Part shown: positions 1 to 64,000 of the stretch, one piece after another
Numbering within the stretch: position 1 is the first letter of the stretch
Layout: every line of letters begins with the position of its first letter
Source: Arthrobacter citreus
GTDB taxonomy: Bacteria; Bacillota; Bacilli; Bacillales; Bacillaceae_G
Reading direction: 5' to 3'
Assembly: GCA_013200995.1 (NCBI GenBank)
Contig: CP053688.1
Span: 2,170,001-2,234,000, forward strand
DNA length: 64,000 nt
Translations under genes and position numbers: made by a program
The notes under the pieces: generated by a model
Told to the model about the DNA's origin: nothing
Seen by the model: only the letters and a program-made list of their open reading frames with translations
The model's database searches: none

Positions 1-1928
1 TCAGCTGGTGATAAATTTGGATTCGCTTGTAGCATTAATGCTGCAACCCCAGCTACGTTAGGTGTTGCCATAGACGTACCTGATAAATTGTCATATGCAT
101 ATTGATATTTTCCAATTTGATCTGCTCCGTGCATATAAGATGGTACTGTAGAGAAAACTGATACACCTGGAGCCGTTACTTCAGGCTTAATATCATAAGT
201 GATTCGAGCGGGTCCACGAGAACTGAATGAAGCTAATTTACTTCCTTCATCTGCTATTTTTCCCATTTCGTCAAAAGAGAACGTTGAAGTAGTACCAAGT
301 TTTGAAGTCATAGAAGTTGCTTGTTCATATGACATTGAAAACGTCGGAACTAAACCATAGCTTGCACCTAAGTATGCTGGAATAAATCCTTCTCCAGCAA
401 CATTGTTCATAATAATTACCGCTACAGCACCATGATTTTTAGCAAATTTAATTTTATCAACAAGTGCAACTGTTCCGCGGTTTACTAATGCAATTTTCCC
501 ATTTACATCAATTGATTTATAGTCAGCATCTGATCCAGTATTTGGTACTTTAACAATTTGTAAAGTTTTACCTTTTAAGCTGTCTACATTGTCTCCAAAG
601 CCTTTACCTAATAATTTTAAATCTGTAGATACATCAGCTGTGCCGTGTAATGTTCCTTTAGACGTAGCAATTTCAGTCTTCGTGTCGTTTGCACCTACAG
701 TAATTGCTAAAGCAGATGCTCCAGGTGCACCTAAAGTATACATTTGATCTCCAGAATTCCCCGCTGCTACAACTGCTGTGACCCCTGAAAGTACGGCATT
801 ATTTAATGCAAGACTTTCAATATTTAATGGGTCATTTGAATTACTACCTAACGATAAGTTGATAACATCCATTCCGTCAGATACAGACTTATCAATACCT
901 GCTAAAACATTTGCAGTAGTACCAGAGCCATATTGTCCTAGCACACGATAAACATATAAATCAGCATCAGGTGCTACACCAGTTACAGCATAATCTGTAT
1001 TATTTTTTCCACGTCCAGCGATAATCCCAGATACATGTGTACCGTGTTCTGTGTAATAAGTCGATCCACTAGTATTTGTTTCAGCAAGACCAGATTTTTT
1101 CCAATCGTCGTATGTTGTTTCCATTGGATCTGCATCATTATCTACAAAGTCCCAACCTTTTACAGAGCTTGGATTAATCGATTTTGGATTTACTCCAGAT
1201 TGTGCACGGTAACCTTTATAAGCATCTGTTAGATCAGGATGGTTATAGTCAATTCCCGTATCAATTACCCCTACTTTGATTCCCTTTCCAGTTATACCTT
1301 CATCATGTAGTTTATTAACTCCTGGAAACACTTCAGTTGCTACTTTCTTTGTATCCCCGGCACCTTCTGTAACTTTTGGTGGCTCTACTTGAATCGTATT
1401 GTTTGGCCAAACAGCTTTAACAGCTTTCGATTTTAATAATGACTTTACTTTATTTGCAGGCAGTTCCATTGAAACTCCATTTAAAGTGCTTGTATATGTG
1501 CGTTTAATTTTATAAACGTTTTTATTCTCTTTTAAGTCATCTTTATAGATTGTTTGTAAATCATTTTTAAATGTTTCTTGAGCTTCTACTGCATTTTGCT
1601 CCGCATCGGATAGTGATAAGCTATTACCATTTGCAGCTTCTTCAATTACTGCAACTTTAGCGGGCTTGTCTTTTAATTCAACGATTACTGATAGATCTTT
1701 AGAACTTTCTAAATCTACTGAAGACGGTAATTGTAATCCATCTTTGCTAGTAACCTCTAATTTTTTTAAGGCTTGGCGCTGCTCTGGTGTAAGTTTAGAC
1801 AGTACTTCTTCAATAGACGATTGTGCTGCAGCCTTTACTAAATTCGTATGATGTTTAACTGGAAATGAACTTAAAATAACACCAGTACTTAAAGTTAATA
1901 TTGCTGTACTTTTAATCAAACGATTCAT
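1..1928 (-). CDS. Secreted subtilisin-family (S8) serine protease, C-terminus beyond the window
   Basis: The gene runs off the left edge, so only the first 642 codons are visible. The ATG at 1928 follows a GGGGGAG ribosome binding site. Residues 1 to about 30 form a signal peptide, then comes an I9-type inhibitory propeptide to about residue 185. The catalytic triad is Asp223 (IDTGIDYNHPDL), His295 (EHGTHVSG) and Ser619 (GTSMATP). A protease-associated (PA) domain is inserted between His and Ser, as in Vpr-type extracellular proteases. A 19-residue insertion after the Asp motif is absent from the three paralogues in this window. Those paralogues end in a dockerin; whether this one does cannot be seen. 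It lies downstream of an HTH-TPR regulator on the same strand, but a terminator separates them, so it probably has its own promoter in 1995-2021. Confidence 0.95.
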   Translation of the reverse strand, partial: MNRLIKSTAILTLSTGVILSSFPVKHHTNLVKAAAQSSIEEVLSKLTPEQRQALKKLEVTSKDGLQLPSSVDLESSKDLSVIVELKDKPAKVAVIEEAANGNSLSLSDAEQNAVEAQETFKNDLQTIYKDDLKENKNVYKIKRTYTSTLNGVSMELPANKVKSLLKSKAVKAVWPNNTIQVEPPKVTEGAGDTKKVATEVFPGVNKLHDEGITGKGIKVGVIDTGIDYNHPDLTDAYKGYRAQSGVNPKSINPSSVKGWDFVDNDADPMETTYDDWKKSGLAETNTSGSTYYTEHGTHVSGIIAGRGKNNTDYAVTGVAPDADLYVYRVLGQYGSGTTANVLAGIDKSVSDGMDVINLSLGSNSNDPLNIESLALNNAVLSGVTAVVAAGNSGDQMYTLGAPGASALAITVGANDTKTEIATSKGTLHGTADVSTDLKLLGKGFGDNVDSLKGKTLQIVKVPNTGSDADYKSIDVNGKIALVNRGTVALVDKIKFAKNHGAVAVIIMNNVAGEGFIPAYLGASYGLVPTFSMSYEQATSMTSKLGTTSTFSFDEMGKIADEGSKLASFSSRGPARITYDIKPEVTAPGVSVFSTVPSYMHGADQIGKYQYAYDNLSGTSMATPNVAGVAALMLQANPNLSPA

Positions 1929-1994
1929 CTTTCTATTCTCTCCCCCAAATAAATTGTGTTCTCTTACTAATTCATTGTAAGGTGAGTTTATGGA

Positions 1995-2021
1995 ATTTTA
2001 CTCTTTTGAAAATTCTGTCAA
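1995..2021 (-). promoter_or_regulatory. Candidate promoter of the S8 protease
   Basis: On the minus strand TTGACA (2021-2016) is followed after 15 bp by TAAAAT (2000-1995). The spacing is shorter than the optimal 17 bp, so this is only a candidate. It lies between the regulator's terminator and the protease start. Confidence 0.3.
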
Positions 2022-2050
2022 ATAAGCATTTATTTTATCGAAAATTCAAA

Positions 2051-2078
2051 AAAAAAGAGCCCGATTTACGGGCTCTTT
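2051..2078 (-). terminator. Rho-independent terminator of the HTH-TPR regulator
   Basis: The stem pairs 2054-2063 (aaagagcccg) with 2069-2078 (cgggctcttt) and is followed on the minus strand by a run of T. The regulator's stop codon (2066-2068) lies in the loop. Confidence 0.85.
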
Positions 2079-3346
2079 GCATACATATTACTCATTTGAC
2101 TTTTATCGTCACTTAACATATGAATATAATCCTCATTTAATTGGTCTGTTAAATGTTCTCTATAGTGCCAAATTGATAATAAGCATAATTTAAATTTTTC
2201 GATGATTCCTGCGTTCTTTACTTTTCTTGCAACATTGATTAATTCATTTAAGCCTTCTATATATTGCTTATTTTCACATTTTAATATTGATTGTGCATAG
2301 CAGAAGTCTAAATATAATTGTTGTTTATACAAATTAGAACTGTTTGCCATTTCATTAATCTCTTTATGATGTAACTTAATTACTATCGAAGCATCTTCTA
2401 ATCTTCCTAATTTTACATAGGATTCTATAATTCTCGGAATACCTACATATAGATCATCCCTATTTTTAATCCAGTCATAGTATTCATCGACATAATGTAA
2501 CTCACCGAAATCAAGTAAGGTAACATAACGATTACCTATTGCAGCCTCCGCAAAAAAATCATTTATGCTGCCATATTTACTAATTATTTTTAGCACTTCA
2601 TCGATTGAATTACTTAGCCTATTTAAAGCAAAGCCCTGATATACTAACGCATAACCAAAATGCTTTTCATTTTTTGCCATTTTTTCTAAACGGCTTGCAT
2701 AATGAAGTACCTTGTCCCATTGTTTTAACATATAGTAAGTTGCCGTAATCCATAAAATTGTTAGTTCTTGAAAATCATCTGGCATATAGCTCACATATTC
2801 TAGAACGTGGACAAGAGTAGCTGGTCCTTCTTCTGTTAATCGATTTAAATAGTACATTCTAAAATAGCTAATTGCGACTTCCTCTGCTGTTTGATCGGGC
2901 ATATGATGAATAATGATTTCATATAAAGGCAACGCCTCTTTCTCTTTTCCTTCAGCAAATAACTTTTCAGCTATCTCAAATAAATTTTGTAAATTTTTTG
3001 TTCGAATTGTTTTAGATTTTTCCTCTAACATTTCTGATACGATAAAATTTAATTCTTTTTTAAATCCATTTATTGCACATTTATAAATGAATGCTACACT
3101 TCTTCGTTTATCTAAATATCGATTCTGATTAAAACATAATTGTGTATAGCTTGAGTAAAAATGACCTTCTGCCAAACCGAACGCGTCTGTAATTGCATCT
3201 AAATAATGTAAAGAAAGTGGCTTTTTATTATTAAATACTCTACTAATATCACTAATATGGATTCCAGAATATTTAGCTAAATCAGCTTTATTCCAATTTT
3301 TGTCATTCATTAATGTAAGAAAATCATATAGAAGTATCTGATTCAT
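2066..3346 (-). CDS. HTH-TPR transcriptional regulator, RRNPP-like (peptide-pheromone sensor type)
   Basis: The protein has 426 residues from the ATG at 3346, which follows GGAGAGG. The frame stays open upstream to 3400, but starts there have no better binding site and would only add residues before the HTH. Residues about 5-60 form an XRE-like helix-turn-helix (NKADLAKYSGIHISDISRVF). The rest is all-helical with TPR-like repeats, for example around LFAEGKEKEALPLYEIII. This layout is that of the RRNPP family (PlcR, NprR, Rgg, AimR), cytoplasmic regulators that bind imported signalling peptides. No peptide gene follows it: the next gene is an S8 protease. NprR and PlcR control secreted proteases, so control of the neighbour is plausible but inferred. 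It could also be a TPR regulator without a peptide ligand. Confidence 0.7.
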   Translation of the reverse strand: MNQILLYDFLTLMNDKNWNKADLAKYSGIHISDISRVFNNKKPLSLHYLDAITDAFGLAEGHFYSSYTQLCFNQNRYLDKRRSVAFIYKCAINGFKKELNFIVSEMLEEKSKTIRTKNLQNLFEIAEKLFAEGKEKEALPLYEIIIHHMPDQTAEEVAISYFRMYYLNRLTEEGPATLVHVLEYVSYMPDDFQELTILWITATYYMLKQWDKVLHYASRLEKMAKNEKHFGYALVYQGFALNRLSNSIDEVLKIISKYGSINDFFAEAAIGNRYVTLLDFGELHYVDEYYDWIKNRDDLYVGIPRIIESYVKLGRLEDASIVIKLHHKEINEMANSSNLYKQQLYLDFCYAQSILKCENKQYIEGLNELINVARKVKNAGIIEKFKLCLLSIWHYREHLTDQLNEDYIHMLSDDKSQMSNMYAKSP

Positions 3347-3687
3347 GAGCTTTCCTCTCCATACAAGGTAATAATCTTTCTGATTCATCGTCCCCACCAT
3401 TTTGTCTAGTTAAAAAAAGGACAATTAGGTACAATCGCACGTGATCTATTAGGTTAATTATACTATTTTGTCATTTTTTTAAAACAGGAAATATTCAATT
3501 ATTTAATTAAAGTTACTTAATTTTTACAAGTTATGATCAAGAAGGGATATTTAAAACAGAAGGAATAGACTTTGAAATACCTCATGAAAGATAACTCTTC
3601 TTGCTTTTTCCATGCGTCACCGAATTCTTTTCCTATAATGGGAAATAATACCTTTATATTTTATAAAACTTTGTTAGGGATGATTAG

Positions 3688-3813
3688 ATGCTCAAAAAGA
3701 TTATTTCATTTATTCCTGAATATCCGATTTTTATCCAGGCCTTTGTTACTTTTATCGTTCCTGTAGGCTTATGGAGATTTTTTAAATGGGTTCATCTTAT
3801 GGAGAAAGAGTGA
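3688..3813 (+). CDS. Small single-pass membrane protein at the head of ger operon 1 (candidate D-type germination gene)
   Basis: This 41-codon ORF opens with ATG directly after an in-frame TAG, with a modest AGGGATG site upstream. It encodes a lysine start, one hydrophobic span (FIQAFVTFIVPVGLW) and a charged end (EKE). It stops 5 bp before the first possible gerA start, and the A-rich purine stretch at its end may serve as the binding site for that start. Small membrane 'D' proteins are known next to gerA-type operons in Bacillus, but they usually have two membrane spans and 55-75 residues, so this would be a shortened or different type. It is probably cotranscribed with the receptor genes. 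The assignment rests on position and hydrophobicity only. Confidence 0.5.
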   Translation: MLKKIISFIPEYPIFIQAFVTFIVPVGLWRFFKWVHLMEKE

Positions 3814-3839
3814 TTTAGATGAAACAGTGGAGATCCAAA

Positions 3840-5381
3840 ATGAATCAGGAAAATAAGGTATCTCTAAATAATGACGCTCAAAATAATTATGAGAATTTGT
3901 CCTGTAATCTCCAAGAAAATTTAAGTTGGATTTTTAATGAGATTGGACATAATTCTGATGTAAAGTTTAGAGAATTTCTGTTGGGCGATACAAATATTCA
4001 ACTAGCAATCATTTTTATTGATGGCTTATCTAATGCAGATTTAATTCAAAAGCATATTTTAGGCGAATTAATGACGGGACTCACTGCTGTTGTCACTGAT
4101 CAAAAAAATAATGGGCAAGCTCTGAACATGAATGACATTAAAAGCTGTATTAAAGAGCGATCACTCACTGTTTGTACGATTGAAGGTGTTAGTACTTTTA
4201 AAAAATTAAAATCAGATATTTTATTTGGTTCAATAGCCTTGTTAATAGATGGCATTTCTGAATGCTTTTTAATAGGGGAAGCATTAACAAAATCAAGAGA
4301 TATAAAGGAACCTGATTCAGAAGCACTTGTTCGTGGTCCAAGGCTTGGCTTTGTTGAAAATTTAGCAGATAACACTGCCATGTTAAGACGTTCTGGCAAA
4401 AATCCAGATTTAACAATGATCGGATTCGAGATTGGTGAAGTTTCAAAAAAAGAATTAGTTATAGCTTATATTTCAAATATTGCGGATTCAAAACTAATCG
4501 AAGAAGTCAAAAAAAGAATTAAAAGAATTGAAATTGATAGCGTTCCAGATTCCGGCTATATTGAACAATTGATAGAAGATAATTACTTAAGTCCTTTCCC
4601 TCAGATTCAAAGTACCGAGCGCCCTGATCGAGTTATGAGTGCTTTAATGGAAGGTCGAGTTGCTATTATATTAGATGGATCCCCATTCGCACTAATTGCT
4701 CCTGTTACTTTTCAGATGTTACTACAATCGCCTGAGGATTATTATGAGAGATGGTTCGCTGCTACTTTAGTACGATTATTACGATATTTTTCATGTTTTA
4801 TTGCTTTATTTGCTCCATCCTTATACATTGCTTTTATTTCATTTCATCAAGGCTTAATCCCAACAAAGCTAGTATTTCATATAGCAGCAACTAGAGGTGG
4901 GGTACCATTTCCTCCATTAATTGAAGCATTAATAATGGAAATCTCTATCGAAGTATTAAGGGAAGCCGGACTTCGTTTACCAAAGCCAATTGGGCAATCT
5001 TTAGGAATTGTTGGCGGGTTAATTATTGGCCAGGCTGCAGTTGAAGCAGGTATTGTAAGTACAATCATGGTTATTGTAGTTGCAGTAACAGCAATTTCCT
5101 CTTTTACACTTCCGCAATACAATGTAGGAATTGCACTACGTATGCTTCGTTTTATTTCTATGATTTTTGCCAGTATATTTGGATTATATGGAGTCGTTTT
5201 ATTTTTCCTTTTACTATGTAGTCATTTAGTTAAACTTAAAAGCTTCGGGGTCCCTTATCTAAGTCCTGCTGCTCCATTAAGATTTAGCGACTGGAAAGAT
5301 TTTATCGTAAGAGCCCCATCATTTATGATGAAAAATAGACCAAAAAGCTTGCAGACAAAAAGAACAAGAAGAATGAAATAG
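3840..5381 (+). CDS. GerA-family spore germination receptor subunit A (ger operon 1)
   Basis: A subunit of a nutrient germinant receptor of the spore inner membrane. An ATG at 3819 is also possible (520 residues), but the ATG at 3840 follows GGAG at good spacing and gives 513. The N-terminal half is a soluble pair of related subdomains (IFIDGLSNADLIQ; IAYISNIADSKLI). Then comes the family signature ERPDRVMSALMEGRVAIILD with DGSPFALIAP and QSPEDYYERW. The C-terminal part has about five membrane helices and a basic tail. Length and order match the family. It is followed 25 bp later by the B subunit and then the C subunit, so this is a complete A-B-C operon. Such operons are normally expressed in the forespore under sigma-G; I did not find a convincing sigma-G promoter by eye. 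The germinant cannot be read from the sequence. Confidence 0.95.
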   Translation: MNQENKVSLNNDAQNNYENLSCNLQENLSWIFNEIGHNSDVKFREFLLGDTNIQLAIIFIDGLSNADLIQKHILGELMTGLTAVVTDQKNNGQALNMNDIKSCIKERSLTVCTIEGVSTFKKLKSDILFGSIALLIDGISECFLIGEALTKSRDIKEPDSEALVRGPRLGFVENLADNTAMLRRSGKNPDLTMIGFEIGEVSKKELVIAYISNIADSKLIEEVKKRIKRIEIDSVPDSGYIEQLIEDNYLSPFPQIQSTERPDRVMSALMEGRVAIILDGSPFALIAPVTFQMLLQSPEDYYERWFAATLVRLLRYFSCFIALFAPSLYIAFISFHQGLIPTKLVFHIAATRGGVPFPPLIEALIMEISIEVLREAGLRLPKPIGQSLGIVGGLIIGQAAVEAGIVSTIMVIVVAVTAISSFTLPQYNVGIALRMLRFISMIFASIFGLYGVVLFFLLLCSHLVKLKSFGVPYLSPAAPLRFSDWKDFIVRAPSFMMKNRPKSLQTKRTRRMK

Positions 5382-5406
5382 CATAAGAAAAGAGGAGTAA
5401 AAAGTT

Positions 5407-6510
5407 ATGAATTCAGAGCCTATTGATCGTATATCAACGAATCAAACTGTGATGCTTATGGTCAACTTTATTTTTGGTGCGGGTATTTTAATCTTACCAA
5501 GGACGATTACGGATAAAGTAAAAACTCCTGATGGTTGGATCTCTGTTGTCATATCCGGTTTATTAATTTTACTCTTAGTTTTCTTACTAGTTATGCTATG
5601 TAAACAATATCCGAACGAAACATACTTTCAATTTACTCAAAAAATAATTAGTAAATGGTTAGGTGTTCCATTAGGTATCATTATCATTATATATTATACT
5701 TGCCTTTCAGCTATAGAGGTTCGGGTAATGTCAGAAACAACTAGATTATTCTTACTACAAGGCACTCCTTCTTGGGCTATTTTAATTCCATTCTTGTGGA
5801 TCGGATTATATATAGTTCTTGGGGGAATCAACCCAATTGCTAGAATGTTAGAACTCATTTTTCCGATCACTGTATTTTTCTTTTTATTAGTTATTTTTTT
5901 AGGAATCGGAATCATTGACTTAGACAACTTACGTCCTGTTCTTGGTAATGGGATTAAGCCTGTCCTTAATGGACTTAAAACAACTTCACTATCATTTTCA
6001 GGTTTTGAAGTGATTTTATTTATCTTTGTGTTTATGAAGGATAAAAAGAAAATAACAAAAGCAATTGTCTATGGAATAAGTATACCATTTGTTTTTTATT
6101 CGATTACAGTTGTTGCTGTAGTCGGGGCATTCAGTGTAGATGGTGTTTTATTGCAAACTTGGCCCGTACTTACTTATATTCGCAGCTACGATATACAAGG
6201 TCTAATTGTAGAAAGATTTGACTCATTACTTCTAGTTATCTGGATTATGCAAATTTTTGCCACTTATATCATTTCATTCTATATTGGCTCTCTTGGTATG
6301 GCTCAAATTTTTAATAAAAAAAATATGAAACCTTTTATGTTCGGTACATTACCATTTATTTACATTATCGCAATGATTCCAAAGGATATAAATGATACTT
6401 TAATAATGGCTGATGCAATCGGAAATACTGCATTTTATTTATATGGTATTATCCCTCTTCTCCTACTAGTGATTTCATTTGTGAGGAAAAAATTTAATGA
6501 AAAAATGTAG
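5407..6510 (+). CDS. GerB-family germination receptor subunit B, permease-like (ger operon 1)
   Basis: An integral membrane protein of 367 residues with about ten hydrophobic helices, belonging to the spore-germination branch (GerAB, PF03845) of the APC amino-acid permease superfamily. It starts with ATG after AGAGGAG. The N-terminal helix region (MLMVNFIFGAGILILPRTI) carries the broken-helix glycines that form the ligand pocket in this fold. Known B subunits bind the germinant and do not simply transport it. The last 14 bp overlap the start of the C-subunit gene, which indicates translational coupling. Confidence 0.95.
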   Translation: MNSEPIDRISTNQTVMLMVNFIFGAGILILPRTITDKVKTPDGWISVVISGLLILLLVFLLVMLCKQYPNETYFQFTQKIISKWLGVPLGIIIIIYYTCLSAIEVRVMSETTRLFLLQGTPSWAILIPFLWIGLYIVLGGINPIARMLELIFPITVFFFLLVIFLGIGIIDLDNLRPVLGNGIKPVLNGLKTTSLSFSGFEVILFIFVFMKDKKKITKAIVYGISIPFVFYSITVVAVVGAFSVDGVLLQTWPVLTYIRSYDIQGLIVERFDSLLLVIWIMQIFATYIISFYIGSLGMAQIFNKKNMKPFMFGTLPFIYIIAMIPKDINDTLIMADAIGNTAFYLYGIIPLLLLVISFVRKKFNEKM

Positions 6511-7660
6511 GTTAAAACGAATATTTATAAGTTCAATTATTAATATAATTCTCCTAATATTATTATCGGGTTGCTGGAGTAGTAAACCAATTGAGGATTT
6601 AAACATTATAGTAGGCTCCGCTATAGATAAAGATGACAACGGTAAATTAAGATCGACTTTACAATATGTTGTTCCTGAGGCAATGACCACAAAATCTGGT
6701 GGAGTTAATCCAACAAAACCTTATATAAATGTGGTCGGAGAAGGCATTTCGTTAGAACCCTCTGGATGGGAAACAACGCTAAGTAGAGATGGGTACATTT
6801 TTGGAGCGCATCAAAAATGTGTTGTAATTAGTGAAGAACTTGCTAGAGAAATAAACCTACGTGAACTTACTGACCTTTATTTTCGAGATATTGATATTCG
6901 TGGGAGTACTCTAATTTTTATAGCAAAAGGCAAAGCCAAAGAAACACTGGAAACGCATGAATCAAATGTGATTCCTTCACTACGAATCGTTGAAATTGCT
7001 AACGAATCATCAACTTCAGAAATCGTCAGTAAAACACCTTTAATTAAAATTGGTGGATTAATGAACTCTGGGTCTAGTTTCCTTCTCCAATTATTAGAAA
7101 CAACTGATAAAGGTGCTAAGTTTTCAGGAGGGGCAATTTTCAACGGTAAGAAAAATAAAATGATTGGTACTCTTAATACACAAGAAGTAGAAGGAATTAA
7201 TTGGATCACTGCACAAGGCAAAGGTGGCGCGGTAAAGGCATTCACTAAAAAATCTGATGGACCAACATGGTTTCAAATTGAATTGATGAAAAGTAAAGTT
7301 ACACCTCATATTAAAGGTGACAAAATAACTTTTGACGTGAAAATTGAATCAGAAGGTAGAATTGCGGAATATTGGAATCCTAAATTAAGACCTGTATTTG
7401 AAGAGAAAAATGTAAAAAAAATTGAAAAAGCAACCGAAAAAGAAGTAACAAACATTGTAGACAATGTAACTAAAAAGCTACAAACTGAATATAAAACAGA
7501 TGTAGCCGGATTCGGAAACCAAGTAAGAATACACTACCCTAAAAAGTGGAAAAAAATGAGTGGAAATTGGGATGAACTATTTAGTAAAGCTAAAATAAAT
7601 TACGATGTTAATATTACAATAAGAGATTATGGTATGATTGGAAAGAAAAAAAACAAATAA
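6497..7660 (+). CDS. GerC-family germination receptor lipoprotein subunit C (ger operon 1)
   Basis: A 387-residue lipoprotein. After a basic start (MKKCRLKR) and a hydrophobic stretch comes the lipobox LLSGC with lipidated Cys26, then WSSKPIEDLNIIVGSAID, typical of the Ger(x)C family. The mature part is soluble and ends with the conserved C-terminal domain (NQVRIHYPKKWKKM and the strand INYDVNITIRDYGMIG). In spores it sits on the outer face of the inner membrane and is needed for receptor assembly. It overlaps the B gene by 14 bp and is the last gene of the operon, followed by a weak terminator. Confidence 0.95.
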   Translation: MKKCRLKRIFISSIINIILLILLSGCWSSKPIEDLNIIVGSAIDKDDNGKLRSTLQYVVPEAMTTKSGGVNPTKPYINVVGEGISLEPSGWETTLSRDGYIFGAHQKCVVISEELAREINLRELTDLYFRDIDIRGSTLIFIAKGKAKETLETHESNVIPSLRIVEIANESSTSEIVSKTPLIKIGGLMNSGSSFLLQLLETTDKGAKFSGGAIFNGKKNKMIGTLNTQEVEGINWITAQGKGGAVKAFTKKSDGPTWFQIELMKSKVTPHIKGDKITFDVKIESEGRIAEYWNPKLRPVFEEKNVKKIEKATEKEVTNIVDNVTKKLQTEYKTDVAGFGNQVRIHYPKKWKKMSGNWDELFSKAKINYDVNITIRDYGMIGKKKNK

Positions 7661-7683
7661 ATATGCTCCTTTAAATTAAAATC

Positions 7684-7733
7684 TACCCTATCGAGTAGAC
7701 ACTAAAAAGTGAACTCTATAGGGTAATTTTGTT
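7684..7733 (+). terminator. Likely terminator of ger operon 1
   Basis: The inverted repeat taccctat (7684-7691) / atagggta (7718-7725) is followed by attttgttt. The stem is short and the loop long, so it is a moderate call. It overlaps the stop codon of the small minus-strand ORF. Confidence 0.5.
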
Positions 7734-7934
7734 TATAATTAGAAAAATGTGATTGTTATTCAAGAAGACTTTTGGAAAGAAAATTATTTTTAGAGGAAAT
7801 GAACGGTCGTCTAGTGGGAAAGAAGATAAACAAAAATTGAGTTTAATATTTTCATAGATTGAGCGAATATAATCTTTAACGTTCAATAAATCTTGTTGAG
7901 AAATTTTGTATACCTCTTTTACTTCTTTGACCAT
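7716..7934 (-). CDS. Small protein of unknown function
   Basis: A 72-residue ORF starting at the ATG at 7934, with a strong AAAGGAG site eight bases upstream and a TATAAT at 7975-7970 before it. These signals argue that it is expressed. The first 30 residues (MVKEVKEVYKISQQDLLN and the following KDYIRSIYEN) look like a helical charged protein. The second half is less convincing and may reflect a lost stop codon or frameshift. I do not recognise the family. Confidence 0.35.
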   Translation of the reverse strand: MVKEVKEVYKISQQDLLNVKDYIRSIYENIKLNFCLSSFPLDDRSFPLKIIFFPKVFLNNNHIFLIINKITL

Positions 7935-8119
7935 ATAAATCACTCCTTTCTATTCGGTTTATTATTTTTATTATATCATTACATATTTATCCCCCAATTA
8001 GGTGAATTTACGTTCTGAATAAATTTACATTTCATAAACAACCTTTTTAGTGATAAATTTAGACTAGTAAGTCCATCAAAAGATTTTAAACAAGTCAAAT
8101 AGTGCTTGCCAATAAAAAT

Positions 8120-8161
8120 AAAGCTCGAATCCACATTCTAAAGGGATTGGATTCGAGCTTT
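8120..8161 (-). terminator. Terminator of the CotS-like gene
   Basis: A perfect 13-bp stem (aaagctcgaatcc at 8120-8132 with ggattcgagcttt at 8149-8161), followed on the minus strand by a T-rich stretch. It lies 27 bp after the stop codon of the upstream gene. Confidence 0.9.
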
Positions 8162-8187
8162 TTAATTATAAAATCAAGTTTTTTCGT

Positions 8188-9228
8188 TTAATCATTAAGT
8201 ACTTCTTTTGATTGTGTAAAGAATGTATATATTACTCTTTCTTTACTTAATTCTAATGCAACGTTCTTTTTTATCAATGAAACTGAACTAGCTTCAACAC
8301 AATCTGTTTCCTTATTTTCATAATACGCCAAAAATGTTTCATAAAATAAATGAGGAAACATTAATTCAGCTTTAAGCAACTGGAACAACATACATGTTAA
8401 TGGATTGATCTCTTGATATGATTTGATTATTTTCTTCATTAAACTTAAATTCCAAGTTTTTTCGTTTTTCATTGCCATAAATAAAATTCTTCTAATATCA
8501 TTTATCGGTAATTCGATTTTTACTTTACTAATATTTAAGAAATATAAATTACCATCTTCTCCAATTGAAAAATTTTTATTTTCTATATTTTGACAACTCA
8601 ATGATTTCATACTAGCTGTCGCTTCTGCTTCTTTCGCATGATAATATTTATCTATTAATGCGATAGATTTCTCACATTGTATTAATATTGTATTAATATT
8701 TTTAAAAAACAGCTTATCGATTTCAGTTGGATTTTTAACTTTAGTGCGTTCTTCTTTCCATTTCGTTAATGTTAAATATTTATTTTTTAGATCTTTTTGC
8801 CAATCTGATTGAACTAACGGTAATTGTTCATTTGTTATTTCAATTCCTCTTGATGCCTTATGAAAAGTAGCAATTCCACTTATCATCATAATAAGATCGT
8901 CTTCATTCTCCAAGTTTGGAAGCCTGCCAGTAACTGCTTCAAACACCATATAATATTCACCATTCATCCTTACAAAACCGTCACCTAATTTTGTAGTTAA
9001 TATTTCTGGTGTGTATACTCCATTATCTCTTAGTAACTCAATTGCATATATCATAAAATCAATATATTCTTTATCAATTTCAACTTTCTTCAATAACACT
9101 TCACCAAAATTTGTATCAAAAGGACACTCAGCTTTTAGATCACCAATGAATTCTAAGGATCTTTGATTAACTTCTAGTGGGTAATTTAAAATTACTTTTT
9201 TTACTATATCACTAAAAAAAGCGTCCAA
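8188..9228 (-). CDS. CotS/YutH-family spore coat-associated protein (kinase-like fold)
   Basis: The reading frame is open from a GTG at 9258, but a GGGAGG binding site lies inside that extension and points to the TTG at 9228, giving 346 residues. Features of the CotS/CotI/YutH family can be seen: an N-terminal lobe (IYAIELLRDNGV, then LTTKLGDGFVRMNGEYYMVFEAVTGR), a segment GIATFHKASRG where kinases have the end of the ATP site, and a helical C-terminal lobe. These proteins resemble choline/aminoglycoside kinases and several are found in the spore coat. I see no clear catalytic HxD loop, so it may be a pseudokinase. It is a single gene with its own terminator. The family call is moderate because it rests on overall pattern. 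Confidence 0.65.
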   Translation of the reverse strand: MDAFFSDIVKKVILNYPLEVNQRSLEFIGDLKAECPFDTNFGEVLLKKVEIDKEYIDFMIYAIELLRDNGVYTPEILTTKLGDGFVRMNGEYYMVFEAVTGRLPNLENEDDLIMMISGIATFHKASRGIEITNEQLPLVQSDWQKDLKNKYLTLTKWKEERTKVKNPTEIDKLFFKNINTILIQCEKSIALIDKYYHAKEAEATASMKSLSCQNIENKNFSIGEDGNLYFLNISKVKIELPINDIRRILFMAMKNEKTWNLSLMKKIIKSYQEINPLTCMLFQLLKAELMFPHLFYETFLAYYENKETDCVEASSVSLIKKNVALELSKERVIYTFFTQSKEVLND

Positions 9229-9258
9229 AAAAATACCTCCCAAATAATACTTATCCAC

Positions 9259-9584
9259 TTTTTAATTTATGAATATGTACAAGTTTAGAGACGGCTAATC
9301 TACTAAGAGATAACTATTTAAAAGTTTATAATTATAAATTCCGATTCAATTCCAATTTATTCATTTTCAGCTTCAAAAAATTTCAGTAATTCATTCTCTA
9401 TATTTTACTTTCACTTAACCTGTTTAAATACTACATTCTTTTAGAAATTGTTTTAATTAGAATCAATTTTGGTTAGATTTTTATAATAAAAAGCCTCTAA
9501 AAAAAAGAGGCAAAACTTATTCCCCTTTCATTGTGAGTAATCAAACTTCATTTTCCACATACTACTCATCAAAGGAGGGTTATT
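9259..9584. other. Intergenic region between the CotS-like gene and the small D-type gene
   Basis: An AT-rich stretch that must hold the promoters of both divergent neighbours. Apart from the minus-strand terminator at 9491-9513 I see no gene or known RNA element. Confidence 0.5.
9488..9513 (-). terminator. Minus-strand terminator beyond the D-type gene
   Basis: The stem gcctct (9493-9498) / agaggc (9506-9511) is followed on the minus strand by CTTTTTATT. No other minus-strand gene ends near here, so it most likely ends the ger operon 2 transcript. That transcript would then run about 270 nt past its last stop codon, antisense to the whole small D-type gene. Confidence 0.6.
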
Positions 9585-9794
9585 ATGAAGGAAATCTTTA
9601 TTTTTATTTTGTTATCATCCTTAAGTTTTTTGGTGATCTACATGTTTACCTTATTACAAGGATTTGACTTACATTATTTAATGTTAGCATTTTCATATAA
9701 CAAAGTAGGGATCTTAAAACTCGATAAAGTATTAATGTGTTATTTTCTAATATATTTTGGTGTTACGCTGTTTGTTAAACTACGAAAACGATAA
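9585..9794 (+). CDS. Small two-span membrane protein, GerKD-like germination D protein
   Basis: A 69-residue protein starting at ATG after AAAGGAGGG, a very strong binding site. It has two hydrophobic spans (IFIFILLSSLSFLVIYMF and MCYFLIYFGVTLFVK) separated by a short hydrophilic loop, and a basic tail (KLRKR). Small two-span proteins of this size, called D proteins, are encoded beside gerA-type operons in several Bacillus species and modulate the activity of the adjacent receptor. It is convergent with the B gene of ger operon 2, and the two overlap by 15 bp at their 3' ends. Function is inferred from topology and position, since this family varies strongly in sequence. Confidence 0.7.
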   Translation: MKEIFIFILLSSLSFLVIYMFTLLQGFDLHYLMLAFSYNKVGILKLDKVLMCYFLIYFGVTLFVKLRKR

Positions 9795-10877
9795 TTTTTT
9801 TTGAATTTTTAACGTTATGAATAAAATCATCGGTAAAATAATTTGGAAAGGAATATGCAAATATTTAGGAACTAAATCAAGTCCAATATGTACATGCTGA
9901 GCATATGAAACCGTTGTTAGTACACTTAAGAATAATATGATAATTCCTATTAAAAATGTAATTAGCCAGTTTTCTTTTAATTGAAATAATAGCATCGTTC
10001 CTTCTACTGCTCCAAAAAATAATATTGAGATTTTAATAAAACCTAAAATAACGAATACTACTACAGCTAATGACTCTAATCTTGTAAAAAAGTCTCCAAT
10101 ATTAATTAAAGAAACACTTGATAATACTGGATAAGTTGAAGCTTTAAAAATAATCTCTCCTAAATTTGCTATGTGAATAATGGCAGAAAAGGCCAGGAAT
10201 ATGCCTGCATAAATCATACCCAAGGAACCAATTTTCTTGGCTTTATTTGGCTGTTCAAAATGATGCATTATTAATAAAAATACGACTGATTCACCAAAAG
10301 GAAAAGTTACCGTTGTTGGAAAGACAGACTTTAAAACTGGTTTCCAACCGTGATCAAGAATTGGTTTTAAATGAGATAAAGAAAAAAACTTAGTTAATAT
10401 TTGTGTAACAATTAATATGAATACGAAAAAACCACATAAAAGAAAACAAATCCAAACTGTTCTTGCAAAACTTGTAAAGCCCTTCATTACTGTGTAAACC
10501 ATAAGAAACATCATTAATATCGATATCGTAAATAAACTTGTATTTTCCAACGCAATAATTAGGATTAGCTCAGCAAAATCTCTCAAGACCCGTGAAGCAA
10601 TATATATACAATAAACGATATATAATAAACCGATTAATCCTCCTACATATTTCCCCCATGCTTTTTGTAAACAATTAATCAAAGGAATTGAAGGGTTATT
10701 TGTATAGATTTCCATATACAAACTAAAGAGTATTAGTCCTATTAATAAACTAATTAATATGGCAATCCAGGAATCCCTACCTGCATCTTTTGCGGGATCC
10801 ATCGCAACTGCACTTCCTAACAGATAAATTGATATTAAGCTAAAAAATTGTTCAGAATTAAACTTCATATTTAGCAT
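9780..10877 (-). CDS. GerB-family germination receptor subunit B (ger operon 2)
   Basis: A 365-residue integral membrane protein of the spore-germination APC branch with about ten helices. The ATG at 10877 follows AAGGTG. The N-terminal motif FFSLISIYLLGSAVAMDPAK keeps the glycine-containing first helix of the fold, and the stretch around FPTTVTFPFGESVVFLLIMH is typical of GerKB/GerAB proteins. It is the last gene of an A-C-B operon, the order of B. subtilis gerK, and starts 9 bp after the C gene ends. Its 3' end overlaps the convergent D-type gene. Confidence 0.95.
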   Translation of the reverse strand: MLNMKFNSEQFFSLISIYLLGSAVAMDPAKDAGRDSWIAILISLLIGLILFSLYMEIYTNNPSIPLINCLQKAWGKYVGGLIGLLYIVYCIYIASRVLRDFAELILIIALENTSLFTISILMMFLMVYTVMKGFTSFARTVWICFLLCGFFVFILIVTQILTKFFSLSHLKPILDHGWKPVLKSVFPTTVTFPFGESVVFLLIMHHFEQPNKAKKIGSLGMIYAGIFLAFSAIIHIANLGEIIFKASTYPVLSSVSLINIGDFFTRLESLAVVVFVILGFIKISILFFGAVEGTMLLFQLKENWLITFLIGIIILFLSVLTTVSYAQHVHIGLDLVPKYLHIPFQIILPMILFITLKIQKKLSFS

Positions 10878-10886
10878 GAATACACC

Positions 10887-12086
10887 TTATTCCCTTTTCA
10901 AGTTAACTGGGTTGCCCAATAGTCCAGTTCGCTTGATAATAAATGTAACTTTAACGTCAATTTTTGCTTTTGAAAATTCCTCAGGCCAATTATTTTTAAT
11001 TGCTTTCCACTTTTTAGGATTACTCGTATGAACGATATCTCCAAAACCAAAAACATCACTCTTATACTTTTGAGCGTGTTCAATGCTTTCAACAATCTGC
11101 TTTTTTACAACTTTTGCAGCTTCTTTTTCTAATTTAATTAAGTCGCTTACATCTTCTAGTTTAATTTTACAGCCAGTTTCATCGACTAAACTCAATAGTA
11201 TATCTTTAATCTTAATAACAGGTACATTTCCATTAACATCCACTTCGGTTTTAATATCTTGTTCTAAAAAACGTAGTGAGGTAAATTTATTATCCCCGCA
11301 AGGTACTGAAAAATTTGACTGTTCGATTTTATCTTGAACCATTAATACGGCTCTAATATCTCTTCCATCAAGCCAACCGATGAGTTTATTATTTCGAAAA
11401 ACAGCCAAATCATCTATAAACGTTTGTGAAGGAGTCATCTTTTGAATGTTAGTCAAATTATTTTTCCCCTTAGAATTATCAGTAATTTTGACACCACTAA
11501 TCGCAATCTCTTTGCCTGTGTATGCTAAGTTTTCAGCTAATTGAAATATATTTGGATTTACACTTTCACCTAGTGAAAAATTTACATTTTGTATCTTTGA
11601 TACCATTGCAACAGCTGCAACTTTTTTAATGGGTGTCAATGTATTTAGAATATTCTCTGCTGTTGAATCTTTAGCTACAAGTACTGACATAAATGCTGAA
11701 ACACGTGGTTCTCTAATTATACTATCCACAATCTCTTCAATACCGTGCCTAGCTGCTTTTTCACCAATTACTGTTAGTGCAACATGTGTGAAATCTTTTT
11801 TTCTCGTTATTTTTTTTGCTGCATCTCGAATTGCTGCAGAAATTGTATTTCCAGTGCTTGTATAAACAAAAACTGGTGATGCGTTTCCACCTCCACCTCC
11901 AGTTCCACCTGTTGATAAGTCAGTTGGACTAATTATTTGTAATGTAACTTTATAATTTGAGTCTTCTGACCAATCAATTCCAAGCCCTAATATAAATGAA
12001 ATTTCGTTCAATTCAGTGTAATTACTACATCCTGAACTAAATAATAATAATGGAATGATTAATGCGATCTTACGTATTCGATTCAT
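10887..12086 (-). CDS. GerC-family germination receptor lipoprotein subunit C (ger operon 2)
   Basis: About 399 residues from the ATG at 12086; a GTG at 12095 is also possible, and either start lies inside the end of the A gene. The signal peptide ends in the lipobox FSSGC (Cys20 from this ATG), followed by SNYTELNEISFILGLGID, a Ger(x)C hallmark. A glycine-rich stretch (TGGTGGGGGN) near residue 60 is an unusual low-complexity insertion. The C-terminal domain has the conserved DVFGFGDIVHTSNPKKWK. It is expected to be anchored to the spore inner membrane together with its A and B partners. Confidence 0.95.
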   Translation of the reverse strand: MNRIRKIALIIPLLLFSSGCSNYTELNEISFILGLGIDWSEDSNYKVTLQIISPTDLSTGGTGGGGGNASPVFVYTSTGNTISAAIRDAAKKITRKKDFTHVALTVIGEKAARHGIEEIVDSIIREPRVSAFMSVLVAKDSTAENILNTLTPIKKVAAVAMVSKIQNVNFSLGESVNPNIFQLAENLAYTGKEIAISGVKITDNSKGKNNLTNIQKMTPSQTFIDDLAVFRNNKLIGWLDGRDIRAVLMVQDKIEQSNFSVPCGDNKFTSLRFLEQDIKTEVDVNGNVPVIKIKDILLSLVDETGCKIKLEDVSDLIKLEKEAAKVVKKQIVESIEHAQKYKSDVFGFGDIVHTSNPKKWKAIKNNWPEEFSKAKIDVKVTFIIKRTGLLGNPVNLKRE

Positions 12087-13641
12087 TTTCTTCACCCATT
12101 TTATTTTTTTGTTTTTTTCGTATTCGAGATGAATCTGGAACTACATCTTTCTTTTCAGTCTTTAATAGTCTCTTAGGAATATGAATAAATGTATCTTCAT
12201 TATCTTTAATAGATAATGGAGATAGAGGCATTAAATATGGCACCCCAAATGAATCAATCGTATTTAAATGAACTAACCAAAATAAAAACATTAATGCAAT
12301 ACCATATAAACCAGCAACACCTGCACTTATTATAAATAAATATCTAACTAATCTAGCTGAAGCAGCAACACTGTAATTTGGAATTGTAAAACTAGATATT
12401 CCAGTAATTGAAACAACGATAATCATAGCAGTGGAAACGATTCCCGCTTGAACAACCGCTTGACCAATTACTAGTGCGCCTACAATTGCAACCGTTGAAG
12501 CAAGCACTCTTGGACTACGTATACTTGCTTCTCTTATAATCTCAAATGCAAATTCTAATAATAATAACTCTACTATCGCAGGGAACGGAACGCCTTCCCT
12601 TTGGGCAGCAAGGCTAACCATTAATGGTGTAGGAATCATAGAAGGATGATGTGTAATTAATGCAAGGAAACAAGCTGAAAATAGTAAAGAAATAAAAAAA
12701 GCTACTGACCGTAATAATCGTAAAGATGTACCAACAATATAACGCTGATTATAATCATCTGGTGACTGAAAAAACATCGGTAATGTAGCTGGCAAAATAA
12801 GCCCTATTGGACTACCATCCACAAGTAAGCCAATTCTCCCCTCTAATAAGTTTGCTGCAATCACATCAGGTCTTTCAGTATCCAAAACTGTTGGAAATGG
12901 GCTATAAGGCTTTGTTTCAATAAGCGATTCAATATAAATTGTTTCTAAAACACCATTAATCTTAATATTTTCAACTTTTTCTTTTATTGAATGCAATAAT
13001 TCTTTATCCACCTTGTCCTCTAAATAGGAAATGACCACATTTGTATTTGTGATATCGCCCACCTTCAACATTTCCATCTTAAACTGTTTATTTCTAATTC
13101 GATAACGAAGCAAGGACATATTTGTTGCGATCGACTCAGTAAAACTATCTTTTGGGCCACGAATAATCGTTTGCCCAGTAGATTCTGAAACTGAACGGAA
13201 TTGCCCACCCTTCGTATCAATAAGTAATACTTTTTGCTGATGATCAAGAAAGATCGCAGTGTCACCATTTAACAACGACATCATGATGTTATTCCATTCA
13301 GTTTCAGTTTTAACTTGTGGAACATCGAACGTATTGTCTTTTAGTTCATTAAAAAAGTTAAGATCACTTAAATTATCTACATTAGAGTTTTTCCATTTAT
13401 GAAGAATCGGATCAACAACAAATTGGCTAATCATGTCACCATTTGAAATGCCTTGCAAATGGATTAGTGCCATTTTTCTTTTTTTGGTTTCCCCAACCTC
13501 AAACTCTCTAGTAATTAAATCCGCACAATATTGCAGTTCATTATTTATATTTTGTAAATTTTTTTGTAATTCGGATGATAAAACAACTTGAACTTTAACT
13601 TTGTCTGATTGTCTACTTCTCTTTGGATAACCCAATCGCAT
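12070..13641 (-). CDS. GerA-family germination receptor subunit A (ger operon 2)
   Basis: 523 residues from the ATG at 13641 after AGGTG; a GTG three codons earlier overlaps that site and is less likely. The soluble N-terminal half carries two related subdomains, the second near VVISYLEDKVDKELLHSI. Then come the family motif ERPDVIAANLLEGRIGLLVD, DGSPIGLILPA, QSPDDYNQRY, about five membrane helices and the conserved SFGVPYLMPLSP followed by a basic tail. It is the first gene of the A-C-B operon and overlaps the C gene by 17 bp from the preferred start. The operon is divergent from the large protease gene at 13987. Confidence 0.95.
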   Translation of the reverse strand: MRLGYPKRSRQSDKVKVQVVLSSELQKNLQNINNELQYCADLITREFEVGETKKRKMALIHLQGISNGDMISQFVVDPILHKWKNSNVDNLSDLNFFNELKDNTFDVPQVKTETEWNNIMMSLLNGDTAIFLDHQQKVLLIDTKGGQFRSVSESTGQTIIRGPKDSFTESIATNMSLLRYRIRNKQFKMEMLKVGDITNTNVVISYLEDKVDKELLHSIKEKVENIKINGVLETIYIESLIETKPYSPFPTVLDTERPDVIAANLLEGRIGLLVDGSPIGLILPATLPMFFQSPDDYNQRYIVGTSLRLLRSVAFFISLLFSACFLALITHHPSMIPTPLMVSLAAQREGVPFPAIVELLLLEFAFEIIREASIRSPRVLASTVAIVGALVIGQAVVQAGIVSTAMIIVVSITGISSFTIPNYSVAASARLVRYLFIISAGVAGLYGIALMFLFWLVHLNTIDSFGVPYLMPLSPLSIKDNEDTFIHIPKRLLKTEKKDVVPDSSRIRKKQKNKMGEENESNT

Positions 13642-13986
13642 ACCAATCACCTATCAATTTATTTATTACTATTTAAAATTTGTTAAATGTAGAAAAATTA
13701 TGCTATTTATTACCATTTTTTTGAATTAAGAGACAATATCATGCAGAATTTCTTATTTTGTTCAATAATTAGGAAACGTTTAAAAACAACAAAATTCATT
13801 TTTTTATTATGTTTTCTGATGTTTTTGAACATTTTTTTTAAAAAAATTAGAGAGATTTTAATTCAGGAGTGGGAAAACGTTGATTTTATAAGGGATAAAT
13901 AACCCAATTGACTGTCAATTAAATATTTCTAATAATCAGAATATAAGGTTAATTCCTTAAGATAAATTTGAAGGGGTGTATTGTAT
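13642..13986. promoter_or_regulatory. Divergent intergenic region between ger operon 2 and the S8 protease
   Basis: A candidate protease promoter is TTGACT (13908-13913) with an A/T-rich -10 (aataat) 17 bp later. It overlaps the palindrome attgactgtcaat (13907-13919), which could be an operator. The rest is homopolymer-rich AT sequence with no gene visible. Confidence 0.4.
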
Positions 13987-16900
13987 TTGAAGAGTAATTT
14001 AGTCATGCCACTCAAGGTTGTTTCTACTAGTTTTATAGCAGCTAGTTTGCTATTTTCTAGTCACACTTTTGCTTCGGTTGATTCTACTTCTCAGAGTGGC
14101 ATATCAAACGTTGAGCAATACTTGAAAAATTTAACAAAAGAGGATCGCAATCGAGTTCATAAAAATGTTGAAACAACGGACCAAGATAAATATTTATCAC
14201 CTAAGCTCGATACGACTAGTAATAAACCTGTGAGCATCATCGTTCAATTTGCACAGGACCCGGCTAAAACGGATGTAAAGAAAAACGAAGAAAATGGCAT
14301 AGCAGTTTCCCTAGACGTTGCTAAAAATAAAGTAGAAAAATCTCACCAAAATTTTAAAAATAAAATCGGACAAGCAAAAAAAGCCATTCCAAATATTCAA
14401 ATTCGTAAAGAATACCGTCAAGCATTTAACGGTGTTGCGATGACTGTACCCGCTAATGAAGTACATACTATTCTCGCGATGGATGAAGTAAAAGCAATAT
14501 TCGAAGATAAAATTATCCATATAGATCCATCTCCATCCGAGACACAATCAAGTGAATCAATTAGTCATTCCCCTGCAGATGATAGTACTGAAAATATTGG
14601 TGCAACAAAGCTTCATGAAGAAGGTATTACTGGTAAAGGTGTGAAGGTTGCTGTAATAGATACAGGAATTGATTATAACCATCCTGATTTAAAAGATGTT
14701 TATAAAGGTGGATATGATTTCGTGAATAACGATTCTGATCCAATGGAAACAACTTACGATGACTGGAAAAAATCTGGAGAACCCGAAACTAATGCGTTAG
14801 CTGGATCTACATACTATACTTCCCATGGAACTCATGTATCTGGAACGATTGCGGGTCAAGGTAAAAATAAAACAGATTATGCAGTGACTGGAGTTGCACC
14901 TGGAGTTGACCTTTATGCATACAAAGTGCTTGGACCATATGGATCAGGAACTTCAAGTAACATCATCGCAGGCATCGATAAAGCAGTAGCAGACGGAATG
15001 GATGTTATTAATCTATCATTAGGTTCAAATTATAATGATCCTCTTGATCCAAATGCAATCGCAATAAATAATGCAGTTTTAGCTGGAACGACTGCAGTCA
15101 TTGCGGCTGGTAACTCTGGTAGTGATTTATATTCACTTGGTTCACCTGGTACTTCTCCGCTAGCTTTAACAGTTGGTGCAAGTGATTTTTCTATGACTAT
15201 CCCTACAGCTACTGGTACGGTTAGTTCAAATGATAATCTATCACTCTCGAATTTAAGACTTCTAGCAAAAAGCTTTGATGATGACTTAAATACATTAAAA
15301 AATCAGTCTCTACCAATCGTATTTGTAGGATTAGGAAATAGTGAAAGTGATTATAACGGCAAGGATGTAAATGGAAAAATCGCACTGATCGAACGTGGAA
15401 TACTTTCTTTAAATGAAAAAGTAATGCTTGCTAAGAAACATGGTGCAAAAGCAGTTTTAATGTACAACAATAACCCAGAAGAAGGCCAAATTCCTCATTA
15501 TCTTGGAAACGGATTTGACTTTATCCCTTCATTTACGCTTACAAATGAACAAGGATTAAAAGTTGTTGATCAAGTAAATCAAGGGAATGCGACATTTACT
15601 TTAAACTCTCTTAGTGAAATAAAAACTGGTGGAGATACATTAGCTGACTTTAGTTCGCGTGGTCCATCAACCAGATTTTATGATATTAAGCCTGAAGTTA
15701 CTGCACCTGGAGTTGCTGTTTTCTCAAGTGTACCAGCTTATCAAAATGGACCAAATCATCTAACTGATTATACAAACGCATACATGAGTGCATCTGGAAC
15801 ATCTATGGCTACACCTCATGTTGCTGGAGCAGTAGCGCTCCTTCTTCAAAAACATCCAGAATATAAACCAGAAGATGTCAAAGCTGCTTTAATGAATACA
15901 GCAGATAAGCTACAAAAAGATTACAGTGTATTCGAAGTAGGTGCAGGAAGAATAGATGTTTATGAAGCAGTACATGCTAACTTGCATATTAAAGTGCTAG
16001 ATAAAACAATCAGTACAAAAGATGGTAATGATATAACAATACCAGATGTTACAGGAGCTTTAAGCTTCGGTCCACAGGTTAATGAGGACAAAGAAAAAAC
16101 AGACTTTCGAGTAGTTTCTATTTCGAATAATAGTAACAAAAAGAAAAAATATAAAGTTCAAGTTAAGTTTAATCAAAATGTAAAAGGTGCTAAAGATGCT
16201 TTAGCTAATAATGTAACTTTAGATGTACCTGATTCAATTACACTTAATGCAAACAAAACAATAAAAATTAAACCAACGATTCACATCCCTGATACAGCAG
16301 AATTTGGTAATTATGAAGGTTATATTTATATTACAGACAATAGTAATCCTGATGAAGTTTATCAATTACCATTTGGCTTCAAGCACTTACAAGAAGGCAT
16401 TAATAATATCAATGCATATGAAGACGCATTCACAACACGACGAGACTTAAATCATAGTTTCCCATCTGGAACAGGTATTGAATTTTCACTTAATAGTTCG
16501 ATGGAAACGGTAGATCTTGTATTAAAAGATGCGAAAACTGGGAAAGAACTCGGACTGGTTGATGCATACGAAGGACTTTTCACAGAGGATACTCCTTTTG
16601 AAACTGAGTACGGATTTAACGGACTTTATAGTGCATTTACAGGTCATAAAGATCATCCAATTTCATATTCAAAAAAGCTTGCACCTCCAGGAAAATATGA
16701 ATTGGAACTAATCGCAACTAACAGAGAAGGTAAAACATTTAAAAAGTCTGATATCTTTTATATTGAAAATACGAACCCTATCATAAAAATGCAACAACCA
16801 GGTGGAGTATATGAAGTAACTGAAGACGGTATGAATGTAAAGGGTAACATCTATGATCAACAAGTAGATATCATGAATCAAAACGGATTTAATTGGGATC

Positions 16901-18114
16901 AGTCTTCTAACATGGTTAACTTAATTAATAAAACAAAATACTCATCAACACCTTTAGCAATTGAAAAAAATGGTGACTTTGAATTTAATTTAGGTCTAAT
17001 AGACGGTAAAGATGTCACAAAAACCACTCTAGATGCCTATGACTATGCACAAAATGGTATGCAAGATCATCCTGATTTCTCATACACACTTGTAAAAAAA
17101 GGACTTTCATATGCAAAACTAGCAGCAAGCAAAAATGATGTAAAATACGGCGAAAATGTAACGCTATCACTTAGTGCACATAATATTAAAGATTTAACAG
17201 GTGGAGAATTTACATTAACATTCCCTTCAACAACTTATGACATCGCAAATGTATCATTAAATAAGGATTTTACTAATTATGCTAAGTCACATGGTTTAAA
17301 TGCTGACCTTAAAATAATTAACCAAACTACAAATAATATCACACTTAATACACAATTAACTGGTGATTCAATCCAGCCAATTCAAACCGCTATGCCATTA
17401 ATCGATATTACATTTAAAGTGAAGGAAAAACCAAGCACATATATTAAATGGATTCAAAACATTGATATTACAAAATCTACAGCATTTTCATTAAATCAAG
17501 CACCTGCTACTATTCTAGGTTTCGGTCAAGGGATCAATATCGTTCCAACTTACTCTCAGCTTGAAGGTGGTATACTTGCGGACGGATTTTTAGATGATTG
17601 GGGTATTTGGTTAGACTACAAAAAAGACTTTTCTAAAGCTGGTATGAGTTTAAAATTAGTTTCAAAAAGTGGTAAGACATATACAGGAGAATTTAACAGC
17701 AGCGCACGCTACTTTGTTAAAAATTTACCAGCTACTAATGAAGAATACGATTTAACTGTCAAAATTCCAGGTCATTTCGATCGACATGTAACTGTTAATG
17801 ATTTATATGACATTTCGAATGGTAATACCGTTGGACGCTTATCTTATATTTTGTACGCACCAGTTATGGGCGGAGACGTAAATAACGATGATATAATCGA
17901 TGTATTAGATGCGGATTATATTAAAACATATTGGGGTACTAACAAGCGCGCAGCTGATATCAATTTCGATGGGCTCGTTGATGCAAAGGATATGAGCTTT
18001 GTGATAAAGAATTATTTAACACCTAACCCTGATGTCTTAGATACTCCAAAAGGTAAAAAGAAAATTAAAGGCGAAACTCTAGAGGATATAATGAAAGATT
18101 TAAATATTCAATAA
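13987..18114 (+). CDS. Large secreted S8 protease with cohesin-like domain and dockerin
   Basis: 1375 residues from the TTG at 13987, eight bases after AGGGGTG; a TTG at 13981 is too close to that site. Residue numbers below count from 13981. Signal peptide to about 35; I9-like propeptide to about 185; S8 core with Asp227 (IDTGIDYNHPDL), His282 (SHGTHVSG) and Ser608 (GTSMATPHVAG); PA insertion about 430-540; Fn3-like segment about 690-800. Residues about 1040-1180 resemble a cohesin (GENVTLSLSAHNIKDLTGGE, later PLIDITFKVKEK). About 1220-1270 is a carboxypeptidase-regulatory-like beta sandwich ending IPGHFDRHV. About 1297-1347 is a type I dockerin with two calcium loops (GGDVNNDDIIDVLD and ADINFDGLVDAKDM). 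A single gene with its own terminator; it probably degrades protein outside the cell. Confidence 0.93.
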   Translation: MKSNLVMPLKVVSTSFIAASLLFSSHTFASVDSTSQSGISNVEQYLKNLTKEDRNRVHKNVETTDQDKYLSPKLDTTSNKPVSIIVQFAQDPAKTDVKKNEENGIAVSLDVAKNKVEKSHQNFKNKIGQAKKAIPNIQIRKEYRQAFNGVAMTVPANEVHTILAMDEVKAIFEDKIIHIDPSPSETQSSESISHSPADDSTENIGATKLHEEGITGKGVKVAVIDTGIDYNHPDLKDVYKGGYDFVNNDSDPMETTYDDWKKSGEPETNALAGSTYYTSHGTHVSGTIAGQGKNKTDYAVTGVAPGVDLYAYKVLGPYGSGTSSNIIAGIDKAVADGMDVINLSLGSNYNDPLDPNAIAINNAVLAGTTAVIAAGNSGSDLYSLGSPGTSPLALTVGASDFSMTIPTATGTVSSNDNLSLSNLRLLAKSFDDDLNTLKNQSLPIVFVGLGNSESDYNGKDVNGKIALIERGILSLNEKVMLAKKHGAKAVLMYNNNPEEGQIPHYLGNGFDFIPSFTLTNEQGLKVVDQVNQGNATFTLNSLSEIKTGGDTLADFSSRGPSTRFYDIKPEVTAPGVAVFSSVPAYQNGPNHLTDYTNAYMSASGTSMATPHVAGAVALLLQKHPEYKPEDVKAALMNTADKLQKDYSVFEVGAGRIDVYEAVHANLHIKVLDKTISTKDGNDITIPDVTGALSFGPQVNEDKEKTDFRVVSISNNSNKKKKYKVQVKFNQNVKGAKDALANNVTLDVPDSITLNANKTIKIKPTIHIPDTAEFGNYEGYIYITDNSNPDEVYQLPFGFKHLQEGINNINAYEDAFTTRRDLNHSFPSGTGIEFSLNSSMETVDLVLKDAKTGKELGLVDAYEGLFTEDTPFETEYGFNGLYSAFTGHKDHPISYSKKLAPPGKYELELIATNREGKTFKKSDIFYIENTNPIIKMQQPGGVYEVTEDGMNVKGNIYDQQVDIMNQNGFNWDQSSNMVNLINKTKYSSTPLAIEKNGDFEFNLGLIDGKDVTKTTLDAYDYAQNGMQDHPDFSYTLVKKGLSYAKLAASKNDVKYGENVTLSLSAHNIKDLTGGEFTLTFPSTTYDIANVSLNKDFTNYAKSHGLNADLKIINQTTNNITLNTQLTGDSIQPIQTAMPLIDITFKVKEKPSTYIKWIQNIDITKSTAFSLNQAPATILGFGQGINIVPTYSQLEGGILADGFLDDWGIWLDYKKDFSKAGMSLKLVSKSGKTYTGEFNSSARYFVKNLPATNEEYDLTVKIPGHFDRHVTVNDLYDISNGNTVGRLSYILYAPVMGGDVNNDDIIDVLDADYIKTYWGTNKRAADINFDGLVDAKDMSFVIKNYLTPNPDVLDTPKGKKKIKGETLEDIMKDLNIQ

Positions 18115-18117
18115 CGT

Positions 18118-18155
18118 AAAAAACGTCGGATCTTTTTAGTTCCGACGTTTTTTTT
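18118..18155. terminator. Bidirectional terminator between the protease and the alpha/beta hydrolase
   Basis: The stem aaaaaacgtcgga (18118-18130) / tccgacgtttttt (18141-18153) with T-runs on both strands serves two convergent genes. Confidence 0.9.
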
Positions 18156-18171
18156 GAATTCTATAGTTTTT

Positions 18172-18966
18172 CTAAAATGAGCTTAAATAATCCTTCATTT
18201 CATTAACTAACTCCTGATGTGACTCATACATGCTCATATGCCCCGCACTGTTTAAAGTAGCAGTTTTTATATTATCTTTTTTGACTGAAAAAGTTTTTTC
18301 TGGCGGTATGATTTGATCGTCTTTCCCAGCTAATAATAGTACTGGTAAATTCGTATCGTTAAGTACATGATTTCGATCTGGTCTGTCCTTCATGCTAATC
18401 AGTGCTTTAACCGTACCTTCGACTGAAGTTTTATAACCAATTTCCTTTGCTAATTCTATTTCTGAATTATTTTTTTGGATGTTTTTTGGAGAGAAAAGTT
18501 TAGGAATCAATCCATCCACTACATTTTTAACTCCTTCATTTTTAACTTTTTCAACATTTGCCATTCTACCTTTTTTTGCTTCATCACTATCTGGATATGC
18601 TGTAGAGTGAATTAATGAAAATCCATTTAAATACCGATCATATCTTTCCGCAAATGCTAGTGTAATATAGCCTCCCAATGAATGCCCAAACATAGTTACT
18701 TGGCTAATGTTTAATTGATCTAGTAGATCTTTCATTACATCTGCATAATCTTCAATTGAATGTTCTTCCTTTATAGAAGTAGACTCTCCATGCCCAGGTA
18801 AATCAATTGCGATTACTCGATAATTCTCTGCAAGCTTTGGTATTACTTTTTCCCAATATTCATGACTTCCCATAAATCCATGAATTAAAACAATCGTCTT
18901 ACCTTTACCTTGATCCTTATACGCAATTGTTAAATTTTGAAGTTCTACTTTACTATTAATGATCAT
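18172..18966 (-). CDS. Alpha/beta-fold hydrolase
   Basis: A 264-residue cytoplasmic hydrolase. The oxyanion-hole motif is HGFMGSHEYW, the nucleophile elbow GHSLGG puts Ser96 as nucleophile, and Asp216 or Asp217 (LLAGKDDQIIPP) and His243 (NSAGHMSMYE) complete the triad. The cap domain around residues 125-190 is helical. The fold covers esterases, lipases, peptidases and C-C hydrolases, and the substrate cannot be deduced. It ends 17 bp from the shared terminator with the convergent protease gene. Confidence 0.9.
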   Translation of the reverse strand: MIINSKVELQNLTIAYKDQGKGKTIVLIHGFMGSHEYWEKVIPKLAENYRVIAIDLPGHGESTSIKEEHSIEDYADVMKDLLDQLNISQVTMFGHSLGGYITLAFAERYDRYLNGFSLIHSTAYPDSDEAKKGRMANVEKVKNEGVKNVVDGLIPKLFSPKNIQKNNSEIELAKEIGYKTSVEGTVKALISMKDRPDRNHVLNDTNLPVLLLAGKDDQIIPPEKTFSVKKDNIKTATLNSAGHMSMYESHQELVNEMKDYLSSF

Positions 18967-19158
18967 TCAACCCCATTCTAGTTTATTCCTTAAATAGTAG
19001 ACTATTTTCGTCTACCCTTTATTCACATTATAAATATAAATTACCATTATTTAAAAATATATACTAATTTATGTATTTTATATTATTGATTTTCTCTTTG
19101 AGCAAATTGAATGATTATCATTCGTATGATTCCAATTTATTAGCTGATTTTTATACTA

Positions 19159-19284
19159 TATCAACGAGAATCAGTATGCTATCAACCGGTTTTAATAATA
19201 TATCAACGAGAATCAGTGTTATTTCAACCGGTTTTGGCATTATATCAACGAAGTTCACAACTTTATCAATATAGTTCAATTTAT
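19159..19284 (+). repeat. 21-bp tandem repeat array, six units (array 1)
   Basis: Six consecutive 21-bp units, each beginning TATCAAC, TTTCAAC or TATCAAT. Units 1 and 3 (TATCAACGAGAATCAG...) and units 2 and 4 (...TCAACCGGTTTT...) alternate, so there is also a 42-bp higher-order period. One frame reads as heptads containing Ser-Thr (ISTRISV, ISTGFGI), but that frame has no ribosome binding site. There are no spacers, so it is not a CRISPR array. Confidence 0.85.
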
Positions 19285-19342
19285 GTTCGCATTTTTCAAT
19301 CTTAAGTCCTGGCTATTTCAACGATCAAATCTGTCAAAGAAA

Positions 19343-19447
19343 TTTATGAACGAAGACCAGCCTTTTATGCACAAAATTAGCTGCTTTATGAACAAAAGTC
19401 ACTATTTTATGAACAAAGTTCACAGCTTTATGAACAAAGTCCATATT
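19343..19447 (+). repeat. 21-bp tandem repeat array, five units (array 2)
   Basis: Five exact-length 21-bp units with consensus TTTATGAACAAAGTYCACAG. One frame reads as FMNKVHS heptads. It shares the element AAGTTCACA with array 1 (unit 5, 19243-19263), so the two arrays look related. No ribosome binding site precedes the open frame. Confidence 0.85.
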
Positions 19448-19463
19448 TTGTTCGTCTTTTGGG

Positions 19464-19500
19464 CAAAAAAAGATGCCTCACAATAACTTATGAGACATCT
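19464..19500 (-). terminator. Terminator of the permease gene
   Basis: On the minus strand AGATGTCTCA (19500-19491) pairs with TGAGGCATCT (19480-19471) through one wobble and is followed by TTTTTTTGCCC. It follows the permease stop by 17 bp. Confidence 0.8.
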
Positions 19501-19516
19501 CCTTATAATATAGAAC

Positions 19517-20941
19517 TTATCTATCTTTTGTTTTAAAGACCGAATCATTTCGTTGTACATTATGATTCTGATTTTTATTAATAAATAGATACGCTACAGA
19601 TAATACAATTAACCATGGTATTCCGAACTGGAGCATAATTTTAAAGCCTGTAAACCAAGAAGTAATCGTTAATCCTAATAATAAAATTGCTCCTAAAATT
19701 GTGAAATAAGGGAATCCAATCATTTTTACTGGTAATTTTCTACCGCCTGATTTTTCCCATTTCCTTCTAAAAAACAGATGAGATATAAAGATTGTCATCC
19801 ATGTAAACATGGCACCGAACATTGAAATTCCCATCATAAAAGCATAAGAAGAATCTGGAAGAACGGCATTGACAATAGCAGCAACAATAATCCCGATCGT
19901 TGAAACTGAAAGCGCGCTTACTGGAACACCTCTTTTACTGACTTTCCCTAAAATCTTCGGAGCATGATTGCTTTTTGATAGTGAATACACCATTCGCGTC
20001 GAAGCATATAATTGACTATTCATCGCAGATAAGGCTGCAGTCAATATAATAAAATTCATAACGCCAGATGCAAAAGGAATATTTAATATTTCCATTACTT
20101 TTACGAATGGACTTTCATCTACTCCTGCCGACTTCCATGGAACGATAATCAGCATGATTCCGATTGTTAATACATAAAAAATCGATAAACGGAAAACCGT
20201 TGCTTTAAGAGCTTTTGGAACAGCAATATCGGGTTCTTTTGCTTCGCCTGCTGTAACCGCTATCATTTCTGTTCCTAGAAAGCTAAATAATGATATGAAA
20301 ACAGCTACCCACATGCCCCACCAACCAAATGGCATAAATCCACCATCATTGGTCAAGTTCTCTACACCTATATTCCCATGGTTAGATGACCCAAATAAGA
20401 CATACGATCCAAGTAAGATAAAACCAACAATTGCACTTACTTTAATCATTGAAAACCAATACTCAAATGTTGCAAATGTATTAACACTTGTAGCGTTTAT
20501 ATAAATTAAAACTGCTGCAAAAAACGTAATCCAAACAATTCCTGGCACTGTTGGAAACCAATATTTCATATAGACTGCAATTGCACTTACTTCTACTCCA
20601 ACAGCAAGTACTTGTGCCACCCAATATGAATAGCGGACAAGATAACCAGCCATAGGATGAATATATTTTTCGGCAATAGTTCCAAACGAGCCACTTGTAG
20701 GATGTGCAACAGTCATCTCAGCTAAGCACCCCATTAGTAGTAAAACGATGAAAGCACCTACTGCATAACTTAGTAATACGCTCGGTCCAGCAGTTTTTAT
20801 TGCAAGTCCACTTCCAAGGAATAAACCTGTCCCGATCGCACACCCCATTGCAATCATCGTCAGTTGACTTGTTTTTAACTCCCTTTTTAAGCCTTTTTCT
20901 TGCTCGTTTTCAATTTTATAATTAGTGGTGGATTTCTTCAT
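19517..20941 (-). CDS. Amino-acid permease, APC family (next to kynureninase)
   Basis: A 474-residue membrane transporter with about 12 helices. The N-terminal motif LTMIAMGCAIGTGLFLGSGL is the substrate-binding first helix of the APC (amino acid/proton symporter) family, and the segment GTEMIAVTAGEAKEPDIAVP is conserved in the AAP group. It lies 38 bp downstream of the kynureninase gene on the same strand with no terminator between, so the two form an operon. This suggests uptake or export of tryptophan, kynurenine or anthranilate-related amino acids; that is inferred from context. Confidence 0.9.
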   Translation of the reverse strand: MKKSTTNYKIENEQEKGLKRELKTSQLTMIAMGCAIGTGLFLGSGLAIKTAGPSVLLSYAVGAFIVLLLMGCLAEMTVAHPTSGSFGTIAEKYIHPMAGYLVRYSYWVAQVLAVGVEVSAIAVYMKYWFPTVPGIVWITFFAAVLIYINATSVNTFATFEYWFSMIKVSAIVGFILLGSYVLFGSSNHGNIGVENLTNDGGFMPFGWWGMWVAVFISLFSFLGTEMIAVTAGEAKEPDIAVPKALKATVFRLSIFYVLTIGIMLIIVPWKSAGVDESPFVKVMEILNIPFASGVMNFIILTAALSAMNSQLYASTRMVYSLSKSNHAPKILGKVSKRGVPVSALSVSTIGIIVAAIVNAVLPDSSYAFMMGISMFGAMFTWMTIFISHLFFRRKWEKSGGRKLPVKMIGFPYFTILGAILLLGLTITSWFTGFKIMLQFGIPWLIVLSVAYLFINKNQNHNVQRNDSVFKTKDR

Positions 20942-20979
20942 GATCTCATCCCCTTGTCCCCTTCGATAGCCAACTGATT

Positions 20980-22266
20980 TTATGCCACAACTTCACGTTC
21001 ATTTTTAAATTTTTCATACTGCTTTTCAATCATGATTTTCTTAAGTGTTTGCACAACTTCCCAAACTTCCTCGTAAGAAGTGTAAAGTGCTACAGGTGCA
21101 AGACGAATAATATTCGGTGCTCTAAAGTCTGGGATAATACCGTTTTCTTTTAACGATTTACAAATACGTGCTGCTTCTTCATGCTCCAGACTCACATGTC
21201 CTCCTCGGCGTGCATCTTCTCTAGGTGACCCAATGAAAAATCCCATGTTTGGCGATTCTTTTTCAATACAATCCATTAAAAATTGATTTATACGAAGTGA
21301 TTTTTCGCGAATTGCATCAATACCTGCTTCTGTAAAAATCTCTAATGAACCAATTAATGGTGCGCAGCTTAATACATGAGGTGTACCGATTTGATAAGCT
21401 CCAGCAGTTTCAGCAGGCGTTAAAGTGTGCTCCATATCAAATTGCTTATCTTTTCTTGAACTAAACCAACCTGCAAGTCCAGGCATTGCTCCAAAATGTT
21501 TACGGTTAACAAATAAGCCACCTACTCCACCTGGTCCGCCATTTAAGTGCTTATAATTACACCAATAGGCAAAATCAACATCCCACTCACTAAATGAATG
21601 TGGAATTGATCCAACTGAATGACATCCATCAAAGCCAATTAAAATTCCTCGTTTATGTGCTTCTTCAGTTAAACGCTTCATATCTAAAATTTGACCACTT
21701 CGATATAAAACTGTCGGTAAAATAATCAAAGCGATTTCATCCGTCATTGCATTAATGATATCGGCCTCTTCTAAATAACGGCCATCTCTACTCTTTACAC
21801 ATACAAGGTCTTTTTCAGGATCTAATCCATGAACACGTAGTTGACTTTGAAGAGCATAAATATCAGATGGGAATGTAAGCTCATCTGCTAAAATCTTTTT
21901 TCGATTACCATTTGGTTGAAAAAATGTAGCAACTAACTGATGTAAGTTAACTGTTGTGGAACCGGTTACAATTACTTCCTCAGAAGAAGCACCTACTAAT
22001 GGAGCCAATTTCTCTCCTAATTTTTCGGCCATGAAAAACCAAGGATGATTTCCATTCGTCCAACCATCTATACCGTAATTCTTCCAATCATCTAAAGATT
22101 CTAGTAAAGTACGCTCGGCTCTTTTAGAAAGCAGCCCTAATGAATTGCCATCCATATAGATTGAACCAGGCTTTAAGTAAAATTCATCTCTAAACTTTGT
22201 AAGTGAATCTACACTGTCCATTTTTTTTGCGTAATCTAATGTATTATCTATAACTTTCGTATCCAT
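20980..22266 (-). CDS. kynU: Kynureninase
   Basis: A 428-residue PLP enzyme that cleaves kynurenine (or 3-hydroxykynurenine) to (3-hydroxy)anthranilate and alanine in tryptophan catabolism. Family features: [12 protein letters not shown] near the start, [11 protein letters not shown] for the PLP phosphate, [15 protein letters not shown], and the PLP lysine Lys239 in [16 protein letters not shown] follows GAGGAGG. Length is as expected. It is the first gene of a two-gene operon with the permease and is divergent from a TetR regulator. Genes for the preceding steps (tryptophan dioxygenase, formamidase) are not in this window. Confidence 0.95.
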
Positions 22267-22304
22267 TTTTGCTCCTCCTCTATCAATCTACTATTTATGA
22301 AAAA

Positions 22305-22347
22305 ATCATATCAAAATAACTGACATTATGTCAATGACACGATGTCA
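22305..22347 (-). promoter_or_regulatory. kynU promoter with two tandem TetR-type operators
   Basis: On the minus strand TTGACA (22334-22329) and TATGAT (22310-22305), 18 bp apart, form a promoter. Two 13-bp palindromes, TGACATTATGTCA (22321-22333) and TGACACGATGTCA (22335-22347), have identical half-sites and start 14 bp apart. The first covers the -35 and spacer. This arrangement predicts repression of kynU by the adjacent divergent TetR. Confidence 0.75.
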
Positions 22348-22475
22348 TATTTTCAGATAATAAAAACGATTCAAATATTATACTAGCTTATAAAGTTCAG
22401 TTTTTTCTTACATTTCTTCCATTTTGATTAATTTACCTATATGCTAGAAGTAATATATCTTGGAGGATTGTAAGT

Positions 22476-23087
22476 ATGAGTAATGACAAAGTAGAATCTA
22501 AGCGTCAATTACGTTCATTAATGACAAGACAGAAACTTTTAGAAGCTGCTAATGAAGTATTTCTTGAAGAAGGATTTCAAAAAGCTACTATTACACAAAT
22601 GATAAAAAGAGCTGATATCGGATATGGAACAGCGTATGTTCACTTTAAAGGCAAGGAAGACCTTTTGATTGTATTAATGGAAAGCGTTATGGAAAGATTT
22701 TATACAATTGCTGAAACTTCTTTTTTTCCAGAAACCAAAGAATCAGCAGAATCGATCATATATAAACAGGCTACTTTATTTCTAAAAATGGCAGAAGATG
22801 AGCGAAATATGATGCAAATTTTCGAACAAGGTATTGGAATATCTGAAGTAATCTCTGACAAATGGAAAACGATCCGAGAAAAATTTATTAATCGCATAAC
22901 ATTAGATATTTCTTACGCTCAAGAAAAAGGGTTAGCAAGAAAAGAGTTAAACCCTGAACTAGTCGCAAGAGCTTGGTTTTTTACAAATGAGATGTACTTA
23001 TGGGAAATCGTTCGAAATGAGCAGCATTATTCGATAGATGAAATTGCAAAAACAATCACATCACTATATACTACTGGTCTTTATTAG
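22476..23087 (+). CDS. TetR/AcrR-family regulator, probable repressor of the kynU operon
   Basis: 203 residues. The N-terminal HTH (residues about 20-66, with ATITQMIKRADIGYGTAYVHF) is typical of TetR proteins; the rest is the variable helical ligand domain. ATG follows TTGGAGG. It is divergent from kynU with two TGACA-N3-TGTCA palindromes in between, so it probably represses kynU and perhaps itself. A kynurenine-pathway intermediate or related aromatic compound is a natural guess for the inducer, but is not shown by the sequence. Confidence 0.9.
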   Translation: MSNDKVESKRQLRSLMTRQKLLEAANEVFLEEGFQKATITQMIKRADIGYGTAYVHFKGKEDLLIVLMESVMERFYTIAETSFFPETKESAESIIYKQATLFLKMAEDERNMMQIFEQGIGISEVISDKWKTIREKFINRITLDISYAQEKGLARKELNPELVARAWFFTNEMYLWEIVRNEQHYSIDEIAKTITSLYTTGLY

Positions 23088-23092
23088 TAGTG

Positions 23093-23123
23093 GCTGTCTT
23101 TAAAGTTTGAGGCAGCTTTTTTT
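23093..23123 (+). terminator. Terminator of the TetR gene
   Basis: gctgtct (23093-23099) pairs with aggcagc (23110-23116), with one wobble, and is followed by seven T. Confidence 0.8.
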
Positions 23124-23193
23124 GTTTGGTATGCAAAGAAGTAACAGCTCTCTTCTAAGTGTCGGATTAATAGAAATACGAACAAATTATGTA

Positions 23194-23277
23194 TTTTGTT
23201 GATAAAGCTGTGAACTTTATTGATATACTAGGTATTTTTGTTGATATAACATTGATTTTTGTTGATATTGATGAAAT
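23194..23277 (-). repeat. 21-bp tandem repeat array, four units (array 3, inverted relative to array 1)
   Basis: Four consecutive 21-bp units with core TTTTGTTGATATA on the plus strand. The reverse complement of 23199-23227 matches 19243-19271 in array 1 at about 26 of 29 positions, so this is the same repeat family in the opposite orientation. A plus-strand frame reads FVDI heptads without a ribosome binding site. Confidence 0.85.
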
Positions 23278-23283
23278 AACACA

Positions 23284-23326
23284 AAAACCCCCGCAAGGAA
23301 GCCGAACCTCCCCGCAGGTTTTTACC
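23284..23326 (-). terminator. Possible terminator of the acyl-CoA synthetase gene
   Basis: A GC-rich imperfect inverted repeat between aaaaacc (23283-23289) and ggttttt (23315-23321), with cccgc repeated inside. The T-run faces the minus strand. The pairing is irregular, so confidence is limited. Confidence 0.45.
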
Positions 23327-23338
23327 ACAAACGAGAAA

Positions 23339-24871
23339 CTATTTCGATTTAGCGCTACAATACGTATCTCTTAATATAAACTTTTGAACTTTACCAGAAG
23401 CATTACGAGGAAGTTGATTAATAAATTCTACTTGTCTAGGAATTTTATAACCTGCTACCCGCTCACGGCAAAAAGCTTGAATTTCTTCAAGAGATAAATG
23501 ATGGTTTGGTTTTAATACGACAATGGCTGTTACGACCTCTCCCCATTTTGAATCTGGAGTACCGATCACTGCCGCTTCTAAAATAGAATCATGTTCGTAT
23601 AAAACATTCTCTATTTCAACCGAGTAAATATTTTCCCCACCTGAAATTAACATGTCTTTACTACGGTCCACTAACGTAAGGTATCCTTCTTCGTCAACAA
23701 CAGCTAAATCTCCAGTGTACAACCAACCATCTTTAATCGTTTCTGCTGTTTCTTTTGGCTTTTTATAATATTCCTTCATAATTGTTTCACCTTTTAAGAT
23801 CAATTCGCCAACTTCACCAGGTACAACTTCCTCGTCCTTTTTATTAACTACTTTAATGACTGTATAAGGAAAAGGTGTTTTTCCAGTTTTACCAAAATGT
23901 TGCGCATGATCATCAGGAGAAAGATAAAAACCAGTAGGGCCTCCTTCTGTTAGTCCACATAAACTAAAAAATTGATTTGTATTAAATAGTTTCATACTTT
24001 TCATTAAAATTTCTGGTGGCATTGGGGCTGCACCGTATGCGCATCTTTTAACGGATGATAGATCATATGATTTCGCATTTGGAACTTGCTGCAAGTAGTT
24101 ATACATTGTAGGGACACCGAAGAATAAAGTAATTTTGTATTTTTCTATATCCTTTAAAACATTTACTGGGTTAAATTCTCTATGAACAATATTTGTCATA
24201 CCTAAATAGATACCCGGTAAAAGGAAGATTACAAGTTGAGCACAGTGGAATAATGGAGCAACATGCAAAAATCGATCATCGCAGCTCTGTCCCATTATAG
24301 CACCAAAACCATTTATTAATTTTTCAATTCTTTTATAGTCGAAAAGTGCACCTTTTGGCTGACCTGTTGTTCCAGAAGTATAAAGTAAATGAAAATCATC
24401 GTCGGCTGAAATCTCTACTTGCGGATCACCATCAATTGATGTCATAACCTCAAAAAAGTTTAAACAATTCGGCGATGAGCTTATTGGAGCAGTAATTATG
24501 TTTCTTACTTTAGTTGCTGATTTTGAAGCAGTTAAAACGACTTGTTCTAATTCGGCATCACAAATTACCACTACACTATCCGACTGTTCCAAAATATAAT
24601 CAACTTCACGAGATACGAGTCTGAAATTAACAGGAACAACAACCGCACCTATTTTTACTCCTGCAAAGTAACTAATCGCAAACAAGTCTGAATTTGCCAT
24701 CATAAGTGCTAGTTTCTCACCTTTTTTTAAGCCTAGTTTCTGTAACCCCCATGCAAAACGATTAACAATTTTATTGAATTCCTTATATGTGTATGAACGG
24801 TCTTGATAGACTAATGCTAATTTATCTGGGTGTCTTTGTGCGTTTAACGATAATACGTTTCCGATACTCAT
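23339..24871 (-). CDS. Fatty-acid/acyl-CoA synthetase (AMP-binding, adenylate-forming)
   Basis: A 510-residue ANL-family enzyme that activates a carboxylic acid to the acyl-AMP and then to the acyl-CoA. Motifs: P-loop YTSGTTGQPKG (164-174), LCGLTEGGPTG, the hinge segment WLYTGDLAVVDEEGYLTLVDRSKDM followed by ISGGENIYSVEIE, and the C-terminal catalytic lysine in NASGKVQKF (about 497). The whole pattern fits medium- to long-chain fatty-acyl-CoA ligases, but 2-aryl- or short-chain acids are possible. It starts with ATG after GGGGG. It stands alone and is convergent with the TetR gene. Confidence 0.9.
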   Translation of the reverse strand: MSIGNVLSLNAQRHPDKLALVYQDRSYTYKEFNKIVNRFAWGLQKLGLKKGEKLALMMANSDLFAISYFAGVKIGAVVVPVNFRLVSREVDYILEQSDSVVVICDAELEQVVLTASKSATKVRNIITAPISSSPNCLNFFEVMTSIDGDPQVEISADDDFHLLYTSGTTGQPKGALFDYKRIEKLINGFGAIMGQSCDDRFLHVAPLFHCAQLVIFLLPGIYLGMTNIVHREFNPVNVLKDIEKYKITLFFGVPTMYNYLQQVPNAKSYDLSSVKRCAYGAAPMPPEILMKSMKLFNTNQFFSLCGLTEGGPTGFYLSPDDHAQHFGKTGKTPFPYTVIKVVNKKDEEVVPGEVGELILKGETIMKEYYKKPKETAETIKDGWLYTGDLAVVDEEGYLTLVDRSKDMLISGGENIYSVEIENVLYEHDSILEAAVIGTPDSKWGEVVTAIVVLKPNHHLSLEEIQAFCRERVAGYKIPRQVEFINQLPRNASGKVQKFILRDTYCSAKSK

Positions 24872-25339
24872 TTACTTACCCCCGTTTTAAATAATTTAGA
24901 ATTTAATCAATGGACCTTAAAACTGTTATAATAAGTGAAACATAAATGTAAAGGGACTTTAAATACAGAATTTTCAATTTATTAATTAGATAGTTTCCCT
25001 TCTATTCAATACATTTCCTCACTCCATCTCTATTGGTTTCTTAATTTATTCTAGCTCGATCATTCCCTCTCCTTTATAAGCTTAAATTATCATTTTAATT
25101 TTGTTCAGATTTGTAAGATTAACTAATAGGGCAATCAAGAAAAAGCCATTCTCAGGTGAGGATGACTTTAAAATAAAGAGGATAAACTTTAGAAATTTGT
25201 GATGAACTAAGTATGACTTCAAATAATCATTCTCACTTTCTAACCCCATCCAATGCATTAATTGATTAAAGGTCTTATCTGCGAGGAAAATAGATTCATT
25301 TTTATTTTTCAACACTCTGAAACCACTCTAAGTGGTTTT
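24872..25339. other. Intergenic region between the acyl-CoA synthetase and a small spore-type gene
   Basis: The upstream region of the synthetase. One hairpin, aaccact (25321-25327) / agtggtt (25331-25337), lies at the end of the small spore-type gene; its T-run faces the plus strand. A 77-codon minus-strand frame (25082-25315) has no ribosome binding site and is not called. Confidence 0.4.
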
Positions 25340-25489
25340 TTAATCGCGCATAGCCCCTGCCTCGCGAGAAGTCATTGCTCCTTGTCCATTGGCTACGTCA
25401 GTTTGAATTTGTTGTTTTACTTTTTGTGGATTAGTTCCTGATTGCATATTAGAACCCATATTTTGCTTACCTTGTTGATTCTTTGGCAT
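25340..25489 (-). CDS. Small, Gln/Asn-rich spore-type protein (possible gamma-type SASP relative)
   Basis: A 49-residue protein, too short for many gene finders. It has a very strong site (TAGGAGGGG) six bases before ATG. The sequence is hydrophilic and rich in Gln, Asn, Gly and Met (MPKNQQGKQNMGSNMQ at the start; TNPQKVKQQIQTDVANGQGA in the middle). The TNPQKVKQQ core resembles the TxAQxVRxQNQ repeat of gamma-type small acid-soluble spore proteins, but only one repeat is present, so the family is uncertain. Codon use and binding site leave little doubt that it is a real gene. Confidence 0.65.
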   Translation of the reverse strand: MPKNQQGKQNMGSNMQSGTNPQKVKQQIQTDVANGQGAMTSREAGAMRD

Positions 25490-25650
25490 AATACCCCTCC
25501 TAATTTTGTTGTTTTAACAAATTTATTATTTGCAAAAAGGATCAGTGTATCCCGAGAAATTTATGTATTTTCATATTAAGATTCAAAGGTCTTTCTTATT
25601 CGGATTAAGATTATTTTTATCAGAAACTAAAAAAATAAATACAAAATAGT

Positions 25651-25705
25651 TTGACTATTCAGATTTACAGAATTATAATCATATTAAACTAACTACCGGT
25701 AGTTA
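25651..25705 (+). promoter_or_regulatory. Ureohydrolase promoter with TetR-type operator
   Basis: TTGACT (25651-25656) and TATAAT (25674-25679) are 17 bp apart, close to the sigma-A consensus. Ten bases downstream lies the perfect 16-bp palindrome TAACTACCGGTAGTTA (25690-25705). Its core AACTACCGGTAGTT matches a site before the next TetR gene at 11 of 14 positions, so both are probably bound by that regulator. Confidence 0.8.
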
Positions 25706-25742
25706 ATAAATAATGAACTTAAAAATTAGGAGATGATTTTTT

Positions 25743-26675
25743 ATGAAATATCCACTTTCACCTGATGTAAAACCTGAGTTTTGTACAACTGGAACGTTTA
25801 TGAGATTACCTTCTGCACGAGAAAATGCAAAAATCGCAATTGTCGGTATGCCATTTGATACTGCGGCTTCATTTCGCGTTGGTGCACGTTTTGCACCTCA
25901 GGCAATCCGTCAATCTTCTATGACACTATTCCCATATCACCCAATTCATAAGGTATACCCTTTTGACGATAGTAATGCGATCGATATTGGAGATGTGTCG
26001 GTTATTCCTCATAATATTCATCGAAGCTATAAAATAATGGAAGACGCAATGTTTGAATTGATGGATAATAACATCATTCCAATTGGTTTAGGTGGGGACC
26101 ACTCGATCACTTTAGCGAACTTAAGAGCTGCTGCTAAGAAATATGGTCCAGTTGCAATGATTCATTTTGATTCTCATACGGACACATGGGATACATATTA
26201 CGACGAAAAATATTGGCATGGTTCACCTTTCATTCGTGCTCACGAAGAAGGACTTTTAATACCAAATAAAGTTTTCCAATTAGGTATTCGAGGCACATTG
26301 AACCATCCTGGAGATATAGATGCTAGCCATGAGCTTGGTTACAATGTAATTACAACTCCTGAAATGTATGAACGTGGATTTGAGGATATTTTAACAGAAA
26401 TAAAAGAAGTAATTGGTGATACACCATGTTTCTTAACATTTGATATTGATTTTGTCGATCCTTCTTGTGCACCTGGAACTGGGACTCTTGAAGTAGGCGG
26501 CTACAATAGTATGGAAACATTAAAAATGATTCGTTCGTTAACTGACTTTAATTTTATTGGTTTTGATGTTGTTGAAGTACTTCCATCATATGACCCAACT
26601 CAAATTACATCACTTTTAGCTGCAACACTTGTTCATGAATTTGCTAGTTTAGCAACATTGAAAATCAATAAATAA
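25743..26675 (+). CDS. Agmatinase/ureohydrolase-family enzyme
   Basis: A 310-residue manganese- or nickel-dependent amidinohydrolase that would release urea from agmatine or another guanidino compound. All metal ligands are present: His120 (GGDHS), Asp143, His145 and Asp147 (HFDSHTDTWD), Asp234 and Asp236 (TFDIDFVDPSCAPGTGT). The HGSPFIRAHEEGL loop and C-terminal region fit agmatinases rather than arginases or formimidoylglutamases. No polyamine biosynthesis gene is adjacent. A TetR-controlled single gene suggests catabolic induction by a guanidino substrate, so guanidinobutyrase or similar activity is an alternative. Start: ATG after TTAGGAG. Confidence 0.85.
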   Translation: MKYPLSPDVKPEFCTTGTFMRLPSARENAKIAIVGMPFDTAASFRVGARFAPQAIRQSSMTLFPYHPIHKVYPFDDSNAIDIGDVSVIPHNIHRSYKIMEDAMFELMDNNIIPIGLGGDHSITLANLRAAAKKYGPVAMIHFDSHTDTWDTYYDEKYWHGSPFIRAHEEGLLIPNKVFQLGIRGTLNHPGDIDASHELGYNVITTPEMYERGFEDILTEIKEVIGDTPCFLTFDIDFVDPSCAPGTGTLEVGGYNSMETLKMIRSLTDFNFIGFDVVEVLPSYDPTQITSLLAATLVHEFASLATLKINK

Positions 26676-26695
26676 CTAAAAAATAAATATTTCAT

Positions 26696-26730
26696 AAAAA
26701 AGTTCTGTTTTCCCCTAACAGAGCTTTTTT
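26696..26730 (+). terminator. Terminator of the ureohydrolase gene
   Basis: A hairpin around tctgttttcccctaacaga (26704-26722), flanked by AAAAAG and GCTTTTTT. Confidence 0.8.
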
Positions 26731-26774
26731 GCATTAAAAATCAACATTATTTAGACTTAACTGTGATTCCAGTT

Positions 26775-26800
26775 TATAATCTAGCTAACAACAGTTAGTT
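26775..26800 (+). promoter_or_regulatory. TetR gene promoter with autoregulatory operator
   Basis: TATAAT at 26775-26780, then the operator-like AACAACAGTTAGTT (26787-26800) within CTAACAACAGTTAG. It aligns with the palindrome before the ureohydrolase gene (11 of 14 core positions). No good -35 was seen. Confidence 0.65.
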
Positions 26801-26814
26801 TCGGAGGATGAAAT

Positions 26815-27399
26815 ATGACAAAGGATAAGATTATCGCAGCAGCACTCGCCTTATTTTCCAAAAATGGCTATGAAGGCACAAGTTTGACTGAAATTGCAAA
26901 AGCAGTTGGCATTCAAAAGCCATCAATTTATAACCATTTTAAAAGTAAAGAAGAAATCTTTCTTACCATTTATGAAAATATTTTATGGCTTCATGTGAAA
27001 AAAGTAGAAGAGTTGATGGAAAACATACATGAGTTATCAGTAAAGGAACAACTTTATCAAATTCTTAATGTAACATTTAAATATTATATTGAGTTTGAGG
27101 AACAGTCTACTTTCTTAAACCGAGCAGTCTTTTTTTCACCTGAATCTTTAAAAGAACAATTACATACTCAGTTCATGGAATCTGAAGAAGCAATGTCCAC
27201 AATTTTAAGATCAGTGATCGATAAAGGGATTAAAAATGGGGAAATTCGCGTTGGTAATGTTGAAGATTTTGTTATGTCTTTTTATTGTTTAATTGATGGG
27301 ATTTTTATTGAACTATCTTATTATGGTGCTGAAAAGATGAAACCAAGAATATCGAATATATGGAGAAACTTTTGGTACGGCTTTAAAAATGACCAATAA
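26815..27399 (+). CDS. TetR/AcrR-family regulator, probable repressor of the ureohydrolase gene
   Basis: 194 residues; the N-terminal HTH contains TSLTEIAKAVGIQKPSIYNHF followed by KSKEEIF, then a helical ligand domain. ATG follows TCGGAGG. It lies 139 bp downstream of the ureohydrolase gene behind a terminator, and both genes have related inverted repeats just after their -10 boxes, which predicts joint repression. The ligand is unknown; a guanidino compound or polyamine would make sense. Confidence 0.9.
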   Translation: MTKDKIIAAALALFSKNGYEGTSLTEIAKAVGIQKPSIYNHFKSKEEIFLTIYENILWLHVKKVEELMENIHELSVKEQLYQILNVTFKYYIEFEEQSTFLNRAVFFSPESLKEQLHTQFMESEEAMSTILRSVIDKGIKNGEIRVGNVEDFVMSFYCLIDGIFIELSYYGAEKMKPRISNIWRNFWYGFKNDQ

Positions 27400-27432
27400 A
27401 AAAAGGCGTTCGAAGACTCGAATGCCTTTTTT
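27398..27432. terminator. Bidirectional terminator between TetR and coat protein genes
   Basis: aaaaaaggcgttcga (27398-27412) pairs with tcgaatgcctttttt (27418-27432), with one wobble or mismatch. Confidence 0.9.
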
Positions 27433-27439
27433 ACTTTTA

Positions 27440-27694
27440 TTACTGATTTGAAGTCAATTCAGCTTTAAATTGATGTACGATATCATCTGAGGCAGGTGCA
27501 GCAGGCTTGTAAAACCCTTTTTGAAGTGCATAATTGTACAATGTACGTTGACGTGCTTCATCTTGATTGCGTAATTGAATTAATGTTTGTCTTAATTCAT
27601 TATTATTAGATTCATTAATGAATCCAGCATAAGCTGTTAAACTAGCGTTTAGTCCTGCTAAATAATCATTTACCATATCTTTATCTTGAAACAT
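27440..27694 (-). CDS. CotF-family spore coat protein (YraF/YhcQ type)
   Basis: An 84-residue protein with the C-terminal half of a Coat_F domain: a helix with many Asn and Gln (FINESNNNELRQTLIQLRNQ), then the hallmark YALQKGFYKPAAPA. Coat_F proteins have a ferritin-like helical fold and are found in the spore coat. It follows the next gene on the same strand by 12 bp. In Bacillus such domains are often split over two short genes, as here. Confidence 0.85.
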   Translation of the reverse strand: MFQDKDMVNDYLAGLNASLTAYAGFINESNNNELRQTLIQLRNQDEARQRTLYNYALQKGFYKPAAPASDDIVHQFKAELTSNQ

Positions 27695-27706
27695 AGTTGT
27701 GCCTCC

Positions 27707-27895
27707 TTATCCTAAAAAATTTAAAAGTTGTTGTCTAGATTGCTGTGCTGATTGTGCATCTCTTTGTAATAATGCTTTTAATTCTGGATCAGAACAATTT
27801 TGAGCATAAGCCTCTAATTTATTAGAAATCGTACTATGCCCTCCAATGATGTGACGAAGATTTTCTAATTCAAGTTCTGTTAATGAATTGCTCAT
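27707..27895 (-). CDS. Small spore coat protein, partner of the CotF-like gene (YraG type)
   Basis: A 62-residue helical protein: LTELELENLRHIIGGHSTIS, then KLEAYAQNCSDPELKALL and a Gln/Ser-rich helix. This matches the N-terminal helices of Coat_F-type proteins (YraG). ATG follows AAGGAGAG. It is the first gene of a two-gene unit with the CotF-like protein; together they would supply the helices of the ferritin-like bundle. Confidence 0.8.
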   Translation of the reverse strand: MSNSLTELELENLRHIIGGHSTISNKLEAYAQNCSDPELKALLQRDAQSAQQSRQQLLNFLG

Positions 27896-28025
27896 ATCTA
27901 ATCTCTCCTTTCGATCAAAAAACTACCTTATTAATTTTCCTAAATTCTGTAAAAAAATACATTAAAAATATCAGGTTTAAGCTCCCAACTAAAGGACTTA
28001 TTCTTCAATTTGAAACTTACAAAAT

Positions 28026-28057
28026 ATAAAAAAAGGGCACCCTTTTCGGATACCCTC
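28026..28057 (-). terminator. Terminator of the amino-acid permease gene
   Basis: On the minus strand GGGTATCC pairs with GGGTGCCC (two G-U pairs) around GAAAA and is followed by TTTTTTT. Confidence 0.8.
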
Positions 28058-28077
28058 TTAAAAATTTTTATTATAAA

Positions 28078-29565
28078 TTATAACTCACTACTAAAGTCAG
28101 CTTCTTCTAATTTAACCATTTTAGTTCGCTTAATTACCTTGTAGCCTATATAACCAATTATAAATAATGGTAATCCGATGTAGGATACTGAAACCGCATA
28201 CCAGTCAATTTTACCACCAGTAAATGCTTCATAATTCGTACCTAGCATTGCTACTAAACATAACACTGTTGCTAGAATTGGACCAAGTGGGAACCATTTC
28301 GCTAAATACGGTAAATCCTTTAATTTTCTTCCTTGGGCAATATAAGCTTTACGGAAGCGGTAATGTGTAATAGAAATACCTAGCCAAGAAATATATCCTG
28401 CTAAACCTGCTGCGTTTAACAGCCAAGAATATACGGTACCATCACCAAATAATGAAGTTAAGAAACAAAGCATACCAATCAATGTTGTCGCAATTAAGGC
28501 AGCAACAGGTACTCCACCTTTATTTACTTTTCGTAAGAATTTAGGTGCTCTTCCTTCTTCAGCTAATACCCATAGTACACGAGAACCAACATATAAACTT
28601 GAATTTCCTGCAGATAAAACTGACGTTAAAATGACTGTATTCATCGCAGCCGCTGCAAACGCAAGCCCAGCATGTTTAAATACTAATGTGAATGGACTAA
28701 TCGCAATAGCATCTACATCTCCACCTAATAAATTAGGATCGTTATAGCTTATTAAACAACCAATCACAAAAATCGCTAATACATAAAATAATAAAATACG
28801 CCAAAAGATTTGTTTAATTGCTTTTGGAATATTCTTTTGAGGATTTTCACTTTCACCAGCAGTTACCCCAACCATTTCAGTTCCTTGGAAAGCAAATCCT
28901 ACGACCATAAATACACTAAATATCGATAAGAAACCACCTTTAAATGGTGCCTCTCCTTTTGTAAAATTATCAAATCCACCAGTATGACCACTCATAATAC
29001 CGAATATCATTAATAATCCAACTACAATAAAAATGATAATTGTTGCTACTTTAATAGTTGAAAACCAAAACTCAGATTCTCCATATCCTTTAACAGATAG
29101 AACATTTAAACCAAATATTAAAGCAAGGAATATTGCACTCCATATAATACCTGGAGCATGCGGGAACCAATATTTCATAATTAACGCCGATGCCGATAAT
29201 TCTAATGCAAGGATAATCGCATTGTTATACCAGTAATTCCAACCGACAGCAAAGCCTAGTGCCGGATCGACGAATCTTGCAGTATAAGTGCTAAAAGAAC
29301 CAGAAATTGGTATTAAAGTTGCCATTTCCGCTAAGCTAGTCATTAGGAAATAAACCATGATACCAGCAATCATATATGCAACAAGTGCACCGCCAGGACC
29401 TGCTTGACTAATTGTTGCTCCACTTGCTAAAAATAGCCCAGTACCAATCGTACCGCCCATAGCGATCATTGTTAAATGTCTTGTCTTTAGTTTTCTCTCT
29501 AATTGCTCTTTTTTAGGCGCGTTACTTTCAATAGTGAAATCATTTTTTCGGTTTGTATTTTGCAT
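28078..29565 (-). CDS. Amino-acid permease, APC family
   Basis: A 495-residue, 12-helix transporter. The first helix, LTMIAMGGTIGTGLFLASGAT, and the segment GTEMVGVTAGESENPQKNIP are typical of the AAP group (lysine, arginine, GABA and aromatic amino-acid permeases). Its overall layout parallels the permease at 19517-20941, but they are clearly diverged. It stands alone. The long upstream region shows no T-box or lysine-riboswitch signature that would reveal the substrate. Confidence 0.9.
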   Translation of the reverse strand: MQNTNRKNDFTIESNAPKKEQLERKLKTRHLTMIAMGGTIGTGLFLASGATISQAGPGGALVAYMIAGIMVYFLMTSLAEMATLIPISGSFSTYTARFVDPALGFAVGWNYWYNNAIILALELSASALIMKYWFPHAPGIIWSAIFLALIFGLNVLSVKGYGESEFWFSTIKVATIIIFIVVGLLMIFGIMSGHTGGFDNFTKGEAPFKGGFLSIFSVFMVVGFAFQGTEMVGVTAGESENPQKNIPKAIKQIFWRILLFYVLAIFVIGCLISYNDPNLLGGDVDAIAISPFTLVFKHAGLAFAAAAMNTVILTSVLSAGNSSLYVGSRVLWVLAEEGRAPKFLRKVNKGGVPVAALIATTLIGMLCFLTSLFGDGTVYSWLLNAAGLAGYISWLGISITHYRFRKAYIAQGRKLKDLPYLAKWFPLGPILATVLCLVAMLGTNYEAFTGGKIDWYAVSVSYIGLPLFIIGYIGYKVIKRTKMVKLEEADFSSEL

Positions 29566-30246
29566 GAATACACCTCTTTATTTTAAATTGAAATTTCTCC
29601 TAATACGAATAAGACTGTTAAAATTTTAAGAGCTTGAATTCTAATCGATCCACTGTTGAATAGATTGTACTTCTGTTAATATTTTGCAAAACACAGTCTA
29701 AATTACCTATTTTAATACTAATCCTGGAAGGTGAGCAGTGTAAAGATGTAAATACTCCCTTCTAAACCTAACGAATCAATAAATCTTATACCTGCACCAT
29801 TGATAACGTTTTCATTTTTTTTGCTTTCGTCATTAAGTTGTACTTAATTTAAATTATCATAATATGACAAAAAATAATAGGAGTTTTTTCATTGTTTTGA
29901 TAATTGGGAGTTATTCAAGAATAGTATATTTTTCAAAAATCGTATATTTATTTGAAACAATAAATATATATTAAATCCAAAGTTATACATAAAACAAGTA
30001 TTAATTTTTAGATTAGAAAAATCATATTTTGAAAGCGCTTCGTTATGATGAAGCATTGATTTTCCTTTAATAGCAAGAGTTAAGACATATTTTAGAATTC
30101 TAAATGAAAGAAACTCTATATTTGAAAATCATCACTGTTAAGTTTTTATTTTCTTAGAATCATACCTTTAAAAGTAATTCGCTCTATACAAAGAAATGAA
30201 TAAAATGCTCAAGTTATTTTTCTGAATTTTTAGAATTAAAAAAACC
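29566..30246. other. Long intergenic region upstream of the permease
   Basis: About 680 bp with no ORF that has a binding site. It includes TTGAAAGCGCTTCGT (30026-30040), which differs at one position from the catabolite-responsive-element consensus but is about 460 bp from the permease start. I recognise no riboswitch. Confidence 0.4.
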
Positions 30247-30287
30247 AAAAAAACATCCTTTTCTATGTGTAGGAAGGATGTTTTTTT
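30247..30287 (-). terminator. Terminator of the alkyl-sulfatase-like gene
   Basis: aaaaaaacatcctt (30247-30260) pairs with aaggatgttttttt (30274-30287). Confidence 0.9.
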
Positions 30288-30296
30288 ATTTTAATC

Positions 30297-32285
30297 TTAA
30301 GGAGTAACAATATTGACCCACACATTGAAGTGGTCAAGCAAAGCTAACATTTCATTAAATTTCAATTTATCACCAGTAATCATTAGCTTATTATTTGCAA
30401 TCGCTTGATTAAGATCAAGTTTTCCAGCCATTATTAAATAAAAAGTTACTTTATCTACAATTAAAGATGCATCGGGATGTGGAGCTTGTGCATCTTGATT
30501 ATAATAAAAAACTGAATTCCTTATATCAATTATGTAATTCTTTTTTAAGTCTGTAAAATTTATATTAAATGTATAACTTTTATTTTCTGCTTTTGGACCA
30601 TTAAGAGTAACTGATATATAGTCCAAGAAGTCATTTACTTCCATATTAAATAGTGTTTGCTGGTCTACAGTATTTATTGTTTGTGAATTTGACTTTTTTT
30701 CTACACCTTTTCTCAATTCTAGTGCCCCTGTTAAATAAAAATTTCTCCACGATGCTGATTCCGCTTGATATCCTAACTGTTCGTAAGATTTAGCAAGTAA
30801 TTCTCTTGCTTCCCTATTATTCGGATTAGACATGATTACATTTTTTAAAACCTGTGCTACCCAGCGATATTCCCCCTTTTTAAAATCTGCTTTTGCAAGC
30901 TTTAAGATTTTCTTTTCCCCTCCCATATATTGAACGTATTTATTTCCAGTCTCTACTTGTGGGAGGGGATCCAAATCAGAGGGATTTCCATTAAAATAAC
31001 CTAAATAATAATTGTAAACCGCTTTAGCATTCTGTTTCAAATTTCCATAATATCCTCGATTCGCCCAATATTTATTAAGACGATTAGGTAACTTTATTTG
31101 TTCAGCAATTTCATCCGCTGTGTACCCTTGGTTTGCTAGGCGAATCGTTTGATCATGAATGTACTTATATAAATCTCGTTGGATTGAAAGCTGTTCTAGT
31201 ACTCTTTCTTTCCCCCACAATGGCCAGCTATGAGCTGTAACTAATGTCTTAATTTCCTCGTTACTAAACAGTTTGATCGTGTCATCCAATGCTTTAACCC
31301 ATTTTGAAGAATCTCGCGTTTTAGCACCTCTTAATGTGTAAAAATTATGCATTGTATGTCCTGTATTTTCAGCCACTACTAAAGTTTTGTAATCATTTAT
31401 ATAATAATGCATTTCCGATGGAGCTTCTGTATTTAAAGTTAGTAAAAACTTAAACTTGATCCCGTCAATTTCCATCGATTTAATTTTATCTTTTATTTCA
31501 ATTGTCGGGGGCAAAAAGCTTATTGTACCTGCACTTATTCTAGGACCAATCCCATTTGTTACGTAACCTTTTTTACTTGTAGGTAATAAGATTCCGAACA
31601 TATACTCTGCTCTTTTTGACATGATATTACCTAAAAGTATATTTTCACTTGCTGCTTCCTTGGAAAAATTTAAGGGAGCAATAATTGGTACTTTTTTTGG
31701 ATTTAGAGCATATTGTACTACTCCTTTAACTCCTCCAAAATGATCAGCGTGACTATGACTAATTACGATTGCACTTACTGGTTTTTTAGGCCGATTAGCA
31801 TAATATAAGTCCATTGCCGCTTTAGCAGTTTCAATAGTAGATAAAGTATCTAAAATGATTACACCAGTTTTCCCTTCTACGATAGTCATCACTGATATAT
31901 CTTGTCCGCGAACTTGATATACACCATCTACTACTTTATAAAGTCCTGGTGTATTTAATAACCTGGCTTGTCTCCATAGACTTGGATTGACAGTTAACGG
32001 TGATATTCCTTCATTAATGATTGAATATTGACTACTATCCCAAATGACAGCACCATCTATACTTTTTATTTGAGTTTGCTTAAGTGGTGCTATAAAGCCT
32101 TTATGAGCATCTTTGAAGTCTTCTTTATCATTAAAATTTAATTCATTATAAATTTTTTCATTTAATTTAATAGTTTCAAACGTAGGAGGCATGACCTGAG
32201 AAAATACTATATTACTCGTATTTAACAAGGCTATTAGTAGAATTAGAATAGTGGTAACAACTTTTAAGCTAATTTTGTCAAACAT
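30297..32285 (-). CDS. Secreted alkyl-sulfatase-like metallo-beta-lactamase-fold enzyme (SdsA/BDS1 family)
   Basis: 662 residues. A signal peptide of about 30 residues (KVVTTILILLIALLN) predicts export. The metallo-beta-lactamase domain binds two zinc ions through His177, His179, Asp181 and His182 (SHSHADHFGG), with further ligands in LVVAENTGHTMHN and TAHSWPLWG. Then comes the helical alkyl-sulfatase dimerisation domain (ELLAKSYEQLGYQAES, ASWRNFYLTGALEL) and a C-terminal SCP2-like lipid-binding domain. The family hydrolyses primary alkyl sulfates such as SDS to the alcohol and sulfate. Length and domain order are as in SdsA1. It follows the orphan gerA on the same strand after a terminator. 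Confidence 0.9.
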   Translation of the reverse strand: MFDKISLKVVTTILILLIALLNTSNIVFSQVMPPTFETIKLNEKIYNELNFNDKEDFKDAHKGFIAPLKQTQIKSIDGAVIWDSSQYSIINEGISPLTVNPSLWRQARLLNTPGLYKVVDGVYQVRGQDISVMTIVEGKTGVIILDTLSTIETAKAAMDLYYANRPKKPVSAIVISHSHADHFGGVKGVVQYALNPKKVPIIAPLNFSKEAASENILLGNIMSKRAEYMFGILLPTSKKGYVTNGIGPRISAGTISFLPPTIEIKDKIKSMEIDGIKFKFLLTLNTEAPSEMHYYINDYKTLVVAENTGHTMHNFYTLRGAKTRDSSKWVKALDDTIKLFSNEEIKTLVTAHSWPLWGKERVLEQLSIQRDLYKYIHDQTIRLANQGYTADEIAEQIKLPNRLNKYWANRGYYGNLKQNAKAVYNYYLGYFNGNPSDLDPLPQVETGNKYVQYMGGEKKILKLAKADFKKGEYRWVAQVLKNVIMSNPNNREARELLAKSYEQLGYQAESASWRNFYLTGALELRKGVEKKSNSQTINTVDQQTLFNMEVNDFLDYISVTLNGPKAENKSYTFNINFTDLKKNYIIDIRNSVFYYNQDAQAPHPDASLIVDKVTFYLIMAGKLDLNQAIANNKLMITGDKLKFNEMLALLDHFNVWVNIVTP

Positions 32286-32321
32286 AATTTACTCCTAATT
32301 ATTTGTCATCAATAGCTAGAA

Positions 32322-32358
32322 AACAAAAAGCAACGTACATTTTCAAATACGTTACTCT
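32322..32358 (-). terminator. Terminator of the orphan gerA gene
   Basis: On the minus strand AGTAACGTA (32356-32348) pairs with TACGTTGCT (32337-32329) and is followed by TTTTTGTTTTC; it overlaps the gerA stop codon. Confidence 0.75.
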
Positions 32359-33803
32359 TTTTTATTTTTATGAGGATATGTATGTTTACTATTAATTAAC
32401 TTTCTTAAATCTCCTCTAATTAGGGCATCCTTCATTTCTTTAGGATTGAATGGGATAAAAGGTGCTAAATATGGAACACCCATCGATCTAATTGATGCCA
32501 TATAAGCGATCATAAGAATAAATCCAACAAGTAGTCCCTTTAACCCAAAAAGAAAACCTAATAATAAAAATATCAATCGTAATGTTAAAACTGATCCATA
32601 TAATCCACCTGCAGAAATCGAAATATTCGCTAGAAAATTAATTCCTACAACTATTAACGTCATCGCATGAATAAGTTTTGCTGTTACTGCCGTTTGTCCG
32701 ACAACAATGGCTCCTATAAGTGAAACAATAATAACAGTCGACTTAGGTATTCTCAATGAAGCTTCAACAAGTATTTGGAATAGTAACATAACGAATAAAA
32801 TCTCAACTAAAATAGGTAACATTGTATCTGATTTCTTAAAAAAGATTTTAGCAAAGTGAGCAGGTACCCACTCTTTATGGAAACGGACGAATGTGACATA
32901 TACTCCTAATAAAATAATTGAAAATAACCAACTAAATAAACGCATAAATCTGTTACCATAGCGACCTGACTTTTGATTGTATTCATCTGGTTGATGGAAA
33001 TAATGCAGAAAAAGTGCTGGGACAATTAGACTATAAGGTATTCCGTTAACGAAAATTGCAACACGTCCCTCGTATAATGCTGAAGCAGTTACATCTGGAC
33101 GTTCACTTGTAAAGACCGTAGGAAATAACGTTTTCTTACCCTCGAGCGCATCTTCAATTACTCTCGCTTCTAATAAATAAAGAACATCTATTTCTTTAAT
33201 TCTTTTCCTTGTTTCTTCTAAAATCTGTTGATCCACAAAGCCATCCATATATACGATTGAAACATCCGTTTTTACTTCATTTCCAACTTGTAGGTTTTCA
33301 CTAGATAATTTATGGGACTGTACAATATTACGAAGAACATTAACATTTACCTTAAGTTGTTCATTAAAACCTATTAAAGAACCCTTCATCGTTCTTTGCG
33401 TATCTGGCTCAGTGACCGAACGCATCTGCCAATCTGCAGCATCCGCCAATATTCCTTCATCATAACCATCAATTAAAATAAGCGTCTTCCCTCTTGATAA
33501 TCCAGACAGAATCTCTTCGAATGACGTCACCTTGATGACATCCGCAATTAAAAGATGACGAGTAATAATGGCATCAATACTATCGAATTTTATAATTCTT
33601 AGCAACGGGGAAAGAACATTGTCTTGAATAGTTTGTGTATTCGCTATGCCATCTAAATATAAAACGGCAGCATCACGTATTACCTCATCATTAACTGTTA
33701 ATGGTCTAATTTTCAAATCAGTAGAGTTATTAAATTTTTCTTTTAAATAATGAATATTCTTTTCTAAACTTACTAATAAAGTAGATTGTTCTGTGTTATT
33801 CAA
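32352..33803 (-). CDS. Orphan GerA/SpoVAF-family membrane protein
   Basis: 483 residues with the same architecture as germination receptor A subunits: two soluble subdomains (VLYLDGIANTQTIQD; IVYMDGFVDQQILEE), the family motif SERPDVTASALYEGRVAIFV with NGIPYSLIVPALFLHYFHQP, and C-terminal membrane helices, with SMGVPYLAPFIP before a short tail. It is shorter and more diverged than the A subunits at 3840, 12070 and 41118, for example NGIPYSL instead of DGSP. No B or C gene is next to it. SpoVAF is such a solitary A-like protein, but it normally sits in the spoVA operon, which is absent here. It may pair with subunits encoded elsewhere. Confidence 0.9.
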   Translation of the reverse strand: MNNTEQSTLLVSLEKNIHYLKEKFNNSTDLKIRPLTVNDEVIRDAAVLYLDGIANTQTIQDNVLSPLLRIIKFDSIDAIITRHLLIADVIKVTSFEEILSGLSRGKTLILIDGYDEGILADAADWQMRSVTEPDTQRTMKGSLIGFNEQLKVNVNVLRNIVQSHKLSSENLQVGNEVKTDVSIVYMDGFVDQQILEETRKRIKEIDVLYLLEARVIEDALEGKKTLFPTVFTSERPDVTASALYEGRVAIFVNGIPYSLIVPALFLHYFHQPDEYNQKSGRYGNRFMRLFSWLFSIILLGVYVTFVRFHKEWVPAHFAKIFFKKSDTMLPILVEILFVMLLFQILVEASLRIPKSTVIIVSLIGAIVVGQTAVTAKLIHAMTLIVVGINFLANISISAGGLYGSVLTLRLIFLLLGFLFGLKGLLVGFILMIAYMASIRSMGVPYLAPFIPFNPKEMKDALIRGDLRKLINSKHTYPHKNKKE

Positions 33804-34113
33804 TAGAGATCACCTTAAACTTTTTTTAGTTTAGTTTGTCCGGCATAATCCAATTTATGTTAAATAAAAACAACAAAAAAATAAACAGTTGGCGCAATCA
33901 TATTAGAACCTTCCAACTTTATTCCCTTTTTTCTTCATTAACAGCTTTTCAATATTTCCGAAATTAACAAGGAAAATTACGATATATAAACCTTTTTTAG
34001 TACTATTACATTTTCTAATATTAATATTAAAAATTCTAATGAAAGAATTTAGAGGGATTTCAATAAATTCCATAATTTTAATAGTAGAATGGTTTACATT
34101 AGGTGGTGCAATT
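33804..34113. other. Divergent intergenic region between orphan gerA and a LysR gene
   Basis: About 310 bp of AT-rich sequence that must hold two divergent promoters. Nothing else is recognised. Confidence 0.4.
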
Positions 34114-35022
34114 ATGGATATACAAAAATTAGAATTTCTAGTAGAGGTTGCTAAAACAGGCTCTATTTCATCTGCTGCAGAAAATCTTCATGTGAGTCAA
34201 TCAGGCGTTAGCCAAGCGATTTCAATTATTGAAGAAGATCTTGGCTTAAAAATTTTCGACCGCTCACGGATCGGTGTAACAGTAACAAAAGAAGGAGAAA
34301 ATATAATAAAAAAATCGAAGGAAGTCCTTTTAAAATATGAAGAATTAAGAGAGGAAGCTAGGAAAAGTGCTGTTGAGCAAATATGTAATGTAAGTGTATC
34401 GACACTCCCAGCCTTTACTAATTATTTGATGACACCTTTATCGGCATTTAATGACAAATATTCAAATATTAATATAGAAATCGAAGAAAATATAGCAATT
34501 CACACGTTGGATAATATAATTCAAAACAAAATAGATTTTGGAGTTATTTGTCTTTACGGTGAATTTTTAGAAGAAAATGAAGAGTTAATTTGCGACACCT
34601 TCCAAAAAGGTAATTTGAAAGTATATGTAAGTAAGGACTCATTGTTTGCAGTTACTAAAACGATAACGCCCGAAGAACTACTTCAGCAAAAATTGATCCT
34701 CTACAACAGTGAATATATTAATTGGTTTAGTAACAATTTCCAGCACAAATACGGAAATATGAATATATTATTTTCTTCCACCCACTCCGATGAAATTATT
34801 CGAACAGTTTCTAGTGGAATGGCGGTTAGTCTTGCACCAAATTTTATTTTAAAAAATAATCCTGCTTTATTAGAAGGTAAAATTGTTGAAGTTGACTTAC
34901 AAAACTATGGAGCTTTAAATGTGAATCTTGGACTTTTACGCTTAAAAAAGAAGTCATTATCTCCAATTGAAAAACAATTAATTAAATATATTAAATCGGA
35001 AATGAATGAATATGTAGGTTAA
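34114..35022 (+). CDS. LysR-family transcriptional regulator
   Basis: 302 residues from the ATG at 34114, which follows AGGTGGTG and gives the standard LysR N-terminus (MDIQKLEFLVEVAKTGSISS). The frame is open 25 codons further upstream, but that extension does not resemble the family. The winged HTH (SAAENLHVSQSGVSQAISII) is followed by a short, diverged effector domain. It belongs to the same subfamily as the two paralogues at 44884 and 50860 but is far less similar to them than they are to each other. It is divergent from the orphan gerA, so control of that gene is possible. Confidence 0.9.
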   Translation: MDIQKLEFLVEVAKTGSISSAAENLHVSQSGVSQAISIIEEDLGLKIFDRSRIGVTVTKEGENIIKKSKEVLLKYEELREEARKSAVEQICNVSVSTLPAFTNYLMTPLSAFNDKYSNINIEIEENIAIHTLDNIIQNKIDFGVICLYGEFLEENEELICDTFQKGNLKVYVSKDSLFAVTKTITPEELLQQKLILYNSEYINWFSNNFQHKYGNMNILFSSTHSDEIIRTVSSGMAVSLAPNFILKNNPALLEGKIVEVDLQNYGALNVNLGLLRLKKKSLSPIEKQLIKYIKSEMNEYVG

Positions 35023-35023
35023 A

Positions 35024-35057
35024 AAAAGATGATACCCGGTTTTCGGTATCATCTTTT
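35024..35057. terminator. Bidirectional terminator between LysR and the AI-2E-family gene
   Basis: aaaagatgatacc (35024-35036) pairs with ggtatcatctttt (35045-35057). Confidence 0.9.
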
Positions 35058-35059
35058 AT

Positions 35060-36097
35060 TTATTCTTTTGCTTCTACTTCTTTTGGTTCATCGTTATTTG
35101 TTACGTCTAATACATCTAATAAGAAGATGAAAACTGGAATCCCGATAATAAGACCCCAAACGCCAAAAAATCGTTCAGAGAATACAAGAATTAGAAATGT
35201 ATAAAAAACTGGTAAATTCGTTTTAGCTGAGATCAGTTTTGGGTTTAAGAAATAGCTTTCAAGTGCATGTAAAACTAAGATCATCAGAATGATATACATG
35301 ATGTGAGTCATTCCACCAATAGTATATGCAATCGTACAAAGTGGAATTAACGAAATAAACATTCCTGCAACCGGGATTAGTCCAAGTAAGAAAATCAAAA
35401 AGCCTAAACCGATTAACTGAGGGAATCCCATAAATTTTAACGCAATGACAGATAGGAAACAATTTACAAAGGCAATTAAAAACTGAGCCTCAATCACTTT
35501 CCCGAAAGAACGAGAAAATCTTTCTCCAAAATAAGCTAGCTCACCATAAATAGCAGATATTTTACTATTTTTAAACTTTCGTGTAAATGTTATAATTCGA
35601 GGCTTTTCAAGTAGGAAAAAGAAACTTAGAATCAGAGCAATTAGTACTTCAATTCCCCATTGGCTAATATTAGATGCATATTTGTATAAAAAATCTAATC
35701 CTTGCTCAGTATAACCTGAAATTTCAACCTTTTTAATTGCAGTAACGATATAATTTATAATTTTTTCATCTGGCGGATTCATATAAAACGTCTTGATTTG
35801 CACTATAAGTTGAACAACTTGAGTTGTAATTATAGGTAAGTAGTTATAGATTCCGAACACTAAAGCTGCCACAATAACTATATATAATGAGTAGACAACT
35901 ACTAAACGATTAACCGGCAAAATCTTATTCAATCGATTCACTATAAATTTATGCACACGGTCCATTAAATAAGTAAAAATGAAAATTAGTAGGACTAAAT
36001 TTATTATTTCTCGAATTAAGATTAACACAATGACGATACAAATTATCATCGCTAGCCGTCTAAATGTACTACTTTGAAAGAATTTTTTGACCTCCAT
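35060..36097 (-). CDS. AI-2E family (PerM-type) membrane transporter
   Basis: 345 residues with about eight membrane helices. After two N-terminal helices (IICIVIVLILIREIINLVLL) comes a soluble helical segment, then the conserved core around FGKVIEAQFLIAFVNCFLSV, GFLIFLLGLIPVAGMF and LESYFLNPKLISAKTNLP, and a final VWGLIIGIPVFIFLLDVL. The family includes exporters and sodium/proton antiporters; the name comes from TqsA, so a role in autoinducer-2 traffic should not be assumed. The tail is acidic (EPKEVEAKE). It is a single gene convergent with LysR. Confidence 0.9.
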   Translation of the reverse strand: MEVKKFFQSSTFRRLAMIICIVIVLILIREIINLVLLIFIFTYLMDRVHKFIVNRLNKILPVNRLVVVYSLYIVIVAALVFGIYNYLPIITTQVVQLIVQIKTFYMNPPDEKIINYIVTAIKKVEISGYTEQGLDFLYKYASNISQWGIEVLIALILSFFFLLEKPRIITFTRKFKNSKISAIYGELAYFGERFSRSFGKVIEAQFLIAFVNCFLSVIALKFMGFPQLIGLGFLIFLLGLIPVAGMFISLIPLCTIAYTIGGMTHIMYIILMILVLHALESYFLNPKLISAKTNLPVFYTFLILVFSERFFGVWGLIIGIPVFIFLLDVLDVTNNDEPKEVEAKE

Positions 36098-36456
36098 TAC
36101 ACAACCCCCCTCACTTTAAATTTATTATGTTGAGTAATATGGAAATCTTAGTTTTATTATAAAAACATAACCACATCCCAAGGGAAGTGGTTCATAAACG
36201 TTGCTTCTCTTTTCATTTTTATTTAATAAAATCTTCATTTATGAGTTTCATTTAACAAATTTTAATCTTGAAAAGCGCCACTTTTCATTTTATCAATTCT
36301 AATACAAAAAATAAAGATGTAGCTACACAAATATGTATAACTACATCTTTTTATTGAACTTTTTATGTCAATAATTGTTTTTCAGCCATTTCACCTTACT
36401 TACTGCATTCACACTTGGGCACTGAATGAATACTATAGGCATGAGGGTGTGATGCC
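36098..36456. other. Intergenic region with two hairpins
   Basis: Contains the inverted repeat aaccac/gtggtt around 36169-36192, without a T-run, and a terminator-like hairpin at 36313-36353 (aaagatgtag / ctacatcttt, with T-rich flanks on both sides). No ORF with a binding site is seen. Confidence 0.5.
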
Positions 36457-36894
36457 ATGAATGACTATAAGATTAAAGAAGATCTCCGAATTATTGCTAC
36501 TCTTCAAAGAGATTTAAATGTCGCTGCTGCTGCACTATTATTAACTGGCCAAATTACGATAATAGGTGTTTTTGTAACGTCTGGTGAATTTAGTCTTTCT
36601 CTAAGTGGCCCCTTATTAGGTAGAGAACGTATAGAAAGTAAATTTGGAGATCAATTAACGAATACTCTCATTGATGTAATCGATATTATAATTGCTATTT
36701 TATTATTAATTGATGAAGTTCGAGTTGTTAGCTCCGTCATAGGACCTGGTAGATTTTCACTTAATGTAAGTGGTCCCATTTTTGGTGCACCAGTTAGCGT
36801 TCCGACACTTCCTTTTTTAAAAAAAACGTATTACTTTTGTAAAAAAATTGTTTCGAAACATTTTGAAATTGATCCGCGAATCTTTAGTAAATAA
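36457..36894 (+). CDS. Protein of unknown function with an internal duplication
   Basis: 145 residues, starting at ATG with GAGGGTGTG upstream. Two related blocks are visible: GEFSLSLSGPLLG near residue 47 and GRFSLNVSGPIFG near residue 98, each after a hydrophobic stretch (LLLTGQITIIGVFV; IIIAILLLIDEVRVV). Each half thus looks like one hydrophobic strand or helix followed by FSLxxSGPxxG. There is no signal peptide. I do not recognise the family. It is followed after 13 bp by another small gene, probably in an operon. Nearby spore genes make a spore role possible but unproven. Confidence 0.6.
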   Translation: MNDYKIKEDLRIIATLQRDLNVAAAALLLTGQITIIGVFVTSGEFSLSLSGPLLGRERIESKFGDQLTNTLIDVIDIIIAILLLIDEVRVVSSVIGPGRFSLNVSGPIFGAPVSVPTLPFLKKTYYFCKKIVSKHFEIDPRIFSK

Positions 36895-36907
36895 AGGAAT
36901 GGTGATT

Positions 36908-37048
36908 ATGGCTTTAACAGATATCCCTACAGTAAGACCTACAGATACCCAAGTTTACCTTATGGCAATTTCTGTTATTACGTTCATTTTCTTCTTTACA
37001 CAACGAAAGTCAAGTGATTCAACGACTTCAACGACACAGGTGAGTTAA
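36908..37048 (+). CDS. Small single-pass membrane protein of unknown function
   Basis: 46 residues from the ATG at 36908, nine bases after AAAGGA. Earlier in-frame ATGs (36848, 36899) either overlap the upstream gene or sit on the binding site. It has one membrane span (VYLMAISVITFIFFF) and a Ser/Thr-rich tail (SSDSTTSTTQVS). It probably forms an operon with the preceding unknown gene. Confidence 0.55.
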   Translation: MALTDIPTVRPTDTQVYLMAISVITFIFFFTQRKSSDSTTSTTQVS

Positions 37049-37052
37049 GAAA

Positions 37053-37562
37053 TCACTGTTTGTCTTTTTCTAGCTCAGTATTGATTGGTTTTTCTCTATT
37101 CTCGATAACTGATAAAACAGCTCCTTCAATTTCTTCATAGCATGTGCATCTACAAATATTGGAAGATAGCCATTCTTTCATCATTTCATAAGATGGATGT
37201 GGATGTTTTAATAAAAGTGAATGACAATTCATGATGAATCCAGGAGTACAATACCCACATTGAAACGCAAAATTTTCAACAAAGGCTTTTTGTATAGGTG
37301 AATCTTTTAAGCCTTCAATTGTTGTAATCTTTTGCCCACTTGCCTCGATGGCAAGCATTATACATGATTTATACACAGTATCATTCATAACAACTGAACA
37401 AGCTCCGCAATCTCCATTTAAACAGCCTGGCTTCGCACCAGTAAGACCAAGCTTTGTTCGTAAAACATATAGGAGAGTGTCTACTGGACGAATCTCCACT
37501 TGACGAATTTCATCATTAACATCTAAAGAAACACTTAATTTTTTTATTGGAGACTGGTCCAT
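37053..37562 (-). CDS. Xanthine-dehydrogenase-type 2Fe-2S subunit (PucE/CoxS-like)
   Basis: 169 residues that carry two [2Fe-2S] clusters for electron transfer in a molybdenum hydroxylase. The N-terminal ferredoxin-like domain has Cys47, Cys52, Cys55 (CLNGDCGAC) and Cys67. The C-terminal helical domain has Cys102 and Cys105 (CGYC) and Cys137 and Cys139 (CRC). The usual CRCTGY is CRCTCY here, which adds a cysteine at 141. Its start codon shares a base with the stop of the FAD-subunit gene, so translation is coupled. Last gene of the three-gene operon. Confidence 0.93.
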   Translation of the reverse strand: MDQSPIKKLSVSLDVNDEIRQVEIRPVDTLLYVLRTKLGLTGAKPGCLNGDCGACSVVMNDTVYKSCIMLAIEASGQKITTIEGLKDSPIQKAFVENFAFQCGYCTPGFIMNCHSLLLKHPHPSYEMMKEWLSSNICRCTCYEEIEGAVLSVIENREKPINTELEKDKQ

Positions 37563-38407
37563 TACCTTCCCTCCATTTCTAAAATGATTTCTTCTAAAGT
37601 GTTTCTTAATACAAATAATCTGTACTCTTTTGAACCTTCCACATCATCAAGTACTTCACCAGGAATGAATTGAATTGCCTTTTGTATTCTTTCTTCTACA
37701 CTCAAGTTAGTGTTATTTAGCTCGACTTCCATTTGCTTTGAACGAAATGGAAACGGACATATTCCACTAAATGCAAAACGTAATTGTTGTTCTGATTTTA
37801 TAGAAGCGATCGTTAGTAATGGATAACCCGTATCCCATTGCTGACGTTTTTTTATGCTTATAAATGGTAGATTAATATAAAACTTATCTGTTAAAAGTTG
37901 GATTAGAAGTTGTCCGTCTTGGAGCTGAAGGTTTTGATTGAAGATTTGTTCGATTGGAAAAGCCTCTATCCCATTATATCCTGCTATAACTACTTGGCTT
38001 TCACAAAGCAAAAATGGTAATACCGCTTCCCGATAAAAGATTTGACCACATAAATTTCCACCTAATGTTATTTTATTTCTTGCAGTGCGGTCAGCTATTC
38101 CCATGGACGCTTTAGAGAGTAATGGAAAGAGGTTTTTTTCTTCAATATCTGTAAGTGAAAGCGCAGCACCTGATACTAAATATTCCTCGTTAAACTCAAA
38201 TATTTGACACTCATTTAGTTCTTTAATATCGATAAGCGCATCTGTTTCGACTAAATTTAAACGACCAAGTGTAATGATTTCCGTACCACCTGCATAATAA
38301 ATTGGCCTTCTATTTTTAGACTTTAAAAAATAAAAAAGTTCCAATGCTTCTTTAATGTTCATTGGTTTATAGTATTCTATATTAGAAGATAACAAACTAT
38401 ATCCCAC
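37562..38407 (-). CDS. Xanthine-dehydrogenase-type FAD-binding subunit (PucC/CoxM-like)
   Basis: 281 residues. The FAD-binding motif YYAGGTEIITLGRL near residue 38 and the second motif TLGGNLCGQI near residue 113 are as in the medium subunit of molybdenum hydroxylases (PF00941), with the CO-dehydrogenase flavoprotein C-terminal domain after them. It overlaps the large-subunit gene by 11 bp and abuts the iron-sulfur gene. It passes electrons from the iron-sulfur clusters to NAD or another acceptor. Confidence 0.93.
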   Translation of the reverse strand: MGYSLLSSNIEYYKPMNIKEALELFYFLKSKNRRPIYYAGGTEIITLGRLNLVETDALIDIKELNECQIFEFNEEYLVSGAALSLTDIEEKNLFPLLSKASMGIADRTARNKITLGGNLCGQIFYREAVLPFLLCESQVVIAGYNGIEAFPIEQIFNQNLQLQDGQLLIQLLTDKFYINLPFISIKKRQQWDTGYPLLTIASIKSEQQLRFAFSGICPFPFRSKQMEVELNNTNLSVEERIQKAIQFIPGEVLDDVEGSKEYRLFVLRNTLEEIILEMEGR

Positions 38408-40715
38408 CTTCTTTTACTTTCCATAATAGTTCTGGGATAATTGGTAAATTATTGATATTTGCCGAAAGTGCGGTAGAAAGACTGTTTCCAAGAGCAGCCG
38501 GCATTCCTAGTAAACCATGCTCCCCTACTCCTCTTGCACCAAATACTGCATCAACTTGAGGTGTTTCAACAAACTCAACTTCATATTTGGGGTGTTCTCC
38601 AAATCGAATTGGTCGATAAGTTCGTAACTGCGGATTAAGTACTTTACCTTGCTTATCAAATGTAAAAGTTTCCCTTCCAGCAAAGGATAATCCCATACTC
38701 ATTGCACCTTTAACTTGCCCTGTTGCAGTTTTAATGTTTAATACTTTTCCGATATCAATAACAGAAACAGCCTTAATAATTCGATAAACATATTGTTTTG
38801 TATCAATTTCAATTTCTACACCATGAGCACAAACCGTCCATTCAGGACCTGGTTTCCCAGCCCCGGTTTCTCTATTTATACGTGTTAAGCCAGTTAAAAT
38901 ATAGTGGCCTCTACCAATTATTTGTCCACCAATTGAATTTCCATTTGGAAATGTGTATCCGTAGGCAATTTTTTCAATTGAGATATTTGTATCTGGATTA
39001 CTTCTTAAAAACACTTTTCCATAGCCAACTTCTAAATCATCTACAGGAGCACGCAATATAAAAGAAGCTAAATCTTTTAATTGTTTCATTAAATCCTCGG
39101 CGGCTGCTAATAATGCTCTTCCTGCCATGAAAGTCCCTCGACTTGCAACTGTTTTCCAATGTTCGGGTGTATTTAACGTATTGATATTCATTTGAACATG
39201 TATGTCGTCTATGTCCATTTTAAGAATCTCTGCTAACATTTGAGCAAGAATTGTTTTTGTACCTTGACCTAGTTCTACTACACCAGAAATTAAATTAATG
39301 CTCCCGTCAGCATTATAGCTCAATACTACACCTGAACTTGCGTTTGGTGTAATAGTAGAAGTTTTCCAAGAACAACTAATTCCTTTTACTCTTAATTTAT
39401 GATTGCCTAAGTCAATAATTTGACCTTCCTGCCAATTGATTAATTCTTTCATTTTTTCAATACATTGAGGTAGATTTCCAACAGTGCTAGAATTTAAGAG
39501 CACTTGAGTAGGCGTTGTATCACCTGGCTTAATAGCGTTTCTTTCTCGTAGACCGATAGGATCCATATTTAGTTTTTTAGCAAGAATATCCATTGCTCTT
39601 TCGAATGCAAAATGTACTTCTGAATGACTAAACCCTCTAAAAGGTGCCGGATATGGATGATTCGTATACATACATAAAGAATCGCACCAAATATTTTCGA
39701 TATTGTAAGGTCCAGTGCAGTCAACTGCCCCTGCCCTAGTTAAATCGATTGATTTATCTGCATAAGCTCCGCCATCCCATAAATATTGAATTTCTGCAAC
39801 TTTTAGCATTCCATCTTTTGTACATCCTAGTTTTACATTCGCTTCAAGTCCAATATGTCCAGGTGATGAAAGCATATCATTTTCACGAGTATTATATATT
39901 TTTACTACTCTACCATTTACAGCCCGTGAAGCAATATAGGCTAAAAGCTCTAACTGTATTGCTCCTTTTCCACCATAACCTCCACCTACAAATGGGGTAT
40001 TTACAATAACTTTTCCAGGTTTAATCTTGAAGTAATCTCCAATTAAGGCCTTAACCATAAATGGTGATTGTGAAGATGTAGTAATCTCAATAGTTCCATC
40101 ATGATGGATTTGAGCAAACGAACATCTTGTCTCCATTGCAGAATGGTCTGATGGTCTAAATGCAAAATTCTCATCAACCATTACTTCACTCTCTCTCCAG
40201 CCTTTGTTAAAATCACCTTTACGAATTTTAATTCTAGTGGCTATATTAGTACCAGGCTCTGGATAAACTCCTTCAGTAACTTCATATTCTCCTAGATTTG
40301 GGTGTATAAGTGGTCCATCTTGTTTAAGTGCTTCTGAGGGTGAATTTACTACTGGGAGTAATTCATATTGTACATTTACTAAATTTGCAGCTTGATCCGC
40401 TATATATTGGGTGTCCGCTATTACAATTGCAACTACTTCTCCAAAAAATCGAACACGATCAAATGCAATTGGATATCGATCCAGTATTCCTTCTCCTACT
40501 AAAGGTAGATTCTCACCAAATACTATTTTTCTTACACCTTGTACTTTTAGGGCGTCGGTAGCATCTATACTTTTAATCATCGCATGTGCGTATGGACTTG
40601 TTACTAATTGCCCATGAAGCATATCACTTGTCTCAAAGTCGTCTGTATATTTAGCATAGCCTGTAACTTTTTCGAAGGACTCTTTTCGGGGGATTCCTTT
40701 TCCAATTATATGCAT
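38397..40715 (-). CDS. Xanthine-dehydrogenase-type molybdopterin subunit (PucD/CoxL-like)
   Basis: 772 residues; the catalytic subunit of a three-subunit molybdenum hydroxylase. Domains: the a/b hammerhead (GYAKYTDDFE onward) and the molybdenum-cofactor domain with GGGYGGKG, PAPFRGFSHSEVHFAFE and GTKTILAQMLAE. The catalytic glutamate is in GARGVGEHG near the C-terminus (about residue 732). The family includes xanthine, nicotinate, aldehyde and CO dehydrogenases. Gene order (large, FAD, FeS) and the absence of the CO-dehydrogenase signature favour a purine or N-heterocycle substrate, but that is inference. No XdhC/PucA-type cofactor-insertion gene is nearby, so maturation must be supplied elsewhere. 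Confidence 0.93.
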   Translation of the reverse strand: MHIIGKGIPRKESFEKVTGYAKYTDDFETSDMLHGQLVTSPYAHAMIKSIDATDALKVQGVRKIVFGENLPLVGEGILDRYPIAFDRVRFFGEVVAIVIADTQYIADQAANLVNVQYELLPVVNSPSEALKQDGPLIHPNLGEYEVTEGVYPEPGTNIATRIKIRKGDFNKGWRESEVMVDENFAFRPSDHSAMETRCSFAQIHHDGTIEITTSSQSPFMVKALIGDYFKIKPGKVIVNTPFVGGGYGGKGAIQLELLAYIASRAVNGRVVKIYNTRENDMLSSPGHIGLEANVKLGCTKDGMLKVAEIQYLWDGGAYADKSIDLTRAGAVDCTGPYNIENIWCDSLCMYTNHPYPAPFRGFSHSEVHFAFERAMDILAKKLNMDPIGLRERNAIKPGDTTPTQVLLNSSTVGNLPQCIEKMKELINWQEGQIIDLGNHKLRVKGISCSWKTSTITPNASSGVVLSYNADGSINLISGVVELGQGTKTILAQMLAEILKMDIDDIHVQMNINTLNTPEHWKTVASRGTFMAGRALLAAAEDLMKQLKDLASFILRAPVDDLEVGYGKVFLRSNPDTNISIEKIAYGYTFPNGNSIGGQIIGRGHYILTGLTRINRETGAGKPGPEWTVCAHGVEIEIDTKQYVYRIIKAVSVIDIGKVLNIKTATGQVKGAMSMGLSFAGRETFTFDKQGKVLNPQLRTYRPIRFGEHPKYEVEFVETPQVDAVFGARGVGEHGLLGMPAALGNSLSTALSANINNLPIIPELLWKVKEGGI

Positions 40716-41117
40716 GATGTTTTCTCAACCCCTTTCAAAAAAAAGCATTTCATATTTTAATTAAACCTTTTTTATTCCTACTATTATTTAAAATATAATT
40801 GGTAACTAATTTATTTCTATAAAACTTATAGTTAAGTTACAGAATAGTCCAATCTATATTTTTGTAGACTTGTTACACGAAAAAAACACATGATAAATTT
40901 CTATCATTTTGAGATTCTCTAAAAAATTTATGAAACAAACACGAAAAAAATGCCCAGATTGGCGAAGTAGCCATCATATATAACGATTCAAAAAATTGAA
41001 CAAGTATGAATCACTAACGAAGTATTTGGTAAATCCATCTTTCATTTCCATACATATCCAATTTACTTACGGGAATAATACTTATATTCTTAGCGGAGTT
41101 TTAAGGAGTTGATTTAG
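40716..41117. other. Divergent intergenic region between the molybdenum hydroxylase and ger operon 3
   Basis: About 400 bp, AT-rich, holding two divergent promoters. The stretch near 40951 (cagattggcgaagtagcc) faintly recalls the duplicated element at 44704/50681. No gene seen. Confidence 0.35.
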
Positions 41118-42500
41118 ATGGAAGTAAACGAAATAACCTCCATGCTTGAAGAAGTACAATGCGCCTTTCAATCTAGTTCAGATTTTAAATATAAAAAGTA
41201 TTCAATCGAGGAAGTAACTCTACATTTATGTTATTTAGACACTTTGATCGATTCAGAAGTTATTCAAACTCATATACTAGAACGCATTTTTTTAAAAAAT
41301 AATTCAGATCGAATTATAACCACAATTTTAGAAACTGAAGATGCGTGTACACTTGATGAATGTATTCAGTCCATACTTTCTGGTAACGTCATTGTTTTTA
41401 ATAATAATAATAAAAGTAAAGCAAAGTCATATTCTGCACTTTCTGATAATAGCGATCGTTCGATATCAGAATCAATTTCTGAAACAGTAATATTAGGTCC
41501 CCATGACAGTTTTGTAGAGAGTCTTAAAATCAACTCTACTTTAATACGAAAAAGATTACGTACGAAAGAATTAGTCATCAAAAATTTAACAATTGGTAAA
41601 AAATATCCTGTGACGCTTTCTATTTTTTATTTAAACGATATAACTCCAATCTCAATGATTGAAACAATTGAACAGAAAATAAAAAAGCTAGAGACAAGTG
41701 GAAAAGTTGAACCTGTACGAATGATCGAAACTGTACATATTCAAAATATAATTGAAGAATATCCCTCTTCTCCATTTCCACAAGTAATGTACACTGAAAG
41801 ACCTGATCGTACAGTTCGCCATTTATTAGCAGGAAGACCTGCAATTATACTCGATAACGACCCAAGCGCCTTGTTATTTCCTTATGATATTTATGGTTAC
41901 TTTCGTAGTGCAGACGATTATAATTTTAGATGGATTTTTGGAATATTTTTTTATTGTTTAAGAATACTCGCATTTTGGATTGCAGTATCGTTACCTTCAA
42001 TTTATATAGCAGTTACAAATTTTCATTCGAATATCTTACCTACTTCTATTTTTTATACTTTAAAACTATCAATTGAAAATGTACCACTTCCACCTATAGT
42101 CGAAGCTTTTTCAATGATCATTATTTTAGAGTTATTGAAGGAAGCAGCTCTAAGACTTCCAAGCCCTGTTGGTGCAACTATAGGTACTATTGGGGCAATT
42201 GTCATCGGGACGGCTATAGTACAAACAAATTTAATCTCAAATTCTATGGTTGTTGTAATTTCTATTACTGCCGTTTCCTCATTTGCTCTACCATCAAAAG
42301 AAATGTCTATTACCGCAAGAATAATGGGCATACCTCTTTTAATCCTTGCATCCATTTTTGGATTTATTGGTATTAGCCTTGGCATTTTTATGATGTTTGC
42401 TCATCTATCAAAAATCAGAGCGTTTAGTTATCGATATGTAGAGAATCCAGATTTCTCCGAATTTGTATTACTAAAAAATAGGAAGGGAAAAGCAACATGA
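41118..42500 (+). CDS. GerA-family germination receptor subunit A (ger operon 3)
   Basis: 460 residues, shorter than the other A subunits because of a trimmed N-terminus and tail. ATG follows TAAGGAG. It keeps ERPDRTVRHLLAGRPAIILD, but the next motif is DNDPSALLFPYD instead of DGSP, and RSADDYNFRW follows. A run of Asn codons (NNNNKSK) marks a low-complexity loop near residue 95. About five membrane helices complete the protein. The stop overlaps the next start by 4 bp (ATGA). The diverged signature suggests a receptor with a different germinant or partner specificity. Confidence 0.93.
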   Translation: MEVNEITSMLEEVQCAFQSSSDFKYKKYSIEEVTLHLCYLDTLIDSEVIQTHILERIFLKNNSDRIITTILETEDACTLDECIQSILSGNVIVFNNNNKSKAKSYSALSDNSDRSISESISETVILGPHDSFVESLKINSTLIRKRLRTKELVIKNLTIGKKYPVTLSIFYLNDITPISMIETIEQKIKKLETSGKVEPVRMIETVHIQNIIEEYPSSPFPQVMYTERPDRTVRHLLAGRPAIILDNDPSALLFPYDIYGYFRSADDYNFRWIFGIFFYCLRILAFWIAVSLPSIYIAVTNFHSNILPTSIFYTLKLSIENVPLPPIVEAFSMIIILELLKEAALRLPSPVGATIGTIGAIVIGTAIVQTNLISNSMVVVISITAVSSFALPSKEMSITARIMGIPLLILASIFGFIGISLGIFMMFAHLSKIRAFSYRYVENPDFSEFVLLKNRKGKAT

Positions 42501-43570
42501 TCAATAATAAACATCTATTTTATTTAATTATATTTACACAATTCGGAGTTGCCATTACAAACTTACCTAATAAAATTTATAAAATAGCTGGCCATGATGG
42601 TTGGATTTCGACACTTATTGGTGGTTTAATCGTTCAAATTATATTATTTCTTTATTATAGTTTGTATAAAAAATTTCCAAATAAAAGCTTTACAGACTAT
42701 ACAAAAATAATAACGAATCCATTCATTGGGACTTGTATTAATATTTGCTATTTCATCTATTTTTTGTATGTTGTTATCGTGGTATCTATTAGATTTTCTG
42801 ATATTATTAAAATTTGGATTTTTCCAAAAAGCCCTGCTTGGCTTATTCTCATTTTATTTTTATTTACAGCCTATATTGTCGCGAAAAAGGATATCTTAAC
42901 AATCGCTAGAACGTATGTACTTTGCACATTTATTTTTCTGATATTTATTTTATTTCTACTAGCTTCTTATAATAATGTTCATTTTGGAAGAATATTACCT
43001 ATTGGTCAATCTCCAATCAAAAAGATCAGCTCTGGCGCATATTCATCCTTTATTGAAATGTTAGGCTTTGAAATCTTTTTATTTTTACCGCCATTTTTTC
43101 AAGATACAAAAAAGAAATTATTCACTTTATCTTTAGCAAATTTGTTTACAACATTACTGTATACCTTTATTCTTTTCACGTCCTATATCAGATTAAGCAA
43201 TAAGGAAAATAGTTACATCATCGACCCCATACTTTATATATTTAAAACTTTTCAGTCAAAAATGATCGAAGGTCTAGATACATTGTTTTTAACCTTATGG
43301 ATCATTGTAATTTGTGCAACAGTAATTAGCTATATTTTTATTATTAGTGAAGATGTACATAAGCGTCTTTATTTAATAGTAAAAAATAGAAATAGTATAT
43401 TATTTTTCATCATATTAATCATATTTGCTTTTTACCCTTTAGTTTCTTCACTCGTAATCAAAAGAGAAACAATTGCGAATTTTGGCAGTTATTTAGATCC
43501 CATCTTTATTATCATCATTCCATTTCTACTATTCTTAATTAATAAAGTTAGGGGCCTAATAAACTCATGA
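42497..43570 (+). CDS. GerB-family germination receptor subunit B (ger operon 3)
   Basis: 357 residues with about ten membrane helices, spore-germination APC branch. The N-terminus (FYLIIFTQFGVAITNLP) and KIAGHDGWISTLIGG match GerB proteins. It overlaps the A gene by 4 bp and the C gene by 4 bp, so the operon is translationally coupled throughout. It is the probable germinant-binding subunit. Confidence 0.93.
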   Translation: MINNKHLFYLIIFTQFGVAITNLPNKIYKIAGHDGWISTLIGGLIVQIILFLYYSLYKKFPNKSFTDYTKIITNPFIGTCINICYFIYFLYVVIVVSIRFSDIIKIWIFPKSPAWLILILFLFTAYIVAKKDILTIARTYVLCTFIFLIFILFLLASYNNVHFGRILPIGQSPIKKISSGAYSSFIEMLGFEIFLFLPPFFQDTKKKLFTLSLANLFTTLLYTFILFTSYIRLSNKENSYIIDPILYIFKTFQSKMIEGLDTLFLTLWIIVICATVISYIFIISEDVHKRLYLIVKNRNSILFFIILIIFAFYPLVSSLVIKRETIANFGSYLDPIFIIIIPFLLFLINKVRGLINS

Positions 43571-44700
43571 ATAAATTTTTTAAAGTTATTAGTTTATGTT
43601 CCATTCTTTTATTAACCACAGGTTGTTGGGATACTAGAACAATTACTGAAAAGACATTAGTTAATGGGATTAGTTTTGATTTAGATCAAGATCAAAAAAT
43701 TGATGTTAATGCGCTAATACTTGATATTATCGGTAAGGGTGCTGGAGTATTCGATTTCCAGAGTGAAACTGTTGATTCTAAAGGAGTCTCAGTGTCTCAA
43801 GCTTCAATGCATTTACAATCATTTTTACCAGGAGATATAACGACATCAAAAACTAAAATTATATTATTAGGTGAAGAGTTCTCAAAAACAAAAATTACTC
43901 ACATTTTAAGTACTTTTAGACGGAGAACGTTTTCAAATCTGAATGTATCTGTTGCAATAACAAATAAACAGCCCGCAAAAAACGTTTTAAAATTAAAAAC
44001 GGTCGGAACTAAACCTTTATCGGTTATATTGAGTCAAACTATTAAGAATGCTGAATTAACTTCAATCGCTCAAAAAATAGAGCTTTTTAATATTTTTACT
44101 TATACTTCCGAAGAAGGTATAGACTTTACATTACCAGTAGTAGATATAACACCAACCGATCGCGTAGAAGTAACTGGCGCAGGTTTAATGCATAATGGTA
44201 GCTATACTGGGCATTACATTTCTTCTGAACAGTCTCCGCTTCTTCTAATGATGATGGGACATTACGGCTCTATTGGTAATTTTATTACAAAGCTTCCAAA
44301 AAAATATGAACCACCTTACAATATACTTGCTTATAATATTATTCGACCTAAAAATACATTAACAGTTTCGACATCTAAAGATAAAATAGAAGTCGATTTA
44401 AAAGTTAAAGTTAATGTATCTATAGATGGCATTTCTTCAATGAAATTATTAGGCGAGGATGAAATGTGGTCAATTCTTAATAAAGATCTAAATAAAAGGG
44501 TTCAAGAAGTTATTAAAGAAATTCAACTTGCTAATAGTGATGTACTAGGGATTGGTCGCTATTTAAAAGAACATCACCCTGAAAAATGGCGAAAACTTAA
44601 TTGGGAAAAAGAATATCCAACAATTAAAATCAAACCTAAAGTGGTTGTAACCATATTAAATACAGGTACAATTGGTAAAGAAAACCAGTTTGAAGAATAA
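43567..44700 (+). CDS. GerC-family germination receptor lipoprotein subunit C (ger operon 3)
   Basis: 377 residues. The signal peptide ends in the lipobox LTTGC with Cys20, then WDTRTITEKTLVNGISFD, a Ger(x)C hallmark. The C-terminal domain has SDVLGIGRYLKEHHPEKWRK and ends with a strand IKIKPKVVVTILNTGTIG. Last gene of the A-B-C operon; its 3' side is followed by a sequence that is duplicated at 50681 and by a convergent LysR gene. Confidence 0.95.
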   Translation: MNKFFKVISLCSILLLTTGCWDTRTITEKTLVNGISFDLDQDQKIDVNALILDIIGKGAGVFDFQSETVDSKGVSVSQASMHLQSFLPGDITTSKTKIILLGEEFSKTKITHILSTFRRRTFSNLNVSVAITNKQPAKNVLKLKTVGTKPLSVILSQTIKNAELTSIAQKIELFNIFTYTSEEGIDFTLPVVDITPTDRVEVTGAGLMHNGSYTGHYISSEQSPLLLMMMGHYGSIGNFITKLPKKYEPPYNILAYNIIRPKNTLTVSTSKDKIEVDLKVKVNVSIDGISSMKLLGEDEMWSILNKDLNKRVQEVIKEIQLANSDVLGIGRYLKEHHPEKWRKLNWEKEYPTIKIKPKVVVTILNTGTIGKENQFEE

Positions 44701-44703
44701 TAA

Positions 44704-44836
44704 AATAAAGAATACTCACCGATTGGCGAGTCTTTAGGCGAAGACAAAGACGTAGTTGCACTTAAAATTAATTCCTAAAATTGGCAACTACGCCAAGTTT
44801 TCTTCTCTGCTGTCAATTTATACTTTATTAATATTT
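44704..44836. repeat. Duplicated intergenic element, copy A
   Basis: Aligns with copy B at 50681-50811 over its whole length, including aataaag, ctcNNNNNNNNNcgag, ctttaggc, tagttg and cctaaaattgg. Copy A can form an 8-bp stem gtagttgc/gcaactac (44752-44759 with 44793-44800) and a smaller hairpin at 44714-44731. It lies downstream of LysR copy 1 on that gene's strand. It matches no riboswitch that I recognise. Confidence 0.7.
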
Positions 44837-44885
44837 AAAAAAGATAGTGAAGTCAGTTCAAAATCCTGTCTCCACTATCTTTTTT
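44837..44885 (-). terminator. Terminator of LysR copy 1
   Basis: aaaaaagatagtg (44837-44849) pairs with cactatctttttt (44873-44885). The LysR copy 2 terminator is homologous, with compensating stem changes (gatagtg/cactatc here, gatcgtg/cacgatc there). Confidence 0.85.
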
Positions 44886-45783
44886 ATATGGTATTTTTAA
44901 ACTGTTTTTTTAATTTCTCAATAAATTCTCTTGCCAATGGTGATAAACTTTTCGATTGTAAATGAATGAGCCAAAAGTCAACGTAGAACGTATCTTCTTC
45001 CTTTAAGGGAATTATTTTAATATCTCCACTTAAAATCATTGGCCGATTTCGAATCGAAAATTCATGCAAATACAAAATTGCTTGGCTCTCTTTTACTAAC
45101 TCAAAAAGTAAGCTACTTCTATTTGTTTTAAGAACAACATTGTTTGAATTCATTTTTGAAATTTTTTCTAGCGTTTTATAGTCAGAGTTTTTATACATTA
45201 CTATTTTTGCAGTTTTTAATTCACCTGGAGACACAGAATCATAAGTATAAAATGGTGATTTCTTACCGACTGCAATACACATATGTCCTTTATGTAAGTG
45301 CTCATATTCAATGAATCTTTCTTTTTTTAACTCTTCGTTTGTAGCAGGAATAAGTGCAAAATCATAATCTTGATTAAGAAAATTTTGAATAATACTGGCA
45401 GGATTTTCTTCAACAACTTCAAATGTAACTTCATAAGGTTCTTCATTAAACATTACCATTGTTTCTTGAATCATATATGTAAATGTAGGAGCGGTTAGTA
45501 TTTTCAAATGAGTTTCACTTTTATTTTTAATATCAAAAATTTCTTTATTAAGCTCTTTAATTGTGCTCAATAGAGTAATTGCCTTAGAAATAACAATTCT
45601 CCCTTCAAAAGTTGGAGTAACCCCTTGTTTTGATCTGTTAAAAATTTTTATTCCAAGTTCATTTTCTAACTGAGTAATGGACTGGCTCATGCCAGAAGGT
45701 GAGATAAATAATTTTTCAGCAGCCTTCGTAATTGACTTTTCCTTTGCTGCATATACGATATGTTCCATTTGTTCGAAATTCAT
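44884..45783 (-). CDS. LysR-family regulator, tandem copy 1
   Basis: 299 residues. The N-terminal winged HTH (SITKAAEKLFISPSGMSQSI) and linker helix are followed by a diverged LysR effector domain (LKILTAPTFTYMIQETM...). It is about 85% identical by eye to the copy at 50860, and the downstream intergenic sequence and terminator are duplicated too. On the minus strand it lies just downstream of the 1399-residue protease. LysR proteins usually bind near neighbouring promoters, so control of the adjacent proteases is a reasonable hypothesis, not shown. Confidence 0.93.
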   Translation of the reverse strand: MNFEQMEHIVYAAKEKSITKAAEKLFISPSGMSQSITQLENELGIKIFNRSKQGVTPTFEGRIVISKAITLLSTIKELNKEIFDIKNKSETHLKILTAPTFTYMIQETMVMFNEEPYEVTFEVVEENPASIIQNFLNQDYDFALIPATNEELKKERFIEYEHLHKGHMCIAVGKKSPFYTYDSVSPGELKTAKIVMYKNSDYKTLEKISKMNSNNVVLKTNRSSLLFELVKESQAILYLHEFSIRNRPMILSGDIKIIPLKEEDTFYVDFWLIHLQSKSLSPLAREFIEKLKKQFKNTI

Positions 45784-45906
45784 GATTCCCCACTCTCTCT
45801 GTAAGACCAGATATCATTAATTGATTTTAGATTATTTTCAAAATAAATGTATCATTCTTAGTATTATCTTGTTCTATTCTCACATACTTAAGTTTACAAG
45901 AAAATT

Positions 45907-45937
45907 AAAAGAGAAGCCAAATTATTGGCTTCTCTTT
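45907..45937 (-). terminator. Terminator of the 1399-residue S8 protease
   Basis: aaaagagaagccaa (45907-45920) pairs with ttggcttctcttt (45925-45937) around a 4-nt loop. Confidence 0.9.
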
Positions 45938-45945
45938 CTAATATC

Positions 45946-48900
45946 TTACTTTAATCCTAATTGAGTTAAAACATTATCTAAAGTTACACCTTTATAAGAA
46001 GTCTTAGCTTTAGGCGGATTTGGTACCGAACTATTTTGTGAACCAAAGTTTTTTACAACGTAATCCATATCCTTTTTGTCTACTACACCATCGAAGTTCA
46101 AATCAGAACCTGAGTGGCTCGTACCCCAATAAGTTTGTAAATTTAATGCATCTAAAATATCAATAACGTTATCTTTATTTGTATCTCCAGCTTTTGTATA
46201 AGGTATGCCAAATTGTAATCTTCTGCCCAGTTGTTCTCCTCGAACTTCATCTGACATTACAAATTGCTTATACACTGTAAAATGACCTGGAGCATCTATT
46301 TTTATTGTATAAGGTTTTGTATCAACATTCAGTGGTTGTGCAATATAATTTCCATTTTTAGTTACAAAGTAAGCATCCACAACATCTTTTCCATCATATG
46401 AAGTAACAGTTACTTTAGCACCAATTTTTTGCTGATCTAATTTGAAGTTCGTCCCACCAGTAGCAGGATCAAGCGCTCCTTCTAATTTCATTTGACTCTC
46501 AAATCGAGAATAAGTTTTCTTTAAATTCATTGTTTCCATATAACTGTACACTTTATTTGTTACTACATTTGATTGATCAGTCATCGATCCAGTAAATTCC
46601 ATGCCATACGCGTATGCTGGGAAATCAGTCAAATATTCTTTATTAGTTACTAAGTCGAAATTGACTAATTTCATATCTTCTGGTAAAGGTGTATTACCTA
46701 AATAGTTAAACGTAATTGTATAATTTGTAAAGTATTGTGAAGTTTCTGATGTAACAGATACTTGTGCATCACCGTATTGCTTTACGGCATCACTTACAAC
46801 GACATTTTTAATCGTTCCTAAGTCTCTATTATCTTCCCTTAAGATCGGAACTATAATCTTCGCGGTTTTTAAATTTTTCATATTATTTGAGCGAAGAGAA
46901 TAATTAATTGTATCTCCAGTCGAAGCTGTTTTTTTATTTGCTTTTAAGTAATAATATGGATAGGTTTCAGGAACAAACACTGGTTTTAAAAATGCTTGAG
47001 CATTTGATGTAAAGTTACTTGCAGCATCATTTGCATAAAACGATGTTTTATAAGGAAATATCCCCTTTAGTACTTGTATTTGATCTTTGTAGTCTCCATT
47101 TTTATCTGTGTTTATTGGAGGATATGGATTACCCTTATAGTTATATACACGAACTTGATTGCTAGACTGATCAATTGGAATTCCTGCTCGATTTGCATCT
47201 GCTACTTCAGGATCATAAACATTGATATTAAAGTCATACAAAAATTGTCCTTTTGAATCAAATTGACTGTCTTTATACTCAATAACTTTTTGATCTAATG
47301 AATCAAAGCTTGAAGTCATCGTTGGTTGGCCTTTTTCATAAATGAAATCAGCTGATTTAGAGAATGTTTTACCTTGATCATTTGTACCAATCATTCTTAA
47401 TTTATAGTGTCCTGTTTTCGCTAGTACAGGGAAATCACTAATAGGATTTTTTGAATCACCAGTGAACGGGTAATAATACCCATTAAAGCCATTTGGTACT
47501 CCAGAAACTATATTTTCAGGTAAACCACGCGTATCATATGATGCAAGCCAACCTACATCTTCACCAGTGTCTGCATCTTGGACTACGAAATCGATCGTTC
47601 TCATATGAGATTTTAATGATGTTTTAAAATTCATTGATGTTTGTGCTCTATCTGGTACAGCCGTATCACCTGAATACATAGGATTAATGATTGTAAGTGT
47701 ATCAATCCCCTCATTTACTACTCGTCCACCAAATGGAATTTGATAAGTTTCAGTCGGATCAGCAGTATTTGTAAAAACGATATATCCTTCATATGTGCCT
47801 TTTTCTGCTGTTTTAGGAATAGTTAAATTAAACTTAATATTCTTTGAGCTAATTCCACTTAATTTAACTGAAGTTGGTCCAGTTAATGTTACATTATTTT
47901 TAGCAGCATCTAATGATCCTCTTAAACCAGTTTGGAATTTAACATTTACATTAAATGTTTTCGCTTTTTCACTTCTATTTTTCAATGTAACAGTTCGGTC
48001 ATCAGTAATATCTTGGTCATTAAATCCAAATGAACCGAAGCTAATGCCACCTGTTAATTCTTTAATCGTTTTTAATTTACCTTTATCATTTATTGTCGGA
48101 GTTTTATCATTAACTTGTAGTTCCACATTTGAGTGGATAGCTTCATAAGCATCAACTCGTCCGCTTCCAATTTCAAACACACTGTAATTTTTTGATAAAG
48201 AATCAGCTGTGTTCATTAAGATTGATTTTACATCAGCTGGTTGCAAATCTTTGTTCGACTGTAATAACAATGCAGATACCCCAGCAACATAAGGTGTTGC
48301 CATTGAAGTTCCAGATAAGCGTTCATATGCATATTTATAATCTTCTGGTTTTGAACCATCTACTGTTTTATTGTTTACATAAAACGGAACAGTAGACATA
48401 ATCGAAACACCAGGTGCTGTAACTTCTGGTTTAATATCATAGTTTACACGAGAAGGACCTCTTGAACTGAACGCAGCTAATTCATCGCTAGTTGAATGGA
48501 TTATTGAATAGTCCCCAAACGAGAAGTTTGCATTACCTCCTTGAAGCGCTGCTAAAATTTGTTTCCCATCACTGTTTGATACTGTAAACGATGGAATTGC
48601 ATCGACGGATTCACCTAAAAATGCATTAATTGGGCCTTCAGCTTGGTTTAGCTCATCGTTATACATAATGACACCGACTGCGCCTCTTGCTTTTGCATTT
48701 TTAATTTTATCAATTAATGCATTCGTTCCGCGCTTAATTAATGCAATATTTCCATTTAGATCCTTGCCGGTAAAATCAGCTGGTATTCTAGCTAGACCTA
48801 CATCTACTAATGTGAACTTTTTTCCTTTTAATTGAGTTAAATCATCCGAGTAATTTCTTGCTAACTGTCTTAACGTGTAATTTGTACCATTTTGTACACC

Positions 48901-50139
48901 TGCATATTGATAAGCATTAAGTGAAATTGATGATGCACCAACTGTTAACGCTAATGCAGAAGCACCTGGTGATCCTAATGTATACATTTGGTCTCCAGAA
49001 TTACCCGCTGCAACAACTGCCGTTACACCACTTAAAACAGCATTGTTTAAAGCAATTGATGTCGCATAAAGTGGATCATTTAACGAGTTACCTAATGACA
49101 GATTAAGAACATCCATACCATCCTTCACTGCTCGATCTATCCCAGCGATGATCGAATCAGTTGTTCCGCTTCCATATGGACCTAAAACTCGGTAAGAGTA
49201 AAGAGCCGCTTCTGGTGCTGCACCAAGCATTTTGTATTCGCTATCCGCTTTACCACGACCACCGATAATACCAGCAACATGTGTACCATGTTCTGTATAA
49301 TAAGTAGTTCCACTACTAGAATTAGTTTCTGGTTGTCCTGATTTCTTCCAATCAGCATAGGTTGTTTCCATTGGATCATTATCATTGTCGATGAAATCAT
49401 ATCCGCCCTTATAAGCATCCTTTAAATCTGGATGATTATAATCCATACCCGTATCCAGAATACCTACTTTAATACCTTTACCTGTGAATCCTTCTGCATG
49501 TAAGCGATCTAAACCATCATAAGGCGTGTAGTTTCCAACTTTTGCTTCATCAGCTTTTAATTGTTCGTTATCATCTGCAGTTGGTGGTTCAACTGAAAAC
49601 GTTTCATTGCTCCAAACTGTTTTAACTGCTTTAGATTTTAATAGATTTTTTATTTGATTAGCTGGTAGGTTCATAGAAACACCATTAAAAGCATTTTTAT
49701 ATGAACGAGTAATCTTATAATCTACCTTCTTATTATTGTCATCAATTAATAGTTGATCTACATCTTGATTAAACGTTTGATGATCTTGATCAATTAATTT
49801 TGTAGATTCATCTGTCGTTAACGTTTGCCCTTCAAGACTCGCTTGAAGCTGAGCAACTTTTTTAGGCTGATTTGCAAATTGTACGATGACTGATGTTTGT
49901 TCAGTAGACGTTTGATCAATATCAGCCGGAATTTGTAGACCTATTTCTTCATTAGCCGAAAGCTGGTTAAGTGCATCTCTTTGTTGTGGAGTTAAGTTTG
50001 CAAGAATATCTTCAGTCTTTGAATAGCCTGCAGCTTTTGTAAGATCTAAATCCCCAATAGATCCCAAAATAAAACTAGATGATAGAGCAACTAAAGATAA
50101 GCTTTTAACAATTTTACGATTGTAAGACTTTTTCCCCAT
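45946..50139 (-). CDS. Large secreted S8 protease with cohesin-like domain and dockerin
   Basis: 1397 residues from the ATG at 50139, six bases after GGAGG; an ATG at 50145 directly abuts that site. Numbers count from 50145. Signal peptide to about 39; I9 propeptide about 83-187; S8 core with Asp231 (LDTGMDYNHPDL), His286 (EHGTHVAG) and Ser614 (GTSMATPYVAG); PA insertion about 440-545; Fn3-like segment. A cohesin-like stretch begins KKTASTGDTINYSLRSNNMK, then a beta sandwich (GAKVTVTSYDGKDVVDAYFV ... IDAPGHFTVYK). The C-terminal dockerin has AGDTNKDNVIDILDAL and SDLNFDGVVDKKDMDYVV. It has its own terminator and lies between the two LysR copies. The fragment at 61031 is most like its propeptide. 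Confidence 0.95.
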   Translation of the reverse strand: MGKKSYNRKIVKSLSLVALSSSFILGSIGDLDLTKAAGYSKTEDILANLTPQQRDALNQLSANEEIGLQIPADIDQTSTEQTSVIVQFANQPKKVAQLQASLEGQTLTTDESTKLIDQDHQTFNQDVDQLLIDDNNKKVDYKITRSYKNAFNGVSMNLPANQIKNLLKSKAVKTVWSNETFSVEPPTADDNEQLKADEAKVGNYTPYDGLDRLHAEGFTGKGIKVGILDTGMDYNHPDLKDAYKGGYDFIDNDNDPMETTYADWKKSGQPETNSSSGTTYYTEHGTHVAGIIGGRGKADSEYKMLGAAPEAALYSYRVLGPYGSGTTDSIIAGIDRAVKDGMDVLNLSLGNSLNDPLYATSIALNNAVLSGVTAVVAAGNSGDQMYTLGSPGASALALTVGASSISLNAYQYAGVQNGTNYTLRQLARNYSDDLTQLKGKKFTLVDVGLARIPADFTGKDLNGNIALIKRGTNALIDKIKNAKARGAVGVIMYNDELNQAEGPINAFLGESVDAIPSFTVSNSDGKQILAALQGGNANFSFGDYSIIHSTSDELAAFSSRGPSRVNYDIKPEVTAPGVSIMSTVPFYVNNKTVDGSKPEDYKYAYERLSGTSMATPYVAGVSALLLQSNKDLQPADVKSILMNTADSLSKNYSVFEIGSGRVDAYEAIHSNVELQVNDKTPTINDKGKLKTIKELTGGISFGSFGFNDQDITDDRTVTLKNRSEKAKTFNVNVKFQTGLRGSLDAAKNNVTLTGPTSVKLSGISSKNIKFNLTIPKTAEKGTYEGYIVFTNTADPTETYQIPFGGRVVNEGIDTLTIINPMYSGDTAVPDRAQTSMNFKTSLKSHMRTIDFVVQDADTGEDVGWLASYDTRGLPENIVSGVPNGFNGYYYPFTGDSKNPISDFPVLAKTGHYKLRMIGTNDQGKTFSKSADFIYEKGQPTMTSSFDSLDQKVIEYKDSQFDSKGQFLYDFNINVYDPEVADANRAGIPIDQSSNQVRVYNYKGNPYPPINTDKNGDYKDQIQVLKGIFPYKTSFYANDAASNFTSNAQAFLKPVFVPETYPYYYLKANKKTASTGDTINYSLRSNNMKNLKTAKIIVPILREDNRDLGTIKNVVVSDAVKQYGDAQVSVTSETSQYFTNYTITFNYLGNTPLPEDMKLVNFDLVTNKEYLTDFPAYAYGMEFTGSMTDQSNVVTNKVYSYMETMNLKKTYSRFESQMKLEGALDPATGGTNFKLDQQKIGAKVTVTSYDGKDVVDAYFVTKNGNYIAQPLNVDTKPYTIKIDAPGHFTVYKQFVMSDEVRGEQLGRRLQFGIPYTKAGDTNKDNVIDILDALNLQTYWGTSHSGSDLNFDGVVDKKDMDYVVKNFGSQNSSVPNPPKAKTSYKGVTLDNVLTQLGLK

Positions 50140-50680
50140 TTTCATCCTCCATACCCCTGTTTATTACATATGTTAGTGTTCATGAATAACGATACGATAA
50201 TTTAATTGTGAAGCACTGATATAGCTCTCATTAAATCTTGTACGATTTCATTACAAACTATCTATGTTATTACTATTATTAAAGAAATGGGGACTGGAAG
50301 TAAATTGGGGAAATTTGAAATATTTTCCTTATTACAATCGTCATATTCGTATTTTCTATTTTCAAAATAAATGTCAAACACTCTCATTTATTGTAGAAAA
50401 ATTTGATTGCATTAATACATTCTTAATTTTTTTAATGTAATTTGTAGAATTTTGTTACCAAAAATAAACTTGCATTTGGGGGAAAAATAAAAATATCATT
50501 ATATAACATAGATAATATACGAATTTCTCATTTTATTTTTTTTCAGAATACTACATTTATCCTATATTCTTCCTTTAAACTTCGTAAGTAAAAATTCTTA
50601 ATTGTTGAATACACACTTAAAAAAATGTACTTTTTATATATTACAAATCGTGTTCTAAGCTCACATACTAAAGTCTCCTA
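50140..50680. other. Upstream region of the 1399-residue protease
   Basis: About 540 bp of AT-rich sequence with no ORF. It should hold the protease promoter; several T-rich stretches are present, but I cannot single one out. Confidence 0.35.
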
Positions 50681-50811
50681 AATAAAGTAAACTCGTTGAT
50701 AGACGAGCCTTTAGGCAAAGTCAGAGGCATAGTTGTACTTTTTCTTTATACCTAAAATTGGTAGAGCGTCGAGTTTTCTCCTCCGCTGAGAAATTATACT
50801 TTCTTAAAATT
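50681..50811. repeat. Duplicated intergenic element, copy B
   Basis: Homologue of 44704-44836. The first hairpin is kept and better paired (ctcgt/acgag at 50692-50706), while the longer stem of copy A is degraded here. It lies downstream of LysR copy 2. Confidence 0.7.
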
Positions 50812-50861
50812 AAAAAAAGATCGTGTAGTCAGTTGAAAATACTACCTCCACGATCTTTTTT
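50812..50861 (-). terminator. Terminator of LysR copy 2
   Basis: aaaaaagatcgtg (50813-50825) pairs with cacgatctttttt (50849-50861). Confidence 0.85.
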
Positions 50862-51759
50862 AATTACTATTATTAAACTGTTTTTTTAATTTCTCAATAA
50901 ATTCTCTTGCCAATGGTGATAAACTTTTCGATTGTAAATGTATTAGCCAAAAGTCAACGTCGAAAGTAGTCTTTTCCTTTAAAGGAATGATTTTAATGTC
51001 TCCACTTAGAATCATTGGCCGATTTCGAATCGTAAATTCATGCAAATACGAAATTGCTTTGCTCTCTTTTACTAATTCAAAAAGTAAGCTACTTCTATTT
51101 GTTTTAAGAACAACATTGTTTGAACTCATTTTTGAAATTTTTTCTAGTGCTTTATAGTCAGAGTTTTTGTACATAACTATTTTGGCATTTTTCAATTCAC
51201 TAGGAGATACAGAATCATAATTATAAAATGGTGATTTCTTACCGACTGCAATACATATATTTCCTCTATGTAAATGCTCATATTCAATGAATCTTTCTTT
51301 TTTTAATTCTTCGTATGTAGCAGGAATAAGTGCAAAATTATAATCTTGTTTTATAAAATTTTGGATAATATTAGCTGGATTTTCTTCAACTAATTCAAAT
51401 GAAAGATCATTTTGTTCATCATTAAACTTTATCATTGTTTCTTGAAGTAGATAAGCAAAAGTAGGTGCTGTTAAGATTTTTAAATGAGTCTCACTTCTAT
51501 TTTTAATATCGTATATTTCCTTATTAAGCTCCTTAATCGTGCTTAATAATGTCATTGCCTTTGAAATGACCATTTTCCCTTCAAAAGTTGGTGTTACACC
51601 TTGTTTTGATCGATTAAATATTTTTATTCCAAGCTCATTTTCTAACTGGGTAATGGATTGACTCATTCCAGAAGGAGATATAAATAATTTTTCTGCAGCT
51701 TTCGTAATTGACATTTCTTTTTCTGCATAAACAATATGTTCCATTTGATCAAAATTCAT
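50860..51759 (-). CDS. LysR-family regulator, tandem copy 2
   Basis: 299 residues, paralogue of the gene at 44884. The HTH (residues about 15-37) is identical between the copies, which predicts the same DNA target. Most differences fall in the first half of the effector domain (residues about 100-150), which could change the ligand response. It lies downstream of the 2821-residue protease on the same strand, so the arrangement protease-LysR occurs twice in a row. Confidence 0.93.
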   Translation of the reverse strand: MNFDQMEHIVYAEKEMSITKAAEKLFISPSGMSQSITQLENELGIKIFNRSKQGVTPTFEGKMVISKAMTLLSTIKELNKEIYDIKNRSETHLKILTAPTFAYLLQETMIKFNDEQNDLSFELVEENPANIIQNFIKQDYNFALIPATYEELKKERFIEYEHLHRGNICIAVGKKSPFYNYDSVSPSELKNAKIVMYKNSDYKALEKISKMSSNNVVLKTNRSSLLFELVKESKAISYLHEFTIRNRPMILSGDIKIIPLKEKTTFDVDFWLIHLQSKSLSPLAREFIEKLKKQFNNSN

Positions 51760-52152
51760 TTTTACAATTTCTCCTTAAGAAAACTAAATCTACTATTTTT
51801 GGGGATTTCAATTTTACATTAACGTTTTTAAAAAAATCAATTATTTCTTATTATTAACTTATTAAGTATCTACAAGGGTATCAATAGGCGAATAATTTTT
51901 ATAGACCTATTGGCGAATAAATCTAAATATTTTATACATTTACCTTTTATATACATTAAAAAATAAGACAAGAATACCACCTAAATCGTATTCTTGTCTT
52001 CTATTATTTTTAAGGGAAAGTTTTTAAATTGAAAAAAGCTGGTTAAATCGTTTTTCTATCAAAAAGGGTGCTTAATCCATCTTCTTAATTTCAAAAACAC
52101 CCTTTTTGACTTTGTTAGTAAGCGTAATTAGAACTGCTTATTATTCCATTTT
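51760..52152. other. Intergenic region with two strong hairpins
   Basis: Contains a perfect 13-bp stem, aagacaagaatac (51965-51977) / gtattcttgtctt (51988-52000), and the protease terminator at 52061-52107. The upstream half should hold the LysR copy 2 promoter. Confidence 0.6.
52061..52107 (-). terminator. Terminator of the 2821-residue S8 protease
   Basis: aaaaagggtg (52061-52070) pairs with cacccttttt (52098-52107); the 27-nt loop is long. Confidence 0.7.
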
Positions 52153-55100
52153 TTATAGCTTGATAGACATAATACTTGTCCAGTCACCATAGATTTTTTG
52201 TGACCCAACCATTTTGTAAGAACGGATTTTATAATAGTATGTTTTACCTTTACTTAATCCTTTGTTCGTGTAATTAGTTGTTGTCACGCTAGTTAGGTGA
52301 GAATATGATCCTGTTTTTGAAGTTGATTTAACAATTTCATATCCTGTTGCACCTGATACTTTTGACCAAGTTAATTTCACAGAATCTTTTCCAGCTTTCG
52401 TTAATTTCGCATTTGATGGTTTAGCAGGAATTGCTACCCATTTCGCGTAAATTGTTGTGTTTGCTGTAACACGATCTTTTGCAAAGTTCCAAGCTACTTT
52501 ACCTGCAGCATCTTTGTACCATCCAAGGAATACATAGCCTTTTCTTGTTGGTGACTTCGGTTGGCTAATCGTCCCATTGTATATTGCTGTTTTGGAAGTA
52601 ACTGAACTTCCTCCATTACTGTTAAATTTAACAGTATACGTACTAATGTTCCATTTTGCATAAAGTGTTATATTACCTGTAAGTGTGACAGAATTCCCTA
52701 CTGGCGTTTTTAATGAAGCATCTTTATACCATCCAGCAAATGTATAACCTGTTTTTGTTGGTTTTGGTAAATTAATGATGCTATTGTAATTCGCAGTTTG
52801 AGCAGGAACTGTAGAACCACCATTGCTTACATAACTTACTTTATACGAATTTATTTTCCACTTCGCATATAACGTAGTGTCGTTTGTCACTTTATCTTTC
52901 GCAAAGTTCCAAGCAACATTACCTGCAGCATCCTCGTACCATCCAACGAATGTGTAACCAGTTCTAGTTGTTGTCGGTGCAGTGATACCAGTGTTATAAT
53001 TTGCCGTTTTGTCAGCTACTTCGCTTCCACCATTACTATTAAAGTGAACTGTATAAGAGTTAACATTCCACTTAGCATACAGAACCATGTCACCAGATAC
53101 TTTGTCAGTTCCAAAGTTCCATGGCGTTTTTAATTCTGCATCTTTATACCAACCAGCGAATGTGTAGCCTGTTCTTGTTGGTTTTGTTTCATCAATTAAT
53201 GAATTGTATTCAGCTTTTACTGAAACTACAAGTCCAGCATCTTGCGTGTCATAGATGACAGTGTATTTTGCTGGTTTCCATGTTCCGTAAAGTGTTTTTA
53301 CAGAGTAAATTGAATTTGTGAAATCCCAAGGGATTGTACGATCTGCATCAGCGTACCAAGTCAACTCATAGCCATGAACAGTTGGTGCTGTAATTCTGCG
53401 TGCTACAATTTGATCTTTTGTTCCAGATTTTACTTCAGTTGGAGCATCACCTGGAAGGACGAAATGCACATTATATCCATTTCCTACTTTTTGAACTACT
53501 GTCACATCAGCATAGTCAGTAGCATTAATCGTAATTGTATAATCTCTCGTTCTTGTGAACAAGCTCTTATCTAGGGTAATCGTACGTTTAACTTTGTCCA
53601 CACTGTATTTTGATCCATCTACCGCACTACCATTTAGTTTAATGCTTGTAATCTCATTTGCCCATTCATTATCACTGAACTCTAGCACCATATCGTTCCC
53701 TAGTACATTATCCGTTGTATCTGCTGTCACAACAGAACCAGCTAACGCATATTTCGCATAAAGTGTGATTGGTTTTGTTACAATCGTATCAAAATCATAT
53801 GGCATTGTTAGATTTTGATCTGTATACCAACCATAGAACTTGTAGCCAACTTTTGTTGGATCAACTGGTTTTGTCGCATTTCTGTCTACGATTTGAGCTG
53901 GAACTGGATCTCCACCATTTGATGCAAAAGTTACCGTATAACCGACAACTTGATCTGTTACTACAACATCTTTATAACCTTCTGATACAATCGTTACATT
54001 GAACTTTTGTCCAGCTGTGAAAAGATTTGCTTTAAGTGTAATATTATTATTTGAGATCGTGTAATCATTATTTAGAACTAATGTTTTAGAGCCGATTTGC
54101 ACAGCCTTAATATTGTTTTTCCATGTGCCATCATCAGTAAATGGTAATGTAATATCACTACCTACAATGTTTCCAGCAACGTCCTTATTTACCGTTGGTG
54201 GTACTTTCATCCAACATAGATAGAAAGTAGTGTTATCTGTAAGCACTTTAGGATTTGTTGTAATATCAGACTTCTTATCACTTGAATTAGCTGCATCCAA
54301 ATATAGGTCATTACTGATCGTTAAATTTCCATTTGTTACATGTGTTGAAGCTGCATTCATATTTAGCGCATTTGTTTTTCCATTGACGATCATATCGGCA
54401 AGATATGTGTCAGTTGCATTCTTTAATGTACCGCCGTTTAAATCAATATGACGTCTATATCCAAGTTGTACACCTGGTATTGTGACAATTTCGCCTGTTG
54501 TCGATGTTACAGTTAAATCATACCCTTTGACCGCTCCAATATTTCCAAGGGACGGCATTTCACTGAATGCAAACTTTTCTCCTAACTTGGTTTGACCTGC
54601 TTTAACAGCTTGTTCATGTGTAGCTGTTGTAAAGGATAGAACTCCGTTATTTCCATTAGACGACAAGCTATAAGTACTTGGGTCTAATGTATACTGTGTT
54701 GGTGTCGATTCAGTTGAGCCATCGCTCTTGAACTGATAAAATTTCGCTTCAATTTTTGCAATTTTATCTTTACTAGTTAACCAAGAAACATTCGTTAAAT
54801 AATCTGGGATGTTGATTTTTAAATCACCTTCACCAAGTACCCATCCTTTTCCAGTTATTGCTGAGTTACTTCCGTCAAATTTTAATCCGTTCGGGTTCGC
54901 TTTATCAACTGGTGAATAACTTTGAGTCGTATTCATTTGCCATTTTGCATAAACAGTTTTGTCCTGGGTTAAAACAGCTGATGGATCCCACTGCGTTATA
55001 CCTTGTGGCTCGTTATACCAACCAAGGAATTTATAACCAGGTTTCGTTGGTGCAGGTGTGTTGGTTGAGATTAAATCACTATTCGGACCATTTGATCTAC

Positions 55101-58100
55101 TTGAACTCGCTTTGTATCCCACTGCCATCTGGTTTAACACTGACCCACCTTGGCTGTCAAAATTAATCGTATATCCAACTGGCTGTTGACCTGTGTAAAC
55201 AGGATCATATCCTGCGATGACATCTGGATAATTCGTTCCATCTGCACCTACTGAGCCAATTGTAAATCTGTATAGTTGTGGCAGATAGTTTTTTCCACTT
55301 GGGTTGACAGTCGCTGCACCATAGGTTGAAGTATTTTTCGAATCAAGAGTCGAATCTGTCATAAATGTCTTTGCATTGAACGTAATTTGACCTGGTTTAC
55401 TAATGTCATAATATTTTTGATTCGAATCTGGATTGATTAAATTACTAATATCCATGCTCTTACCATTGGTAGTTGTTACAATCACCTTATTGATTCCATT
55501 TCTCCAGTTCGCATCTTCTTGGAAGCTTAATGTTAAATCCTTTCCAATATGCGCTACTGTTGGGTCAGTGATGATTGGAACTGATGGCGTCGGAATTGGT
55601 ACTGCTGATACTGTTAAACTTTTAGTAACATCTTGGTATCCTGTTGCCTTCACTGTAACTGTGTAATTCGTTGCAGTCGGGAATAATGAGCCTGGGAACG
55701 TAATTTTTGATGGCATAGTTTGCTGTGCACCATTTGCATCATAATACGTATATGCCGGGTTGATTGTTACTAAATTCGTTACATCCGTTGAACCTAGCAT
55801 AATTTTTGTAATTGATTTTCTCCATAATACATCATCAACAAACACCGTGCTTGTAGGAGATAGAGAGATTGTTGCCCCACTTTGCAAGTCTTGTAACTTT
55901 GGTGTTGATGCAATTGTTTGTGCTGGAGCTGTAAAATTAAGCTTTTGCATGACCTGCTGTGCCGTTTCACCTGCATTTAACGTGATTGATCCTGCATAGT
56001 CCGTTGTAAAAGTTGTATCTTTATCTACTGTTAATTGGGCAGTTGGAACAGTTAAACCTGCATCAATTGCACTTTGATTTTGCTGACCAAAGTTTTTAAA
56101 GATGAAATAGAAATCATTATAATCAATTCCATAACCTGAACCTGTAGGCTTAATCCAATAAATATCTTGATCACGGTTCGTGTTCAAGAATGCTGTTTTG
56201 TTTGCTACATTATTTGCCGGATTATTCAAATTATTTAGGTTTTTATACTGATAATAAACATCGATTTCCTTCATCAAATCTTTCATGTCGATTACGTTGT
56301 CACCGTTAACATCTCCACCTAAAAGAATTGGGAATAGACCTCGAATATCCTTTACAGTACCTGATTGATAACCGAATTTATTTTCACCAATTACAGGTGT
56401 TTTTTCATATCCTTTAAAGTGTCCTGGTACACTTGCTTCAACGGAATACGGCTTGTCACTAACATCCATCGTCAGAGCATAATAAGGATTGATAAACGTA
56501 TAAGCCATCGTATTATTAAATGATGTTGGTTGGTCCGTTGTAAATTTTTTACCTTTATCATCCGTAGCAGTTACCTTCGCACCTGAATCAACCGTGAATT
56601 GAGGATATTGGTTATTTACATTATTTCTTGCGAAAGATTCCGCAGCCACTTGCCCTCTAAGTACAGAGATATTCTGTCTTACATAAGGTACATTTGTTGG
56701 GAACCAAGGGACTCTTGTATCTTCACCTGACAAAGTTAAATTCGCTTGTAGTAATTGATATTCGAATTGCCCTGTTATTGGATCAGGACTGTTATAGGTC
56801 ACATCTGCTTCTATAATCGGCATATCATGATCAAGTGCACCCGCTGGACCTATATTTGAAATCGTCAAATCTGTTGTTAAGCCAATTCCATAAGTTGGAT
56901 GTTTATACGGTTGACCTACCGTAAGAACTTTAGTCGGATCAATACCTTTACTGATTAAATAATTTTTATACTCATCCGTAAGGCGAATATTACTGAATTC
57001 ATAGACATTGTTACTATTCAGCAAAAATTTACCGCCGGTCATTCCTACTCCATACTTTGTTGTCATTGTCATTTTGAATGGTTTATTATTATCAACGACT
57101 AATTTATCTTCGTTACCTGGTCCTGCGTCTACTCCATTAGATGAAGTTAACGTAACATACGGATTTCCCTTTTTAATGAAAAAATAAGTCTGTCCGTTTA
57201 CAGTTCCATCACTTTCACCTGAATAATCCTGAGGCTCAATATAAAATTCACTACCCATTTTATTTGCTACATCCTCAGCAGACACCCCAAAATGGAAGCG
57301 ACCTTTCGCATCAGTATCAAAGTAAACTGTTGGGAACGAACTATCTTGGTAACCTATAACACTGTTCAAAGCTTGATCAACTGGAACTGGCGTTACGCCA
57401 TCCTTAGGGCTTGGCACTGACGTTTCTCCATTGTTTTTCATCACGTCTATGTTTGAGTCATAAACTGTACCATGGAATCCTTTTATTTCTTGTCCAGGCA
57501 AGTACCCTGTAGTATCAATTTCATATATTCCACCCTTGGAGTCCTGATCCATCTTCATTGTTGGTGGTGTACCGTCAACATAGACCGTATCTTCCGCTGT
57601 GTAACGTTTTCCATCTTTACCAGTTGCGATCAACTCCAGTGAGTAAGCACCTTCTTTTAGCACTTCCACATTGTTTGAGATGCCAGAACTGTCATATGTT
57701 CCATCGTATTCCTTTGTAAATGGAAGGTAAAATCCATTAAAAAGTGTTATAAGTGGTCCATATTGAACACCTGGGATCAAATTACTACCGGTTGATAACG
57801 TGTTAGCTATACCGATATATTTTCCATCCTTGTCTTTTATGGCAATATATAAGTCGTTCATTTCGTTATTTACCGATAAATAATAAGAAGATAGATTTCC
57901 CTCTGACGCTGCTTTTATCGCTACTTGGAATTTATTAATTCCTTTTTCCGCAACTGTAATCGTAAACGGAATACGATAAGTTTCTGATGGGTCCTTTGAG
58001 TTTACAAGGTTAATATAACCTTCGTAAGTACCATCTAATGAATTTGACGGAACTGTAATTTTTGCCGTTGCTTTAACAGTGCTTCCTCCACCAACATTAA

Positions 58101-60618
58101 TAGAGTTTACATTTTTCCCATCGACAGAAAAATCGATTTTCACATCATTTCCTGTGCCAGGACCTACTTTATTCGATCCAGCAAATTTTGATGTAATAAA
58201 TGCAGTACTTACATTGAATGTTTTACTACCAGTTCCTAGATTTGAAACATTAAAGTCTTTTGAAGAAACTACATCATCAGAACCGTTCGTTGCACCTTCT
58301 CCTCTACCTTTAAAACCATAGAACATGCTTCCAGTCAGGTTATCAACTTCATGAGCTGTTGATGCATCTGAAGGATTGTCAAAAGTAACTGTTTTATCTA
58401 AAACTTGGACTTTAACATCTGCTGCTATTGCACGAGCCGGATCAACACGTCCAGCACCTACTTGATATACGCTATAAGTCTTTGAATCTGTGTCAATACT
58501 CTTAGCTGTATTCATTAATGCCGTCTTAACATCCGCAGGTGTATAATCTGGATGTGCAGCTAAAACTAAAGCTGAGATCCCAGCAACATGTGGTGTTGCC
58601 ATTGAAGTACCAGACATAATCTGATACGCAAGTTTATAATCATGAGTTTTATCGTTTTGTGGCTCCCAAATATCGTATGGAGCTGTTGAAGAAATATCAA
58701 CACCAGGAGCTACAACATCAGGCTTAATTGTCCAATCTTTAACTGGACCTGTAGAACTAAAGCTTGCCAACTCATCTCCACTCTTACTAATTGGTGTATC
58801 AAGTGTAGATGGGAAAGTAATGTTAGCTGATTTAGGGTCTTTTTTAATTGCATCTGACAGAGCTTGTCCTTGTGATTGTGTCAATGAAACTGAATAAACA
58901 TTATCCATACTGACACCTAAGTAGTTAGGGATATATCCTTGGCTATCTGGATCATCCGTATTATCCCAGATAATCATACCCGCTGCTCCAGCATTTTTAG
59001 CATTTGACATTTTTGTTTGTAAGTAGTCAACTCCACGCTTAACTAGAACAAGTTTACCTTTCACATCAATTCCACTATAATCTGCCACGCTTCCTAAACC
59101 TACATCGACGATTGGTAGTGATTGCCCTTTATAAGCATCGTCTGATTGTGAAAAGTCTTTACCGAATAAACGTGCTTTATAAGAAACTGAACCATTCTTA
59201 ATTGTCATTGTTGCAATTTGTTCAGGTATCGTACTTGCGCCAACAGTAATTGCTAATGCTGAAGATCCTGGTGAACCAACTGTAGCTTGCCCAGGACCAG
59301 CATTACCTGCTGCAACATCACAGACAACACCTGCTAATGTAGCATTGTTAATAGCGATACTAGTTGGATAATATGGGTCATTAATATTTGCACCAAGAGA
59401 AAGATTAATCACATCCATGTGATCTTTTACTGCCAGGTCAATACCATTTAATACAGATTCTGTTGTACCATGTCCACCCGGTCCTAATACACGATAGCTA
59501 TAAAGGTCTACATCTGGAGCTACCCCATTAGCCGAATAAACATCATTATTATTCGTTGTATTCGCTGCAATCGTCCCAGCAACGTGAGTTCCATGAGACG
59601 TAATATATGGCTTATAATCTGCAGGAGGTGTCCCAGAGATTACATCAGGATCCGCTCTATCCGCTAACCAATCCTCATAAGTTGTTTCCATTGGATCATG
59701 GTCATCTACGTATTTAACGTTTCCGTTTGCATCTAATCCTTCATTATTAACTAAGTCATGTCCACCTTTATAAACAGCCTTCAAATCTGGGTGATTATAA
59801 TCAATACCAGTATCTAATATACCAACCTTAACCTTTTGTCCTGCACGTGGACCTGATTTAATGATACCAGTATTACCTTCAGCTTGAAGTTTATCAATAC
59901 CTAAATAAGAAAGCCCACCTGTTGGCTTACCGGCAGATCTACTTGTCGCTACAGCTTGGGAAGCATTATCTGCTGGAACAGAAAATTCTACTTCCGACCA
60001 AATAGAAGCAACATCTGGATTTTCAGCAAGCTTTTCTACTTGATTTGCAGGTAGAGTTAAAGATACTCCATTAAAGGCATCTGTGAATTCACGCGTAATA
60101 CCCATAGAAGTATTTACAGACTTCCCGCCAACTATTTGCGTCTTAGGCTGTCCATTCACAAAACTTTTAAATTTAGCATGAGAATCTTTAACCCTTTGTT
60201 GTGCATCAGAATATTCGTTTGCAAATGCTTGACTATTTGCAGTTGCGCTCCCTTTCGCAAGTGATTGCTTTATGATTTGGATCTTTGCTGGATCTTCTTT
60301 AAATTGAACAATTACATTAATCTTTTTTGAACCTGTTAAATCCTTTTTGTCCACATGAATTTTTTGAGCGTTATCTGCCCCAGTAAGCTTATTAATATTT
60401 GCTTTTTGTTCAGCAGTAAGGCTGTCAAGAATACGGTTTACTTCTTTTGCATTAAAAGTATTGTTCGATGAATCTTGCTGATCTGTTTTAATCTCAGCAT
60501 TTAAACTTGCAAAACTTTGAGGAATCGCAACGTTTAAAAACATCGAACTCAACGCAAAGACTGAGATCATCTTTTTAGTTGGCTTCATACTCTTTCTTGA
60601 TAATTTTCTCTTTTTCAT
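52153..60618 (-). CDS. Giant multidomain secreted S8 protease with dockerin, InlB-type repeats and fibronectin III
   Basis: 2821 residues. Signal peptide to about 38; I9 propeptide to about 215; S8 core with Asp269 (LDTGIDYNHPDL), His342 (SHGTHVAG) and Ser672 (GTSMATPHVAG); PA insertion about 500-600; a cohesin-like region about 1165-1300; beta sandwich ending VPGHFKGYE; dockerin about 1435-1520, whose two calcium loops are split by an insertion of about 30 residues (GGDVNGDNVIDMKDL ... IDYNDFYFIFKNFG). Then come Hb-interaction/DUF1533-like repeats (FPTATNYTVTVKATGYQDV, and two more) and seven InlB/Flg_new beta-grasp repeats (pattern YTVxFNSNGG ... GYTFxGWY ... LYAKW), one at about 1814-1895 and six at 2226-2726. 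A fibronectin III domain ends the protein. There is no LPXTG or SLH anchor. Confidence 0.95.
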   Translation of the reverse strand: MKKRKLSRKSMKPTKKMISVFALSSMFLNVAIPQSFASLNAEIKTDQQDSSNNTFNAKEVNRILDSLTAEQKANINKLTGADNAQKIHVDKKDLTGSKKINVIVQFKEDPAKIQIIKQSLAKGSATANSQAFANEYSDAQQRVKDSHAKFKSFVNGQPKTQIVGGKSVNTSMGITREFTDAFNGVSLTLPANQVEKLAENPDVASIWSEVEFSVPADNASQAVATSRSAGKPTGGLSYLGIDKLQAEGNTGIIKSGPRAGQKVKVGILDTGIDYNHPDLKAVYKGGHDLVNNEGLDANGNVKYVDDHDPMETTYEDWLADRADPDVISGTPPADYKPYITSHGTHVAGTIAANTTNNNDVYSANGVAPDVDLYSYRVLGPGGHGTTESVLNGIDLAVKDHMDVINLSLGANINDPYYPTSIAINNATLAGVVCDVAAGNAGPGQATVGSPGSSALAITVGASTIPEQIATMTIKNGSVSYKARLFGKDFSQSDDAYKGQSLPIVDVGLGSVADYSGIDVKGKLVLVKRGVDYLQTKMSNAKNAGAAGMIIWDNTDDPDSQGYIPNYLGVSMDNVYSVSLTQSQGQALSDAIKKDPKSANITFPSTLDTPISKSGDELASFSSTGPVKDWTIKPDVVAPGVDISSTAPYDIWEPQNDKTHDYKLAYQIMSGTSMATPHVAGISALVLAAHPDYTPADVKTALMNTAKSIDTDSKTYSVYQVGAGRVDPARAIAADVKVQVLDKTVTFDNPSDASTAHEVDNLTGSMFYGFKGRGEGATNGSDDVVSSKDFNVSNLGTGSKTFNVSTAFITSKFAGSNKVGPGTGNDVKIDFSVDGKNVNSINVGGGSTVKATAKITVPSNSLDGTYEGYINLVNSKDPSETYRIPFTITVAEKGINKFQVAIKAASEGNLSSYYLSVNNEMNDLYIAIKDKDGKYIGIANTLSTGSNLIPGVQYGPLITLFNGFYLPFTKEYDGTYDSSGISNNVEVLKEGAYSLELIATGKDGKRYTAEDTVYVDGTPPTMKMDQDSKGGIYEIDTTGYLPGQEIKGFHGTVYDSNIDVMKNNGETSVPSPKDGVTPVPVDQALNSVIGYQDSSFPTVYFDTDAKGRFHFGVSAEDVANKMGSEFYIEPQDYSGESDGTVNGQTYFFIKKGNPYVTLTSSNGVDAGPGNEDKLVVDNNKPFKMTMTTKYGVGMTGGKFLLNSNNVYEFSNIRLTDEYKNYLISKGIDPTKVLTVGQPYKHPTYGIGLTTDLTISNIGPAGALDHDMPIIEADVTYNSPDPITGQFEYQLLQANLTLSGEDTRVPWFPTNVPYVRQNISVLRGQVAAESFARNNVNNQYPQFTVDSGAKVTATDDKGKKFTTDQPTSFNNTMAYTFINPYYALTMDVSDKPYSVEASVPGHFKGYEKTPVIGENKFGYQSGTVKDIRGLFPILLGGDVNGDNVIDMKDLMKEIDVYYQYKNLNNLNNPANNVANKTAFLNTNRDQDIYWIKPTGSGYGIDYNDFYFIFKNFGQQNQSAIDAGLTVPTAQLTVDKDTTFTTDYAGSITLNAGETAQQVMQKLNFTAPAQTIASTPKLQDLQSGATISLSPTSTVFVDDVLWRKSITKIMLGSTDVTNLVTINPAYTYYDANGAQQTMPSKITFPGSLFPTATNYTVTVKATGYQDVTKSLTVSAVPIPTPSVPIITDPTVAHIGKDLTLSFQEDANWRNGINKVIVTTTNGKSMDISNLINPDSNQKYYDISKPGQITFNAKTFMTDSTLDSKNTSTYGAATVNPSGKNYLPQLYRFTIGSVGADGTNYPDVIAGYDPVYTGQQPVGYTINFDSQGGSVLNQMAVGYKASSSRSNGPNSDLISTNTPAPTKPGYKFLGWYNEPQGITQWDPSAVLTQDKTVYAKWQMNTTQSYSPVDKANPNGLKFDGSNSAITGKGWVLGEGDLKINIPDYLTNVSWLTSKDKIAKIEAKFYQFKSDGSTESTPTQYTLDPSTYSLSSNGNNGVLSFTTATHEQAVKAGQTKLGEKFAFSEMPSLGNIGAVKGYDLTVTSTTGEIVTIPGVQLGYRRHIDLNGGTLKNATDTYLADMIVNGKTNALNMNAASTHVTNGNLTISNDLYLDAANSSDKKSDITTNPKVLTDNTTFYLCWMKVPPTVNKDVAGNIVGSDITLPFTDDGTWKNNIKAVQIGSKTLVLNNDYTISNNNITLKANLFTAGQKFNVTIVSEGYKDVVVTDQVVGYTVTFASNGGDPVPAQIVDRNATKPVDPTKVGYKFYGWYTDQNLTMPYDFDTIVTKPITLYAKYALAGSVVTADTTDNVLGNDMVLEFSDNEWANEITSIKLNGSAVDGSKYSVDKVKRTITLDKSLFTRTRDYTITINATDYADVTVVQKVGNGYNVHFVLPGDAPTEVKSGTKDQIVARRITAPTVHGYELTWYADADRTIPWDFTNSIYSVKTLYGTWKPAKYTVIYDTQDAGLVVSVKAEYNSLIDETKPTRTGYTFAGWYKDAELKTPWNFGTDKVSGDMVLYAKWNVNSYTVHFNSNGGSEVADKTANYNTGITAPTTTRTGYTFVGWYEDAAGNVAWNFAKDKVTNDTTLYAKWKINSYKVSYVSNGGSTVPAQTANYNSIINLPKPTKTGYTFAGWYKDASLKTPVGNSVTLTGNITLYAKWNISTYTVKFNSNGGSSVTSKTAIYNGTISQPKSPTRKGYVFLGWYKDAAGKVAWNFAKDRVTANTTIYAKWVAIPAKPSNAKLTKAGKDSVKLTWSKVSGATGYEIVKSTSKTGSYSHLTSVTTTNYTNKGLSKGKTYYYKIRSYKMVGSQKIYGDWTSIMSIKL

Positions 60619-61030
60619 GTTTTCCCCCCCATTAGATACATCATCTACTTACAATCAATTGCCAAATATTTTTACAGAAAATTCACGAATAAAAAACTAT
60701 TCTTAACAATTGAATAATTAAATATTACTCCAAGAATTACTTGTCTTGTATTGGGGGAATTTAGCGTTTTTTGATTTAATTTCGAATAAGAAAATGACAA
60801 AAAATGAAATTATTTGGTGAAAAAAGGAGATTTTCAGGTAGAAAAGATTAATAACCCCTTAATATTTAAATATAAACAAAGTAAAATCATAAAAATTTAA
60901 ATTTGTTTATATTTGGGGGAATTTTAGAGAATTCTATTATTTTATTGAAAATTTTAAAAATTAAAAAATTCAAATTTATACAAAAAAAAACTATCATACC
61001 TTATTTTAAAAAGAATGATAGTTTTTTATG
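60619..61030. other. Upstream region of the giant protease
   Basis: AT-rich, with the promoter region of the giant protease and a hairpin at 60983-61027 (aaaaaactatcat / atgatagtttttt) that looks like a bidirectional terminator. This hairpin may be left over from the degraded protease gene beside it. Confidence 0.45.
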
Positions 61031-61247
61031 GGCAGTGGGTGAATCATTTGAAAATATCTCATTGCTCCAAACCACTTTAACTACTTTTGATTTTAATAGT
61101 AATTTGGTTAGCAGATAGACTCATATAAACACTAATAAACACATTTTTATAAAAGCAATTAATTTTGAAATCTATCTTTTTATTATTTTCATCAAATAAT
61201 ATTTGTCCTTCATCTTGGTTAAACGTCGTATGGACTTGATCAATTAG
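61031..61247 (-). pseudogene. Degraded fragment of an S8 protease propeptide
   Basis: The minus strand encodes, in two frames, LIDQVHTTFNQDEGQILFD then NNKKIDFKI, YKNVF, SLSANQI and, after a TAA and a one-base frame change, KVVKVVWSNEIFSNDSPTA. This aligns with residues 117-190 of the protease at 45946 (LIDQDHQTFNQD ... TVWSNETFSVEPPTA). No signal peptide and no catalytic domain remain. It is the remnant of a third tandem protease gene. Confidence 0.88.
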
Positions 61248-61281
61248 GTAGTTTTTTACTAAAATAATTATAAAAATTCGT

Positions 61282-61314
61282 AAAAAAAAAAGAGTCTGCG
61301 AAAGACTCTTTTTT
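61282..61314 (-). terminator. Terminator of the KimA-like gene
   Basis: aaaagagtct (61288-61297) pairs with agactctttt (61303-61312), followed on the minus strand by a T-run. Confidence 0.85.
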
Positions 61315-61346
61315 ACAAATTGTTTTGTTATTGACTAATAAAAACA

Positions 61347-63251
61347 CTATTTTCTCAAATGATATGGAACTGTTGTTATGACGACATCTTTCTGACTAAT
61401 CAACCAAAGTCGAAGTAAGAGTGCCGTTTGATTATGTAGCAGATTATGCCACCATTTTTTAGGGATAAATTGCGGAATCACAATTTGAACATGACTATCA
61501 GGTGCGTTTCCTTCTATTAACTTAATAAATCTAGAAAGAGGTGCTAAGACTGAGCGATATTGGTTTTTTAGAACAACTAAACGACATGGATTCCCCCACT
61601 CTTCCCATTTTTCTTCCATCTTCTCAATTGATTCATCATCAAAGCCTACATAAACCGCTATAGGATCCGGGGAAATACCTTTTGCAAATGATAATGTATT
61701 ATGAACGACACGGTGAGTGCCTGAAACTAATACAACTGTTACGACTTTATTTGCTTCTGGTTTGAAAGAACTTAAATCAATACGTAATTCGCTTGCTACA
61801 TTTTGATAGTGTTTATAAATTGCTAATGAGAAGAATATAATTGTCGGAATGACAACTAAAACAACCCAAGCTCCATCTATAAATTTTGTAACTGCAAATA
61901 TAACAGTAACAACAGATGTTACGATTAAACCTACTATATTTATTGTTAATTTAATTTGCCATTTTGGCCCTTTTACTCGTCTCCATCTTCTTGTTAAGCC
62001 TAATTGAGCGATTGTAAAAGATAAAAACACGCCAATTGCATATAATGGAATGAGTGCATTTGTATGTGCTTGGAATGCAATGATTAATATACTAGCAGCT
62101 GCAGCAAGTGCAATAATACCATTAGAATATCCTAAACGATCTCCACGGTTTGTAAATCCTCTAGGCAAGAAACCATCAGCTGCTACAATTGCCGCTAATT
62201 GTGAAAATCCTGTAAAAGTTGAGTTAGCTGCTAAAATTAAAATAATAAATGTAAACCAAATAATTACTTGATACAGAATTCCATGTCCGAAATAAACCTT
62301 TACCAATTGAGATAACATCGTATCGTTAGGATTAGGTGAAATTCCGTTCACATATAAATGATACGCAAAACCTAAAAGTGTTATTGAAGTTAGTACTCCT
62401 AGAGCTATATATGTTTTTATAGCGTTTTTTTGTCGTGGCTCTCTGAATACTGGCACTGCATTGGAAATTGTTTCAATACCCGTTAAAGCAGAACATGCAG
62501 AACTAAATGCTTTTAATACAAGTAAAATACTTAACCCATGTGGAACTGTGCCAAATGTAGGTGTATGATGCTGTATAAATCCATGTTGAAATTCATCAAA
62601 AAACCCTGTGAAAATTAAAAGTAACATACAAATCATAAAGCCAAATGTTGGCCAAGCAAAAATTTTTGCAGATTCAGCAACACCACGAAGATTAACAACT
62701 AATAATAAAAATACACAAAAAATAGCTAAAACAGTCTCATATGGCGCAACGGCTGGATATGCTGATGACACAGCTTCTAGTGCTGCAGAAACTGAAACTG
62801 CAACCGTTAAAATATAATCAACAAGTAATGAACTTGAAGCGATTAACGAAACCCATCGAGGTTTGAAATTGTCTTTTGCAATCGCATATGCTCCACCACC
62901 ACTAGGATAAGCTAAGATTCCCATAATATATGAAAGAATTAGTAATCCCAGTAATAATACGGTTGCAATTGTAATCGGTATAATATACCAGTGTGCTTTT
63001 GCCCCTAAACCGATTAACTCGGTCATTCCCGCTTCAGGTCCATACGATACGGATGAATACAAATCTGCTGCAAGAATCGGTAAGGCAATAAACCAAATCA
63101 ATTTATTATGTTGAGCATGAATCTCTGCAGTTCTCATTGGTCTACCTATAAATACACGCTTTACACTGTTAAAATTAGCAACAGAGTAATAAATACCAAA
63201 AACCGCTAAAATAAATAGTCCAAGTTCTATGTAATCGGACGGATGATGCAT
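61347..63251 (-). CDS. kimA: KimA-type potassium importer (KUP/APC superfamily)
   Basis: 634 residues from the ATG at 63251, seven bases after GGGGAG; a TTG at 63272 overlaps that site. About 12 membrane helices followed by a cytosolic domain of about 150 residues. The segments AADLYSSVSYGPEAGMTELI, AYPSGGGAYAIAKDN and SLLVDYILTVAVSVSAALEA match B. subtilis KimA (YdaO), a high-affinity potassium/proton symporter. The extended N-terminus (about 40 residues with one hydrophobic segment) is longer than I recall for KimA. The c-di-AMP riboswitch just upstream strongly supports the assignment, since that riboswitch controls kimA in B. subtilis. A general amino-acid permease is the less likely alternative. 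Confidence 0.85.
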   Translation of the reverse strand: MHHPSDYIELGLFILAVFGIYYSVANFNSVKRVFIGRPMRTAEIHAQHNKLIWFIALPILAADLYSSVSYGPEAGMTELIGLGAKAHWYIIPITIATVLLLGLLILSYIMGILAYPSGGGAYAIAKDNFKPRWVSLIASSSLLVDYILTVAVSVSAALEAVSSAYPAVAPYETVLAIFCVFLLLVVNLRGVAESAKIFAWPTFGFMICMLLLIFTGFFDEFQHGFIQHHTPTFGTVPHGLSILLVLKAFSSACSALTGIETISNAVPVFREPRQKNAIKTYIALGVLTSITLLGFAYHLYVNGISPNPNDTMLSQLVKVYFGHGILYQVIIWFTFIILILAANSTFTGFSQLAAIVAADGFLPRGFTNRGDRLGYSNGIIALAAAASILIIAFQAHTNALIPLYAIGVFLSFTIAQLGLTRRWRRVKGPKWQIKLTINIVGLIVTSVVTVIFAVTKFIDGAWVVLVVIPTIIFFSLAIYKHYQNVASELRIDLSSFKPEANKVVTVVLVSGTHRVVHNTLSFAKGISPDPIAVYVGFDDESIEKMEEKWEEWGNPCRLVVLKNQYRSVLAPLSRFIKLIEGNAPDSHVQIVIPQFIPKKWWHNLLHNQTALLLRLWLISQKDVVITTVPYHLRK

Positions 63252-63367
63252 GAATTTCTCCCCTTTTTTCAAAAACCATTGTTTGACCAGCTTTTAGTCG
63301 AATACTGTGACGCTCAACTTAAACACTTAGCCTCTTCCTCGCTGCAAATAAATACTTTTTTACGCAC

Positions 63368-63396
63368 AAAAAAACACTAAGCTTTACTTAGTGTTT
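63368..63396 (-). terminator. Riboswitch-controlled terminator (expression platform)
   Basis: On the minus strand AAACACTAAG pairs with CTTAGTGTTT and is followed by seven T. It sits between the c-di-AMP aptamer and the kimA start, where a ligand-controlled terminator is expected. Confidence 0.8.
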
Positions 63397-63424
63397 AACA
63401 AACAATACTAAATAAACCCCCTTC

Positions 63425-63545
63425 TTTAAATGCTTACGAGGTTAGCTGTCGGATTCGGGATTAAAGAATACCCCTACCTTTACAAAAAAGGATTCACCCC
63501 AATAAAGAAATGGTTCCCCCGCTCTTTTTAAGATTAAGCAATTAT
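63425..63545 (-). ncRNA. c-di-AMP riboswitch (ydaO/yuaA type) upstream of kimA
   Basis: Read on the minus strand, the leader has the known conserved blocks in order: GCTTAATC, AGAGCGGGGGAACCA, TTGGGGTGAATCC, GTAGGGGTATT, then CCCGAATCCGACAGCTAACC and TCGTAAGC. These match the ydaO consensus (AGAGCGGGGGACCCA, TTGGGGTGAATCC, AATCCGNCAGCTAACCTCGTAAGC). A promoter lies upstream and a terminator follows. c-di-AMP rises when potassium is high and would switch off the potassium importer. Confidence 0.95.
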
Positions 63546-63580
63546 GGTTTTGAATTAGAAAAATATAGAATTTAAATGTA

Positions 63581-63609
63581 AATATATAACTTAAGGATAG
63601 TTTTGTAAA
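63581..63609 (-). promoter_or_regulatory. Promoter of the kimA leader
   Basis: TTTACA (63609-63604) and TATATT (63586-63581) are separated by 17 bp, about 35 bp upstream of the riboswitch aptamer. Confidence 0.7.
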
Positions 63610-63717
63610 GAGATTTTTATATAAATTTTTCATTAAAAATTTATATAGCTCATGAATGCTTCAGGCTTTATTAGCTCTTTTTTCGTGAAGCTAATTCCTG
63701 TTTTTATTAGTCCAGTA

Positions 63718-63900
63718 CTATCGATTCCAAACGATTTGTTGTGACTTACTTGTTACTGAAGTGTTTGTTAAAACATTTTGTACTTCTACTTGATTAAATG
63801 TAGAAATATTTTTAGTACCTTCTGACATATTCGGTTCGTACCCTGTCAGTAAAATAGTTAATCCACATCCAACTACTAAAGATAAAATTACTTTTTTCAT
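63718..63900 (-). CDS. Small exported or lipoprotein-like peptide
   Basis: 60 residues from the ATG at 63900, after AAAGGAG; an upstream ATG at 63930 sits before that site. The N-terminus is a signal peptide (KKVILSLVVGCGLTILLTG). The lipobox-like ILLTG is followed by Tyr rather than Cys, so lipidation is unlikely unless a mutation has removed the cysteine. The mature part is a polar peptide of about 40 residues (NISTFNQVEVQNVLTNTS) with no recognised family. Short secreted peptides are sometimes signal precursors, but nothing here shows that. Confidence 0.55.
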   Translation of the reverse strand: MKKVILSLVVGCGLTILLTGYEPNMSEGTKNISTFNQVEVQNVLTNTSVTSKSQQIVWNR

Positions 63901-63932
63901 TTTGCTTTCTCCTTTACGCATTTTTTTCATAT

Positions 63933-63961
63933 AAAAAAACCATGACCTATGGCCGTGGTTT
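63933..63961 (-). terminator. Terminator of a gene beyond the right edge
   Basis: aaaccatg (63937-63944) pairs with cgtggttt (63954-63961) with one imperfect pair; the T-run faces the minus strand, so it ends a gene outside the window. Confidence 0.65.
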
Positions 63962-64000
63962 GACGTTCGTTTTTAAACGTAAGACCAACCTATTAGAACA

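What the first reader, a model, noticed from the sequence alone, without database searches (positions are those of the whole stretch)
13987..18114. Cohesin-like domain and dockerin in the same secreted protease
The segment at residues about 1040-1180 (GENVTLSLSAHNIKDLTGGE, then PLIDITFKVKEK) has the pattern of a cohesin, and a canonical two-loop type I dockerin follows at 1297-1347. Cohesin-dockerin pairs normally join scaffoldins to enzymes in cellulosomes of anaerobes. A single protease with both could form chains with itself or with its paralogues in this window. The dockerin is direct; the cohesin call is by pattern.
Basis: partly seen in the sequence, partly recalled or inferred. Interest (0 to 1): 0.75.

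Follow-up and report, generated by a model that had tools for sequence, protein, structure and literature searches.

The report
Proteases ending in cohesin-X-dockerin tails
A Bacillus relative carries 56 secreted proteases that each end in both halves of the plug-and-socket used to build cellulosomes, with no multi-socket scaffold protein found in its genome; whether the two halves join is open, and most of the sequence evidence is against the textbook way of joining.

Summary

Interpretation partly supported. Chains among paralogues cannot be the general role. The cohesin's canonical dockerin-binding sheet is polar and, on average, less conserved than the opposite sheet in all five sequence sets, though its central strand is conserved among orthologues. 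The dockerin's recognition helices covary with X and the C-terminal helix, not detectably with that sheet. My best reading: one rigid, Ca-dependent tail with a mainly structural dockerin and a diversified cohesin (0.45). Homotypic chains stay open (0.28) and are easy to test.

The parts
13987..18114 (+). Secreted Vpr-like S8 protease with Coh-X-Doc tail (1,375 aa, TTG start)
   Evidence: signal-like N-terminus by eye
14239..14523 (+). Inhibitor_I9 prodomain (residues 85-179)
   Evidence: PF05922, 37 bits
14632..15948 (+). Peptidase S8 catalytic domain (residues 216-654); triad D225, H280, S606 read by hand from the Vpr alignment
   Evidence: PF00082 215 bits; alignment to 8jmw, E 5.1e-103
15337..15558 (+). 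PA insert (residues 451-524)
   Evidence: PF02225 52 bits
16093..16374 (+). Fn3-like domain (residues 703-796), below the Pfam cut-off; overlaps the end of the Vpr alignment
   Evidence: PF06280 18.4 bits, cut-off 27.6
17104..17547 (+). Cohesin module (residues 1040-1187)
17548..17868 (+). X-module (residues 1188-1294)
17869..18021 (+). Dockerin (residues 1295-1345), two Ca loops
18022..18111 (+). C-terminal tail (residues 1346-1375) with helix 1365-1371, covarying with dockerin helix 3
45946..50145 (-). Paralogue, 1,399 aa, same architecture; tail 45949-46989 (cohesin 46516-46962, X-Doc 45949-46515)
3..1928 (-). Paralogue cut by the window edge; the full gene lies in L022 and has the XDoc tail
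52153..60618 (-). Giant relative (2,821 aa): S8 + PA, then Shr-like_HID and Listeria-Bacteroides repeats, fn3; no Pfam cohesin or dockerin match

Best explanation
A secreted Vpr-like subtilase has acquired a cellulosome-type Coh-X-Doc tail that works as one Ca-dependent rigid unit. The dockerin caps the X-module and is clasped by the C-terminal helix; its main job here is structural. The cohesin sits on this stalk as a variable module that differs between paralogues and is kept within each orthologous line, so that paralogues share a catalytic core and a stalk but present different recognition surfaces (to substrates, wall polymers or partners). Shown: the modules, their folds, the copy number, the conservation pattern. 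Inferred: rigidity (from pTM), the structural role of the dockerin, the recognition role of the cohesin.
For: High pTM in two paralogues 25% identical over the tail (0.84, 0.85). Coupling analysis on 317 sequences: dockerin-tail pairs 6 of the top 50 (1.3 expected), X-dockerin 6 (4.7 expected). Partial Mantel tests on 59 sequences: the dockerin's recognition positions go with the tail (0.249, 0 of 200 permutations) and with X (0.134, 1 of 200), not with the cohesin's 8-3-6-5 sheet (0.043, 32 of 200). Among 56 own paralogues mean identity is 71% for the S8 N-half and 70% for the dockerin but 24% for the cohesin, the lowest of eleven segments, while the twelve closest relatives keep 56-86% of this cohesin. 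Outward positions of the canonical sheet are less conserved than those of the other sheet in five of five sets and three of three choices of positions and are mostly polar.
Against: Cohesin-X pairs are depleted in the coupling analysis too (2 of the top 50, 14.6 expected) although they are neighbours in the chain, so the method has little power for the cohesin and the depletion of cohesin-dockerin pairs (2, 6.9 expected) proves little. Strand 3, in the middle of the canonical sheet, is well conserved within the four relative groups (0.69-0.91) but not among paralogues (0.19), as paralogue-specific binding would give. Residual COH-DOC correlation 0.17 in the 56 paralogues. Dockerin helix 1 keeps a hydrophobic face (V/I at 1306, L/I at 1310 in most) that would want a partner. 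In/out positions were assigned by hydrophobic pattern, unclear for strands 4 and 8, and no cellulosomal cohesin family was run as a control.
Confidence: 0.45

Rival explanations
1. Scaffoldin-less chains: the dockerin of one molecule binds the cohesin of the next copy (homotypic, or among close paralogues), giving protease polymers, perhaps on top of Vpr-type fibrils.
For: Both halves always go together, with Ca ligands kept: 56 of 56 intact copies carry both. In five single-copy genomes the only cohesin and dockerin found are in the same protein. No multi-cohesin protein was found in the own genome. Closest solved dyads are type II XDoc and type II cohesins, which do bind each other (PMC5141474, passages). 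Strand 3 conservation among orthologues. The protease core is a relative of Vpr, which forms active fibrils (PMC10657474).
Against: No covariation of cohesin sheet and dockerin helices; sheet polar and less conserved on average, where type II interfaces are described as predominantly hydrophobic; median cohesin identity 21% against 71% for dockerins among paralogues.
Confidence: 0.28
2. The dockerin is an address tag for one shared receptor outside the protease family, for instance a surface protein or the single-cohesin, CBM35-bearing protein P0122 (L021) of the same genome.
For: Dockerin is as conserved as the catalytic core. P0122 holds the strongest PF00963 match of the genome (40.2 bits) and has no dockerin match near it. 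Known dockerin-bearing S8 and cysteine peptidases of cellulosome makers are thought to be recruited to the cell surface (PMC12484212, passages).
Against: In the five single-copy genomes no cohesin outside the protease was found with PF00963 or the family profile. It does not explain why each protease also carries a cohesin.
Confidence: 0.17
3. The cohesin-dockerin pair is an inherited fossil of a scaffoldin end without binding function; the expansion is driven by the protease domain.
For: No positive evidence for binding was found; catalytic motifs are intact in 55 of 56 copies.
Against: Ca ligands are kept at all ten positions in 54 or more of 56 copies, the dockerin at 70% identity, and orthologues keep the cohesin.
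Confidence: 0.1

Closest known systems
C. thermocellum CipA C-terminal Coh9-X-DocII (PDB 3kcp, 4fl4)
   Same: Same three modules in the same order in one chain; best Foldseek match to the whole tail (E 5.5e-19)
   Different: 15% identity, rmsd 10.8 A over 280 (other angles between modules); CipA is a non-catalytic scaffoldin with many cohesins; here a protease with one
Non-cellulosomal cohesins of C. perfringens glycoside hydrolases (PDB 2vo8, 2jh2, 2w1n)
   Different: There, as recalled, cohesin and dockerin sit on different enzymes; here both on one protease
Dockerin-bearing peptidases of cellulosome makers: C. thermocellum S8 protease with double dockerin, R. flavefaciens cysteine peptidase with X-dockerin (PMC12484212, passages)
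   Same: Secreted peptidase with a C-terminal dockerin, in one case XDoc; an intramolecular clasp is described for the first
   Different: Those have scaffoldins to bind and no cohesin of their own, as far as the passages tell
Vpr of Bacillus (PDB 8jmw; PMC10657474, abstract, first fifth of the text, sections 9 and 12 read)
   Same: Closest solved relative of the protease part (residues 99-783, E 5.1e-103)
   Different: Vpr (803 aa) ends after its assembly domains, without Coh-X-Doc; fibril formation untested here
Sub_N-Subt-PA-Dockerin architecture NP_691157.1 (PMC2605481, passages)
   Same: An S8 protease with PA and dockerin was listed in 2008
   Different: No cohesin is mentioned in that paper (0 occurrences); no expansion described in the passages

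Membership tests
Cohesin (PF00963) | Score over the curated cut-off | tested here: met
   29.4 and 31.4 bits, cut-off 24.1; not listed in whole-protein hmmscan; 10 of 44 paralogue tails match at E<=1
Cohesin (PF00963) | Jelly-roll cohesin fold | tested here: met
   second paralogue
Cohesin (PF00963) | Binds a dockerin through sheet 8-3-6-5 | not testable with these tools
   indirect signs mostly against, strand 3 for
Dockerin (PF00404) | Two Ca-binding loops with ligands at 1, 3, 5, 9, 12 | tested here: met
Type II X-dockerin dyad | Ig-like X-module packed on the dockerin | tested here: met
   X-Doc couplings
Type II X-dockerin dyad | Binds a type II cohesin | not testable with these tools
   no complex prediction available
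Cellulosome | Scaffoldin with several cohesins | tested here: not met
   no ORF with two cohesin matches (24 matches, E<=1) or (61 matches, E<=1)
Cellulosome | Dockerins on glycoside hydrolases | tested here: not met
   58 of 62 dockerin matches over the cut-off lie in S8 ORFs; the other four are in ORFs of 140, 185, 230 and 794 aa, the last a frameshifted copy
Vpr-like S8 protease | I9 prodomain, S8 core with PA insert, catalytic triad | tested here: met
Vpr-like S8 protease | Assembles into fibrils | not testable with these tools
   second assembly domain is beyond the alignment

The most novel reading that the evidence does not exclude
A scaffoldin-free, self-complementary protease system: each subtilase is at once enzyme and one-link scaffold, and its own cohesin and dockerin make Ca-dependent homotypic chains, with paralogues drifting apart so that some twenty cohesin types (21 clusters at 40% identity in one genome) assemble without cross-talk.
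Probability: 0.22. Interest if true: 0.88.

Novelty: new variant of a known kind. Interest (0 to 1): 0.62.

Why it matters
Cohesin-dockerin pairing is taken as enzyme-to-scaffold joining. Here both halves sit on one secreted protease, in genomes where that protein holds the only pair that could be found, and one lineage has multiplied it to 56 intact genes. Either the pair works without a scaffold, or one of the best known protein pairs has been reused for a structural job. Both answers are of interest, and small recombinant domains can decide. Single-copy genomes give the cleanest test.

Tried and rejected
Whole-protein hmmscan missed the cohesin; a tail-only scan and a genome search found it. 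NCBIfam gave no useful name beyond the S8 core; best hits lie below their cut-offs. The strongest PF00963 match of the genome is not in a protease (L021, P0122); looked at and set aside as a possible receptor. Reading the cohesin as degenerate was rejected because relatives keep it. Coupling analysis as proof of no cohesin-dockerin contact was rejected: cohesin-X pairs are depleted as well. VIA lists say nothing on families that are absent. Six of 73 fetched loci were left out of the alignment for structure prediction (L092, L093, L111, L129, L131, L136: partial or long matches, or a contig end; L131 for no noted reason). Literature: searches listed no paper on this family; ('Gottfriedia' or 'dockerin', 638 papers) listed none with both words among the top 10, which rank papers with more of the terms first. 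Subscription papers and preprints are not held; Peer et al. 2009 on non-cellulosomal modules is recalled, not seen.

Full report
What is there. The ORF at 13987-18114 encodes 1,375 residues with an I9 prodomain, an S8 catalytic domain with PA insert and a dockerin. Its closest solved relative is Vpr (8jmw, residues 99-783, E 5.1e-103), a secreted subtilase reported to form active fibrils (PMC10657474; abstract, first part, sections 9 and 12 read). The tail holds a cohesin over the Pfam cut-off when scanned alone (29.4 bits) and in the genome search (31.4 bits), though not in the whole-protein scan.

Scale. In the own genome PF00404 has 67 matches, 62 over the cut-off; 58 of the 62 lie in long S8 ORFs. 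56 ORFs of 1,334-1,460 aa are intact, 234,126 bases or 4.28% of the genome; four giants bring this to 4.88%. Nine of the 56 are on contig C2. The cohesin profile gives 58 matches at E 2e-19 or better: the 56, a frameshifted copy and one giant. PF00963 gives 24 matches at E<=1, 15 over the cut-off; the strongest is in a non-protease with CBM35. No ORF showed two cohesins. The genus is probably Gottfriedia, from the names of close homologues (inference).

Distribution. The XDoc profile matches 17 of 60 relatives at E<=0.001: 13 of 13 genomes of the genus (3 to at least 56 copies; own genome capped at 56 scored candidates), and four others with 18, 10, 2 and 1. In 199 genomes drawn from the order, 16 match at 1e-20, in 10 of 97 genera; at most 17 candidates per genome were scored. 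Five genomes of five genera have one copy. In each, the family cohesin profile and PF00404 find one match at E<=0.01, in the same ORF; PF00963 finds the same cohesin in two of five and nothing else. For G099, 17 of 18 candidates were scored. All five tails align over all modules; some Ca-loop residues and the recognition helix differ. Exact triad motifs were seen in three of five; L144 and L145 miss one pattern each.

Conservation. Mean identity among the 56: S8 N-half 71%, S8 C-part 66%, dockerin 70%, X 31%, cohesin 24% (median 21%), the lowest of eleven segments. The twelve closest relatives keep 56-86% of this cohesin, the next nine compared 39-47%. At 40% identity the cohesins fall into 21 clusters. 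L017 and one L032 gene share 94% of the S8 core but 43% of the cohesin, which suggests module exchange.

Does the dockerin meet the cohesin? In cellulosomes the dockerin binds sheet 8-3-6-5, and in type II both helices take part with a mainly hydrophobic interface (PMC5141474, passages). Here the outward positions of that sheet are mostly polar and less conserved (1.04 against 1.66 bits over all sequences; mean identities 0.58/0.77, 0.45/0.67, 0.69/0.80, 0.51/0.72 and 0.20/0.34 in five sets). My first two lists of positions differed for strands 4 and 7; with three other choices the order holds in 15 of 15 comparisons. Against this stands strand 3, 0.69-0.91 in the four relative groups. Dockerin recognition positions covary with the tail (0.249, 0 of 200) and X (0.134, 1 of 200), not with the sheet (0.043, 32 of 200) nor clearly with the cohesin core (0.075, 19 of 200) (59 sequences). 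Coupling analysis (317 sequences, effective 156) agrees for tail and X, but is weak for anything with the cohesin. Across the 56 paralogues a residual COH-DOC correlation of 0.17 remains (X-DOC 0.26, DOC-tail 0.41).

Conclusion. The domain calls are right, the chain idea is untested and mostly not favoured, and the real surprise is the scaffoldin-less family itself.

Noticed in passing
window 3819-7660, 9780-13650, 32352-33803, 41118-44700: Several gene sets that look by eye like gerA-type spore germination operons, near the proteases; not tested with a family search.
   Followed up: no
window 44884-45783 and 50860-51759: Two very similar LysR-like regulators (by eye) on either side of the protease at 45946-50145.
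   Followed up: no
window 52153-60618; L031, L041, L043: Four giant S8 relatives (2,315-2,859 aa). The two scanned with Pfam (window and L041) carry Shr-like_HID and Listeria-Bacteroides repeats; L031 keeps a clear cohesin.
   Followed up: partly
L021:4480-8214 (-), P0122: Secreted-looking protein with CBM35, Big_2 and the strongest PF00963 match of the genome, no dockerin match.
   Followed up: partly
L038, L045, L048, L056: Four S8 ORFs of 1,177-1,191 aa with only a weak half-dockerin match (second repeat), below the cut-off.
   Followed up: no
L029:532-4761 (-): A copy split by a stop into ORFs of 614 and 789 aa.
   Followed up: no
L027, L039 (C1) and L055, L058 (C2): Near-identical copies on the chromosome-size contig and the 250-kb contig (S8 core 96-99%), pointing to recent exchange.
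   Followed up: partly
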